Of a stretch of DNA of 64,000 bases, positions 1-64,000 are shown piece by piece (positions within the stretch are counted from its first letter, which is position 1; each line of letters opens with the position of its first letter). The notes beneath the pieces are model-generated. The model had not been told where the DNA came from and did not search any database. It was given only the letters and a program-made list of their open reading frames with translations. The DNA is from Hericium rajendrae (lineage: Eukaryota; Basidiomycota; Agaricomycetes; Russulales; Hericiaceae), in assembly GCA_033439255.1 (NCBI GenBank), contig CM065888.1, positions 310,001 to 374,000 on the forward strand, in the 5' to 3' direction. Both the position numbers and the translations under genes were made by a program.

Positions 1-144
1 GTCGATCGCGTCACTGCACACCAGACCTCGCCTTCCGCGCCTGGGCCGCTCGCGTCGCAAGACCGGGCGGCGCAGCCTATTGCGGAAGAGTTCAACGACG
101 ACTTCGAACGCGCGTGCCAGCGCGATATGCACACCGAAGGATAG
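1..144 (+). CDS. 3' end of an unidentified protein-coding gene
   Basis: Frame 1 is open from the window edge to a TAG at 142-144 and encodes the last 47 residues of a protein. The composition is hydrophilic, with an acidic stretch EEFNDDFERACQRD near the end, which looks like real coding sequence rather than a chance opening. No domain is visible and the rest of the gene lies outside the window. It ends only 11 bp before the convergent gene that stops at 156. Confidence 0.5.
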   Translation, partial: VDRVTAHQTSPSAPGPLASQDRAAQPIAEEFNDDFERACQRDMHTEG

Positions 145-155
145 ATGGAGCAAAT

Positions 156-1462
156 TCACCCTAGGACGGCGGTGAGCAAGTCTAACCGTGGTGCCTGACC
201 TGCACCTGCTGGAGGGTAAGGAGCGATAACCTCCGCAACAAGCTCCCGATGCGTCTGTCTCCCCCTTCCAGCCTTCCGAGTCCTATAGAAAGACAACTGA
301 GAGCCGTGTGGCGTCAAATAGCGCTCTTCGCCTGTGCCCCCGAGCTGAGCGAGGCGGCGCACACGACGAGTCCCTTCCTCAACGGTGATGAGTACAGTCC
401 TCATCATCATAGTCTCGACCTCAATGATGAGGTCTTTCGGGGGAAGGAGTACGGCGCGGGTATCGAGGTCGACAAGATCGAAATAATAGCCCATATCTCG
501 ACCGGACCACCAACGAAGTGTCAACCATGGCTGACCTGGCGGATTGTCGACGAATGTGTAACGCACACTTGGGTCGTTTGGCTCAGGATGCGCCTAACAG
601 TGACAAGGCAAAGTTGAACTTCGGAACCAGGAAACGAGAGAAAGAGATAGAAACATACGCCATATATGACGGGATCCGTATGATTGAGCGCCACGTCCTT
701 GATGATCTCGGTCATCTCGTCGATGTCAGCGCCGATCACGTCGTCGCGATTATCCAACATACGCTGCATCAATGCCTGAAGGTCGAGATGGGTCTGCTCT
801 GGAAGACCGAATGTCCAGTCACTGGGGACACCGTGGCGGCGAGCATCTTCGGCAGTTACCTAGAGAAAACAAAGTTAGAGAGCGTATCGGAGAAAATATA
901 GATAGGCACGGACGATCTTGAAAGATTTCCTGGCGGGAGCAGGACAGATCACTTTGCCACTAGCAGCGCACCGGGTCCCGCTCGCTTTCAGAAGCTGCAG
1001 CTCATTCTTCGATTCGTCTGCTTCCTTTCGCGCCGCTGCCAGCTGAGCCTTCAACTCTCGAACTTGATCACGCTCCTGAGCACAGAACCGAGTCAGATCG
1101 AAGGTCGAAGCAAGACAGACGCAACATACGTGTTTGAGCTTCTTGGGATTCACGTCGATTGAAGATCCCTCTCCACTGGAGGCTTTCCTCTTCAACATGC
1201 GTTCGGAATCCTTCGACAGATCGACAACCATTCGACCCTTCCCCTTAGAGGGAGGCGGAGCACTGCTATCGACCTTGCGTGAGCGCGTTGGTCGAGGCAG
1301 GTCATCTTCCTCGTCGGAAGATATTTCGATGACTTCGGGGTTCTTGGGTTCTCGAGTTCTGAGACCGCCAGTAATAGTTGAAGAAGAGGGGTCGAATAGA
1401 GCGCGAAGAGGCATTGCTGTGGTCGTTTGTGAGAGAGCAAGAGTCGAGTGATATTCTGCCAC
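156..1462 (-). CDS. Uncharacterised basidiomycete protein with coiled coil, three exons
   Basis: I do not recognise the family. Exons at 1462-914, 859-659 and 593-156 join in phase 0 through introns of 54 and 65 nt with good GT/AG ends, giving 395 residues. The N-terminal third is disordered and charged, with an acidic SSDEEDD patch and a basic KGKGR stretch that could be a nuclear signal. A short Cys cluster (VCCVC) precedes a helix rich in Glu, Lys and Ala that looks like a coiled coil. The C-terminal half is more globular, around YTFVDNPPGQPWLTLRWW, and ends in a Pro-rich tail. The clean splice junctions and continuous frame argue that the gene is real. Function is unknown. Confidence 0.65.
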
Positions 1463-1968
1463 TGAGATTCAGAAGACAACGCTTGATCCCGTGACCTTTT
1501 TGTTGAATTTCAAATGCGTACACTCTGGTAATCTTGCACACCCTTCAATTGCTTCGGTCCTCTGAACACGGCACTGGGCACTACCGTGCTCGAGAACCCA
1601 GGAAAAGCCTCCTTTTTCTTCCCGCTCCATTCGGTGTGGATGAGGCATACCATCGCGCTGGCACACATGTGCAATGGAGGCTACTGGTTGGCTACTGGTA
1701 TGCCCTGCGCGTTTCGAAGGAAACCCGTCCGAAGTAGGCCTGCGCTTGAGCAGAAACGTAGGAGTGTGAGTATGATGACATGCTTTGGGATCGTTCGCGG
1801 TGATAGACCACGAAGCATTTCTGTACAAATCCAAGAGAGATAAAGAAGTGAAACTAACAGACAAGACTCAGACTGGACAATATACAGTGAAGTCAGTCTC
1901 CGCAGCCAGGTCTAGAAGCACAGACAAGCTACTCCATTATAATTGAGTATCACATCGAGCGTCGTCGA
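1463..1968. other. Intergenic spacer, no gene seen
   Basis: This is the promoter side of the unknown gene on the left and the 3' flank of the first P450 on the right. Short open frames occur on both strands, but none has splice signals or a recognisable motif. Confidence 0.5.
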
Positions 1969-4164
1969 CTATGAGAAGATGCTAGCCAGTATTTCCTGTG
2001 CAGCCGCAGCTTCAATCTCGATCTCAGCCTCTCGCCCCGCTCGCGGGGTAATATTGCATTCGAAAGGCTCTGGCTGCATCTACGAGGCACGGGTCAGTAT
2101 CTTGAGGCCTATTCAGCGCAATACATGGCTCACGGTCAGCCCACTTGTGTATTTGTGGATGTCGACCGCAACACCCTCTTTTGGCTTGAAATCGAACCAG
2201 TAGCACAAATTGGACACAGCAAGGAATAACGATTGCATGGCTAAATACTTTCCTGGACAGACACTGTTTCGTCACTCTAGGTATCAGTAACTACAGTTCT
2301 TAGAATGACCGTGTCCTTACCGTCTCCCGAATCCGAATCCTGCATTCTCTTGGAACATGTCGCCAACGCCCTGCGGCCTGTCGATCCAACGTCTCGGCTC
2401 GAAGACTTCTGCATCGTACCTCTGACCGTAGGCCTCTTGACTAAGAAAGCTTCATCGTGAGGCCGTAAAAACTGACTGCGAAGATGACAGCACTGACCTC
2501 AAGCCCATACCATACTGGTTTGGTATCAGAAGTGCACCGGCCGGGATGCGCATTCCCTTGTAATAATCGTCTTCTGTCGTCGTAGCCAAGTGCGGTATTC
2601 CTGTAAACCATTCTCGTCAGTGATCCTACATCCCGAGAGATGGAATGCTTCACCATTTGGAATAGCAGGCCTCCAACGCATGATCTCCTTACACATCGCT
2701 CTTACGTATACCAGCCGATCCATGTCTTCCATTGTCGGTGCATGGCCCTCACATATCAAATCGATCTCAGCCTGTGCTTCGACAAGCGTATGGGGATACG
2801 CGACTAACGCCAGGACAAAAGAGTCCAATGTCACCGCTGTCGTGTCCGTTGCGGCCTCAAACCTGGGAAGACTCACCATGATTAGTCATTTCATACGAGA
2901 AACTTTAACGCACATGTTACCAGCAAGGAATGCTACATCGAGTTCATCCATTCGGAATTTCTCCCTACTGTTCCATAGCCGCGCGGCAAAAGCGTTCTCG
3001 GGGCGTAGCTGCCCAACTTCGACACTTTCGACAACTTGATGTAAAAGGCCCGCATAAACATCCCGGGTCAGCTTGCGCTGGCGGAGAGCGGCAGGCCTCC
3101 AAGGTGACAGGAAGTCCGGTAGATGATCAAGCCATGGGAGAGAATCGACCAGGAATGCGCCGGCCACCGTGGATTCAAGAAACATCTCTAAAACTATGTC
3201 CCCGTTAGTAAAAAAATGTATCAAGACGCTCACATGCATAAAGCGCACTCAGTTCGACGTCACGGGTCTAATGATGCACCATACTTGTCTAAGCAGCAAG
3301 ATACAGATCGAAGAATGCTACATTCACTCACCGCTTTCTCAAGCATGGCCTCGGAGTTGATGCCGTAGCAAACTACTCGGTGAGAATTTTAGCCCGACAC
3401 ATAGAAGCATGAAAGTAAAATAAACCGACTTCGCATGATGATGTTCGACGAGTACTTGGCAAAGTTCTTCATCCATGCTGTCGGTGTCCGAAGCATATCA
3501 CGCATGAGCAGCTTAGTTTCTGCAGATTGTATGGGAATAAAGGAGGTGGATTTCTGCGCTGTCATGTAGTGATGGAAAGCATAGCGGTGGTTTCGCCATG
3601 CATCACCATATGGGAGCAATACGATACGTTTATTCATTGAGCCATACCTAGTCAAATTGCTGTGAGATCAAGCCAGGATGCAATGACGAGGTATAACATA
3701 CTTTCCCGAGACGATGAAATGAGGACGAGATGAGTACACCGCAGATTTCTTGTCTAGCTATCAGTCGATGTATTCAGCCTCCTCACGCTACAGATAAATG
3801 TCTAATGTCGACGTACAATATTAATCGCGGCGTCATACTCGTTCACAATGATTACGTCTTGTCCGCCGAGGTCCAAATATGTCAATGGTGATTTGAATTC
3901 TTTTGCAAGTTGATGGTACCAGACCCACGAATGATGCTTCGGTCTGTATGTGCAAGAATGAGCCAGTGAACAGCAGGAAGGGCACGAAAGGACGTACATC
4001 ATATGCAAATGTCCGATAAAAGGGAGTCCTGCCGGGCTCGGTGGCAGGTTCAAGTCCTTCCTCTTCGAGTGCTCCCAGACCAATATCAAGAGAAATGTCA
4101 ATACTAACCAGAGGCCTACCGGTACCCATCCTTGTAAGACGCAAAGCGCCTGCAGCAAGGACAT
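1969..4164 (-). CDS. Cytochrome P450 monooxygenase 1 (microsomal class II type)
   Basis: This is a haem-thiolate monooxygenase, probably anchored in the ER membrane and fed by a P450 reductase. The chosen start at 4164 gives an N-terminal membrane helix (VGLWLVLTFLLILVW), then a basic stretch and the Pro hinge LPPSPAGLPFIGHLH. Many short introns separate the exons. The K-helix ExxR is in KEIMRWRP, the PERF-like segment is FEPRRW, and the haem loop is GFGFGRR/VCPGK with an intron just before the codons for VCPG. The I-helix reads AATDTT, where the first Gly of the usual AGTDTT is replaced by Ala. The frame is continuous to TAG at 1969-1971, so the gene looks intact. Substrate is unknown. It is closely related to the P450s at 16189 and 21671. 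Confidence 0.88.
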
Positions 4165-5121
4165 GGCAGAATAGAGAGGAGGGCGCAAGACACCGCGAAG
4201 CATGCTCGCAGGTCTTATTATCACGAACCAGACTCGGTCCTTGTAGAATGAACATTGCGGTCTGCTAGAAAGGCAAGTCAACCCAATGCGGTTCACGAAG
4301 TACCGTGCCGCACATGACGAAAACGTGCAGATGTTCGGTGCCAGAAAGGATTACCATATGTACGGATCTAGTAGTGCTCGGCGCTGTATTGTCATGGCGC
4401 GAGCCTCAAAAATGAAAGCAAAGCTGGGATAGAAGAAGAGCTTGGCAGATGATCATGAACGTGGCAAAATTCCTCCTCCGCTCGAGTGAAGCTGCTCCAC
4501 ACATGCAATCCTGCGCTCCGAACATTGTATACGGTAGCGGATACTGACATCGGCTTAACCGAACTTCGTGTATCACTGTCGTCATAGGACGAGAAAGAGA
4601 CATACCGTGATGTAAGCCAGCTAGGACAAGCTGCATAAGTAATTATCAAGGTGCCGTAAATCAAAGGAAGAGCGGCCCGGACGCGAGCTTTTTCCTGAGC
4701 GACCGAGCAGCAAAACATGATGCATGAGGTGGTGATATGTGCATGGCAGATCCTAGCTCTGGCCCCCATGACGCTCAGTGCACAGTATCTGGTGGAGACG
4801 CAAGTCAGGTTCGCCAATCGGACACCGGGGGTCAGAAAGGACTTACATATTGAATGGAAATTACTTGTCCCTTGGATCTTGCTTAGGATTTCACCCTCGT
4901 AGTACTGTGAGCCACAATCGCTGATCCAGCAGCGCATCAAACAAACAGTTAAGTCAGAGGAAACGTCTATCTCTCATTTCTCTGCTAATACATGTTTGGC
5001 TTTCTTCCGTACGTCTCGAACCACAGTCTAAAAACACAGAACGAACACATACAAAAGAATTTGACTTCTTTTCACCTCTCCTCCGATCCGTGATTATGAT
5101 ATCAGGTATGCGTATATGCGC
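4165..5121. other. Spacer between P450 1 and transaldolase; weak coding-like piece
   Basis: The minus strand at about 4650-4940 has two coding-like pieces around a plausible intron (donor gtaagt). After splicing the frame soon meets a stop, so I do not call a gene. It may be a relic. Nothing else is recognised. Confidence 0.35.
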
Positions 5122-6389
5122 TTAAGCAGAGAGCTTCTTGCGGAGCGTCTCCTTGAGCACGTCGCCGTCCGCGGCGAACTTCTTGATGCCCTCGTGGAGC
5201 TTGTCGAACGCCATCTGGTCCTGGAGGAGCTCCCAGCGGAAGTCGGACTCGTTGTTGATGTATGAGACCTTAGGGAGGGGGGCGGCAATGGCAGCGTTGT
5301 TGGGGTCGAGTTTCCTGGGGACGGGCTCGGTGGACTTCTTGAGTTCCTCGAGCAGCGGGGGCGCGATGGTCAGGAAGTCGACGCCAGCGAGCGCCTTGAT
5401 CTCGCCGAGCTGTGCATCCATCGATGTCGATCAGTTCTCTGTCAGTGACAGTATGGCGCAGGCCGCTTACGTTACGGAAGGAGGCACCCATGACGATGGT
5501 CTTGTATCCGTGCTGCTTGTAGTAGTTGTAGATGCGCTGCACGGACTGGACACCAGGGTCGCCCTCGCCCTCGTACGTCTTGCCGGGGTTGTGCTGCTTG
5601 TACCAGTCGAGAATCTACAGCAGCCCTTGATCAGCCATACATCCATTACATTATCGAGCGGCACCGAGCTTACACGTCCGACGAATGGCGAGATGAGTGT
5701 GACACCGGCCTCTGCGCAGGCAACTGCCTGGCCAAAGCCGAACAGCAGCGTGAGGTTGCAGTGGATGCCATCCTCGCGCTCGAGCTCGCGTCCGGCCTGG
5801 ATACCCTCCCACGTCGATGCGATCTTGATAAGGACGCGCTCCTTCTTGATGCCAACGGATTCATAGAGCGCGATGAGCTCGCGCGCCTTCTTCTTCGTGC
5901 CCTCCTTGTCAAAGGACAGGCGGGCGTCGACCTCCGTAGAGACGCGCCCGGGGATGATGGAGAGGATCTCCTTGCCGAACTCGACGAGCTGCGATGATAT
6001 CAGATATGCATGTAACGCAATGCATAGGCGCATGACGTACCAGGCGGTCGGCAGCAAGGTTGGCTTGCTGGTCAAGGTCAGAGCTTTTCTCCTTTGCGTA
6101 CTTCACAGCGGCATCGACGAGACGGCTGTATGCGGGTTTGTTTACAGCTGCGAGAATGAGAGACGGGTTGGTCGTCGCATCCTGAAGCCATTGTTTTAGT
6201 CGATCAACGCGATCTGAGGGCGATCAACTCATACCTGAGGCTTGTAAACGTCAATCGCTAGATATTCCGATGCCGTGAGCATTTCATGACTTCGCCGATG
6301 CAGATCAGACGCGACTCACTCTCGAAGTCACCAGAGTCCGAGACAACGACGGTTCCGGTCTTCTTGAGATAATCGAGAGAGGTTGTCAT
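5122..6389 (-). CDS. TAL1: Transaldolase
   Basis: Transaldolase works in the non-oxidative pentose phosphate pathway. It transfers a dihydroxyacetone unit from sedoheptulose 7-phosphate to glyceraldehyde 3-phosphate in the cytosol. The protein starts [20 protein letters not shown] at 6389 and continues through [17 protein letters not shown], the typical N-terminal substrate-binding motif. The Schiff-base lysine is in [14 protein letters not shown], and the stretch [20 protein letters not shown] is diagnostic of the family. It ends in ETLRKKLSA at a TAA at 5122. At least five short introns interrupt it, and the assembled length matches the usual 320-330 residues. A TATA-like box lies about 60 nt upstream of the ATG. 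Orthology is very secure. Confidence 0.96.
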
Positions 6390-6445
6390 TTTGTGCGGTT
6401 GGTTGATGAAGGTGGATGGTAAGGATGTGAAGGTCCGAGCGGGTC

Positions 6446-6451
6446 TTTATA
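6446..6451 (-). promoter_or_regulatory. TATA box of the transaldolase gene
   Basis: TATAAA on the minus strand lies within CCTATAAAG, about 57-62 nt upstream of the transaldolase ATG at 6389. The position fits a fungal core promoter with a short 5' UTR. Confidence 0.6.
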
Positions 6452-6920
6452 GGAAGGCAGGGTGAGAATGACGGACCTTTGGATGTGGGTGGAGTATCGG
6501 CGGTGGCTGAAGCCTCCGTCGCTATGTAGTCGGCCGAGATCCGTATCGGCCCGGCCAACGTGGGAATTCCTTGCCGAGCCTACCGCCTTTGTAACTCTTC
6601 CTCCCCCCGTCCACCATCATCCCCGCATAGGCCCTTTGTTCTGTGCGAATTACTGCTACGCTCTTGGAATCCCGAGGACCTCGCAAACAACGAAAGCCGT
6701 GGACCGGACGACATACACGCAATTCTGCGTACCCCATATTGATCGCTCGGAGCCGCATTCTATAGCATCGATACCTTGTCGATACTCCCGAATCTCTTTG
6801 TCTCCGTGTGCTTGCCGTGTGCACCGAAAGTGTACTACTCATACGAAGGATTTCTACAGACCCCTGTCAGCTAAAAGTGGCTCTGAATCTTCACTCCGAT
6901 CCTTGTAGACACACTACGCC

Positions 6921-8755
6921 ATGTCAGCGGACAGTGATACCGACATCGACGTCGAAAACCTCATTTCGCACGACGACCCTGAACGGGATGCAAGAATTCG
7001 TCGAGAGGCCCAAAGTGCTCTCAAGCATTGGCCAATCCTGAAATCTTCCCGTAAGCCAGTCACAGCGGGCCTTTGATCACGTTCGCTGACGTCCACGTTC
7101 GTAGCACCTCAGCGTCGAGATGGAGTTAGGACCCTTCCAAACATCCCAACCGAGATTTACTATGAAATCTTCGACCACTTTCAGCTGAACATGTCCATCT
7201 CCGGGCAGGAGTATAAACGGCTTCTTTCCACCCTGATCCCCGTGTGCAGGCTGTTCCGTGCGCTTTTACTGCCCCGGCGCCTTCGTTCCCTCACTCTGAG
7301 CAGCACGCAGAAGAATCTTGTCAAATTTGCGACTACCACATTTTTGTATCCAGAACCGGAGGATAATCTGTTTGCCTTCGTACAACAGTTGTATATCACT
7401 GACTGGATCCCTCGTCGCGCCGTCACCACAAATCTCGACCCCTTCGAACAAGACGACGACGAACTTCCAGACAGTCCAACGGAGACATGGGTATACAAAG
7501 GCATCTTGCAAAAAATCTCCCATTCCTTTATGCGCTTCGCGAATGTCCAGGTTCTGACGCTGAATAGCGTCCCCATCGAGCACTCATTCTTTGCCATGAT
7601 GTCCTGCATGATCAGTCTGCATATGGTGAACATCTGTGATTCATGGTTCTCTCGAAACGAGTCGCGCAGCTCCGGCGATCGCAAGCCCAAGACTCCTTGG
7701 ACCAGGTTCATCTTCTGCAACAACCACGGATACAGCTCGTACCTCCCTGCACTGGCTTCCCTTGCGGCCTCGCCTTCGCTCGCTGTATTCAGGACGCTGG
7801 ATTGGGATGTGACGGAGGCCGTCCTCTCCAGGCCGGAGCCACTTACAGGACTCACAGAGATCTCGCTTGCTTGCGTGGGGTACTCCTTCCTTAGGAACTT
7901 CCTCGAATGCACGCCGACCATCAGGTCTCTGACGATCACTCTCACACGCAATCCAGACTTAGTTGACGCGGACGAAGCCCACTTGCGGCTGTCACCCAGT
8001 GCGCTGCCGAACCTGAATATCCTACGTTGTCCATCTTTCCTTGCCGGGGATCTTGTCACGGGCAGACCAGTAAACCACCTCAACATCCGCGGCATCATCG
8101 AGCACGAAAATGGTGCCGTCCACCAGAATGAGTACGTTTGGCTGGACACTTCACTCGCGGCGCTGTGCCAACGGCCCTCTGTGCCTATCCGCGATTTGTC
8201 CGTCACTGCCTATGCGCTGGTGAACATCCTCGACGAAGAGGGCGACGACGGTCTCGCCGACGCGATGGCTCAGTTGAAGGAGCTCACCAGGCTGACGCTG
8301 TACGTTGCCGAGGACGAAGATGTAGGCCCATGCCCCGTTTCCCCTTCTCGCACCGCAGCTCATCACTCGCACTCTCATAGATCATGTTGTCGGGACTGTA
8401 CGAGTTCATGCTGCACGCGAATAAGCCCGTGCACCCGACCGTCCGCACCGTCCGCTTCCGCTACGAATGGAAGCAGCCCGTCGACCTCGCGCGAGAGCAC
8501 GGCCTCATCGTACGCCGCTTCGCGCGCGCGTTCCCGCGCGCGACCATGTTCTCGCTCTCGCCGAACACAGAGTGGCACCTCCGCGCGGGGGCGTGGGCGC
8601 CCGTGGTACTGGACCGGGACCGCATGAAGACGACGCTGCTCCGGTTTGCAGAGCGAGGGACGCAGGGCGTGCGGGATTGGGAGGGGTGTTTGAAGGGGTT
8701 GTTTGGGGAGAAGGAGCTGACGTGGCGCGTGTTGGAGATGCTCGAACCTAAGTAG
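6921..8755 (+). CDS. F-box-like protein with leucine-rich tail
   Basis: This is probably a substrate-recognition subunit of an SCF-type ubiquitin ligase. Such F-box genes are expanded in basidiomycetes. Exons 6921-7050, 7105-8321 and 8381-8755 encode 573 residues with introns of 54 and 59 nt. An acidic N terminus (SDSDTDIDVEN) precedes an F-box-like helix pair at about residue 55, LPNIPTEIYYEIFDHFQ. The rest resembles irregular leucine-rich repeats with many Leu and Ile at regular spacing, as in uncharacterised fungal F-box proteins. The last exon is GC-rich and strongly biased to C/G-ending codons compared with exon 2. The target is unknown. Confidence 0.78.
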
Positions 8756-8863
8756 GAGCTGGGTGGGTATGTAGGAGTATGCGCGGATGCATGGGACGAC
8801 ATGTTAGTTCTATTCTACTAGTTTGCGGATCATAGTATATCACTCATTGGACGTAGTCTCATA

Positions 8864-9520
8864 TCAAGACTCAAGACCCCGTGAGAGGGTTGGGTTGGAC
8901 GTGAACGGTTGGAACGAACCTATATTGGACGTGGGTTTGCGAAGGAACTCACGTAAAACGGACAAATCATGAAATTGAACTTCTAGCCATACGAAGCTCG
9001 TGCGCGTCGGCACCTGTGTATTCCTCGCCACCTCCGCCAGATTCGCATCGCCCTCGGTCCTATTGAAGATGGCAACACCACCAGTACCTACAGCACCGCC
9101 GACGGCGAGGAATTTGTCGTCGTCACCGCCCTTCTTGAGGCCGCGGGGCTGATTGACACTCGTCTTCACCTGGTTGACGAGCGTCATCGTGCCGTTCGCG
9201 CCGATCTCGATGATGGCGATGGTGTCGCCAGCAGGGTCCTGCGTCGGGCCGACGTTGCGGTTTAAGGCGTAGAGGTAGGGCTTGGGGAACAGTTGGTTCG
9301 GTGGGCAAAGCACGAGCTCGCCCGCGCCGAATTGGGCGTCGGCCGGAGCGTCTTGGGGTCTGATGTCGATCGTAGTAACAATGTCAGACGTGCCGTTGAT
9401 AGCGTCCGGAAGAGGCTGGGATGTCATTGTAGATGCGGTCTCATGTACTGTGTAGAGGTAGCCATCTATGGACCCGCGATCGACGATCTTAACGATTGGG
9501 ATTGGGGTCGTTAAAGGTTT
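8864..9520 (-). pseudogene. 3' fragment of a lactonase-type beta-propeller gene (6-phosphogluconolactonase / carboxymuconate cyclase-like)
   Basis: The readable part resembles the C-terminal blades of the fungal seven-bladed lactonase family: YLYTVHETASTM, then LYALNRN, DTIAIIEIG, QPRGLKKGGDDDKFLAVG and VARNTQVPTRTSFVWL. Only about 150 family residues are present, against roughly 350-400 in intact members. In-frame reading upstream meets a TGA near 9521 with no suitable acceptor, so the 5' two-thirds is missing. Family members I recall end close to FVWL. Here the frame runs on for about 40 unrelated residues, which suggests that the stop was also lost. The neighbouring transposon could have caused the truncation. 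A short active gene is possible but unlikely. Confidence 0.6.
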
Positions 9521-10150
9521 TCAAGCTTCGGTACTAGCGTCGTGATTCCTCCCTGATCGATCCTTGCTGCGTTGCGCCCGGCGTTGCACCACAAGGCAAT
9601 GCGAAGATTGCAAAATGTTGCCCAACTGAGCATAGGAATTGGCCGGCATGGACCTTGGCTCGGCGTCGGAAGTCTCTTCATCCATTCTCTACTTATCCCC
9701 TTTCGACTCGCGATTTGCTCACCGCTCGCAGATGCCGGCCTCGAAATTGCCAGAAAATGAAAACTCCGGCCCGCTTTGGACTCCTGGCCTGATCACTTGC
9801 CTTGTCGAGCGCCGGTGCCTACTTCTTCGCATCTCTTCGGAAGTTGTCTTTCTGCGACTGCTCAGCTTCTATAGTTGCATTGTCGTACATATGCCGATGA
9901 GCGATAAGTTCTACATAAGAAGGACGTCAGAGTATGGTAGCGATGGCTTCAGCATGGATGCCCGGGTCTCCGCGCATCTATCTGACTTTCTCAATGAAGA
10001 AGTTCCTCCATTTCGTGATTTCATGCGAAGTTTTCCCTTCGGCCCCAATGCAAATGTCTGGCGTCACTGGATTCGCCGAACTTTTACGACGGCGGATACG
10101 TGGGAGGGCCTGAACCGGTGCACCGCCTCGTATCCTCGCCCTAAAGTTAG
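9521..10150. other. Left flank of the transposon, no firm gene
   Basis: A plus-strand opening runs from about 9639 into the transposon. Its stretch at 9900-10150 has coding-like composition but no recognisable domain. It could be a host gene interrupted by the element, but no matching continuation was found at 13005 onward. Confidence 0.35.
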
Positions 10151-10572
10151 CGGGACGACCAAGGATGAAATGCGCGTCGTGAGGCTTGAGCTAGCCGGTG
10201 GCGCCGCTTCCCACGGGACCTCTCCCTCGATATCCAAGGTATCTCCTCTATCTCTGTTATATCCTAGGCCCGGGATGCTCTGTATTAACATGCACCAGTA
10301 GGTTTCAGTCCAAGTCCAAGTCGAAGAGCGCCTACACCAGAGTGAATGCAATCCTCTCAACGTGTTTTCCTTCGCTTTCGGGCACGTGACCGACGCGCAT
10401 CGTCGCGCCTTCCTTTTTCGGTGATGCATCATGTTCCTTGCCTCTAGCAGGTTTTTAGCCATGTACTTTGCCCGTTTAAAATGTAATTAAATCGTATAAA
10501 ATGGGAGAAAAATCAAATACGTTGAAAAATCGATTATGCAGTCAGATATGAGTCAAACTTTGCAAGTTAGTA
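10151..10572 (+). repeat. Left arm of the long terminal inverted repeat
   Basis: The reverse complement of this stretch matches 12580-13004 almost base for base. The match stops abruptly outside CGGGACGACC and inside AGTACTAACTTGC. Confidence 0.85.
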
Positions 10573-11067
10573 CTACTTTATGATAGAAATCAGGATAATC
10601 TCTAAATGTCTATCTATAGCTAAGTCCTGTCACCAGGCCCTCTGATCTAATAACCTATAATGTTCCTAGCACTTCTGCTAGTAGAAGCATCAGTCCTCAA
10701 GTATTTGGCTGAGTTCTTCCTGTTTCTTCTAGCTTCCAAATGTCTTCAACAAATCTTTCCACATCTCTTTCAAATCCTTGGTCGTCCCATCTACGACAGA
10801 GGAAGAGATGGTTTCTATGTTTAATTTGAGATTGGAATATGCTTGCAGCTTCCAAGAAGACATTCATGCATGCCTCAGCTTGCTCAACAAGCTATGATAA
10901 CTCATGAGAGATTATACTTTTTGCAAAATTCTAGACAAACATACCTCATCTATATCTTGCTCTCCTTCAGCCTTATGATAGCTCTGTGTCTCAGATGGTG
11001 AATTACTATATGTATTCAAGTCAGGAATTAGCATATTATCAACTTCAACCACAGAACTACAATAACT

Positions 11068-11505
11068 TCAGTATTCCAAGATGTCAAAAATTTGCTTTGG
11101 AATGAGATCTGCCCAATAAGCTGGATCTTCTAAAACACCTATTTCATCAAGCCAGACATGATCATCATCATCTGTTATAAAGCCATCTAGAATAAAATCT
11201 TCATTCTGGCCAACCTGCTGTATTGTTTCATTGCTAAGAAGATCATATTGATAAAGTGAAATAGTATAAAAATGAATGAAAACTTGACCAACAATGCTGA
11301 CTATATGTTTGCAAAGATGGAAGGGATGATACTTTTGAGCACCACAATTGCATGACCAGATTTCAACCTTAACCAAGTATAGATGATCATTGACAGAGAT
11401 AGCAGCTAATTTTTTCCAAACCTTCTTGAAATAATTTTGGACACTTGTAGCAGCCTTGAATCGACCTGTATGATGTGAATCCTCCAAAATACCTGCACAT
11501 TGCAT
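11068..11505 (-). pseudogene. C-terminal remnant of SWIM-finger transposase
   Basis: This 145-residue ORF contains a CxCx(9)CxH SWIM zinc finger (CNCGAQKYHPFHLCKH) at about residues 53-70, followed by an acidic tail. SWIM fingers bind DNA or proteins and sit downstream of the DDE domain in MULE-type transposases. Upstream on the same strand, the region toward 11940 is full of stops. No DDE core can be read, so the protein is a fragment. The AT-rich codon use is unlike that of every host gene in the window. Confidence 0.6.
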
Positions 11506-11939
11506 ATGTACAGGTGTGACCTTGGTACAAAGAATTCAGACAAGGCGATCAAGACAAGATCAAAGGAGATGATGGAGATGATTGTGCTTCACTGCTTCCT
11601 CAAAAATTCTCAACATTTATAGTTGTATGAAGTCGAGAGAGATAGTGAGCAGCTGTAAAACCTAGATAAAAAATATATAGACAACCAGCCAGAGCAAGCA
11701 AAAGATGACATTGAGGTCTTGTCTCATTGCTTGGCTGTATCTGCTGTTTTTTTTTGCTTTTCTTTACTCAAGCAGCAGATTGTGCACAATTAAAATTGAA
11801 GCAAGTCTCAGGTTTACAAGTTAGTAAGATAGAACTATGATATTTAAGACCAATTTAGTATTATTACTATAAAGATTATATTACAAACTTACAGTCAATG
11901 ATAATTGGTTAGATTTCAAACAGTTTTTGCTAAACAATT

Positions 11940-12361
11940 AGTGATCTGATGTTAAGCATTCTCTGCTTGTAGATCTTCAATGCTAAGATCTTGCATCAAG
12001 TATACAACTTCTACAGTGCATGTAAGATCTAACTCAGCATCACTGTTCTGAGCACATAGCATAATTGCAAATTGCTCGATAAATAAGAAAAATAGAGTTT
12101 CAGAATTCTAAAGATCATTAGCAAAAGAAATAAGAAATAAACTGCTATATACCTCATCTTGCTCTAAAGAGTCTTCTTGTTCCCTTTTCTTATTCTGGTA
12201 CTGCTTCTTGTTTTGTATAGCACTATACTATGTGCAAGTACTCTTGAGTGATCTCTTGGTCTTGCCCTTAGTAGAAGTCCCAAAAGCTGACAAAGGTAGA
12301 GTCTTATAATACCTCTGACATTTTTGAGTATCAGCTTGAGTAGAGGTGCTTGAAGACATAG
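11940..12361 (-). pseudogene. N-terminal exons of the transposon gene, with a premature stop
   Basis: An ATG at 12361 opens a Lys- and Ser-rich N terminus (QKCQRYYKTLPLSAFGTSTK) that is broken by TAG after about 43 codons. Beyond the stop the same frame continues to a good GTATAT donor and a following acidic exon that ends near 11950. The layout suggests the 5' part of the element's own gene. No function can be read from the sequence. Confidence 0.4.
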
Positions 12362-12579
12362 TGCAGTTTAAACAAGTAAAAAGTTTGAACAGAGATGAGA
12401 AAACATAGTAGATTGTCAGTTAGATAGTAGTACTGCAAAGTAGAACCATTAAATGACAGAAACACTTAGAAGAATCAGATACAAACAGAGTTGGAAGATG
12501 ATGATGCCAGTTGACTGTGCTGCTGACAGATATTCTCACAACTCTGAAGTTCTACACTTATTCTGATCCTGTCATGAAT

Positions 12580-13004
12580 CAGTACTAACTTGCAAAGTTT
12601 GATTCATATCTGATTACATAATCGATTTTTCAACATATTTGATTTTTCTCCCATTTTATATGATTTAATTACATTTTAAACGGGCAAAGTACATGGCTAA
12701 AAACCTGCTAGAGGCAAGGAACATGATGCATCACCGAAAAAGGAAGGCGCGACGATGCGCGTCGGTCACGTGCCCGAAAGCGAAGGAAAACACGTTGAGA
12801 GGATTGCATTCACTCTGGTGTAGGCGCTCTTCGACTTGGACTTGGACTGAAACCTACTGGTGCATGTTAATACAGAGCATCCCGGGCCTAGGATATAACA
12901 GAGATAGAGGAGATACCTTGGATATCGAGGGAGAGGTCCCGTGGGAAGCGGCGCCACCGGCTCGCTCAAGCCTCACGACGCGCATTTCATCCTTGGTCGT
13001 CCCG
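12580..13004 (-). repeat. Right arm of the long terminal inverted repeat
   Basis: This is the inverted copy of 10151-10572. A 25-nt stretch at its outer edge, including ATCCTTGGTCGTCCC and continuing to CTACGACA, also occurs in direct orientation inside the element at about 10772-10796 with one mismatch. Confidence 0.85.
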
Positions 13005-13413
13005 TCTACGACACTCGCCCAATGAAATTGTCATCACCTCGCGCACGCTCGCGCACTTCACATGAGCTCTGCAGATTGCATTGGTAACGAGCCACGAGAT
13101 ATGATCGCAGATGACCCCAACCTAATCTTATATCACTTTATAGGCCAATACATTAGACGCAGGAACAATCGGGGTTATACATATGGGTCGCCGTTACCCC
13201 GCGACGGAAGGGGCCCTCGGAACTCCAGGTCCCATTTTCACAGACCCCGAAGAAGCTGGTCTGTCTTCCTACTCTGACGAAAGCTGAACTTTGTCGTAAT
13301 CGCCGTCTTCCGCTGCTTCATAAGGACGGCTTGCGTGGGCGGTCGAATAGTGTTCGACGGTACCAGCGTTGCCAGTGTTTCCAACCGGCCGCTTCTGACC
13401 TCGAGTCCTGCAT

Positions 13414-15761
13414 ATGGCGTCCACACCAATCCCTGGAGTCGGTCCAGCCAACCCGTTTGCAGGGATCGCGTGGGATAATACACTTGGTGCTCTACTTGTC
13501 GGAGGACTGCTTAGCGGAATGTAAGCATTTGGTCTCCTGTCGTCGTTCGGAAGGGCTTGTGCAGAAACTAAAGTCCTATCGATAGATTGTATGGTATCAC
13601 ATGCACGCAATGCTACGTGTTCTACGAAAGGAGTGGTTCTGATCCCTTAATCCTGAGACTCTTTGTACGTTCGGGTGAATTCTTTCTGTCCTGGGTAGTG
13701 CGCTCATCGAACCGTGGCTTGCAGGTCGCTTGTCTCTGGTAAGTACGACAGCTAACGCGAGCTATTTTTTTCGTAACTCTCAAATATTATTTACCATAGG
13801 GTCCTCGATTCTTTGGATTTTGCCCTCAATGGGCATCTCGTATACCATTACCTTGTGTCCAATTTTATGAACCCCTTGGCGCTGACGGCAAAGCCCGTCT
13901 GGTAAGCTTACATTCGCGCTCATCGTCTTCTGCGTTAATCACCAGTTCCCATTCAGGAGTCTATTGGTACGCCTCCGAAACTGGTCCTGGACATGCTGAT
14001 CTCTCATTGGTTCATGTAGATCCACGTCTTAATAACTGTACGTTTGCCACCTTCGCTTGAAATGATTGCGCCTGCTAACGACCCTACATTTCATACAGTC
14101 CATCACAGATTTCATGGTTCGAACGTACGTCACCCGCGCGCCCCTTGTTACTATGTCGCGTTATCTCCTCGGTTGTACCTTTCAGAATGTTCGCCCGTCG
14201 AATATGGAGATGTAAGTTCCGCCTCACGCAGCGAATCTTCACCCGTATCACAGACACTTGACCTAACGGTTCCCGACATCTGTCACAGTGAGCCATCAGA
14301 ATGTTCTTTTCACCGCGGGCGTTGTTAGTAGCATCTTGGTTTTATTATAAATTATTGAGTGCTTACCAGCGATCGTATAGATGGCGACATCGCTGCTCGA
14401 CCTCGGTATGCAGAAGTGCAGCTCACTGTTCGACATACTCTGACTTCAGGTTGCTTTGCTTTGACCCAGTCGTGGGCATTGGTGCGCTCATGATGTACAG
14501 CCCTTCTTGTCACCTCGTTAAAAATATTCACCTGCAGTCATCGTCGCTAAAGCGTTCGCATCTAACTTGTCCTCATCCTTCGGTTGTCTCATGTCCCTGT
14601 AGATTCCAATTGCAATCCATGACGGATTTATCCAAACTCTCCGTACGTGGCTCAGGTCTGACAGGGTGGCGCTGTAATTGACTTCTCTGTCATCTACATG
14701 CGTTCAGACTCTGTTCTATATCAACTTCGCCGCGGGGGCGGGATCTGATATATATGTGGCCGCTGCCCTGTGCTATTTCCTGTGGATGTCGCGCACGGGC
14801 TTCAACACGCGAGTATCTCGCATCTATAATTTACCCTTCAAAGTTCAACCTGAGCATCTCATTGTTCTTCCACTCTATAGTCGCACCGATTCTATCATCA
14901 ACATTCTGATTTTATACACCATTAATACCGGTGAGTTCTCGTGCCTATGAGGAAAGAAGAGCTTTCTGACTAATTGTGCTTCATCATTACAGGCCTCCTG
15001 ACCGCGTACGTGGTTACGCTTTCGGGCGCATTCTTCTCCACTCAGCATTCTTCCCTGCAGTATCGACGCGTTCATGGGCATGTTGCTGGTGCGTCAACAT
15101 ATGCTCTTATCAACGGACCCTACTGATAAATTGCATAGTATATCGTCATGCCAAACAACTACATTTTCATCACATTCTACCTGCAGCTAAGTAAGCGTAA
15201 GTATCCTACCATTTTCTCCTGTGCTATTCCTAGAGAGCGCACTTACGTACAATTGTCTTCCCTCAGTTTATTCCAACGCGTATCTTGCGACGTGAGCTGT
15301 CTCTCCAATGCAATACGCAGCAGTTATATGTATTTCATTTACTTTATCGCAGGCTCAACAACCGTGGAATTCTTCGTGAGAAGAGCTCCGCAGACGGCGT
15401 CGTCTCGATAAGGCTTTCGCAGATCAGCGGCACACATCATAGATCTCGCAGTATAGGCATGTTCGCGAGGCCAACGAGGACCAGTGAGCAAGATGTCGAG
15501 GAAACCAAGGTACGCGTATTCTTTCTAGCTTACCTCCGGGAGCACGGAGTAGTGAGCTGATTATTTACACAAATCTAGCATACTGCTGGCATGGAAGTTC
15601 TAGTCGATCGCAACATGGCAGTGACTGTGGATGGTATGCAAGATCCTCACAGTGGCTCCGCAGATGACCATTCACCACAAAAGCCGGAGTGGCATCATCC
15701 CGCCGATTATACCGCCTGGTCCGTACTTCCGCATATCGATTCCTCCGCCTTCAGATTCTAA
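13414..15761 (+). CDS. DUF6534-type multi-spanning membrane protein
   Basis: Basidiomycete genomes carry many seven-helix proteins of this uncharacterised family, sometimes thought receptor-like. The model starts MASTPIPGVGPANPFAGIAW at 13414. It proceeds through WDNTLGALLVGGLLSGILYG, then WVLDSLDFALNGHLVYHYLV, AAALCYFLWMSRTGFNTRTD and IINILILYTINTGLLT, and ends in a hydrophilic tail at TAA 15759. TDSIINxLxLYTINTGLLT is the most typical family block. The gene is cut into many tiny exons, including 14 nt at 13725-13738 and 10 nt at 13957-13966. One intron, 14809-14880, has a GC donor. The exon path through 14320-14560 is uncertain, and a small defect there cannot be excluded. Confidence 0.78.
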
Positions 15762-16188
15762 TGCGCAAACAGAATGGCGATATCGTTCGCCAGTCGATTC
15801 GATGGACTGGCGACGCTGGGCTCGCCATAGATGCTTGTTTTTGTCTCTTGTCGCTTTGCGCATACCCATTCAATCATTGTCGGCATCGAGAGCCGAGCCA
15901 TAAGTGCGGGCCAGCACCCGTGTCTTGGACTCTCAAACATCTGGGGCCAGGGAGTATGGCCTACAGTCACCTAGATCATTGTACAAGTAGCAAATATTGT
16001 AATACAGTAGCGCTGGCGCTGCTGGCGTAGCTGTAGAACTGAGTTTACGCAAACTAGTGCCAATCATTGTCCCTTCGACGGGCAAAGAATGGGAAACCTT
16101 ACGGTTCAAGGTCTGTCAACAAAATAGTTCGGTCGACTAGTAATTATGGTATCCAGCACGTCCTATGCAAATTGTTGTTTGTCCGGCT

Positions 16189-18390
16189 TCAGATATTCCT
16201 GCATGCTTCAAGAGCCGTTTCAGCCTCGCTCTCGATCTGAGCAGCTCGCCCTGCGCGTGGCGTAATGTTACACTGAAAGGGTTCCAGCTGCATCTACAAT
16301 GACGGAACGTGCAACAGTGAGCTTCGCAATATTCCTGTCTTCGGGATCGCTGGTGCTCACGACAAGGCCTATGAGGTTGAACTTCTCTGCATCGATCACT
16401 ACGCCTTCTTTTGCTTTGATGTCAAATGAATGGCACAAGTTCGATATGGCTAGGAATAATGACTGCACGGCGAGATGTTTACCAGGACAGACGCTGGGAC
16501 ATCAATGTAAGCACGTCGAAAAATGTAGATCAGTTGTTAAAGCTGACCGACGACCGAAACCGAACGCGGGAATCCCATCAAACATATTTCCCCCTGCTTC
16601 TGGCATGTCTATCCAACGCCGTGGTTCGAAGCTTTCCGCATCGTAATTCTGGCCATATGTCTCCTTACTAATTTATACGGGCATCCATTAGCCTCCACGG
16701 TACTTAATCAAGGGTGGCAAGTACTGACCTCAGACTCATTCCGTATTGATTAGCTATGATAATCGCTCCAGCAGGTATACGCATTCCTCTGTAGTAATCA
16801 TCTTCCGTCGTCGTGGCCTGATGTGGTATTCCTTCATTTGAGAAATGGAATGGTCAGCTCTACTGGAGAAACTTGACCAGAGGTTACTCACCAAGAGGGG
16901 CTATAGCACGCCATCGCAATGTTTCCTTGCAAAGTGCCAAGACATATGGTAACCTCTCCATATCATCCATCGTTGGTGGACGTTCTCCACAGATCCTGTC
17001 TACTTCCGCTTGCGCGGTTGTAAAGACCGCCGGATACATTACCATGGCAAGAATAAATGTAGCCATCGTAGCGTAAGTCATGTCTATCCCTGCCTCGAGC
17101 CTGAAGTTTGAGACACCATCAGTATTGAAGTAGTGTATCTGCAGCATGACTTACATGTCTCCGGCAAGATAAGCAACGTCGAGTTCGTCTAGCTTATACA
17201 TAGCTCGACTATTCCAAAGACGGGCGGCGAACGTGCTATCATGTGTAAGCTCCCCACTGGTAACTTTCTGGTTGACCTGGTGTATGAGATTGACGCAGAC
17301 GTCCGTCATACGCTTCCGAAGTTGTAGCGCTCTTCCTCGCCAAGGCGAGAGGAAGTCTGGTAGAAGATCGAGGACTGGGAAGGCATCAACGAGGTTTAAT
17401 GTGGCCTCTAAGATTGGTTCCCAGACTGACGGTAGTACAACATCTCAGTCTATGTCCTTGCAACTTAATAGGACTTTCATACACACCCTTCTCGGCCATT
17501 TTCAACTATCAAATGAAAACGTCATGCTCGCGTTGTTTTATTTTGAACAGCATGTCAACGTACCGCTTTTTCGCACTCGCTCTCAGAGTCAAGCCCATAG
17601 CAGACTATGCAATATACCTGTTGAGTCGGAAGCCATAGAAGGGAAATGATAATTTACTCTTCAATATGATGTTCCCTGACCATTTGGCCAAGTTCTGCCT
17701 CCACATTTCAGGGCTTCGAACCATGTGCCGCATTAGCAGCTTAGTCTCAGTGATTTGTATTGGTAGATATGACTTGACTTTGTGGGGAGACATGTCACGT
17801 TGGATAGCAGAGCGGCGGCGTCGCCAAGCATCGCCGTAGGGCAGGAGAATAATCGACTTGTTCATCGCAATGTATCTGATTTACTATGCTTAGTTGAAGT
17901 TAAGAATTGAGAGCTGAAGTACGTACTCTGCGATTACGAGACGTGGGCGAGACGAATACGCTACCGACCTCTTCTCAAGCTATTTTATTGTCATTGGGTC
18001 AAAGAGTCTCGCGTCACATATAAAATGGGCTTCTTACGACGTCAACTGCAGCTTGATATTCATTCAAAATTACCACGTCCCGACCACCGAAGTTCAAGTA
18101 CGTCAACGGCGATGAGAATTCTTGCGCGAGCTGGTGATACCAGGCCCATGAGCGATGCTTAGGCCTTTGAAGCAATATCGTCAGTGACGCGTCGAGAGAT
18201 ACGAGGGTGGGACTAACACAAGATGCAAATGCCCTATGAGCGGTAGCCCCTTCGGACTTGGAGGGAGATCCCGTCGGCTCCGTTTCCAGCGTTCTCTTGC
18301 ACTAGCAGCGAAGAGAATCAGAAGCAGCACGACTGCTGGTGCGGTCCAGGTCTCTAAGCTAGAATTGAAGTTCGCCGGCCAAGAGGACAT
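16189..18390 (-). CDS. Cytochrome P450 monooxygenase 2
   Basis: This is a paralogue of the P450 at 1969-4164 with the same exon layout. The chosen start at 18390 gives MSSWPANFNSSLETW, a hydrophobic anchor (APAVVLLLILFAA), a basic stop-transfer and the hinge LPPSPKGLPLIGHLH. An upstream in-frame ATG at 18414 is an alternative. The K-helix is KETLRWR, and the haem loop is AFGFGRR/VCPGKH with an intron just before VCPG. The C terminus is MQLEPFQCNITPRAGR, then a Glu/Ala-rich tail ending at TGA 16189. The I-helix reads AGIDMT rather than AGTDTT, so one of the paired threonines used for oxygen activation is Met. The frame looks intact. Substrate is unknown. Confidence 0.87.
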
Positions 18391-18713
18391 GGTGGATTGG
18401 ACAGCATCTTTCATTGCACGACCCTCACTCTTTCTAGAGCTGATAGGCGAATGAAGCGCGTCAACGGAACTACGTTCCGCTGCGGAATATACTTCCGTCC
18501 TTCCTTCCTTCCGATCGATGCGGTCCTGGAAAAGCAAACTAACAAGTGTCCGCAGTGGCCATTGCTCGGCTCCGCGAATGCAGAAGTTCTGGCTGTAAAT
18601 TGGCCAGCGATGTTCTAGAGCGGAGAGGATCGGCGTTGGGATTATCGAAGTCTGAAAGCCATCAAGAACGGGAATAGCCATGCAGATAGCCCCGTAGAGC
18701 CATTCGCAAAGCG

Positions 18714-18721
18714 GCACAAGG
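18714..18721. repeat. Left target-site duplication (8 bp)
   Basis: GCACAAGG directly precedes the terminal inverted repeat and recurs exactly at 19435-19442. Confidence 0.85.
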
Positions 18722-19434
18722 AGGACCCCGGATAATCAGTAGAAATGCCATGTCAGAATTTCCAAAATCGGCCCCAAAAAATGTCCGGACTGGAGGTCGC
18801 TTGGGGCGAGTTTTTGTCCGGACTGGACATGGCTTCCGGCTGGCCTGGCTTGATTTGTCCGGACTATGTACACGATTGCTGGTGGGCCGATTTTCGCAAA
18901 AATCGCCCCAGGATGCAGAATTCGAGCTCGCGCCGCTTCCTGGAAGCGTCGCGAGTCACTGAGAGATTTGATGTTGTATTTTCGGCCAAACAGGATGGCG
19001 ATGGGTGTTACATTTGTTATTGCGGCATGGCAAACAACAAACTCGCCGTGCACTGCGGCAGCTGGACATGTGTCAACAACGCTCTCCTTCACGCCCACGC
19101 GAATACACGAATCTTGAGCATTGTCTAGTACGCCGCCCCGACGAACAACGCTGGAAACCGTTTTTCGCGCGATTTTGATCATGCTTCGGTGTGCTGTTGC
19201 CTGCCGTTGCCGGAGGAGTACCTGATGCTTGTATGGGTTGGTATGGGTTAGGGCCAGCGTCCGGACTCTTACATGGGTTATCTGGTACCTGCTATCCCAT
19301 GTCCGGACCACGTACATGGCCTCCCGGCCAGCAGGGGGTCGATTTGTCCGGACTTGAACATGGCTTTTTCGGTCAAAAGGCCCAAAAAATGTCCGGACCA
19401 TGACATGAGATAAGTCCTAATAATCCGGGGTCCT
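18722..19434. mobile_element. 713-bp MITE-like element with 8-bp target duplication
   Basis: The element begins AGGACCCCGGATAATCAG and ends with the inverted counterpart (AGGACCCCGGATTATTAG when read from the right). It is flanked by a perfect 8-bp direct repeat, GCACAAGG. Inside are seven copies of the palindrome GTCCGGAC, three near the left end and four near the right. Most are followed after 4-5 nt by ACATGG. It encodes no transposase. An 8-bp duplication is typical of hAT, P and KDZ (Kyakuja-Dileera-Zisupton) superfamilies, and the family cannot be fixed from this copy. It sits about 330 bp upstream of P450 2. Confidence 0.88.
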
Positions 19435-19442
19435 GCACAAGG
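19435..19442. repeat. Right target-site duplication (8 bp)
   Basis: This is a perfect copy of the left GCACAAGG and confirms the element boundaries. Confidence 0.85.
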
Positions 19443-19926
19443 TCGTGCTCACTGCGCGCCTCTCGAGTTCTGGCTTTTCACATATTGACTCGTCTCAGCA
19501 GGGGACGACGCACCGGAGGGAGGTAACTCTGGAGCAAACGCATTCCTCAGACGGTCACGTTACAATCGACACTGTAAGTGATTGACGTCGCGTCCGAGTT
19601 TTGGAGAAACGACAGCACTTCGTCCCTCACCGATCTATCCTCGACGGAACTCTCATGTGTTATCAATCGCAGGTTTATGCTCTTCGAGAACATCTGCTCG
19701 TCATCCTCCACGAGACGTCGCCATGAACAATCGCCGACAGCACGGCCAACGCCCCAACATCTCGTATGCGGAAAGACAATCCACTGATTGTCAAGTCTCT
19801 CGAAGTTTTGGGGTTGAATACAATGGATGAAGGAGTGATGCACTTTCCGCTCGCTCGCGGCTGTATGGAGAAACTTGGGCGGTTGATGGCTGTCCAGCGA
19901 TCCATCAGCTTTGTCATAAAAGCAGT

Positions 19927-20528
19927 TCATGGCAGCCAACTTACAAGGCTAGACCTTTTCAAGTCCACGATGATAGTGAGCGATTTTGATATCAGCGCGT
20001 GCTGTTCTTCGATCGTCCGCAGTCGATCATCTAGCAGCTTATTAGCGGAATTATACTAGAAGCACGCTAGTTGACTGACCTTGCTCATGGATTAGTTGAT
20101 AGAGTCCATTGATGCTGATGTTTCCCAGACGCTCCATTGCTTCAGCTGTGTATCAAGTTGCGCTATGAAGATGGATTCCTGATCTAACAAAGCCTACAGT
20201 ACTCACATGGTGGGACATAGTGGTCGTCCTCGATTGCAACACCATGGGCAATTTTTACAAGATACACGATCTTCAGTATCGCGAGACGCCGGCCGACGCT
20301 GGTAATACCCAGGTCCTTCAGGCCCTCAGCATCGACGATGCATAAAACGTCGCCAGAAAACCTGTGCTCTGTGGAAACTAGCAGTTGGTACTCGGCGATC
20401 GAAGGAAGCAATCATGATGGTATACCTCGAATTTGCTCTTTGTACTGGGGGAAACCGAGACTTGAGAAGAAGGTGTGTACGTCGTCTTCGGTCCAGTCGA
20501 CAATGCGAGCTTCGAGGGCCATCACCAT
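19927..20528 (-). CDS. SAM-domain protein, Ste50-like N terminus
   Basis: Ste50-type adaptors link MAP-kinase-kinase-kinases to upstream signals through a SAM domain. Here the start at 20528 leads to WTEDDVHTFFSSLGFPQY, then HRFSGDVLCIVDAEGLKDLG, then GRRLAILKIVYLVKIAHGV and HYVPP, the usual order of SAM helices and the post-SAM segment seen in fungal Ste50. A short helical stretch follows (LRTIEEQHALISKSLTIIV). The frame can stop at TGA 19927. Alternatively, a GTAAGT donor there may lead to another exon as far as about 19547, but I could not recognise the RA domain that Ste50 carries. The gene may be a truncated or specialised adaptor. A TATA-like TTTAAATA lies about 80 nt upstream. Confidence 0.65.
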
Positions 20529-21670
20529 CGCGGGAAAGGACAAGGAGCAAGGATCAGGAGTAAGCCAATGGGGCGGATGTCACCAAACTAACGCGCGAGG
20601 CTCTCGTATTTAAATCCTGACATGGTCTGCCATCTAAGACGGCGCCGCGCCCATGTCAATTGACCGTGGGTGGATTTGACGCTCCGGTGTGCACGCAATT
20701 ATGAGAGATGAAGTTCGTGATCTCAGATGGACCGGCACTTCTGAGGTTGACGTCCTCGCGCATTCGAAGTGGTCAGTTGAGACAAGGCCAATACAGCTCG
20801 AGGCTGGTTTGTCGTGATTCGTCTTCCTATATTGATTGCGTTCAGATGAACCTAGTACATTGTATGGAAAACGATCACGAGCTGTACTCACAGCATGAGA
20901 TGCCGACTCGACTGAGCTTGATCAGTGACCGCCCATCGAGATAGAGCAGTACTTAGGCCCGGGAAAATCGCTGGAAAATCCCACCAACTTGATGAGGAAT
21001 TTGATAAAGCAGCTATCTAGTCTGATAGAACAGCTCCAAATCAATAAACGAAGCCTGGAGAAGAGGTCGAGGTACGCAGGTAAGGTTAGGCCGCTGCAGC
21101 GCCGGTCAACGAACATTCAAGAGCGCTCGCTATCTGCGGGCTGGTCGGCAACTGCCGGAACGCCCTGTACTCTGACTGTACTCTGTCACTAACAGAACGG
21201 TTGAAACGTTGACCACTTGCCTCTCGACCACCATACACATTCAATGCGTCCTACGTGATCTTCTTGACTCTAAGATATGGCGTGTCCCATTTTTGGGATG
21301 ATTACGGTGTCTATCTGCAATTATCAGAGAGCTTTCGATGTCAGAACCTCCCTCGTCATCGCCAAGTTACTATGCTTTCAGGCGTACGATGAGTCCGTAT
21401 CTTTCTTGCCCAATCATTTAACAGACAACTTACTGACTGCTGCAGATACACTCCAGTCTGATTTTTTTTGTGCTCAGCAAGGCCGTGGGCTGTGCTGGTG
21501 CCCGGTCATTCAGCTGGAACATGTCGCATTCGCGGACGACACGCTTGCTATCGTTCTCTCAATGGTGGCTACCGCTTTCCCTTCGGATAACTCACCCCAG
21601 TTATGTTTTCTCAACTTGATTTCAACTACAATATCCAAAATAGACTCGCAACAGCCATCTACTAATGATC
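20529..21670. other. Spacer between SAM gene and P450 3
   Basis: The stretch holds the SAM gene promoter, with TTTAAATA at 20607-20614 on the minus strand, and the 3' flank of P450 3. The other open frames are short and unrecognised. Confidence 0.4.
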
Positions 21671-23846
21671 TTAGAGATTTGATAGCAGCTCCGAAGCGGC
21701 CTCTGCCTCCTTCTCAATATGGGCCGCGCGCCCTGTCCTCGGCATAATACTGCACTTGAAGGGCTCTGGGTGCACCTACCAATTAATGCAGTCAGTTTCA
21801 ACACGTCCTAATCCGCATGCAAGCTCACCACAAGCGCGCTCGTAAATTTGTGGACGTCAATGCTGTGTCCCTTCTTGGGCCGAATATCGAACCAGTAGCA
21901 CAAATTTGCCACTGCGAGGAAGAGCGTTTTCACGGCCAGATGTCTTCCGGGGCATATTCTGCTTGCGCACAAGGTCAGTCGTTGCCCGGCCTTGAGTCCC
22001 GTCACTCACCGTCTCCCGAAGCCAAAGCCTTGATTTGCCTCGAACATGTCTCCTACGCCCTCGGGCCGGTCTGTCCAGCGGCGAGGCTCAAATATCTCTG
22101 CGTTATACTTCTGGCCGTACATCTTCTGACTGTTCGAAAGTGAGCATAGGCCGTCGTCGTAATCTCGCAGGGGCTCACCTCATTGCCATCCCGTATTGGT
22201 TCACTATCACCAATGCACCAGCAGGTATGCGCATTCCATTATAGTAGTCGTCTTCGGTCGTCGTGGCTTGATGCGGTACCCCTGTGCGTCACACAGCGTC
22301 ATTAGCTTCACCTCAGATGTCTTGGGTCAGCAAGGCTTACCACCAGCGACGACTGGTCTCCACCGCATCGTCTCCTTCACCATCGCCTTGACAAATGGCA
22401 GGCTCTCCATGTCGTCAATCATTGGTGGGCGATCTCCGCAAACCCTGTCAATCTCAGCCTGTGCTGCGACGAACGCACTTGGATACGACGCAGCGGCCAT
22501 GATGAAGGTAGACAGCGTCGCCGTTGTGGTATCCGTCCCTGCTTCAAATCTACAAACATCGCTGTCAGGTCATCCCTCGTATAGTCTTCCTCGAAAACGT
22601 ACACGCTAGCTGTCAGGAATGCCAGATCCAAGTCGTCCAATCGCAGCTTCTCCTTGTTCTGCAGCAGACGTCCGGCAAAGGTTTGATCGGATGTCAGCTG
22701 CCCTCTAGTAATCTTTTCCCGAACGTGCCGTACGAGATCGGTGAATATGCGCCGTGTCTCATCGCGTACGCGAACTGCATTCTTCCGCCATGGCGAGAGG
22801 AAATCGGGCAGATAGTCCAGCGAAGGGACAAGATCGACGAGGTTCGTGCCGGGTACTGCGGCAGCAAGAGATGCTTCCCAGACTGACCATGTCATGTAAA
22901 CAGAGCGAAGCGAAATTAATCACAATCATGCGACTTACTCTTGGTGAGGTCTTTCACCTTCGAGAAACGTCAACTTTTAATAAGAGGTATGAAAGGCCAT
23001 TCGACTCACCACATTATCACATTCACGTTCGTCACTGAGGCCATAACAGACTTTATGACACAAAAATGATCAGTGTCGCAAGAATACCAGCAAGAATACA
23101 CATACTCTTTAACATTATCCCGCCTGAATACTTGTAGAAGTTCCCCTCAAATTGTTCGGGATTCCGCAGCAAAGCATGCATGAGCAACTTGCATGATGCA
23201 TTGATCAGCGGAACGTAAGAGGCGGCCTTCTGAGGCGTCATATCTCGTTGGAAGGCGGAGCGCTGCCTCCGCCACGTCTCGCCGTAGGGCATGGCCACGA
23301 TTCGCTTGCTCGATGAGATGTATCTGGTTGATCTCGGTCAAAATGGGAAAAATCCGTTCAGGATGTGCAGGTACATACTCTTGTGCAACGACAAGACGAG
23401 GCCGAGACGAATAATTGACCGATCTCTTCTCAAGCTAGCAAATTGACGCCGTCAGCCATCCGCTTCCTTCCACAAAATGACGCCTCACAATATCGATTGC
23501 AGCCTGGTAATCATTTACAATCACCACGTCTTGACCAGCGAGGTTCAGGTACGTCAGCGATGACCCGAACTGTTGCGCGAGCTGATGGTACCAGATCCAA
23601 GGATGCAGCTTCGGCCTGCGGTGCTACACTCAATAACGTAGACTTCCCAACAACGAGACGATGTACTTACATCAGATGAAGGTGGCCTATCAGCGGGAGC
23701 CCCTTTGGGCTCGGCGGTAGGTCCAGGTTTCGTGTCTTCGAGCGTCGTCGTACTCTGAGGGCTAATGTTATCACGAACAGCACGGCCACGGCGGCCTGCC
23801 ATCTTTCAAGAAGGTAGGTTGTCCACGCAGAAGATATAAAAGACAT
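21671..23846 (-). CDS. Cytochrome P450 monooxygenase 3
   Basis: This is the third member of the local P450 family and the one with fully canonical motifs. MSFISSAWTTYLLERWQ starts at 23846, then come a membrane helix (AAVAVLFVITLAL) and the hinge LDLPPSPKGLPLIGHLH. The I-helix is FEAGTDTTTATL, the K-helix is KETMRWRP, and the haem loop is GFGFGRR/ICPGRH with the same intron just before the Cys codon block. The C terminus reads VHPEPFKCSIMPRTGR, followed by a Glu/Ala helix to TAA 21671. All junctions checked keep frame. Probably an ER-bound monooxygenase; substrate unknown. The ancestral AGTDTT makes it the reference for judging changes in the other two. Confidence 0.9.
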
Positions 23847-24970
23847 GATGAAAGATGTAGAAAACGCGGTAAGGGAAGCGGATGTAAGAAAATAATGATC
23901 ATCCGCACCGCCCCGCTCTTTCTTATAGGCAGGTTGTCCTTGCTATCGGCCCAGGAAAGCGGCTGGCTTGCTCCAGGAGGCCCATTCTTCGTCAAAAGTA
24001 AATGAACATCCTGTCGGGGCGATTCATTGCTCCTGTCGTGGTGAGAGATGCATCTAATCACCGTGACATACTAGATCTGTTCTTCATTTGGTGTGTCCAA
24101 CGTCATGCCAGCCCGTGGGTTTAGAGACAGTCACTCATCACCGTGAAGCAACGGCCAACTACCCGCGCGAGGTGTGCTGTATGAAGGCTGTATGACGGCG
24201 CTTATCGATGCGCCCTGCGATAGGATGGTCATGTACTTCTCAAGACATACGATGAACGTTTGCGGCGCGTCACCATCGTAAGTCACCACTTGACCCTGAC
24301 AACACTTCGACTGACCCTGGCGAAGGGGCCTTTGCACTAGCCTTGTGTTTCAGACTTGCATTGGGCATGTCCGTACGCCATGTCTCTTTCTCTGCTAACT
24401 CCTCAGCAACGAGGAACTCAGCAGAGACGAACGACACCAACAGTGCATGGTCAATATCTGCTTTTTGGTACGCATAACGCCCGCTAAATCAGCGCACGTG
24501 CAAGTTCCAGATGCGTTTATATCAGACCTGCAGACCACAGATGAGTGTTGGTTCGTTCTAGGAAGACATGTCAGGGCCAAACTACTTCCATGCACACGCG
24601 GCATTATCGCTGCTCCTTCTCATCCTTTAGTCAGGGCATGATCGGGGGGTGCACGATCAAGGTGCGGACCTGTGCGATCTTTGTGCCCGTATGTCGTGTG
24701 CCTTGCTCGAATGTCACTTCTGTTGTCCAGACGATGCGAAAGGTTGCACCATTCCAAAGAGACAAGCGCGGGCACGCAATCTAGTGCGAAAGAAGTTGAT
24801 CGACGTTTTGACACTGACATGCAGCGGGGAAGCATAACTCGACAAAGACATCGGTCCCGATGTGCAAGTGACGAAAGGAGGCATTTTGCTTTGCAGCCCA
24901 ACAGATAAAGATTGAGAGAAACGGCCATCCTTTGACCAACGTGAAAACATACTACATCGATTCAATCAGC
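23847..24970. other. Upstream region of P450 3, no gene seen
   Basis: Only short unrelated openings are present on either strand. No repeat or RNA gene was recognised. Confidence 0.4.
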
Positions 24971-25770
24971 GCAGACTATAAAAACAAGGTCTAAATTCTC
25001 GAAAGACTCAGGCGCAGGCGCCTCATCGCATCACTGTCAGTCAGTGTGCATCCCCTGCGAAGCCCGGCCCCATCATCGCAGCGAGGGGAAATTGCAAAGG
25101 CAGAGGGGCAGCCTAAGGTTCCGGAAGTCGGCAGTGTTATTTTGCCGTGCGACCTCTCCTCCACCCGAGAAGACACATTGGGCGAGCGTGTCGGTCAGGG
25201 TCCTTCGGTATGTGCATCAGCCTCTATTCTGCATAAGAAGACCGCAGACTTACCACGCAGATGGCTTGCAGCAGGGAGCGAAAGTCATGACCGTTCGTTG
25301 GCCACGGGGAGTCAGCCAGCTAGATGCGCTTCGACTCGTTGGCCAGCGCCCGGCGCTGGCGCGCTCACGCCGAAGGAGCAGATGGGGCACGCCCGACACT
25401 GCTTGCCTCTCCCGAAGGCAAGAAGGTCGGTGCGCCCCACGGGCGGATGGGGTTTGAGTCGACGAGGAGGCGGGCTTTATAGGAATTCGGATGTGACATA
25501 GGTTATTTATTGGTCCTGATTCCGGAATGAAAGTATGATGCGTAAATCGATTGCTTGGAGTGAACCACAACGGCTTCGAGACGCGCATGAAAGAGCCGTA
25601 GAGTGCGTCGGGCTCTAGGTGATTGACGAGGCTTTGGTTGCATCGAGATGACGGGGGGGAGGCCTTTGTCGATGACGTACCTTGTCTCGCGACTCGGCGT
25701 TGTCAAACTTCTGAGGCGGCGAAAGGCGGGGTGCGACAGGAAAGACGCGTTTGAATGTCTTGGATGATGC
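24970..25770. repeat. Copy A of a diverged local duplication
   Basis: Blocks in this stretch match 26570-27640 in the same order. At the left is a CTATAAAAAC TATA-like start followed by a CAGGCGCnGGCGCC block. In the middle is CTTCGGTAnnTGnATCAGC with a nearby minus-strand GTAAGT/GTAAGC donor. At the right is a minus-strand TATA box in a GAGGAGGCGGnnTTTATAGGA block. The layout suggests duplicated promoters facing each other. A minus-strand reading (ATG near 25294, intron, about 54 residues) is possible in copy A but is not conserved in copy B. Confidence 0.5.
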
Positions 25771-26569
25771 AACTTGACATATGCCGCATACGAGGATCAG
25801 ACTCAAAGGGAGCGAACGTTGTCATAGGCATGAGTTTTCAAATTCTGACTGGCGCTATGATATCCTCGTCAGCAAACATCAATATAGGCGGTTCATACCA
25901 GACTTCTCAGTCGCAGTCAGTAGATCCAGAATCGCGAGGATATGTGTCGGGGCTCTCGCGCTGTCGAAAGACACAGCGTGACGCGCCTGCTTCACGGCGT
26001 ATGTCTTTGGTTCTAGGCAGGCGATATCCTGCGATATGAGATAGCCTGCAGAGTACTATAATCAGTGTTGACCGCCAACCTACCGTGTGGGTCTGTGGGC
26101 TGATGAAGAATAGGCATGATCGTGATCGAGGCGGGTACTCCATGTCGTCCACGTCGATGCCCGTGTGCGGTGTCGTTGAAGACTTGTTCTGTCATCACCT
26201 TACATACAACCGCACAGAATAGCCACAAGGCAGCAAGACGCGCGCAGGGAGAAAAACGTCCAAAATAGAAGACATCGACGAGACAGGATGATGGACGAAG
26301 CAAAGACGGCGTTAGCGAGAAATGAGTGAGTCGAGCTCGGAGACGCCCTTCCGGCGGACCTGTCGCGATGTCGACTTCATGCACTTTCAACAGCTGAAAG
26401 GAAACCGGAAGAATGGCAGTCCAAAAGATGACAATCAGCACTTTGACGTCCTAACAGGAAGCGGCAGATCACAACCGCACAAAGCCCTTTCGATGAACTG
26501 GCAGACGAATGAATCCAATGCTCTCCTTGTAACTTACGTACCAAAGAAACAAAAGATGAATACAAGGAC

Positions 26570-27640
26570 TGCAAACCATATAAAAACATGGTTTCAATTC
26601 CAAAAAGCCCAGGCGCCGGCGCCCGCTGCATCGAATATCGCAATCAGGCATCCACCCCGTCCTCTCCTGCCCCACAGCTCTCCGTTCCCTGATCCTCCTG
26701 CTTTGGCCCTTCCATCATTCACTCAAAGCAATCTCACACTACAGCTACACCTCCAGCAAGCCCACATCGACTTTAATGGGTCATCAGCCCCGTGCGCAAC
26801 CACGGCGCCGTCCCGCCAGAGGAACCCACAACATGACTATCACACACCGTATACGCCTCTGAGCTATGCGCGATGGGAGCTCCAATCCCTCGTGCGTTGG
26901 CGCTGGTGGTGCGGGGAATGTGGTATGTGGGTAGGCCTATGAAGGAGGCAGCGATGAGCGGGTTAGTCGGCGAAGGTACCTGCTCGCCAAGTATGGGAGA
27001 TTCTATCCCTCCTTTGCTGCTGTACTGACCTGCGGTAACAGGCGGCCGGACTGCGGGACATGCGGCATTAGGGCCGCACGCCGGTCGGACCCGTTCAAGC
27101 TCCTGGCACGCGTGCGGATGCGCGAGTTGCACGGTAATGTTCCTCTTCGGTACATGTATCAGCTTCTCATATCCGCGCACGCAAATGGCAGGCTTACCTA
27201 TACACTCAGCGGTGCGAATGCCACAGCCGAAGGTTCGGCAGGTAGGCAGCGGCGACGTCAGGGCGGGATGGGAGTGGATCTGCAGTGTGTCTGGCGGTAC
27301 TGATCCGGGTGTTGAGGAGTCCGTGGGGATTGGAGGAGTCTGACGCGAGCCCGACGCACACGCCTCTCGCGAAGGCAGAGTGGGTCGGGCGCGCTGCGCG
27401 GACGGATGCAGTCTGGGGAACGAGGAGGCGGATTTTATAGGAGGGGGGGTGGCATAGGTCGAGATCTTGATTCTAAATGATGATGATGCGTTAGGCTAGT
27501 ACTTGGTGTGACTTACGACGCTGTAAGGCGCACGAAGAGACGAAAGGGCGCGTTTGGTCTGACGACTGACGGGGCTTTGGGATGTTAAGGCGAAAGCCGG
27601 TATGCGGTGCAAAGGCGGGATAGGTCACCTTCGATGATGA
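26570..27640. repeat. Copy B of a diverged local duplication
   Basis: This copy is longer than copy A because of an insertion of roughly 300 bp in its left half. It keeps the ATATAAAAAC block near 26577 and the inverted TTTATAG box near 27433. No reading frame is shared with copy A over any useful length, so if a gene existed at least one copy has decayed. It may instead represent regulatory or non-coding sequence. Confidence 0.5.
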
Positions 27641-28262
27641 CATCTATTCTTTCGTGGCCATGCGCTCATATGGTAAGACATGCAAAAGGCGGGCTTGGAT
27701 TCCTTCAGCGATGAAAGCTCGTTGTCTCGCAGCCAAAAGCCATGTGATTGTCCAGCCTAAAAGGCGGAGCGACTGGCTTTGACGAGCAGCTCCATACGTC
27801 TCTGGGCGCAACCATAGAGTACCCGAAGGGCAGCTGCATCCTAAAGAACGATGTGCGGGTGAGTATGTGCCCGCCCGGGTGGATGCCGTATGGGGATACA
27901 TAAGGAGCGAACGGCATGCGTAGGGCGGCGGGCGTGCCATTCTCCGACGTCCGACTGTCGCTGTTCTTTCATCAGAACGCGATAAAGACGAGAATTTATA
28001 CCTTTCCGTTTGGTCACGTTCGGTAAACCCATGGCACCTGCATGGCGCAGTGCCTCCCGCCGTCGAAGTCATGAAGCCTATTCCGACCGACTTCATGCTG
28101 GTATGTCGCCCTTCGGCGCCCTGGGATAGGACCTACATCTGAGCCATTTGCGGCGATGAAGAGAAAGTACGATGACTGTTAATGGAAGACACGACCAATC
28201 TGATGGGATGTCCGAAGTTGCGAGGTAGGCGTCGCTAATGCGGCTGTAGCATCGTCCATTAC

Positions 28263-28520
28263 TTAGTCGCGCCCCGGGGCACCAACATTGTACACAAAGA
28301 TCCAGTGCCATGAGATGCATGCGACGAGGAGCAGAGCGTTGACGATAAAGACCGTCGAGGATAGAGACAGCAGTGGTGGTACGATAGAGACGTGTGAGGA
28401 GCGGGGAACGAAAGCGGAGATTGCCTCCGCGTCCGCGGGGTCGAGGAGATCTGCTCGAAGGAAGGAAGGAAGGAGACGTTGCTGGCGACACCAACGGCGG
28501 TCGACGGATACGTACAGCAT
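28263..28520 (-). CDS. Possible small membrane protein
   Basis: This 85-residue frame ends in a convincing hydrophobic helix (SSTVFIVNALLLVACISW) followed by a short tail to TAG 28263. Its first half is polar. No start signal or intron confirms it, and a second frame overlaps on the same strand. I do not recognise the family. Confidence 0.3.
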   Translation of the reverse strand: MLYVSVDRRWCRQQRLLPSFLRADLLDPADAEAISAFVPRSSHVSIVPPLLSLSSTVFIVNALLLVACISWHWIFVYNVGAPGRD

Positions 28521-28597
28521 CGTCTGATTTCTGCCACCTCGGCAAATTATTACAGCTTCATATGCGGTTGCTGCCCTTCCACTTCAATATTTTTAGG

Positions 28598-28604
28598 TAT
28601 ATAA
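28598..28604 (+). promoter_or_regulatory. TATA-like box of the second F-box gene
   Basis: TATATAA lies about 90 nt upstream of the ATG at 28691, at a distance typical of fungal core promoters. Confidence 0.4.
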
Positions 28605-28690
28605 CATCGAGGCCCCGATATCATCGCCCGCAGGTTCCCCGCACTCGCCTTACGTCTCTCCGGCCCCGTACCTGCAGCCTTAGCCCAGCG

Positions 28691-29779
28691 ATGCCCTCCC
28701 TCTCGACGCTCCCGGAGGAGCTCGTCTCCGACATCCTCGCCTACGCCCTGCACCCCTCGCCCCACCCGCACCGCGCCGCCGCCCTCCGCGCCTGCCGCGC
28801 CCTCCACCGCATCGGCACGCCCCACCTCTACCGCACCGCCCCCCTGCGCACGCCGCACGCCGCCAACGCCCTCGCGTACACCCTCGCGGCGCGCCCCGAC
28901 CTCGCCGTCCACATCCGCGAGCTCTACGCCGCCGCGGCGTGGCTCTGCCTCGCGGACATCCTCCCCGCCCTCGGCACGCTCGACCTCCTCGACCTCACGC
29001 TCAACGCCGACCGCTCGCCCGGCAGCGCCGAGCCGCTCGCCGCCGCCCTAGCCTCGCCCGCCCTCGACGTGCGCACGCTCGTCCTCCGCAAAGGCCCCGC
29101 ATACCTCACCCAGTCGCGCGTCGCAACGCTCGTCGACGGCCTCGCTGTCGCCGTCCCCACCTGGCCTTCCCTCGTGCGTTTCCCTCTCCGCCTCCCACGA
29201 ATCGTACTAACTCCTTAGCTCAATGCAGACTTCCGTAACTTTCGCCTTACGCCTCGCCCACCCGGCATCAAGCGCGCACCAGAGCGCCGTCGCGCGCCTC
29301 ACCGCCGCATTCGGCGCGCACCCCGCGCTGCGCACCGTGCGCGCGCTCGTCCCGCAGACATGGAGCCCCGCGCTGCTCGTCGTCGCCGCGAACCCCGCGC
29401 TGCGCCGCGTCGTGCTCCTCAGCGCCGAGCCGGCGTGGGCCGTCGACGCCGATGCGCCGGCGGGCGGGAGTGTGGATGGACGGTGGTGGGAGATGGGGCT
29501 GTGGTGGCGCGAGGCGCGGAAGCACGCGCGGCTCGTTGCGCTCGTGGAGGCGGGCAGGTGCGCTCTGTTCTCTGTTTGTGCCGTATGTGTTTGCTTATGG
29601 GGGGTCGCAGTGTGGAGCATGCGCCGGTGTCGCGTATGCGCGCGCAGACGGTCAGTGTCGCGCATCCGCAGTATCGCTGTCCGCTGCCTGCCGCGGACGA
29701 CGCGCCCGGGTGCTGCGAGGACAAGGCGCCGCAGGACGCCGCGCCGGGGCGGGCGCGCAGCGCGACGATGGGACATTAG
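28691..29779 (+). CDS. F-box-like protein, GC-rich
   Basis: Exons 28691-29173, 29229-29557 and 29611-29779 encode 326 residues. The N terminus STLPEELVSDILAYALH is a typical basidiomycete F-box start, followed by RAAALRACRALHRIGTPHLY as the second half of the motif. The middle is Leu/Ala-rich and repetitive, consistent with degenerate leucine-rich repeats. The tail carries four Cys, including a CC pair. It likely acts as an SCF adaptor with an unknown target. Codon third positions are almost all C or G, so antisense frames stay open and should be ignored. The intron branch site TACTAAC at 29205 supports the first splice. Confidence 0.75.
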
Positions 29780-30854
29780 CGCATCGCTTGTGCAATGCAA
29801 AGTAGACATTGTATGACATGCGCCGTGTACATGCGATATACCCCTTCTTGGTCCCGTTTTCTTATTTCTTGTTGTTCTTGGTCGCATGGATGGAGTTCTT
29901 CTCGGATTTCTTGGGTTTTGGTTCTGGTTTATACCCTTTTGCTGCTAATACCATGTTCATGATTAACGCCCTGCTGTATTGGTTCTATCGCGTGGAGGAG
30001 GGGACAGATGTCCGTCAGAGGTGCGTAAATCCTGGCATTCCTTTCGTCTTTGGACATATCCGCATCGAGAGCGACGGCCCCGCGCGTCACGCACACGGTC
30101 GAAGGAAGCAACACCGTCGACGTTCTCAAGCGCTCTCTTGCTCGACAAGCCATGCTTTGGGGCCGCAAAGTATACACCTGTACGCCTTCTTTCCCCACAA
30201 TCTTCATCTGCCTGCCTCGACATCCGGCAAGAGCAACCGTCTGGCCGCGCAAATTTGGACTGCGGCGGTAATATCCCCGCGTCCCGTCCTGGCCTGTGCA
30301 GCCCGTCGAGCAGAAGGACACTTCGCGCCGTTTGTTTCCGTTGCGTGAGGCGCACGAATAGACAATGCTGTTCTGCCATTCAGGCCACGGGCGGCGTATG
30401 TCTGTCATCCACAATCGGCGACGATTCTTCTTTGCCAGAACGCCACCCTGCGCTTCAGGTCCTGATGCGCCGTTTCCGAGGACGATATTTCCTGCACTGT
30501 GTCGTCTGGACCGATGCGACTGGGCGATAAATGCTCTGGACTTCTCGTGCTTGTGTTCGCAACGATACCGGTGTCCTCTGGACATCATCATATATACTTT
30601 CCTTCCTGATTTCAAGAAGAAGCTCGAGCGATTCGCAAGGAGAGATGAGAATGCGAGAATTAATGTGATTGCTCCGTTCCACCTCATAAGCCCTTGTAAA
30701 GTACTTGAGCGCCGACGACGCAGCGATGGTATCGATAGCAAAGGAAAAGAAAGTAAGTGACTATGATAGGCGTGTCCTAGTGATGGCTGCGTGCGTGAGT
30801 CCGTGAAGTCCGTCACTCAAGTATAGAAAGGAGTCGGAAGGCGTAAGTAGGGGT
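29780..30854. other. Spacer with a long unsupported minus-strand opening
   Basis: A 295-codon opening runs on the minus strand from 30816 to about 29929. It has no domain, no splice signals and a mixed composition, and short openings overlap it on the other strand. I treat it as probably non-coding but cannot exclude an orphan gene. Confidence 0.3.
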
Positions 30855-33317
30855 TTAGAGGATGTGGGCTGCGCCCGCACCGGCCTCCTTCACACCGACG
30901 ACGTGACCGACGTGTGCGACGAGGCCCTCGGCACCGGCGGCGTCGACGAGGCCGCGGCCGACGCGAATACCGCCGACTGCGCCCTCGCCGACACCGACGA
31001 GGTGGCCGACGTTTGCGACAAGACCCTCAGCACCAGCGGCATCCAGGATGTCACGGCCAACTTTGATTCCGCCAACAGCGCCTTCACCGACACCGACCAG
31101 GTGGCCGACATTGGCGACGAGGCCCTCGGCGCCAGCAGCATCCAGAATGTCACGGCCGACATGGATAGCACCGACCGCGCCCTCTCCAACTCCAACAAGG
31201 TGGCCAACGTTCGCAACGAGACCTTCAGCGCCCGCGGTGTCGAGAATATCACGGCCGACGTGCGCAACGCCAGCGGCACCCTCCTTTACTCCAGCGATGT
31301 GACCGACGTGTGCGACGAGACCCTCGGCACCGACAGCGTCGACAAGGCCGCGACCAACATGGATGGCGCCAACAGCACCTTCACCAACACCGACGAGATG
31401 GCCGACGTTGGCAACAAGGCCCTCGGCACCGGCGGCGTCCAGAATGTCACGACCGATGTGGATGGCACCGACCGCGCCCTCTCCAACTCCAACGAGGTGA
31501 CCGACATTTGCAACGAGTCCCTCAGCACCGGCAGCGTCGAGGATATCGCGACCGACGTGGATGGCGCCAACGGCGCCTTCTCCGACGCCAACGAGGTGGC
31601 CGACATTAGCGACGAGGCCCTCGGCACCTGCAGCGTCAAGGATGTCACGACCGATGTGAAGGTCGCCAACGGCACCCTCCTTAACTCCAACAAGGTGGCC
31701 AACGTTCGCAACGAGACCCTCGGCACCAGCAGCGTCGACGAGGCCGCGACCGACATGGATGGCACCAACAGCACCTTCGCCAACTCCAACGAGGTGACCG
31801 ACATTTGCAACGAGTCCCTCAGCTCCGACAGCATCCAGAATGTCGCGACCGACGTGAGCAACACCCGCACCGGCTTCCTTGACTCCAACGACATGGCCGA
31901 CCTTGGCGGCGAGAGCCTCGGCACCGGCAGCATCGACGAGACCACGGCCAACGTGAACAGCGCCCTTCGCGCCCTCAGCAACACCGACGACGTGCCCGAC
32001 GTGAGCAGCAGCACCCTCGGCACCAGCAGCGCCAACGAAATGACGGCCGACATGAGCAGCTCCCTTGGAACCTTCGGCGACACCAACGACGTGTCCGATC
32101 TTGGCGGCAGCACCTTCAGCGCCAGCAGCATCGACGACGTGACGGAGGACGTGGAGACCACCGACGGCGCCTTCTTTGACACCGACGAGGTTTCCGACAT
32201 TGGCGACGAGACCTTCGGCGCCGACAGCGTCAACAAGACCGCGGCGACCAATATGGGCGGCGCCCTTGGCACCCTCGGCGACACCGACGACGTGACCAAC
32301 ATGTGCGGCAGCGGCCTCGGCACCAGCGGCGTCGATGTTGCGCGCAGAAACGGTGGCGGAGACACAGGCGTCGAGAGAAGCGTTAGGGATGAAACCTGCG
32401 ACACAAGCTGAGACCTTGCACTTCGCGGACTCGCAGGCGACGCTGTGGACGTTGGGAATGGTGGAGCAGTCGATACCGACAGCAGCGGCCACACCGGCGG
32501 CGTCGCGCGACGTGAGCGTGGAGAAGGGCGAGGGGATCATGCAACCACCGCCTGTAAACAAGATATCAGAAACTGACCAGCCGGGTATTAGATGGATAGG
32601 ACTTACAAGACTCGAGGTCAGACGCGACGTCGACACACTCCCATCCCTTGCCGTTAGAACCACCGGGGACACCGCAGAGCATCTTGCCAACATCGCACTT
32701 GGGAGGTCCGGAGCGACCACGGCGAGACGAGGGCGCCTGCGAACCGCACCCTTGGGGGAAGCTACCGCACTGGCCGTTGCACTCGGTCTTGGGCGCGGGG
32801 CAACCACAGCTCTGGGGGATGCTGTTCGTGTTGTTGGGGTCGACACCCTGCGCGTAGACGGGCTCGTAGCCGTCCTGGCAGTGGAAGTTGCAGGGTGCGT
32901 CCTTGGTCGCACACCATTGCACGGCGTGCTCAGGGTACTGGCAGTTCTGCTTGTTTTGGTTGCCGTTGATCTGTGAACCGCGTGTGAGAACATGGAATTA
33001 GACATCGTATAACAGAATCTACATACCAGGCCCTCGAGGATGTTGAGCACCTCGCGCTCGCCGGCAAGGAGGACACCAGCCTGGCAAATGGGGTTGGTCT
33101 TGACGAAGTCGGGGAGGATGGACAGGCACAGGCAGACGTCGAGGTGGCCGACGACGATGTTAAGGACATTGAGGTCGAGGTCGAGGCCGGCACAGACATC
33201 GACGAGGCCGCGCGATGATAGAGGATTATGGCGGGAAGTCAATGCGTTATGACGCGAGGAAGCGAGAGCAGAGCCCGCGCCCGCCAGGAATAGCGGGAGG
33301 GTAGTCGAGAACTTCAT
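30855..33317 (-). CDS. PriA-like secreted Cys-rich protein with 15 C-terminal 33-residue repeats
   Basis: Exons 33317-33027, 32970-32607 and 32551-30855 encode 783 residues. A signal peptide (MKFSTTLPLFLAGAGSALAS) opens the protein. The Cys-rich part matches the family of the Lentinula priA product: CNFHCQDGYEPVY, CGCPAPKTECNGQCG, FPQGCGSQAPSSRR, CDVGKMLCGVPGG, then CGGCMIPSPF, GIDCSTIPNVHSVACESAKC and CVAGFIPNASLDACV. After that come fifteen tandem repeats of about 33 residues with consensus DAAGAEGLVANVGHLVGV, a Gly/Ala/Glu segment and HVGRDIL. The last is cut short at HIL before TAA. Known PriA-like proteins end soon after the Cys-rich part, so the repeat tail is unusual. It is probably an extracellular or wall-associated structural protein expressed in fruiting or surface tissue, by analogy with priA. 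Confidence 0.88.
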   Translation of the reverse strand: MKFSTTLPLFLAGAGSALASSRHNALTSRHNPLSSRGLVDVCAGLDLDLNVLNIVVGHLDVCLCLSILPDFVKTNPICQAGVLLAGEREVLNILEGLVCRFCYTMSNSMFSHAVHRSTATKTSRTASTLSTPCNGVRPRTHPATSTARTATSPSTRRVSTPTTRTASPRAVVAPRPRPSATASAVASPKGAVRRRPRLAVVAPDLPSAMLARCSAVSPVVLTARDGSVSTSRLTSSLVSPIHLIPGWSVSDILFTGGGCMIPSPFSTLTSRDAAGVAAAVGIDCSTIPNVHSVACESAKCKVSACVAGFIPNASLDACVSATVSARNIDAAGAEAAAAHVGHVVGVAEGAKGAAHIGRRGLVDAVGAEGLVANVGNLVGVKEGAVGGLHVLRHVVDAAGAEGAAAKIGHVVGVAEGSKGAAHVGRHFVGAAGAEGAAAHVGHVVGVAEGAKGAVHVGRGLVDAAGAEALAAKVGHVVGVKEAGAGVAHVGRDILDAVGAEGLVANVGHLVGVGEGAVGAIHVGRGLVDAAGAEGLVANVGHLVGVKEGAVGDLHIGRDILDAAGAEGLVANVGHLVGVGEGAVGAIHVGRDILDAAGAEGLVANVGHLVGVGEGAVGAIHIGRDILDAAGAEGLVANVGHLVGVGEGAVGAIHVGRGLVDAVGAEGLVAHVGHIAGVKEGAAGVAHVGRDILDTAGAEGLVANVGHLVGVGEGAVGAIHVGRDILDAAGAEGLVANVGHLVGVGEGAVGGIKVGRDILDAAGAEGLVANVGHLVGVGEGAVGGIRVGRGLVDAAGAEGLVAHVGHVVGVKEAGAGAAHIL
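30858..32350 (-). repeat. Fifteen tandem 99-bp coding repeats
   Basis: The 99-bp units encode the 33-residue repeats of the PriA-like protein. Units near the middle and 3' end are almost identical, while those next to the Cys-rich part are more diverged. This is the pattern expected from repeated unequal exchange at one end. Confidence 0.9.
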
Positions 33318-36300
33318 CTCAACTCAAAACGACTCTGTGCGTAGGGTAAACAGTAAAGACAGATCCTCTTCTTCGTTAGGGGAGACGGAAGAAGAAAGAA
33401 AGGGAACGGGCGGGGGAAAGACCGACGGTGGGTTTGGGTATGAGAGACGGAGGAAGAGAGATGGAGAAAGTAGAAACTTCAGCTCGCCAGAATTTAAGCA
33501 TCCCGGCCCCAAGCGTCGGCAAGTTTGTCGAACGGCGGACAGAGAGGTGCACTGGCCTGGGCAGTCAGAACGTGTAAATGGTTCGGTGCACCTTCACAAT
33601 TCACCCCAGCGTACTGGCGTCCTCATCACACCGCCTATCACAGGGAAAATAGAGTGTTTAGTTCGCGGCCCGAGCGGGCGGGTGCTGAAAAAGCTAAAAT
33701 TACACGGCCCAGCCTTCCTCGTTGCCATGAGTGTGACGTTGAAGCGGAAGATCGAGCCCGCCAAGGGAGCAGGAAGCGGTCGGTAAAGCTGGAAAATAAA
33801 CAGAGTATGGGAAGAAGCCTCGGTTACTAAATTCGGCCTCAGCACTTGCCTCGTATAGGATGTCTCCGTAGCGCCAACCGCGATCCTGCTGCTTGCAAAT
33901 GGATCGTAAGTTGGGATGCTCATGTCCAAGTAGAGACCATCAGAGGTGCATTCAAAGTGAACATGAGCAAAGTACTGATCTCGAAGCTTTCGCATCAGTA
34001 TGCCAGCCGAAGTTGCCAAGACAGGTCGAGCGCGCGCTCCACGAAGCGAATTAGGGTCTGAACTGTGTGTCAACATAATTGGCGTATGGGTTGGGGCGGT
34101 CGGGGAGGCCATGAGCACTCGGGAAGACCGAGCGGCGGCCAGGCTGCGCCCTCTTTACCGACGGTCCGTCGGCGCTTGCGTGCAATTGGACCCGTCTCAC
34201 TGGCAGTTTGATGAACCTCGATGACGCAAGCAATTTAGCTGCGTGCCTGTTTGAAATGCAGCCTTGTTGAAATCAGATCGACTAAACGCGATCTCGCTGA
34301 ACCGTCCCGACAATTCGAATACTCAACTGCAACGAGTTTATGTCCTTCGTACAAAACAGACAGCGGTTCAGCGACCCGTCCTACAGCTGGACGTTCGAGC
34401 TCAAGCTGGGCTTGTGGACGTAATTTTGCGCGCCAAAGTCATACGCACGATGCTCCATGGAGAACACGACCATGCTCACGCGACCTCGAGGCGGCAACGT
34501 TGCAGCGCGCTGACTTGTTAGAAAAAGTCTGCTTGAGGTTCGAACCGTCACTGTAAATCGATGAGATGGAGATTATTGCAAGACCTTCTATGAGCTACTA
34601 AAGCTGTTCGCTGGGCTGGCGCAGCACCTCAGTGTTACAGTACGTGATACCTAGGAAAATCCGCATTGCGTACTTACCCGTGGACGAGACCACGCCTCGA
34701 GCAAGTGGGTATGATCATCGATCCCTATTGATGGTGTCGTGGATCACTTTCCATCAGATCCTTCCTGCCGTAAGATGAAGTTTGATACAAAATGTCCTGC
34801 GAGCCCGTGGTCTGCAGTCAGCCGTCGGGGACAGGAGTAGAAGACGGTGTTATGTTCCTCATGAACCTCAGCGATGTACGGCCAGAGTGCTGAGCGCTGA
34901 TGGCTCGGTTTTGTCGCAGGTCGTCTGCGATTCGCGACCTTCCGAGCGCTTTCTGGAGTCGAGTAACATCGGCAGTGGCGTCTTCGCTGACATTTTACGT
35001 GCTGCAGCAGTGAGCTGTCGTGAGAGCACCGTCACAGTAAAAAGAATGGGACGAACAAACGCAACATCGTGCATGACGCTCAATCTCAATGACACTGGGG
35101 AATCAGTTGTTCGACGAACGATAGACGTCAACTGAGGTAGGCCGAGCGGCATACGGAAGATTATTGCCGAATATTAAAGGCCAGCGTCAGGTTCGTTCCT
35201 TCGCCATGAGTATGTCGACCATGAATCTCATGCTTCATGAGGGATCAAGGCTAAGCGTAGATGTGGCGATTGATACCGCATTGCCTCGGTGATAAAGTCC
35301 ACGCTTCACGAAGGAATCCAGGCGCAGTCATCGTCTGCGCCGATGACAGTCGGATACGGTCATGCGTGCGATGTTGAGAAGATAGCCTGGTAAGGCCCAG
35401 GGCGCGACAGAGACTACACCAGTCCCATACCGGCGTAAGATCGACGCACTCGCCCCATGGAAGAGATTAAGGCCAGGAGAATAGAGTTTTCTGGATTCTA
35501 GAGATCCATCGTTCGAGCCGCGGAAGTGCCGCTGCTCCAGGATCTGCCGACTCACCGCAGTAGCCGCTCCGATCCTGAACAAGAGTGAGCGGAAAGATCT
35601 TGAAAAATCGGAGCGAAAGCTAGGACAGCCCGGCGACGAACAACATTTGATGATTTAAGCGCTGCGAGAGCAGCCAGATCTGCACGCGAACGAGCTGAGC
35701 TGGGAACCGAAGAGCAGGTCTTGATCCTCAAGAAGCCTGTAGCGAACCTCATGAATCATTTGCTAGCGGATCGGATAGCTGAAGTCCGCAGAGCAATAGC
35801 AGGCGGAAAGGCTGCGGATTTGAACAAGAGGATCTCCAAATCGCATATCGGAAACCTCGAAGATCAGTAGGCCATGGTACCGCGTCGTAAGGAGGATCTG
35901 GCAGCCATCCGCAGGTTGCAAGAGCGCGTTCGGCGTCGCGCATACAACAAGTTCAGGACAAGAGGGCATGCGAGAAAGGTAATTCTGATTTTGGATCAAA
36001 ACGACGGGGACCGCGGGCCGCCAGTAGAAAGGAACGCGTGAAGAATTTCGATCGGTGGCGGTGGTGGACGTCGAGAGCACAAGCGCAGACGGAGAGCTGA
36101 AGCGTGCGCATGTTGTTTAAAAGGCAGATGTGAAAGCCATTGCGTAGATGAGTGAGTCAGGAGGAGGATTGGATCAAGGTTGGTGTCTGCAGTGAAGTCT
36201 CTTCAGACACGCCGAGGTTGGATCAACGATACCGGGGTCACGCCACAGTTTTGCTAGTAGATTTCTACAGAAGGCCTCCAGAGACGGACGAGCCTGCGGT

Positions 36301-36926
36301 GTGAAGTGTTGTGTCTTGTCTACTCTGCCTCTGGGAGGCTACTTCACAGCGTAGATGACAAGTTCGGTAGGATTACGGTATGCCGGCCCACAGGTAGGCC
36401 CGAGGACGCCTGCGCAATACTGCAAGTTCGTACAGCGACGAGGTAGCAAGAGACTCACCTCACAATGGCAGACATGGTCAAAAATGAAATTCCGTCTCTG
36501 CAAGGGCGGCACGTCAGTTCCTCGACCAACGAAGGTCTGCTCCGTTCAACGACGACGTGGTTCTCCGTGCACTCACCTGTAGCCTGATTCCTGGCACAGA
36601 TTGCCTGTTACACTCATAGCTTGCGACTTACCTCTATACAGCGCATTAGAGCACCGTAAAGACTGCCCATGCATAAGCAGCGGCTCTCCAACTCACGAGT
36701 CACCGCAGCTTGAGCCCACCGTGGAGGGAGTCGCGGTCAAAGACGCGCTGCGTGATGTGACGCTCATCCCGTCACGCGTCCGCCTCGAATGCGTGTGTGT
36801 ACGCGTCACCGCGTCCAATCCATCCTCATCCCATCCGCCCCGCGCCGTCCCCACCTTCCACCCTCGTCCAACCACCCACCCACCTAAGCAAGTACCCCGT
36901 AAGAAGAAAAAGACGGGCAATCACCA
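33318..36926. other. 3.6-kb gene-poor stretch
   Basis: The minus-strand opening at 33594-34118 (174 codons) has no domain. A helix-rich plus-strand reading at about 35625-35868, with LILKKPVANLMNHLLADRIA, looks coding-like but has no start. It may be an exon of an unrecognised gene or a relic. The rest shows nothing recognisable. Confidence 0.35.
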
Positions 36927-37804
36927 TGGTGCGTTCTCCCGCACATCTGCGTTTCGAGGAGCGGGCTGACCGCACGCGCAGGCAATGCAATATAACGGCG
37001 GCTCCATCGTCGCGATGGCGGGCAAGGACTGCGTCGCGATCGCGTCTGACCTACGGCTGGGAAGCCAGGCGCTAACAGTCGCGACGAACTTCGAGAAGGT
37101 GCGTGCGCCGCGCCGCCGACCGCGGCGCAAGGACGAATGGGCTACTCACGCTTGTGTCGCGCGCAGATCTTCCCCGTGCAGGATAGACTATACCTCGGCC
37201 TCACCGGCCTCGCCTCAGACGTCGCAACGCTGTACGCTCCCCCTCCCCTCCCTTCCCGCGCTGCCCGCCCGCCTGACTGACTGAACCCCCCAGCCGCGAA
37301 CGCTTCCGCTTCCTCACAAACGCCTACACGATGAAAGAATCGCGCGCCATCACGCCCTCCGCCTTCGCGCACCTCGTAAGCAGCACGCTCTACGAGCGCC
37401 GCTTCGGGCCCTACTTCATCGAGCCCGTCATCGCCGGCCTCGAGTTCCACCCCGCGCCCGACGGCAAGGACGGCGTCTGGCGCCCGTACATCGCGGGCGC
37501 GGACCTCATCGGGTGCCTCAACTTCGCGAAGGACTTCATCGTCGCGGGGACGGCTGCGGACAAGCTGTTCGGTGTCGCCGAGGGGCTGTGGGAGCCGGAT
37601 ATGGAGGCGGAGGATCTGTTTGAGACGATTAGCCAGACGCTTATGAATGCGGTCGATCGCGATGCGTATTCGGGGTGGGGCGCGGTCGTGCATGTTATGT
37701 GCGTTTTTCTTGGTTCTGTTTGGATCGTGGAGGCTGATGTGGATGTGTGCTTTAGAACGAAGGACAAGGTCGTGACGAGAACGTTGAAGTCGAGGATGGA
37801 TTAG
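36927..37804 (+). CDS. PUP3: 20S proteasome subunit beta-3
   Basis: This non-catalytic beta subunit sits in the inner ring of the 20S core particle. Five exons are read: 36927-36929 (the ATG alone), 36982-37098, 37167-37231, 37294-37698 and 37756-37804. The protein starts MAMQYNGGSIVAM, then DCVAIASDLRLGSQ, IFPVQDRLYLGLTGLASDV, RRFGPYFIEPVIAGL, LWEPDMEAEDLFETISQTLM and ends VVTRTLKSRMD, as in beta-3 of other eukaryotes. It lacks the Thr-1 of active subunits, as expected. The start codon forms a one-codon coding exon followed at once by a 52-nt intron. Other starts would give a protein lacking the conserved MQYNGG. Confidence 0.95.
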
Positions 37805-38198
37805 AGATTTCTTCTATCGTTGTGGCTGCCGCAGAGCTGACATGCAAATGTTGTAATAATGCAATCTTTTCTGTTCTTTCTGTCTTTGATCTGCATGATG
37901 ACTTGTGCGAGGACTTAGCACCGTGATTTGCGTACAGGGCCACTTGTTGCCTGTGTATCAGTGAGATCTGTTGATAGAACATGTGGTGTTGTAGGCGCAA
38001 ACGTTGCACTTATGACTTACTGCCGAGCCTACGCCCACGACGCAACACAAGAAAAGACCGGTGAATGACTTGCGCATCGACTACTGAATTATACTCATAC
38101 AACGTTCCACCCCTCATAGAGCTACAGATCGCATAAAGGTATCCGAGAAAGTCCACCCAAACCTTTCTAAATCATCTCGAAAAACCGCGTGCGCGTCC
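37805..38198. other. 3' spacer between convergent genes
   Basis: This is the shared 3' region of the proteasome gene (plus) and the disordered-protein gene (minus). AT-rich patches suit polyadenylation, and nothing else was seen. Confidence 0.4.
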
Positions 38199-38889
38199 TC
38201 ATCGCTGGTTCTGCTCCTGGTTGAGCTCCGCCGCGCGTGCCTGCAGCTCTTCGTGACTCTATGTCCCCAAGCTAGATTAGCCTTTACTCATCCCGCAGCA
38301 CCTACAGGGGGGACACATACCTTAGGCGGCGGCAGCTTCTCGGACTGCTCGCGCGTCGGGATCTGGGGGCCGGGCGTGTGGAACGCCTGCGTGGGGCCGT
38401 TGGGCGCGTTGAACCCGCCGCCCGTCTGCTGACGCTGCTCGTCCGCGGGGTCGTTCGTCTTCTGCTCAGACGAGATAGAGACGATCATCAGCATTTCCGA
38501 CATAGGAGGTAACTCAGGGGACTCACAGCGGGGTGCGGCTGAATCGTAAAGTCCTGCCCTTGGCCCGGCTCGACGCGCGGCTGGGTATTCGACGCGGGCT
38601 CCTGTCCGTGCGCATTCGCATTCGCATTCGCATGCACCTTCGCGTCGGCGCTCTGCTCGCGCGAGCGCTCGCTCTCGCTCTCGCTCTCGCGGCTCGCCTG
38701 CGGCTTGAGCTTCTCGACGAAGCCGCCGAGCGACAGCCGCTTCTTCTGCGCGCCCGGCTCCGGCTCGGGCTGCTCGCGCCCGTGCTGCGGCTTGAACACG
38801 TCGAGCACGTCGCCGACGGACGTGCGCTTCTTCTGCGGCTGCTCGGGCTTCCCGTACTGCGGCTTCAGCTTGTCGAGGAAGGAGGCCAT
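38199..38889 (-). CDS. Small disordered protein with FxxKLKPQ repeats
   Basis: The family is not recognised. Three exons end with SHEELQARAAELNQEQNQR at TGA 38199. The N terminus holds three related modules: FLDKLKPQYGKPEQ, VLDVFKPQHGREQP and FVEKLKPQASRES. Between them are KKRTSVG and KKRLSLG, both of which fit a basic-basic-x-Ser phosphorylation consensus of the PKA type. The middle is charged and low-complexity (Ser-Glu repeats, Ala-Asn repeats). The C-terminal half is Gln/Gly/Pro-rich. The whole protein should be unfolded and soluble. A TATA box at 38985-38992 supports a regulated promoter. A stress or scaffold role is possible but is only inference. Confidence 0.7.
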
Positions 38890-38984
38890 CGTGTGCGGGC
38901 GTGTGGTGGGAGGAGTGGAGGGAGGAGGACTAGGGACTAGGGGCGTCGCAGGATGGGACGGTCGGGGCTGCAACGCCTTGGCGG

Positions 38985-38992
38985 TATTTATA
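38985..38992 (-). promoter_or_regulatory. TATA box of the disordered-protein gene
   Basis: TATAAATA on the minus strand lies about 100 nt upstream of the ATG at 38889. Confidence 0.55.
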
Positions 38993-39561
38993 CGGGCGGC
39001 TGGATCTCGCTGCGGATATCTCGCCGTCCAGGCCCTGTCATCTGCGCCATGCGCGTCGCTCCCGTCCCTTCCAGATCCAACGGGCCCGTAGAGGCCGTCT
39101 TTGCATCTCTTTCCATTCTGTTCCCGTCCGGCTTTATCTCGTCCCTCCTCGCCGTGTTTTCCGTGGCGGGCCCCTATCAGGTTGATTGACTGAGCGGCGA
39201 ATTTCCGACGGAGTGCTGGGCGATCGAGTCATGTTTGCTAGGAGCTAGCAATGGATCCGGGGGGCTGACGAGGAGGGCAGCGAGCTCGGTCCCGATTGAC
39301 GTCATCCAAGTACTAGGTGGGCGGGCCGCAGACGGCCCGGTGCGCTTTTGAAGGGGAAGGGCGCGTTGAACGTATCATACCGTCTATAAATCATCTGCGA
39401 ACGAATTGAATACGAGGCTATTTATGAAAGGCTCGATCCAGAGAAAATGTTGACCAATGCGGAAATTTCAGACCACCACGCAACAAACAAAACAAAAAAC
39501 TCAATTCACCGCTCCTCCAATCCATCCATCCAACATGTATCATAAACTACCCCCCCCCTCC
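38993..39561. other. Spacer, no gene seen
   Basis: This is the upstream region of the disordered-protein gene and the 3' flank of the WASP gene. No supported frame was found. Confidence 0.4.
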
Positions 39562-41161
39562 CTAATCCCACTCCTCCTCCTCCTCCTCCTCATCACTATC
39601 CCCCAGCTTCTTATTCCGCTGCAACAGCGCCGCCGCCAACGCAGCCGTCAAATCCCCTCCCCCGCCCCCACTTCCGCCGCTCTCCTCCACGGGCGGCGGC
39701 GGCGGCGGCGTCGCGCTCGCTGTCGAGTCGGTCTTGCGCAGCGTGTGCACGCCCTTGCCCTGGATGCTCGCGAGGAGGTCTCCGCGCCCGGGCTGCGGGG
39801 CGGGCAGTGCGATGGCGGGGGCGGGGGCGCCAGGTGCGGGGGGAGGGGGTGGCGGCGGGGGTGGGGGTGCGCCGCCGCCTGCGGGTGGAGGGGGAGGTGG
39901 GGGCGGCGGGGGCGGAGGCGCACCTCCTCCTGAGGGCGGAGGTGGAGGCGGCGGTGGAGGGGGCGGAGGGGGCGCGCCGCCTGAGGGCGCGGGCGGTGGT
40001 GGCGGCGGGGGCGGTGCACCGCTCGGACGGCCCGGAGGCGGGGGAGGCGGGGGCGGGGCCGCTGCAGGACGGGATGGCGGGGCAGGCGTGCGCGATGGCG
40101 GGGGCGGTGCGCGTGCAGGTGATGGTGCTGCGGGCGGGGGCGGCGGGACAGGAGACGCGCGCGGTGGCGGGGCTGGGGATGCGCGTGGGGGCGGCGCGGG
40201 CGAGGAGCGCGCAGGCGCAGGCGCAGGCGGGGGCGGGGGCGCGGGGGGCGCAGCGCTGGGGACGGAGGTCGTGCGCGCGTGGCTCGGCTGCGGGGGTGGA
40301 GGCGGCGCGTGCGACACGGGGCGGCGCGGCGCGGGGGGCGGGGGTCTCGACTTCTTGCGCTCGACGGCGGCGGCGGGAATGGGCGTCTTCTGCGCGTCGC
40401 GCACGAAGCCCTTGATGAACTCCATGTTCTGCTGGATCGTGCCGGAGTCGACGCCGTGCCGCTCGAGGTCGGTGAGGAAGGTCGTCCAGGAGGGGTCGAC
40501 GCCCGTGCTCGTGAAGCCTTTCTGTTCGTCGTAGCCCATGTGCGCGACGTGCTTGAACTGCGTGGGCGCGCTGATGAGTGATTTGTCGATGCGCGAGCCA
40601 GACTTTTTCTTCGCCGTGCCGGAGGAGGGGGACAAGGCTGTGGATCTCGCTGGAAGGGAATGATATTAGCAACGTGAGGGTAATGGAGGAGAATAAAGGA
40701 CCTCTGGTAATACCTCCGGATATATCCTTCCGCGTCGTAATCTTCTTGTAGAACGTCTTCGCCTCGCCTTCATCCGCGAAGACGACGCCGATCATGCAGT
40801 CCTACAAAACTTTTGATCAGCACATATTCTCATATGGACATGCGATAGCACCTACATCACTCTCGAATGAGTGGAAGAACGGCCGATCCTGCCAGTACTC
40901 GAACCCTTCCCAGAGCTCATGCTCCCACACGACGCCCCGCGTGCCACCCACGTCGACCATGCGCAGGTAGTACGCGCCGCGCGCCTTGTCCGTGACGAAC
41001 ACGAGCGCGCCCTGCAGGCCCGCGTACGCCCATGCGTTCGGCGTGGGATGGGCGTAATAGATGCGCGCGAGCGCGGCGGTATGGATCTTGTTGTGACCCT
41101 TGGGAAGAGAGGCCTTGATTCTGGCTTTGTCGTCTGCGCTGAAGGTGGATTGGGCGGGCAT
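39562..41161 (-). CDS. LAS17: WASP/Las17-type actin nucleation-promoting factor
   Basis: This protein activates the Arp2/3 complex at endocytic sites. Exons 41161-40856, 40801-40714 and 40649-39562 encode 493 residues. The WH1/EVH1 domain covers about residues 1-130 (IYYAHPTPNAWAYAGLQGAL, then WEHELWEGFEYWQDRPFFHS). A clear CRIB motif follows, ISAPTQFKHVAHMG, for Cdc42 binding. Animal WASPs have this motif, while Saccharomyces Las17 has lost it. Next is a very long polyproline region for SH3 proteins and profilin. A WH2-type actin-binding block (GRGDLLASIQGKGVHTLRK) and an acidic tail ending in EEWD for Arp2/3 complete the protein. Domain order is complete and there is no break. Confidence 0.93.
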
Positions 41162-42059
41162 GGTGGGTGGGGTACTGTCTAAATATTCACAGTTCCTGAT
41201 TACCTCGGGCAGCCGATGCCTGTATCGTTAGGTGCTGTTCGTGAGCTGACAGGAGAGAAAGAGACTGCGTGCGGGGAGATGCACGCAGACAGTGGCGAAG
41301 ACAACACACGATGCTTGCCCGGATTAGGCGACGGATGAGGCTGTCATCATTCCGCAGGCGTGAGTCCGCCGGCCGTGCTAAAGCGGTCCGTGGTCCGCCG
41401 CATAGGTCCACCGTCGAGTCGAGCGCTTCGGGTTGGCGCGGGCGTTTGAGGAGGACAACGGGTCTCTCTCGTCCTCCATTTGACCTCCATATTGTGTCGG
41501 TTCTGAAGACCATTTCACTTTCAACAACGTCGACGATGCTGTCACTGTACGCCTGGTGCACCCCAAATGCCGGCTTTTCGAGTTAGCTTGTCTCGCTGTA
41601 TCGTTTCCCCTCAAGCTCGAACACGCTGCACAACATCCGTCACTATGGTGCGCCCTGTCGTAGTGTCAAAATACTGTATAATAAAAGATCGCGCTCAGAA
41701 GAGCGTTTCCTTGCGATATTGAATCAGACAGGTCGCTTATAGACTCTAACATTCCAGATGGCGTCGACTCGAGCAATAGGTCCGGAATACAGCGTTTCTC
41801 TTCTTCTACACAAGTGCTCTACGATGTGTTCGGGTTCTTGTCAATCACGTCAGCATATGCGCGGCGCTCTGTTCTGCGCATGCATGCGACCTGGCCGTAC
41901 ATCATTCAGCATACTGTCTCCTCGACCGCTGTCCTTTTCCTGGCTAACTAGCCATCGTTATAAACGGCTTCCAGATGATCATGGCTGCCATTCTTGATCT
42001 CTGACGTCCGGCACGATCCATATCTATTTCATTCATTACCACTTACTGCATAGCCGATT
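41162..42059. other. Divergent spacer between WASP and the paralogue cluster
   Basis: It contains the promoters of the WASP gene (minus) and of the gene starting at 42060 (plus). Short openings only. Confidence 0.4.
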
Positions 42060-43661
42060 ATGGGCGCGTTATTCTCATGTATGTGCATAGGTGGCCAATC
42101 ATACTCAGATGACACGCGCTCGAGTCCGAGCCGCTTGCATCAGTCCGATCCGTCTCCCGCTGGACTGAGTATGTTCATGTTCTTTGCATTCAAATATTTT
42201 GGTCACGCTGAACTATGGGGCTATAGAAGACTTAGGACCGGAGAAAACTCGTCACGTCAACGGTATGTGTTTATTCGCATCTTAGACATCCACATTTATG
42301 GGTAACCATAGATGGACCTTCTTGCGCCGTGATTGGCGTTGCGAGCCCTCGTCCTCGGCTGCAGCCAATTATTCCGGCAAGTGATAGCCATCCTGGCGAA
42401 CGTGTACCCCGACGTCTCTCAGGTGAGCGGGTTATACATCACTTCGCTGTGGATAAATTGCCTTCATACTGATTCATAGCTCCTTTGTGTAGTGAGTTCG
42501 CAACTTTCTGGTCAAGCTGTCCCTGTCTATCGTGGTTCTCGTGTCTCTCTCGCATCCTCGTGTTTGATAGAGACTCCTTCACATAAGCGTCTACTCCTCT
42601 CAAACAACCTTGGCTCAGCCAAGGTTCGCGAGACAGCACGCAGGCTTCTGCGATATAGCAACCCTGTTGGCAAAATGACTGCAGAGCGCAAATATTGTAT
42701 CTTTTACCTCGCTCTATCTCTACATCCCTCCGCTCGTCACATCTCGTACCAGCCCCAGCCACGAGTTATAGAATCCAAGCCGCAACGACCAGAATCAGCA
42801 TCTTATTCCCTCCAAGATCACCATTCTTGTCTAACAAGGGATGTCAAGGGCGAGGAATGTCTCTTTCACTCAAAAGAGATGCAAATCCGGGCACGGAATA
42901 TGATATCTCTCCTCTGGCTCATTGGATGTGGCCTTGATGGTCGCTCAACGTTGCTCAAGTCCGCATTCCTCGACGGTTTTCATGCTGCCCGTTGGATATG
43001 CGAGGAAGAGGTCGACATCGATCTCGGTGATAAAGTCTATGCGGCTCTTTCGTCAATCACTGTCGAATGGTCTGCACAACTGCTTGAGATTCCATCAAGC
43101 AAGCTTTATCCTTATGATAAGGATGGCCTTGCCCCGCTTGAGGTCCCAGATCGATCCCTCGACGAACCCATATACCTGGATATACCATTAAACAAAGGTG
43201 GAGCACGTGCACTCAACGTGAAGTATGACTATCTAGACCTTCTCAAGCCATCTATCGATGGTCTCACCGCTATACCTACGACCAAACGTACTTGTTTCAT
43301 TGTTCAAGGAATCGCCGGAGAGTTTGGTATCGGCGATGTCAGTGAGCATAATGGTGCATCGGTGAAATGGACAGTAGCGCCTTGCTTCGGTATGCTTTTC
43401 TTTTGGTGTCATAGCATATATGGCCGCTGACGAGCATATATGTTAGATGACGATGAGCGTGCATTAGAAGCTGCACTGTGTGCAGCCCGTCAGAACGCAT
43501 ACGACGCTGAGGCCCCAGCCCGTCAGCGCGCATTTGAAGCTGTGATTGCAGCCCGTCAGCGCGCATCAGAGGCAGAAGGGCGTCGGAAAGCATTAGAGGC
43601 TTCCAAGATCAGACCCAGATATGCAGCCCGTTATCGCAGTGCATATGTGGCCAATCCTTAG
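42060..43661 (+). CDS. Paralogue-cluster protein 1, lipidation-type N terminus and coiled-coil tail
   Basis: The family is not recognised. Exons 42060-42168, 42227-42262, 42312-42422, 42493-43389 and 43447-43661 fit in phase and give 455 residues. The start MGALFSCMCIGG has Gly-2, Ser-6 and nearby Cys-7 and Cys-9, a pattern suited to N-myristoylation plus palmitoylation, so membrane attachment is likely. A disordered Pro/Arg segment follows. The globular part shares motifs with the next two genes: FYLALSLHPSA, then RARNMISLLWLIGCGLD and a final beta-rich block near TCFIVQGIAGEFGIGDV. A short charged tail carries imperfect AARQRAxEA repeats and is probably helical. Relative to its neighbours it has an insertion of about 60 residues after the SLHP motif. 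Confidence 0.68.
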
Positions 43662-44838
43662 TTTACAATGGTACGTAGGCGGAACTCATTCGTCTGACGC
43701 GAAGCTAATCTGTCCTCGTATACGTTAGGCTGTGAACCATGGTTGATTGTCACGCACACTTCGTAGTTTTCTGTATCAGTTGCAATGAATCTGGTCTCGC
43801 AGATACGATGGTGGGTTTGTGATGACGCGATGACGTCCTCACTAGTTTTCGATGCATATCTGGCGTTGTATCAACCTGCAGAGGGACGACGAGATGTGTC
43901 CTTCACTGGATACTATGTTCCTAACACAAAGCAGACAACCCGACGAGGCTCAACCACCCAACCATTGGAACTATGTGTTTGTCTTCCGTCATCTGAATTT
44001 CCATATTGGCAATTATCTATAGGGGTGATCATACCTAATTGAGGCCATTATATCTTTGTTTTACTTCATCTATTGCGACTGATCTCGGAATTGTGTCGAA
44101 CAAACATTGCAGGGTGATTCAGTGAAGGACGGTGGTTGCCTTCATATGGGGGTCTGTCTGAAGGTTCGTGTCTTTTTCTTAGTCATAGCGGGTTTGTACT
44201 GACTATTTATCATAACTGCTGCGTCTCGCCTGCGGAGTCCTGTGAGGTCGCCTAGGCTTTGTTGCACCATCTGGAAATGCATTGACAGTCAGATTCCGAC
44301 CATTGCTCAATGCATCCGGGGGTCGGAATCTTCGTACGCGCGGGGAACATGGGCCCTTCGTCGGATATCTTTTCGAGCCATAAACACCATTCCCCTGCGC
44401 CCCAAATAAGATCGCGATCGGCGCTCTCCGCTATCTCCCCCTGATTTCGGTGTTCTCATGCCTCATGACACTTCCATGGTGATTCCGTGTTCATTCCGTG
44501 AGCTTGTATTTCGGAAAGACGCCCGTGTTCTGATCCTTTCTCGCGACGAGATTAGAAAGGGAACCTAGATACTGGTCGCACTCTCTGACGATCGTGTCTA
44601 TTGCCATCTAGCATTTGCTGTCTCGTCTGGCCAGCTTAGCGAACGAGTCGTCCTTAGTGCTCACTCTACGCTTGCATCCTGTTTTAGAGGTCCTTGATCG
44701 CGGTTTAGGCTGTTCGTACCCTCCTGCTTATGCGCGTACTCATCTCACTGACACAACCTCGCATTTTCAGGTCTATCGCATCGTTTCGCACCCAGTTGAT
44801 ACCTCTAGCTCCAGTCACTGTTCATCGCACCATTATCC
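43662..44838. other. Spacer inside the paralogue cluster
   Basis: A plus-strand opening at 43785-44042 has no supporting signal. The remainder is the promoter of the gene at 44839. Confidence 0.35.
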
Positions 44839-46828
44839 ATGGCACCTCCACACAAGCGGGACCACAAGCCCAACCCTCGCGCCGAGCTCACGTACAAGTC
44901 GCTCGCCTCGCACCCCGCGCTCGCCTTCATGCGCCCACCTGACACTCCGTGCCCGAAGTGGGAGAACCTGGACTACTACACGCACGGCATCGACACTCGT
45001 GCGGAGGAGCACTTCCGTGGGGCGGCATACTACGGCGAGACGGGCACCAAGGCGCGCGTGATGATGCTCTTCCTGTGGCTCATTGCGCAGACGCTCCCCC
45101 CGGATAGCGACGCCTCAACACTCGTCAGCGGCGCGGTCGCGCAAGGCCTGCCCGCCGGGGAGGACATCGATGATTACGAGGAGGTGATTCACGGGCTCGT
45201 GGATACGTTCCGGCGTCCGCTGCCGGATGACATCAAGACGACGCTGGAGAGTCTCTGCCCAACGCGGTCGGATGCCGAGTTCGAGGCTTTCATGGACCTT
45301 GTGCGCGAATCATACAAAGAAGACGTGGTGTTTGACTACGCCGTTGAGGACGCGCCATCGGCGCTGTTGAACGTCCTCGAGGGCATCGTCATCGTGCCGC
45401 GCAAGCAGGGCACCGAGCGCCTCATCGCATGGTGCATGGACAAGTTCTTCATGGGCCGCTGGGTGAACATAGGTGGGGAGCCTAGTGATGCGGTATGCTG
45501 GAGTGCCCATATCTCCAGTGAGTCCTGTTCAGCTTATTTCTCTTCCTCTATTCACACATCTGCTTCAAGCCCTGCCCACCGCTCCAACTGAGGCCCTGGT
45601 TGTAGCAAAAGAGCCTCTCCCGCCAGTAACGGAAGCTGCCGAGGCGCCGACGATCAAAGTGGACGCCCCTACGAAGGCTGAGGAAACGACGAAACTAGAA
45701 CAATCATCCAAAATCGAAGGAACAGCGCAGGTCGGAGAGGAGACGAAGACCGAGCAGCCAGCGAAGGAATCGCAGACGAAATCTCCGGAGAAACTTGATG
45801 TCCCGGCCGCGACGAAGTCATCTTCAGGAGGAATTTCGCCCGCAGAACCGAAGCCAAAGTCAGGATGGAAACGATTCAGCGTAGCTAAGGGGGTTAGTCG
45901 CTCCGCTACCTTTCTCAAACCGACCAAGTCGCGTTCAGATACGAAGGTCGCCGCATCCCCGACAGCCACCACCGAGACTTTGGTCAGTACGACGGCAAAG
46001 GAGGAGGCGAGATCGATCTCTTCGCCGCACCACGTCGCATTGTTGTTGCGAGAGGAGAAAGGTACCGCGGATGCCGGAAAGGTCAAGGCTGTCGCAGAGG
46101 CTACATTGAAGCTTGCTCGCAAGGTCGAAAAGAAGAAACTCGACGACCGACGAGTGCTAGTGTACCTGGCTCTCTCCATCCATCCTCTACTCGATACCTC
46201 CAAAGGCGAGGAACCTGCAGCCGTATGGATCGAGCGTGTCAATCAGACCTTTGCCGAGCTCAGCGACAAGCGTCTGTTCCGTTCGGTGGCGGATGAACAG
46301 ACCTTCGCCCTTCCACGCTTGCAAAAAATGCTATCGGCGCTCTTGCTCGTCGGCAATAGCCTCAGTGATATTCAACTCTACTCCATGATTTCTACCACCA
46401 TCGAGGCTGCGCTTGTCCACGCGAAAACCATTCACAAGAATTCTGACGCAGAGGATCCATCTACTGTCCTGTTTTCGCTTGCTGAGGTGGTCGATGAAAT
46501 TGCAACCTCCATCCACGGTTTCGGATCACCACCTGCACACGCGAAGAAGGGCACCGTCGTCACTGCAAAGCGCATCGACCTACAGATCAACGGCGCCAGC
46601 ACATATGTACCAGCATCCTCGGAGACATATCTCCTGGCCGGACATCGACTCTACGACCTTAAAGTGAACTCATCCGCGCTGATTACGCTGCAACGCGATC
46701 CTCTGATTCCGAAGACGCAGCTGACCAAGGCTATCATGGAACACCTTGTGGAAGAGGTCGGCATTGGTACTTGGGAAACCCCTGCCCTGGTGAAGGAGGC
46801 TCGCAATCATACCAACGGCACGGCTTGA
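44839..46828 (+). CDS. Paralogue-cluster protein 2, two domain units
   Basis: Exons 44839-45517 and 45570-46828 join in phase and encode 645 residues. Unit 1 (about residues 15-227) starts TYKSLASHPALAFM and includes NLDYYTHGIDTRAEEHFRGA, TKARVMMLFLWLIAQTLPPD and RLIAWCMDKFFMGRWVNIGG. A Lys/Glu/Pro linker follows with repeated Thr/Lys/Glu motifs. Unit 2 is more diverged: KVKAVAEATLKLARKVEKKK, LVYLALSIHPLLDT and LPRLQKMLSALLLVGNSLSD. Unit 2 resembles the N-terminal part of protein 1 more than unit 1 does. No signal peptide or membrane helix is evident, so it is probably cytosolic. Function is unknown. The shared domain with its two neighbours points to local duplication and fusion. Confidence 0.72.
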
Positions 46829-48056
46829 GGTGTAGCCGTGCCATCGCAATCCATTCGTATCCCCTTTCATCCTTGTCAGCGTTATTCCTTCTTTGTGGAC
46901 TCGAAAGTTCTGATAGATTTTCGGATAGGGACGTGATATCTAACGCATCGTCTCCGACCCGTGTTTCGTGTTTCGAATCTCAATTATGCTTGCTTTCTTT
47001 CCCAGCGGTGACATATTATTTCGAGATGACGACCAGGGTCAGCCTTTGAACTCTAAAAAGAAATCGGCTTCCACAACGGGGCGCAGTTGTGAAGGGCAGG
47101 GAGGAAACAATGGGGATGATCATTCAACGGATACAGTTCCCGGAAGGTCCTCTCTTAGTTATCAGCACTATTTCTTGAATACAAGGTATTCTGCTGACGT
47201 GAAGTCCTTCCTTCTTTGATCCCGTCGGAGGACGACCTTGTACACTTCCAAGCTTCTCTCGACTTCGAGTTGCTCGTCGACAATATCTCAACTGTCTTCT
47301 CTCTGCCCAGCACAGCTAGCACGACTACCTAACGACTAAAAAGTAGTGCGACATCGGCCACGTTCCCACTGACGCATCGGAAATGACGCATCGGAAACGA
47401 AAATATCTGAGAAAGGGACGGAAAGTTAAATACAGGTCAGCTAGCCGCTCGGAATCCTGTTCCGCCTCGTATCGCCTGTTGTATCTCAACGTCAAGAACG
47501 TCCGGTGATGAGCTCTGCCCACGCCCTCTTTCTCCATTGGACCATTTTGCTCGCGCCCATTCCCAACGCGGTTCATCATGGCAGGTCTTCCATGCATGCG
47601 AGGTCTGGAAGCGTTTCAGAACAGTTCCGCCTGTATTCCATCGCCTGGGGTGCTGAACAACCTCAGGGTCCTCTTGCGTATTGGCTAGGTCTTCGGAAGC
47701 TTTTCCTGGGATCAGGATGCTTCCTGACAAGCGTACGATGTATACCTCGAGGCATTCACGCCGCTAGAATGCCATAAAGCACTTTCACGCCTCCTTTCCT
47801 GCTTTTTCTTTCCTCTCTCAGGTAGCAAAGACGACGATAGCGCTGCGGCATCTGCGATTTGGTCCATCTCCTTTGTCTGCTCTGTCGTCAGCCTGGTTTT
47901 GTGCATCAGCTTGTCCGCTATCTAGTTGGCCATCTTCAAGGCATTCTTTTTCTAGATTTTCTAGGCATTTTCTCGGTAAGTGCCCTCTCTTCATATCTGC
48001 AGGGTTCATTCGACTAAGATGCATTCATAGAATCCTTACCATTCATTTCTGCCACG
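46829..48056. other. Spacer inside the paralogue cluster
   Basis: No supported gene. Short openings on both strands lack splice signals. The right end is the promoter of the gene at 48057. Confidence 0.35.
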
Positions 48057-49961
48057 ATGGTCCTCTTTCCGACCATCGACTTCGCGCCCACCATCAGAGA
48101 ATTCAGAGACATCGTCGTCACTCTCGCGCTATGGAGGAGCAGAGTCAAAAACGAGAAGGTCGTCCGCAGAAAGGCAGTCTATGAGGCGCTTTCGAAGCAC
48201 CCAGCTCTCGAGCAAATGGCGCTCAAGCTACCCGGAGCGACGCGATGGGAGAAACTGGACTATTACAGCCGCGGTGGGGCACAGCGCAAGGAGAAGCATT
48301 TCCGGCAGGCGGCGTTCTACGGCCAGACTGGCGCACGGGCGCGGGTGATGATGCTGTACTGCTGGATCGTCGCGAGCTTGCTGCCGCCGGAGGCAGACAT
48401 TTCCAACCTTGTGACCCACGCGATCCATTCGGGCCTCCCGGCAGACGCGAAGGAGTCGGGCGCATACATGCCTATCGTGAAGGACCTTGTCACGATGTTC
48501 AAGACCCCTTTACCGGATTTTGTGAACGCCAAAGTGACCGACGAATGCCCGAACTATGCTTCGGTCGACTGGGATGCCTTCATTACTGAGGCGGAGGGGC
48601 GCTTCGGCGACAACCTGGTCAAGTTCGACGTGCAGGACAGCCCGTCGATGCTGTTGAACCCGGATTTGCAGCCGGGACAGATCATCGTTCCCGTCGATGG
48701 CTCCTCATATCGTCTCATGATCTGGTGTGTAAAGGCCCTGGAGCTAGGTCATCCTATCACCGGCGACGGCACCCCGGTGCTCAGCGCACATTTCAACGTG
48801 TACCTCCCGAGTACGTTGTCTCCACCACCCATTGTGACAAGCTAACACCTTCCTTCAGGCGACTGGAAAGCTAGCAAGCCAAAGCCAAAGCGCACATTAT
48901 CGTTACCAGCCCCGGAACCTACGTTGCTTATAATGCCCAATATGCAACATGCTGAGACATTCTCCGGCCGCCCCACCTCACCTCCACCAGCCTACACCAG
49001 CACGCGCCCCACTTCGATGCACTTACGACAGGGCACAATGAACTCTATCAAGAGTGTGACCTCCGCCGCAAGCAAGCTCTCAGAGAAGGCGGAGAAGCTT
49101 GGACCGATCGCGAGCAAGTTCTCGGATCAGGTCGAGAAGCTGGGCCCGCTCGCAAACAAGTGGTCGGAGAAGGCGGGGCCGCTTGCGGGCAAGTTCTCGG
49201 AGAAGGCCAGCGGATGGCTCCATGCCGCAGGAAAAGCCATTCCCGCCGGCGACCTCACTGCAGCGATCGTGGACACGGTCGCAGATGGTGTCGGCATAAA
49301 CTCCGTGACGGCGGCAGCGGCGGGCTCGTTGCTCGGTGGCGGCAAGCATCCTCCGGCCGCTGGCCCTGCTCCCCCACCGGGCAAGGTTGCGGCTCCCGCT
49401 GCAGCTCCAGGTGTAGCCCCAGCTCCAGAATCAGCCCCAGCTCCAGGTGCAGCCCCAGCTCCAGTGGCAGCTCCAGGTGCAGCCGCAGCCACACCAGCAC
49501 CAGGCGCCGCAGCTCCAGTCGCAGTCCCAGCAGCAGCCCCCGGCGTCGCCCCAGGCCCACCGCCAGCCGGTGCGGCAGCCGGTCCAAGACCACCACAGCC
49601 AAACGGTTTCGACGCACTGGCCGACGTCCTCCTCACCGGTGTCACAGGCACCGCGCTCTTCTCGGCCTTTTCTGGTCCCACCGCCCCCGACGCCCCTGCC
49701 GCTGCCGCTGCCCCCGCTGCCGCCCCCACTTCTGAGCCGGCGACGACCGACGCAGGGCCCAAGACTCTTGAGGCCGAGCCTGCTGCCGCCGACGCCGACG
49801 CCGACGACACGACGCAACAGACCGAGCAGGCGCAGACGAGCGTGTCCGATCCCTCGTCCTTCTTGAGCAGCATGCTGCCATCATCCGCGCAGGACATGTT
49901 TGGACAGACGGATTTCTCTGCGGACCAGGGCATTCTTGCTGATGCCGGTGTGTGGGATTGA
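48057..49961 (+). CDS. Paralogue-cluster protein 3, amphipathic repeats and Ala/Pro tail
   Basis: Exons 48057-48810 and 48859-49961 encode 618 residues. The N-terminal domain parallels unit 1 of protein 2: VYEALSKHPALEQM, KLDYYSRGGAQRKEKHFRQA, ARARVMMLYCWIVASLLPPE and PVDGSSYRLMIWCVKALELG. The intron at the end of the domain is in the same place and phase as in protein 2. After it come a Pro-rich stretch and about four imperfect repeats of EKLGPIASKFSDQ type that would form amphipathic helices. A glycine/alanine segment (VTAAAAGSLLGGG) and a long Ala/Pro low-complexity tract follow. The tail is acidic and ends GILADAGVWD. Family and function are unknown; the tail could mediate membrane or self-association. 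Confidence 0.74.
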
Positions 49962-50857
49962 GTAGTGGTGCGCATGGTAAGTTGGCATATTCGGCTGTCG
50001 TGCGATCGTGTCGATTGATGTGTTTTCCAGCTAGTTACGGTACTGGATTGCGCAAGAAGAAATGCGATGGCCTCAGATGCGACCGGACGAATAGGTCTCT
50101 AGCTCCGCGCGTTCTCAGGAAAATATCGCAATTTTTCATGCCGTTTGTTGTCATGTGGTCCTCGTTGCTCATCAAATTGGCATTCACAGGTGCTCGCAGG
50201 TCTCATGGATTGGTGTAAGGCATACTCTCATTACTTTTCTCAGGCTCTTTCCTTTCCCGTCGTCATGTCCTACTTATGTACTTCCATCTCAGCACTCGTT
50301 TGTTGAAATGTTCTTATTCTTCAATAGTACATATATTCCCCAGTACGTTGAGTTCAGCTTTCAATAATGAATTGTTGATTTGCCATTACCTGGAGTTGTC
50401 AAAATGTCTGATCAGCGACTTCATCGACCGTTGTCGAAACAAGCCTTGTCCCCCTCATCCACTGGTCTCTCTGCGTCGGTTTCCCAGAGGCGGAATAGAT
50501 GGGACTCGACCCTCGTGCCTTAGGATTGTTACTCTGCGTGCAATCCGACGCGTTTACTTGCCGTACCGTCAGTCGCCGTCACCTCGGTACAGACTGGATG
50601 ACTTTCCGTCCCTATTTCTCATCTATGATATGTTCCGGAGGTCATGCAGAATCCGCAAGTCTGGACACGGATGCTTTTCTTCCGTCGGTCACCGGAACAA
50701 TGAACGATGATTGCAAATGATATACGGTTCGGCCCTTACGATTGTCGGCTTATGGGAGTCGCAGGAGTCGATATCCTGGTATGAGACAATCTAGTCACTC
50801 TGTTCTGACTCACAAATTTGCCGTGCCCGTCCGTACCCCGCAAACTGATGCTGCACT
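49962..50857. other. Spacer between cluster and HTH gene
   Basis: No supported gene. The left part is the 3' flank of cluster protein 3. On the minus strand a GTAAGA at the end of the neighbouring HTH gene could splice into this stretch, but no convincing exon follows. Confidence 0.35.
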
Positions 50858-51563
50858 TCAGACAACTCTTACCTTTCCAGGTTCATCCGGGGATGAGGAC
50901 CTAAGGAAACTGAATTAACCACAAAATGCAACAATGAGCTTGAGCTTCACTTACGAAGAACCCGAAGGGCCGTCCTTCCGAGTCGTACTGGAAGATGTTA
51001 GGTCGCCTGACGCAGATCCACCCCACTTGGTCTAAAAAGATCCAGTCGTCGTTTGCACAAACCACAGAACGCGCTCATGACACACCTTTCGCATATTGAT
51101 CCGCGCGAGTCTCAAGGCATGCTTTTCCTCCTCTGCTTCCCGCCATTTCTCCTCCGCTTTCCGCCGTTTCTCTTCTATCTCCAGCCGTAAGCCTGAAGCT
51201 TTTAATGCCTCGATGTTAGCCAGATCTTCAAGATCCCCTGAAAGATACTTGTCGTCCTCCTCGACATTGTCTCTGCGAGGTACTTGAACCTGGCATTGTA
51301 GACCGTGTTCGCGGAGTACCCAACCAGTTGAGCCACCTCTTCGTACGATCTCCCGTTTTCGTACAGCTGGCGCATCAAGGCCCTCGACGTATGAGTCGTT
51401 CTTGCCGTCCTGAATGAGATCAGATTATATCCGACGACATATATTCCCTTACAAGTATCGAGACACTGACTGATCCGCCGTAACAAACACAGTGCTATAG
51501 GAAAAGTGCGTAGATCAGGCTTGGAAGCGGAAATAGTTACATGGGTTTGGGCGCTGGTATCAT
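50858..51563 (-). pseudogene. HTH / coiled-coil gene with an apparent 1-nt frameshift
   Basis: Two good frames abut on the minus strand. The first, entered from ATG 51563 through two short introns, reads SRALMRQLYENGRSYEEVAQ and LVGYSANTVYNARFK, a helix-turn-helix. The second begins VPRRDNVEEDDKYLSGDLED and continues as a long Glu/Lys/Arg coiled coil, then a Ser-rich tail to TGA 50858. The intact relative at 58237-60428 has the same order in one frame (QAVSKALVNGYKVPDNLDED), so the break here fits loss of one A in an AAG/GTA context. A 17-nt intron at the spot would be too short to splice. It could be a genuine pseudogene or an assembly error. Confidence 0.55.
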
Positions 51564-51978
51564 GGTTGGTGACCGTGGTATTTTAGAACCGATATCGACC
51601 TTCCCGATGACGCCGGGCGGGTAATCAGGAGAAAATCTTGTAGACGCCTTCGCACTCCTACCGAGTGCTCTTCCCTGTCCTATATGAGGGTAAGGTTATG
51701 AAAGACTTCCAATAACACCTACGAGTTATGCGGCATTGACAAGTGAAGAAAAGTGGTGAGAGGGTTTGGAGGAAGTTGAAAACCGGTGAGACGCTTCAGC
51801 TGAAAGTACGAATCGCTTCTAAGCAATGACAAGTTGCTGACGTGCCGTGATCTGGAATTGTCGAGATGTTTGACATACCAGCGACTTTACCGTCTAATTG
51901 TCACGCCAATACACCTCGGACAGCTCGGCGTCGCTCCTTACAAAACTTTCCTCGACCGCGATGGCACGTAGCACACAT

Positions 51979-52604
51979 CTACCAGTGCTGCTCGCTGATA
52001 TGCACCTTGTCCACATCCTCGTCCGTCGCTCCGTCCTTGAACCAGCGCTCCCCCTCCGAGATCTTGACATTGTTCCCGCTCATCTGGCGCTTGCGCATCA
52101 GCCCGTCAGGGTTGAACGTCCAGTCCTCTGCAACCCCATCAGCAACCCGCACACTGCCAGGAGAAGAAAGACTAACCAAGCCCATAGCAGCGGTACCACG
52201 CCTGCTCCGCCTCATCAAAGAACTCATACCAGAACTGCACCGCGATCTTATCATCTGTAAACGCGAACAGCTCCTTCCGCAGCCTACGTCGACCACCGTA
52301 AGCAACGACCCGCGGGGGATGGGGAGGGCGACGCACTTGTAGCGCGTCTCGCGCTGCCACTTCTTCGTGAGGAACGCGACGATCGCGTCCGTGCCCTGCA
52401 GGAACGTGTCGCGGTTGCGCCAGACCGAGTCGGGCGTGTAGCCCTTCGCTACAAGCGGCGGGTCGCGCGTGTTCCAGAGCTTCTGCGCGGCCTTCACTTT
52501 CGCTGGGCGTCCGTCAGCACGATGTCATTGCCAATTGTCGATGGGGCGGACTGACCGTGCGCGGACTCGGCGGTGAAAGGCGGGAGGGGCGGGCGGGTTG
52601 TCAT
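51979..52604 (-). CDS. SnoaL-like / DUF1348 family protein
   Basis: A small NTF2-fold protein of the kind often annotated as DUF1348 or nuclear-transport-factor-2-like in fungi and bacteria. The start MTTRPPLPPFTAESAH is at 52604, then KAAQKLWNTRDPPLVAKGYT, PDSVWRNRDTFLQGTDAIV and AFLTKKWQRETRYK. After an intron it continues LRKELFAFTDDKIAVQFWYE and YRCYGLEDWTFNPDGLMRKR, ending DKVHISEQHW at TAG 51979. The length of about 155 residues and all blocks fit the family. The biochemical role is not established. It is probably soluble and cytosolic. Confidence 0.88.
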
Positions 52605-53164
52605 TGTGCTGTAACTCAGGCTGTATCTGTAACTACGGTGCGACGAGAGATGCGGGGGATGATGCTCTGCTCGTGCATCGCGAAGCCTAGCTTATATATG
52701 CGCCAGCACATGAATAATGTTTTGTTTGAATTCTCATAGAGACCGAAGAAGGCGCAGCGGCTCCTAAGCAACGCAGCGCGATCTCAGAGGCGCACCACAC
52801 CGTGACCATATGATGTACGCTTGGATCCGCGCCTCCTGACCGCGACACGGACCTTCTCGGGTGCCCATACCCGGCCTAGCGCCGCCCAAGTCTGACCGAC
52901 TTGTCGACGCAGCGCAACGTCGGGGCGCCGCGGACGGTCGCCTGGGGCTGACAGTGACTTAGCTCACGGACATATCGCAATTCGCCAATCATACATATTC
53001 ATTCGCTGAGTGATTTAGTGACTTCTGAGATCGACGAACACGAAACGCCCCGAAACGACTAACAAGACAAGAATAGAAGATGAAAACGGAGGAAAACGTG
53101 TCCGTATCGGGTACTATCGGATGGGCGCGACTAGCAGGATGCACGAACTCCACGGGGGAAGCGA
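52605..53164. other. Spacer upstream of the DUF1348 gene
   Basis: This holds the DUF1348 promoter and the calmodulin 3' flank. Nothing else was seen. Confidence 0.4.
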
Positions 53165-54218
<1,054 letters not shown>

Positions 54219-57130
54219 AGTGCTTTAAAATGTCGTAAGTGCGGGGGCTGGTAGAATGAAATAGAGGGTGTAGGGAGTGGTTGAGAGGAGGGCTGAAATA
54301 GGCGGAGGAGGAGCAACCCAGTGCCCCGCGGCATCAAAGGCCGGCGCTGTGCATCTCGGCAATCTCCCACCACTCCCGCGCCCGCCTTATTGCGTCCTCT
54401 TCCACTCGATGCTGTCCGCAACGTTTACGGTGAACCCTGCAGGGCGCTGCTCTATCGAACTGCTTTGCGGTGCTGCTTGCGGGGAAGAACACACAGGAAT
54501 CATTGTATTTTTCCAGGTTGGTGACGCTGTCCCTGAGTCGACTCATGCGGGGCGACTCGGGAAGCTTGTTTGACACCAGTTATGGTCACCTTCGAGTCGT
54601 CGTGCGGTGCGATCTTCTTTACGCCCACCTTCAACCATGGTCGCGTGCTCGACGATCTGCACAGGAGCACCGCACCCATCGATATGTGCTCTTTCGACCG
54701 ACTTTCCAAGATTGCACCTATCTAAGTGACTGGACCCACAAACGTGCTCGTGCGTTCTTACCATGTCTCGACTAGGGCATGTCCGACAGGATTTTTGCCC
54801 CATTGATGGCTTTGGTTGCTTTAGCAGTCGCTCCTTTTTCAGGTGAAAAGACCTTCGATGCTTTAGACGTGCGTTGGCCTTATGAACGCGGCCTTTGACA
54901 TACCGTGTAAGGGCAGGTCTGGCGACAGACGGTCTTTTCATCTTGAGTTCTTCAGCGATGTCTTTCTGCCAAATGGCGGCCGCTCTCTGCCAGGCCATCA
55001 TGACGAGGCACCATTGCGATCTTGCCGCACACAGTTCCCCACGCGATGGCTCCAGTATACAATAAATTCTCGTTCTCATGGACTCATCATTATTCCTCTC
55101 CCTTGCGAAACCCGCTCCAAAGAGGCTACCACATACCTTTCGCGATCCAGCGTCGTGCATCGCAGCGTCGAAAGAGCGCCTTTCGCGCAGCAAGCCCATT
55201 TACACTCGACGGGCCGGCCGCCCACACACCAACCGCGCCTTGCAGCCCAAACGCACCTTTCGCAGCCCAGCGCACCGGTGCATGCCACGCTCTCCGCACA
55301 CATATAAAACCCTGCGCGCAGGTAGGCAAAAATCATCATCATTCATCTCGCCTCTCGGCGGCGGCGGGAGACAAACAGCCATTTGTCTCTCGTCGTGAGG
55401 CTGCCACTTTACCATGGCAGCGCCGGCGACTCTCCTCTTCGCCGTCATGCGAACTGTCGAACCGACGCTCTCTCCACCATCTCCACCTATCCCGAGCCTC
55501 CAACATTGCGCGCCCACTCGTCGAAGACGGTCTATAAAGCCCTCATACTCCCGATCATTTGCTGGAGACCGACTCGTGTGCGCTGGAGATTATGCCCAGA
55601 TGGGTGCGCGGTGGAAGTTTCTGGGGGGCTTTGCATGTGCGGAGATTTCGGGGCACTTGACCCAACAGATACCTCCTCAATCGCATATTGGACAGTGGTA
55701 CGTTCCTTGCTCCCATCTCGCTCTGTGGGTGCTCATAGTCAGCGCGCGTGCAGGAGCATCATTCCTTCAACAACTCACTTTCAACCTGCATGTACCGGGC
55801 GCGGCGCGTCGTCATCGGACGTCGACATGGCGGAGAACATGCGGTAGCCACGGTCTAGTGGGCCCGACATAATTTATCTGGTGGGTGCTTCGTGAGCTGC
55901 GGTATACAGGGAGCTGATGACGGGTCCGCTTACTTAAAGGAGTGGATTGTTTGTTATGGCATCAAGATTTACTGGGCCATGCCCACTTGCGGATGGTTGC
56001 TATCCACCTGCGCTCCCTCAGAACCGTTCCCCGGTCAGCAGTTGAATCCAGACATGGGGGATTTGAACCGGAGACGATACGGAAGAAGACCGGCCAGTAC
56101 TGGGATGGACCTGTTCTGCGGCATCTATCAGTAATGTGGTCGTTGCATCCCAGCCGAACTGCGCACCGGTCTTCAGCATGAGGAAATTCACAATGACCAT
56201 GGTGAACTTCAGTGGCTCCTCTGGGACGACCGCGTGGGTGGTGTCGAGCTGATCCGGTGTGCCAGGGTAGTGGCGGCGTTGAGGGGCGTCGTCAGCTCTC
56301 AGCGAGGGGACGTGCAGGTACCCACCGATATCTACACCCGAGGGCAAGTGCACCAGAGACGGAGGCAGCCGTCTCTGGTGCGCTCCGCCGCGGGCGCAAG
56401 GGTGATGGAACACGGACGACGGACCCAGCTGGCCAGCAGCGATGTGTTGTTGCTCGCAATTTGGACTTCTTTTATACCATTTCTCTTTCGCATTATACAA
56501 TGTTCGTCTTTCATTCGCTTTGGGACAATTAAGCACCATTTGTCCGTTCTTTCATGATTTGTAGTCTTTGTACTTTCGTTGGGATCATGATGTTCTTTCC
56601 TTTGTCGCTAGAGTCCGGACCTGTTATCTCTTGCAATGACTTTCTTTGTCGTTTTATCAAGGCCTTTGGCACGTTTGTTCGTTCTATATTCCGGTTTCGT
56701 TTCATCGCTCAGCGCGGGGTATGTATAATATCAATCCATCAAGCAAGATCTGGACATTTCTGCAACGCGCCAGGGCCTGCCAGAGCGCGCTCGGGCAGTT
56801 TGCTGGCTTGCATCTTGCCTTCATCATCGAACGCGATAGCGTACAACATCTTTTTTGCTATCCGCAGGATCACCCCGAGTTGTGTTGAAGCTCTGCAGTC
56901 AGTTGACTGCTTCCATGTATACAGTATTGTACCGTCGGGATCACTTCGAAGTGTAGGCGCTCTATCGTCGTGCTCCACAGCGCCAGGGTCTGGCAGCAGC
57001 GATGACGGTGCTGCGCCAACACCATCTCCTCACTGACGAACACTTCCTCTATTATTAGACTGTACATGTCCAATAGGTACGTCATGCTCATAGTGCAAAT
57101 ATTCAACGAGCATGTGTCCCTCTCTAGCAG
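54219..57130. other. 2.9-kb stretch without a recognised gene
   Basis: Several openings of 100-220 codons occur on both strands, for example minus 54543-55199 and plus 55414-55872. The latter sits downstream of a TATA-like ATATAAAA at about 55311 and could be an orphan gene. None shows a domain or splice support. A perfect hairpin lies at 56350-56381. Confidence 0.3.
56350..56381. repeat. Perfect 13-bp inverted repeat with a 6-nt loop
   Basis: GCACCAGAGACGG (56350-56362) is followed by AGGCAG and the exact reverse complement (56369-56381). It could form a stable hairpin in DNA or RNA. The context is non-coding as far as I can tell. Confidence 0.7.
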
Positions 57131-57138
57131 TATATAAA
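57131..57138 (+). promoter_or_regulatory. TATA box of the CsbD-like gene
   Basis: TATATAAA about 115 nt upstream of the ATG at 57251, followed by a CT/CA-rich leader typical of strongly expressed fungal genes. Confidence 0.65.
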
Positions 57139-57250
57139 ACCCTCCCGGTCCTGTCAATCCTTCCACAAGACCTCCAGTCCAATACCCAACATCATCTAAG
57201 TATCCAAACCAACTTCACCATTAGACCCATCCCCACATTTTCACATCGCA

Positions 57251-57958
57251 ATGTCCGCACCAGTCAACCCCTCCACCGAGCCGTACGCCCAGTCCGCCTC
57301 GCCGAACTGCTCGACGAAGAGCATCAACTCGTCGCACTCGCGTCCCGCACCCGAAGCTGAGGCCGACGCCGTCCGCAGCGACTCGCCACAACAGACCACA
57401 GGCGACGGCCCCGGCCCCGGCTTGGCCAAAGATGGGTACCCCCCGCAGAGACACGCGGGCGCTGTGGGCTACGGGCCCGAATACAGGCGCGGAGCGGTGC
57501 GTTCGCGTTCGCCTTCCTTTCATATGGAGTCTTTTGGCTCATGCTGTCGGATTGGGATTGTAGGACTTCGACGATAAGATTGGCGGCTTGGCCGAGGAGC
57601 TCCGCGGGAAGGTGACGCGCAACCCTGAGCTCGTCGAGCACGGCCGCGAGCGCCGCACGGGCGAGCTGAAGCGCAAGGAGAAGGCGCAGGCCGATGTGAG
57701 TCGCGCACCGTCTCAGCTATTCTTTAACGGCAATCTGACGCTATGACGCGTGTTAAGGCTGTCGATGCCCCCCACGACGAGGACCAGAAGCCGGATCAGG
57801 ACGAAGTGAAGCCCGCTCAGTCCCAGTCCGCGGATCCGGAACTGCGCCGAGAGGAGAGTGCACGCGCGGCGACGACTGCTCCTGCTGGGACGCAGAAGGG
57901 TGAGCGGCAAGTCCGCGAAGGAAACACAGATACGGCACGGGTCGTGGGCGACCAGTGA
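57251..57958 (+). CDS. CsbD-like hydrophilic stress protein
   Basis: Exons 57251-57496, 57564-57695 and 57758-57958 join in phase 0 to give 192 residues. The protein is hydrophilic and low in hydrophobic residues. The second exon carries DDKIGGLAEELRGKVTRNPE then HGRERRTGELKRKEKAQ, which resembles the CsbD/LEA-like helical motif found in fungal stress proteins. The N terminus is Ser/Pro-rich and the C terminus is Asp/Glu/Lys/Gln-rich. A strong TATA box suggests inducible expression. A desiccation or general stress role is inferred only from family resemblance. Confidence 0.65.
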
Positions 57959-58236
57959 GGATCGGGATGATTTTTGACGTGTGCGCTTCGACGGTGACCT
58001 TTTGTAATGATATCTGTTTCAATATCTGTTTCGGTTTCAACGTAATGAGCTGACCCTGTAATTCTGAAGCGAGGTTTAAGGTTCGAGGCTAAGTATACCG
58101 AGGGACGGCGATCTGATTGTGAATATGTAAGTTCTCTCGCGCTTCATGATATCGGGTCTCTTTCCTCCGCGTTCCTCATCTTGAACGCCATCACGTTCCA
58201 CCACCACGTCCCACCACCACCACTACGACCAATGTC

Positions 58237-60428
58237 ATGAGCGCCATGCGTGCTGGTCCGTAAGTACCTCAGATCTTCTTCTCCCACCTTTCGCTGAGAA
58301 ATTGCAACGGCACAAGGAAAAACAAGAGGCTAGATCGGTATCGCAGAGCACTTGCCCGCGACATGATTAGACGAGGCGAGACAAAGTCCGACACCGCAGG
58401 CTTCCTGGGGTGCTCCTGCCAAGCAGTATCAAAGGCCTTGGTCAACGGGTACAAGGTCCCCGATAATCTCGACGAAGATGCAGATTATCTCTGTGGCAAG
58501 CTTGGCGAACTGGTAGACGTCGACGAGCTCGAAGACTCTGGGGCACAGGTGAAGCAAGAAATTGTAAAGGACGAGACGGACGAGATCAAGCTTATCGGTC
58601 ATAAGCGTGGGCGCACGCACATGCGAATGTCGTCTGCCGCGTCCAGCGACTACGAGCTCACCTCGGACGCGATGTTCGTCGACGATGGCGATGTCGGCTC
58701 AGATTCTGGCGGCGAATACAACGACAACAGCCAACCTCAAGAGCGGCAGTCTGCTAGGCTCCGCAACATCAAGGCGCCGTGTAAGTCTGCGTTTGCCTTG
58801 TACTCGATGTGGTCTGACGCTCTTTCAGTCGTGCGGATGTCGGTCTCTCCGATCTGGCAGGCACGCCGGAAGCGCGCTCGGACACACTCCCGGTCGGCAC
58901 AATCTCAGCCGGTTGTAGAGGTGTCGAGCGAGGACGAGGACGAAAATGGGGACGAGCAGGCTCGTCCATCTGCTGTAGTCACTCCGGCCAAATTTGAACA
59001 GCCAAAGAAGAAACCTCGCTATGACGAGCACACAGTAAATTCTGGTATATTCATTTCGATACTTTTAGTCGCAAATACTCATATGATTGCCTAGTGCAAA
59101 GACATATGGAGTACACCCAGACACCGAAGCAGGAACGGAGGGAAGCCAGCATCTCATCTCAAGGGGTATGTGCAGCATGTTCTAGTCTCCGATTACTGGG
59201 GCTTACTTCGGCTTACGGTATTTCTATGAGTAGTATTTCCCAGCTCTGCCCGCACCGCCGGTTTCCGCTGTAGGCCGCTCCACTCGCTTCGACGTCTTTC
59301 GTGGACAGCAAGAGCGCAAAGATCCAATTCAACGCCCATCTTCATCAATGTCGAACAGCCGCGCAAAATTATTCGATATTTGTGTACGTGTTCCATCCGG
59401 CATTTCGACAGGACTGAGCGCAGACGGATTTCATGTCTCAGAAACAACGAGTTGCGTCCACCTTGGCTTCGCAAGACAGACTTCATCGAGACTCAATGCC
59501 AGATGCGACTCAGCTGCTGAGGAATGGCCTGCAGCATGTCAGTGCCATTAGCGTCGGGCTACTACACCGTTCCAGCTCTGATTATTTTCCGTCGATGCAG
59601 TGCAAGGCGTCTTCTAGCTCTTCGGCTGCGGAGAATGGCATATATGGTCATTCGACAGGCAAGGACAAGCCGGCGGCCAAACGGCATAGCCTCGTGCGTG
59701 CGTTGCCATTACAGAAGGTGTCTTACGATAGGCGCATGTCCTGCAATAATGTTAATTCTCAGTTTCTTCCGGTGTCAAGCAGTTTTGCTAACCTTTCTAT
59801 TATAGTCAGCGGCACCTGCCCCTCCGTTATCCGCTGTCATTACCAGCTCTTCAGAGAGCTCGAAAAAGAATATAAAACCTGAGGTGATTGTCCAAGCGAA
59901 TCGCCCGTTTATAAACGAGCTGCAGGTGCTGCCTCAATCGAAGATGCCGTCTAATGTGCGTATGCGTATGCGTACTGGCTGGGCTCAGAACTAGAGGAGT
60001 TCATTGATAGATGTCCGTCTTGACAGTCTGTCATTCGAAGCACTCAAGAGTGCACACCTGCCGACACGATCACCAATTCAGCTTCTTTGTCAAAGCCCAC
60101 AAACAATACACTTCCAGGAAAGTCCGACGAATGGAATAAAATTACCACAGTAACGGACGTCGACCAGAAGAACGGAGACATCAAAAACATGAATATTCTA
60201 TTCGACATGAACTTGGACGAAGAGCACGCTGACGTTGTGGCCGCGATCAACGTCAACACGGCGTCCGACCTCAGGAGGTGGAGCGAGCTGGATGAGCAGG
60301 CCCATCGCTTGATTATCGACACGGACCTGCGCCGCAAGGGCATTTCGACCTTCCGATACGTGAAGCTATTGACTGCTGTGAGGGGACAGAATGACATGCG
60401 GGTTGGGGCGGGTTGTCAGACGTCTTAG
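58237..60428 (+). CDS. HTH-domain nuclear protein of unknown function, eight exons
   Basis: Exons 58237-58259, 58317-58780, 58829-59044, 59095-59165, 59234-59383, 59424-59693, 59806-59955 and 60027-60428 keep phase throughout and encode 581 residues. The N terminus has a homeodomain-like helix-turn-helix: RRALARDMIRRGETKSDTAG and CSCQAVSKALVNGYKVP, then an acidic DNLDEDADYL segment. The middle is disordered with acidic runs (SSEDEDENGDE) and basic runs (PKKKPRY) that could be nuclear localisation signals. The last exon holds a conserved block, EEHADVVAAINVNTASDLRR then LDEQAHRLIIDTDLRRKGI. HTH, basic and acidic regions suggest DNA binding, perhaps of transposase origin, but this is inference. 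A truncated copy lies just downstream. Confidence 0.75.
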
Positions 60429-61065
60429 CTCGCTCTGCTACTTTGTAGGGGCCCCCCAAAAAATCTGATACAGAGGCTTCCTGGACAAATGAGATGTACT
60501 TGAGCAATCTGTTAGTAATAAATTCCGTCTTGACAGCCTGTCATTCGGAATGCTCAAGAACGAATAAGTACCTTCCGGCCGATATGCAGTCCGGCGCAGG
60601 TTCCGGCGCAGCCGCCGTGCCAGGACGCATTCCATTTCCTTGTGTTACGTCATCGCGCCCCTTCCCGCCCTCCCCGCGCATCGTCCCCTGCCGCCCGTCG
60701 CTTGCATTCCAATTGCGCCAGTCACCATGGCTTCGTCCCAACGTCTTTTTTCGCACTCTTCTCTCCTCCCACCATCATTCTCCCTCTGCCGTGGACCGCC
60801 CCCTCGCCCGTAGTGCCAACTGTTCTCGCGAAGAACGCAGGAGACAACGGCTTGCTGAAAACCCAGGACTTCGCACACTCTGCGCGACCAACTACAAGGA
60901 TGTCCTTCACGCTCGCCGGAACGCTCAACCCACTGTGGCGGCCCCGGCCCGGGCCTGGCCGAAGAGAAAGATGTCGTGAGCTACGGCTCACGCGGAGCGT
61001 CTGCCTTCCGTTCCTTTCGTATAAAGCCTTGAAGCTCATACACATTCTGTAGGGGATCGGAGCCA
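60429..61065. other. Spacer with a stray exon-8 fragment
   Basis: At 60525-60561 a short sequence (CCGTCTTGACAGCCTGTC and onward) repeats the intron 7/exon 8 junction of the HTH gene, also present at 62268 in the pseudogene. A coding-like reading near 60838-60980 (RQRLAENPGLRTLCATNYKD) has no clear start. Confidence 0.45.
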
Positions 61066-62448
61066 CTTCAGACGCGATGTTTGTTGATGACGGCGATATC
61101 GACTCAGATTCTGACGGCTAACTCAACCACGACACGCAATCTCAAGAGCGGCAGTCTGCTAGGCTCTGCGGCATCAAGGCGCTGTGTAAGTCCGCATTTG
61201 CCTTGTACTCAATGTGGTCTGATGCTCTTTCGGTCGTGTGGATGTCAGTCTCTCCGACCTGGTAGGCGTGCTAGAAAGCATGCTCGGATATGCTTGCAGT
61301 CGGCACAATCTCAGCTGGTTGTAAATAATTCGAGCGAGAATGGGGACGAGGGTGAGTTTGAGGACGAGAAGGCTTGTCCATCTACTGTCGTCACTTCGGC
61401 CAAAGTCAAGTAGCTAAAGAGCAAACTTCGCTATTCGACGAGCTCACGGGTCAGCATTATATAGTCATTTCGATACTTTAGCCCGCATTGAAGTGCTCAT
61501 ATGGTTGTCTAGTGCAAAGACACATGGAATGCACCCCGACACCCAAGCAGAAACACGAGAGGCCAGCCAGCACTTCATCTCAAGGGGTATGTAAAGCATA
61601 CTCTTGGCTTCGATTACTGGGGCCTACTTCAATTACAGTATTCGTATGAGTAGCATTGCGCAGCTCTGCCTGTGCTATCGGTTTTGACTGCAGGCCGCCC
61701 CACTCCCCTTGCTTTCTATCGTACACAGCAAGAGCGCAAATACGCAAATCAACGATCATCTTTGGCAACGCCGAACAGACGTGCCGATATATCAGATATT
61801 CATGTATGTTTTCCGTCCGACATTTGAGTCAACAGCAGTGAGCAGATTTCGTGTCTCAGAAGCTACGATTCGCGTCTACCTTGGCTTCGCGAGACAGATC
61901 TCATAGAGAATCACAAGGACAAGCTGGCGTTGAAACGACATAGCCTCGTGAGTGCGTTGCCGTTACAAAAATTGTCTTACATTGCATGCATGTCGTGCAA
62001 CGATGTTGGTCCTCGGTGTCTTCCGGTGTCAAGGAGTTTTGCCAAACTGATTCTTTCTATCACGGTCAGCAGTACCTGCCCTCCTGTCATCCGCTGTTCC
62101 TATCAGCTCTTCAGAGAGCCCGAAAAAGAAGGTAGAACCCGAAACAGTTGTCCTAGCAAATTGCTCGTTTATAAATGAGGCGCAGGTGTTGCTTCAATCG
62201 GAGATGCCGTCTAATGTGCGTGTGCGTATGTGTACTGATTGGGCTCAGAGCAGTTCCTTTACCAATTTTTTGTCTTGACAGCCTGTCGTTCGGAGCGCTG
62301 AAGAACGCACAACTTCCGACGAAGAGCACACCGACCTTATGGCTGCGATCAACGCCAGCACGGTGTCCGATCTCGGTAGATGGAGCGAGCTGGACGAGCA
62401 TGTCCATCGCTTGATTATCGACACGGACCTTCACCGTAAGGGCATTTT
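61066..62448 (+). pseudogene. Truncated, decayed duplicate of the HTH gene
   Basis: This copy follows 58663-60350 of the intact gene through exons and introns alike but lacks the HTH part. It has stop codons early (GGC TAA after the DSDSD acidic run; TAG in place of CAG in the basic segment) and lost about 220 bp from exon 6 and about 190 bp from exon 8. The terminal block EEHTDLMAAINAST then LDEHVHRLIIDTDLHRKGI remains readable. Because introns are retained it arose by DNA duplication, not retrotransposition. Many differences are C-to-T or G-to-A at CpG sites. Confidence 0.85.
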
Positions 62449-62540
62449 GATCGCCCCAATTCCTCACCTGGAAAGCGATCGTTTCTTCACGATGCGGCTT
62501 CGAGTTCGTGATGCTGTCCCTTATGATTTACCTCTCAGAA

Positions 62541-62870
62541 TTACTCATCCGTTGCAGAATATGCACCGCTTTCTATGCAAACTTCGCGAATGGACGGCTT
62601 TCTGGACCAGCGGCATTCTGCATAGAAGGATGCTTGCTGTACCTGGAAGATCTTTTCAATGCGCTCTCGGTTCTCGAATGCCAAATATGCCAATTTCTCA
62701 TGCGGTACGTACTGCTTCTGGTCGCGGCTGCACCAGTTGATATCTCCGTCGTCGGGACCGCCTCTGCAAGACTCGATAGCCCCATCCGGACTCGGACCCC
62801 GCCAGCGCAGGTTCTCGCTTGAATCTGCCCCCACGTCTTCCCTGTCTTGGCTTTGTCTCCATGCCGCCAC
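62541..62870 (-). CDS. Possible exon of an unknown gene
   Basis: The reading GPSPDGAIESCRGGPDDG then QYVPHEKLAYLAFENRERIE has coding-like composition over about 90 residues. No start, splice partner or domain could be established. It may be part of an unrecognised gene or chance. Confidence 0.25.
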   Translation of the reverse strand: MAAWRQSQDREDVGADSSENLRWRGPSPDGAIESCRGGPDDGDINWCSRDQKQYVPHEKLAYLAFENRERIEKIFQVQQASFYAECRWSRKPSIREVCIESGAYSATDE

Positions 62871-63335
62871 TTACACCTGCCGCGCGCTCAAGGTCCCACG
62901 TGGGGATAGCAAAATTTATGCGTTGACATGGTACCATGTCGTGCTCACGGTGGTCGCGCTGTCTCTACAATTGTCATTGTTGCGGTCTTACGGTATGACA
63001 GCGTACATTCTTCTGAAGTTCATGATGGAAGGCAGAGCAAATCCAAGGAGTCAAGCATAGGCACAGAAGCCCCTGATGCTGATCGTAGCAGACTCTTTCC
63101 CCTGCATGCCACCCTATACGATGAAAAGCAAAGTGCAGGCCATTACCGTCTTCACAGGATTCTGCAAAAACAAAATACGCGGACGTCCTGATGTGCTTCG
63201 AGATGTGCTCAGGTTGCGACTATGTTCATGTTCCCGTTATTTTCAAGTTGTTTGCGCTTTTTCTGACTGCACAGGCCATTCGCCAACTGGAACGTCGAAA
63301 TCATATCTAGATTATTGATCTTAATGACAAAACAT

Positions 63336-63447
63336 GCTGACATGGCCGAGTGGTTAAGGCGAGTGATTTGAATTGCACGTGACTTTCTGTTATGTAATCA
63401 TTATCACTTGGGCGTTGCCCGCGTAGGTTCAAATCCTGCTGTCAGCG
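63336..63447 (+). tRNA. tRNA-Ser (anticodon UGA) with a 30-nt intron
   Basis: The acceptor arms GCTGACA (63336-63342) and TGTCAGC (63440-63446) pair perfectly, with G as discriminator. The D arm is GCCGAGTGGTTAAGGC. The anticodon stem AGTGA/TCACT encloses TTTGAA with anticodon TGA at 63369-63371. An intron of 30 nt (63373-63402) lies one base 3' of the anticodon, the standard nuclear position. The long variable arm GGGCGTTGCCC marks a class II tRNA, and the T arm contains GGTTCAAATCC. Box A and box B promoters are internal. T-runs at 63452 and 63460 can act as the Pol III terminator. Confidence 0.96.
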
Positions 63448-63451
63448 AATA

Positions 63452-63464
63452 TTTTGCACTTTTT
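63452..63464 (+). terminator. Pol III terminator of the tRNA gene
   Basis: TTTT at 63452-63455 and TTTTT at 63460-63464 lie just after the tRNA 3' end. Confidence 0.6.
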
Positions 63465-64000
63465 CTGTCTTTTATTCTGCCCTTCGAGTCTGCATTATGG
63501 CCCTTTGAAAAAAAATTTCTTTTCTTCTGAAGCCTGGAAGGACTCGTTTGGTTGATTTCGACCATTGCCTGGCATTCTGCAGTGTCACCGCTTCCCGAAG
63601 GCTCTTTTCTCATCCAGGCCAACGCAGGTCGACTACTGACCCGACTTGGTTGCTCGGAGTTGAGTGCCAAGCCTCAGCCTTAGCTCGTTCGTTGCGTGAA
63701 GTCTCAACAAACCAGAGCATGAGCTAGTAAATCGAACAATTTATTTCTGATGTCCTTTCCGCCGCCTCCGTGAACTCGCCGCTTGCGATTTGTACGTTCT
63801 CTATCCGTGACACTGATAGTGCGGTGGTATGGTCATGGCTTAGAGATCCCTACTTTTCGTGAAAGAAGGCACCATCTCAATGATGCTGGTGGTAACTCTA
63901 TGGTGAGTCCGTGCTGCATGTTGAAGAGACGCTCTGATGACACAGGTCCCAGGGTTCCCCATTTCACGCAAGGCCAATCCAAGTCAGCCGTGCCACGGCG
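63465..64000. other. Right edge, no gene seen
   Basis: An 88-codon minus-strand opening overlaps the tRNA and is not credible. Nothing else was recognised. Confidence 0.4.

What the first reader, a model, noticed from the sequence alone, without database searches (positions are those of the whole stretch)
42060..49961. Tandem family of three genes built on an unrecognised domain
Three consecutive plus-strand genes share ordered motifs: a Y-x-A-L-S-x-H-P start, a (N/K)LDYY block in two of them, an (R/K)AR-x-M-hydrophobic-LWLI helix, and a beta-rich (I/V)-P-x(5)-R-L-x-x-W-C end. The central gene has two units. Each gene then has its own accessory part: lipidated N terminus plus coiled coil, charged linker, or amphipathic repeats plus Ala/Pro tail. 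This modular divergence around a constant core is what a lineage-specific signalling, immunity or stress system would look like. I know of no described family with these motifs.
Basis: partly seen in the sequence, partly recalled or inferred. Interest (0 to 1): 0.75.

Follow-up and report, generated by a model that had tools for sequence, protein, structure and literature searches.

The report
Local orphan gene family in Hericium
Three neighbouring genes of a Hericium mushroom carry four copies of a protein domain that no library searched here recognises and of which no further copy was detected in its genome; it looks like a small home-grown family of helical adaptor-type proteins, real but of unproven function.

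Summary
Three plus-strand spliced genes (42060-43661, 44839-46828, 48057-49961) contain four copies of one domain of about 200-260 residues. Gene 2 unit 1 and gene 3 are unmistakable paralogues (38% identity, E 6e-49). Gene 1 and gene 2 unit 2 resemble each other clearly (0 of 2000 shuffles reach their score) and join the first two with moderate support (profile against profile: 0 of 300 shuffles; some single pairs fail). The tree is ((2a,3),(1,2b)), so types alternate B-A-B-A along the chromosome, as if an A-B cassette had been duplicated and trimmed. In each gene the first unit ends at a phase-1 intron. No Pfam, NCBIfam, PADLOC or PHROGs family and no significant PDB sequence match was found, and no fifth copy in the 46.8-Mb genome (with a search that also misses gene 1 from its own sister), which I identified as Hericium rajendrae NPCB A08. 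Two structure predictions failed (pLDDT about 40), and no other fungus could be searched, so breadth and function stay open. Best guess: non-enzymatic helical adaptors, one acylated at its N terminus. The 'signalling, immunity or stress system' reading is untested. A tandem orphan family is an ordinary kind of thing.

The parts
42060..43661 (+). Gene 1: five exons 42060-42168, 42227-42262, 42312-42422, 42493-43389, 43447-43661; 455 aa; N terminus MGALFSCMC, C-terminal Ala/Arg/Glu-rich repeat tail
   Evidence: splice model with GT-AG introns and open frame; not checked against RNA
42603..43388 (+). Unit 1 (type B) in gene 1 (left border set by me; alignment to 2b begins near 42615)
43390..43446 (+). 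Phase-1 intron after unit 1
   Evidence: GTATGC...CTGAC...TAG; phase counted from the coordinates
43481..43566 (+). 33-bp tandem repeat that codes part of the charged tail of gene 1
   Evidence: 2.6 copies, 77% match
44839..46828 (+). Gene 2: exons 44839-45517 and 45570-46828 (alternative: second exon from 45606); 645 aa
44839..45516 (+). Unit 2 (type A, 2a) in gene 2
   Evidence: 38% identical to the gene 3 unit, E 6e-49; E 1.2e-41 in the genome search
45518..45569 (+). Phase-1 intron after unit 2
   Evidence: phase counted from the coordinates, frame open
45570..46051 (+). Charged low-complexity linker between the two units of gene 2
   Evidence: read from the translation
46052..46825 (+). 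Unit 3 (type B, 2b) in gene 2 (left border set by me)
48057..49961 (+). Gene 3: exons 48057-48810 and 48859-49961; 618 aa
48147..48809 (+). Unit 4 (type A) in gene 3
48811..48858 (+). Phase-1 intron after unit 4
   Evidence: GTACGT...CTAAC...CAG; phase counted from the coordinates
49067..49205 (+). Repeats (42 bp, 33 bp) that code an amphipathic segment, consensus by eye about NKFSEKAEKLGPLA
   Evidence: hydrophobic moment about 0.5 (no decoy control)
49388..49740 (+). Ala/Pro-rich tail of gene 3, low complexity (borders approximate)

Best explanation
A small tandem family of paralogues found at one locus of this genome. SHOWN: four copies, two of type A (gene 2 unit 1, gene 3) and two of type B (gene 1, gene 2 unit 2), in the order B-A-B-A; no further copy detected; no match in the family libraries. 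PROBABLE: A and B descend from one domain. INFERRED: an ancestral A-B (or B-A) cassette was duplicated head to tail; gene 2 kept both units, gene 1 kept B, gene 3 kept A, and each gained its own tail beyond the intron that closes its first unit. INFERRED, weaker: the domain is a mainly helical, non-enzymatic protein-binding module, and the proteins are adaptors or scaffolds. Gene 1 would sit on membranes through an N-myristoylated Gly2 and palmitoylated Cys7/Cys9, gene 3 may touch membranes with its amphipathic repeats, and gene 2 would bridge partners with its two units. Family claim about 0.85; A-B homology about 0.8; adaptor mechanism about 0.35.
For: Homology. Unrooted tree ((2a,3),(1,2b)) with 100% of 200 bootstraps. 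The first unit of each gene is followed by a phase-1 intron, and unit 2b ends at the stop codon, so module borders coincide with exon or protein ends (coordinates; phases counted by hand). The DNA form of Y-x-A-L-S-x-H-P has 15 matches in the genome (4 for the pattern read backwards), 3 of them within this 5.5-kb stretch; in the 3-kb loci around the other 12 no frame of 50 or more residues holds the motif, and the best four-unit HMM score there is E 1.2. No family hit and no catalytic motif seen by eye. Models, low confidence: helices dominate. Acylation-type N terminus: 8 of 6436 ATGs by chance.
Against: A-B homology rests on modest scores: the 2a+3 HMM puts gene 1 at rank 36 of 10,002 (E 33) and 2b at E 0.29; profile 2a+3 against gene 1 alone scores 0.9, below the decoy mean of 2.8, and against 2b alone 11.9, reached by 4 of 433 decoys by the printed top scores; 1-3 is reached by 184 of 2000 shuffles and by 24-26 of 433 decoys, 2a-2b by 29 of 2000 and by 6-25 of 433. 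hhalign's own probability for profile against profile is 5.8%. The introns follow the last shared His at different distances (2, 6 and 13 residues, counted on A3). The 2b model was computed on an alignment that held 2a, so its similar helix order is not independent. Membrane contact by basic-hydrophobic peaks is not supported: peaks as high occur in 24 of 53 decoy ORFs. The 5' exons of gene 1 are short, one is 36 bp, and gene 1 has GC3 0.45 against 0.67-0.68 in its paralogues and 0.70-0.78 in three other exons of the window, so its model or its intactness may be wrong.
Confidence: 0.4

Rival explanations
1. Two unrelated small families side by side: A (2a, 3) and B (1, 2b). The shared Y..L..HP and [IV]P...G marks are chance resemblances between helical proteins.
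For: HMM of A finds neither B unit clearly; gene 1 against 3 and 2a against 2b lie within the decoy range; genome searches with one type do not return the other at E up to 10; hhalign probability 5.8%.
Against: Full-length colinear profile alignment with 0 of 300 shuffles and 0 of 433 decoys as high; profile B against 2a alone 17.2, decoy maximum 13.2 of 433; same intron phase after the domain in genes 1, 2 and 3; adjacency and alternation.
Confidence: 0.17
2. A fast-evolving self/non-self or immune locus.
For: Tandem duplication, domain shuffling and strong divergence between copies are common in such loci (general knowledge).
Against: No Pfam or PADLOC match of any kind in the five exon proteins scanned, so no recognised immune domain; no allele data; nothing specific found.
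Confidence: 0.1
3. Young or drifting orphan genes without a fixed function; gene 1 decaying.
For: Gene 1 GC3 0.45 against 0.67-0.68 in its paralogues; low-complexity tails; no copies found elsewhere.
Against: Frames of 455, 645 and 618 codons are open across plausible introns; 38% identity between 2a and 3 with many identical W, H, P, G and Y suggests past selection.
Confidence: 0.2
4. Stress or lipid-droplet coat proteins: the gene 3 repeats act like an apolipoprotein- or LEA-type amphipathic segment and the core is an anchor.
For: 14-residue amphipathic repeats, moment about 0.5 (no decoy control, and other parts of genes 1 and 2 reach 0.6-0.7).
Against: Only gene 3 has them; the closest other genome match to this segment is E 0.35.
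Confidence: 0.08
5. Domesticated remains of a mobile element or virus.
For: Orphan helical proteins with low-complexity tails sometimes are (general knowledge).
Against: Only four units found in the genome, all here; spliceosomal introns; no hit in viral contigs with the type A pair or in PHROGs, which covers viruses of bacteria and archaea only.
Confidence: 0.04

Closest known systems
Taxonomically restricted (orphan) tandem gene families of fungi, as a class (general knowledge)
   Same: Adjacent paralogues, no recognised domain, low-complexity accessory parts
   Different: Here the copies alternate in two subtypes and one gene has both; this is a detail, not a new class; restriction to a taxon was not tested
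Dually acylated (myristoyl plus palmitoyl) peripheral membrane proteins, for example G-protein alpha subunits (recalled)
   Same: Gene 1 N terminus MGALFSCMC fits Gly2 myristoylation with nearby Cys (pattern recalled; frequency)
   Different: No GTPase or other known domain in its large exon; works-like claim only
Fungal NLR and heterokaryon-incompatibility proteins (recalled)
   Same: Local duplication and modular make-up
   Different: No Pfam match of any kind

Membership tests
One new homologous domain family of four units | Significant pairwise or profile similarity that links all four | tested here: met
   2a-3 E 6e-49; 1-2b 0 of 2000; A against B profiles 0 of 300 shuffles; but 1-3 and 2a-2b are weak pairwise and the 2a+3 HMM does not find gene 1
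One new homologous domain family of four units | Same predicted fold | tested here: inconclusive
   models with mean pLDDT 39.6 and 41.2
Any Pfam, NCBIfam, PADLOC or PHROGs family | Profile match at E 1 or better | tested here: not met
   0 families for 5 exon proteins in each library; the short exons 1-3 and 5 of gene 1 were not scanned
A protein solved in the PDB | Sequence or profile match | tested here: not met
   none for 2a at E 1 or the 2a+3 profile at E 5; best for the four-unit profile is E 0.32, taken as chance; genes 1 and 2b not searched singly
Dually acylated membrane protein (gene 1) | Gly2 in a myristoylation context with nearby Cys | tested here: met
   MGALFSCMC; 8 of 6436 ATGs by chance; rests on the gene model
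Dually acylated membrane protein (gene 1) | Acylation and membrane location in cells | not testable with these tools
   needs experiment
Lineage-specific to Hericium or Russulales | Absent from other fungi | not testable with these tools
   no fungal collection could be searched; only this genome, viral contigs and prokaryote contigs
Fungal immune or allorecognition locus | Known immune domain or high allelic diversity | tested here: inconclusive
   no recognised domain; allele data not available

The most novel reading that the evidence does not exclude
An undescribed helical domain makes a three-protein membrane-linked assembly: a lipid-anchored B protein, an A-B bridging protein and an A protein with an amphipathic coat segment, whose A and B units pair with each other, so that one duplicated cassette became anchor, bridge and coat.
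Probability: 0.07. Interest if true: 0.6.

Novelty: new member of a known kind. Interest (0 to 1): 0.28.

Why it matters
If A and B units really are one domain, this locus is a compact record of how a mushroom built, duplicated and re-tailed a domain of its own, and the four-unit profile gives a seed for a new family. Beyond that it is one of many unannotated fungal families (general knowledge); it would matter more if relatives were found across Russulales or if the three proteins proved to act together.

Tried and rejected
Structure prediction of 2a with gene 3 and of 2b with the other three gave mean pLDDT 39.6 and 41.2; I ran no fold search on them because such models give meaningless matches. 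The basic-hydrophobic membrane idea was dropped after the control: 24 of 53 decoy ORFs of 300 or more residues reach 0.72, the peak of gene 2 (gene 3 0.75, gene 1 0.81; scale values recalled and not checked). Remnants of further units in the window with the four-unit HMM: none beyond the four; next best E 3.1 and 4.4. Paralogues elsewhere: searches with each of the four units (E up to 0.001, up to 10) and a 24-place pattern gave only the four units; these searches also failed to return gene 1 from 2b and the reverse, so an equally diverged fifth copy could be missed. Outside relatives, type A pair only: 75 pattern matches in viral contigs and 118 in prokaryote contigs, none confirmed. 5.8S rRNA search for naming the organism failed. 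Literature: searches found 0 papers; one search listed 8, seen as listing only, with no title on these genes; so I can only say that these three searches found no description of the family.
Full report
WHERE THIS IS. The window lies at C11:310001-374000 of a genome of 46,767,965 bases in 19 contigs. A paper on Hericium rajendrae NPCB A08 (PMC10608310; I saw passages and the whole of section 3.1) gives the same total length, 46,767,965, a largest contig of 5,307,752 and N50 3,238,877, which are the lengths of C1 and C6. All 13 of its 13 clusters with an NRPS-like core gene contain at least one of my PF07993 matches at the same chromosome number and coordinates; 27 of the 31 matches fall in them. 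So the organism is the edible basidiomycete Hericium rajendrae (Russulales by general knowledge), and the window lies between a fungal-RiPP cluster (Chr11 197,542-257,730) and an NRPS-like cluster (492,774-559,259) of that paper.

GENE MODELS. Gene 1: exons 42060-42168, 42227-42262, 42312-42422, 42493-43389, 43447-43661, 455 residues. Gene 2: exons 44839-45517 and 45570-46828 (or from 45606), 645 residues. Gene 3: exons 48057-48810 and 48859-49961, 618 residues. All introns of these models are GT-AG and 48-70 bases long; the alternative in gene 2 is 88; the paper's mean is 74. No RNA evidence was available. Gene 1 needs a start upstream of its large exon: similarity to 2b begins near 42615 and the large exon has no in-frame ATG before that point, which argues for 5' exons, though not for exactly these. 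Gene 1 has GC3 0.45, genes 2 and 3 0.67 and 0.68, three other exons of the window 0.70-0.78.

WHAT IS SHARED. Eleven columns are invariant in the four-way alignment: Y, L, H, P of the first motif, R and M around the central helix, L, L, the Pro and Gly of the last region (19 residues apart), and a His near the end; in so divergent an alignment some of these may be chance. The DNA form of Y-x-A-L-S-x-H-P has 15 matches in the genome (4 for the pattern read backwards); three are these units; in the 3-kb loci around the other 12 no frame of 50 or more residues holds the motif, and the best score of the four-unit HMM there is E 1.2.

MODULE BORDERS AND ORDER. The first unit of each gene is followed by a phase-1 intron (43390, 45518, 48811), at 2 to 13 residues from the last shared His; 2b ends at the stop codon. 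The unrooted four-unit tree is ((2a,3),(2b,1)) with 100% of 200 bootstraps. On the chromosome the types run B (gene 1), A and B (gene 2), A (gene 3). The simplest history is duplication of a two-unit cassette followed by loss and by new tails: a 33-bp repeat in the gene 1 tail, 42- and 33-bp repeats and an Ala/Pro tract in gene 3. This is inference from four sequences.

COPY NUMBER AND RELATIVES. Searches of the whole genome with each unit return only these units. Their sensitivity is limited: 2b did not return gene 1 nor gene 1 2b, and one type did not return the other, at E up to 10. Remnants in the window: none. Viral and prokaryote contigs, searched with the type A pair: none confirmed. 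No fungal collection could be searched, so 'lineage-specific' is untested. Pfam, NCBIfam, PADLOC and PHROGs: 0 families at E 1 or better for the same five exon stretches (the large exon of gene 1 was given from 42492 or 42495). PDB by sequence: none for 2a and for the 2a+3 profile; two chance-level matches, E 0.32 and 2.9, for the four-unit profile.

STRUCTURE. Two AlphaFold2 jobs gave mean pLDDT 39.6 (2a) and 41.2 (2b). Both are mainly helical, with a helix holding the invariant Met and another after the invariant Pro, but the second used the first as an alignment row and neither model is usable.

HOW IT MIGHT WORK. I saw no catalytic motif and no enzyme family matched. A constant helical core with changing tails suits adaptors or scaffolds. 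Gene 1 starts MGALFSCMC, which fits N-myristoylation at Gly2 with palmitoylation at Cys7 and Cys9 (rule recalled). In 255,900 bases of control sequence 85 of 6436 ATGs with 12 open codons fit the myristoylation pattern and 8 also have two or more Cys in positions 3-10. Gene 3 has amphipathic 14-residue repeats (no decoy control). Membrane contact by basic-hydrophobic peaks has no support beyond chance. I commit to 'helical adaptor family, gene 1 membrane-anchored' at about 0.35-0.4.

VERDICT. Orphan tandem families are common in mushrooms (general knowledge), so interest is modest.

Noticed in passing
30855-33323 (-): Large secreted-looking repeat protein: CPL1-like region (Pfam E 1.3e-10) with a 99-bp (33-residue) tandem repeat, 11.5 copies in 30898-32031; one further stretch of the repeat on C4, E 7.5e-11.
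   Followed up: partly
58264-59094 (+), 51032-51582 (-), 61033-61413 (+): Helix-turn-helix-like protein at 58264-59094; no Pfam match at 0.01. A genome search with its first part finds a clear relative about 104 kb away on C11 (E 1.5e-12) and weak ones on C14 and C1 (E 0.004-0.06). The other two window frames look alike by eye, but this search did not return them at E 0.1.
   Followed up: partly
39562-40665 (-): WASP-type protein exon next door: PBD match (E 1.1e-8), a WH2 match below its curated cut-off, and long proline tracts.
   Followed up: no
52989-53790 (-): Frames that look like calmodulin EF-hands (recognised by eye, not searched).
   Followed up: no
10302-18180: No open frame of 180 or more residues is listed here, and GC is lower (0.40-0.48); possibly transposon-rich.
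   Followed up: no
whole genome G000: No 5.8S rRNA match was found in the held assembly, although the paper reports 38 rRNA genes; the search scored only 39 of 1533 candidates.
   Followed up: no
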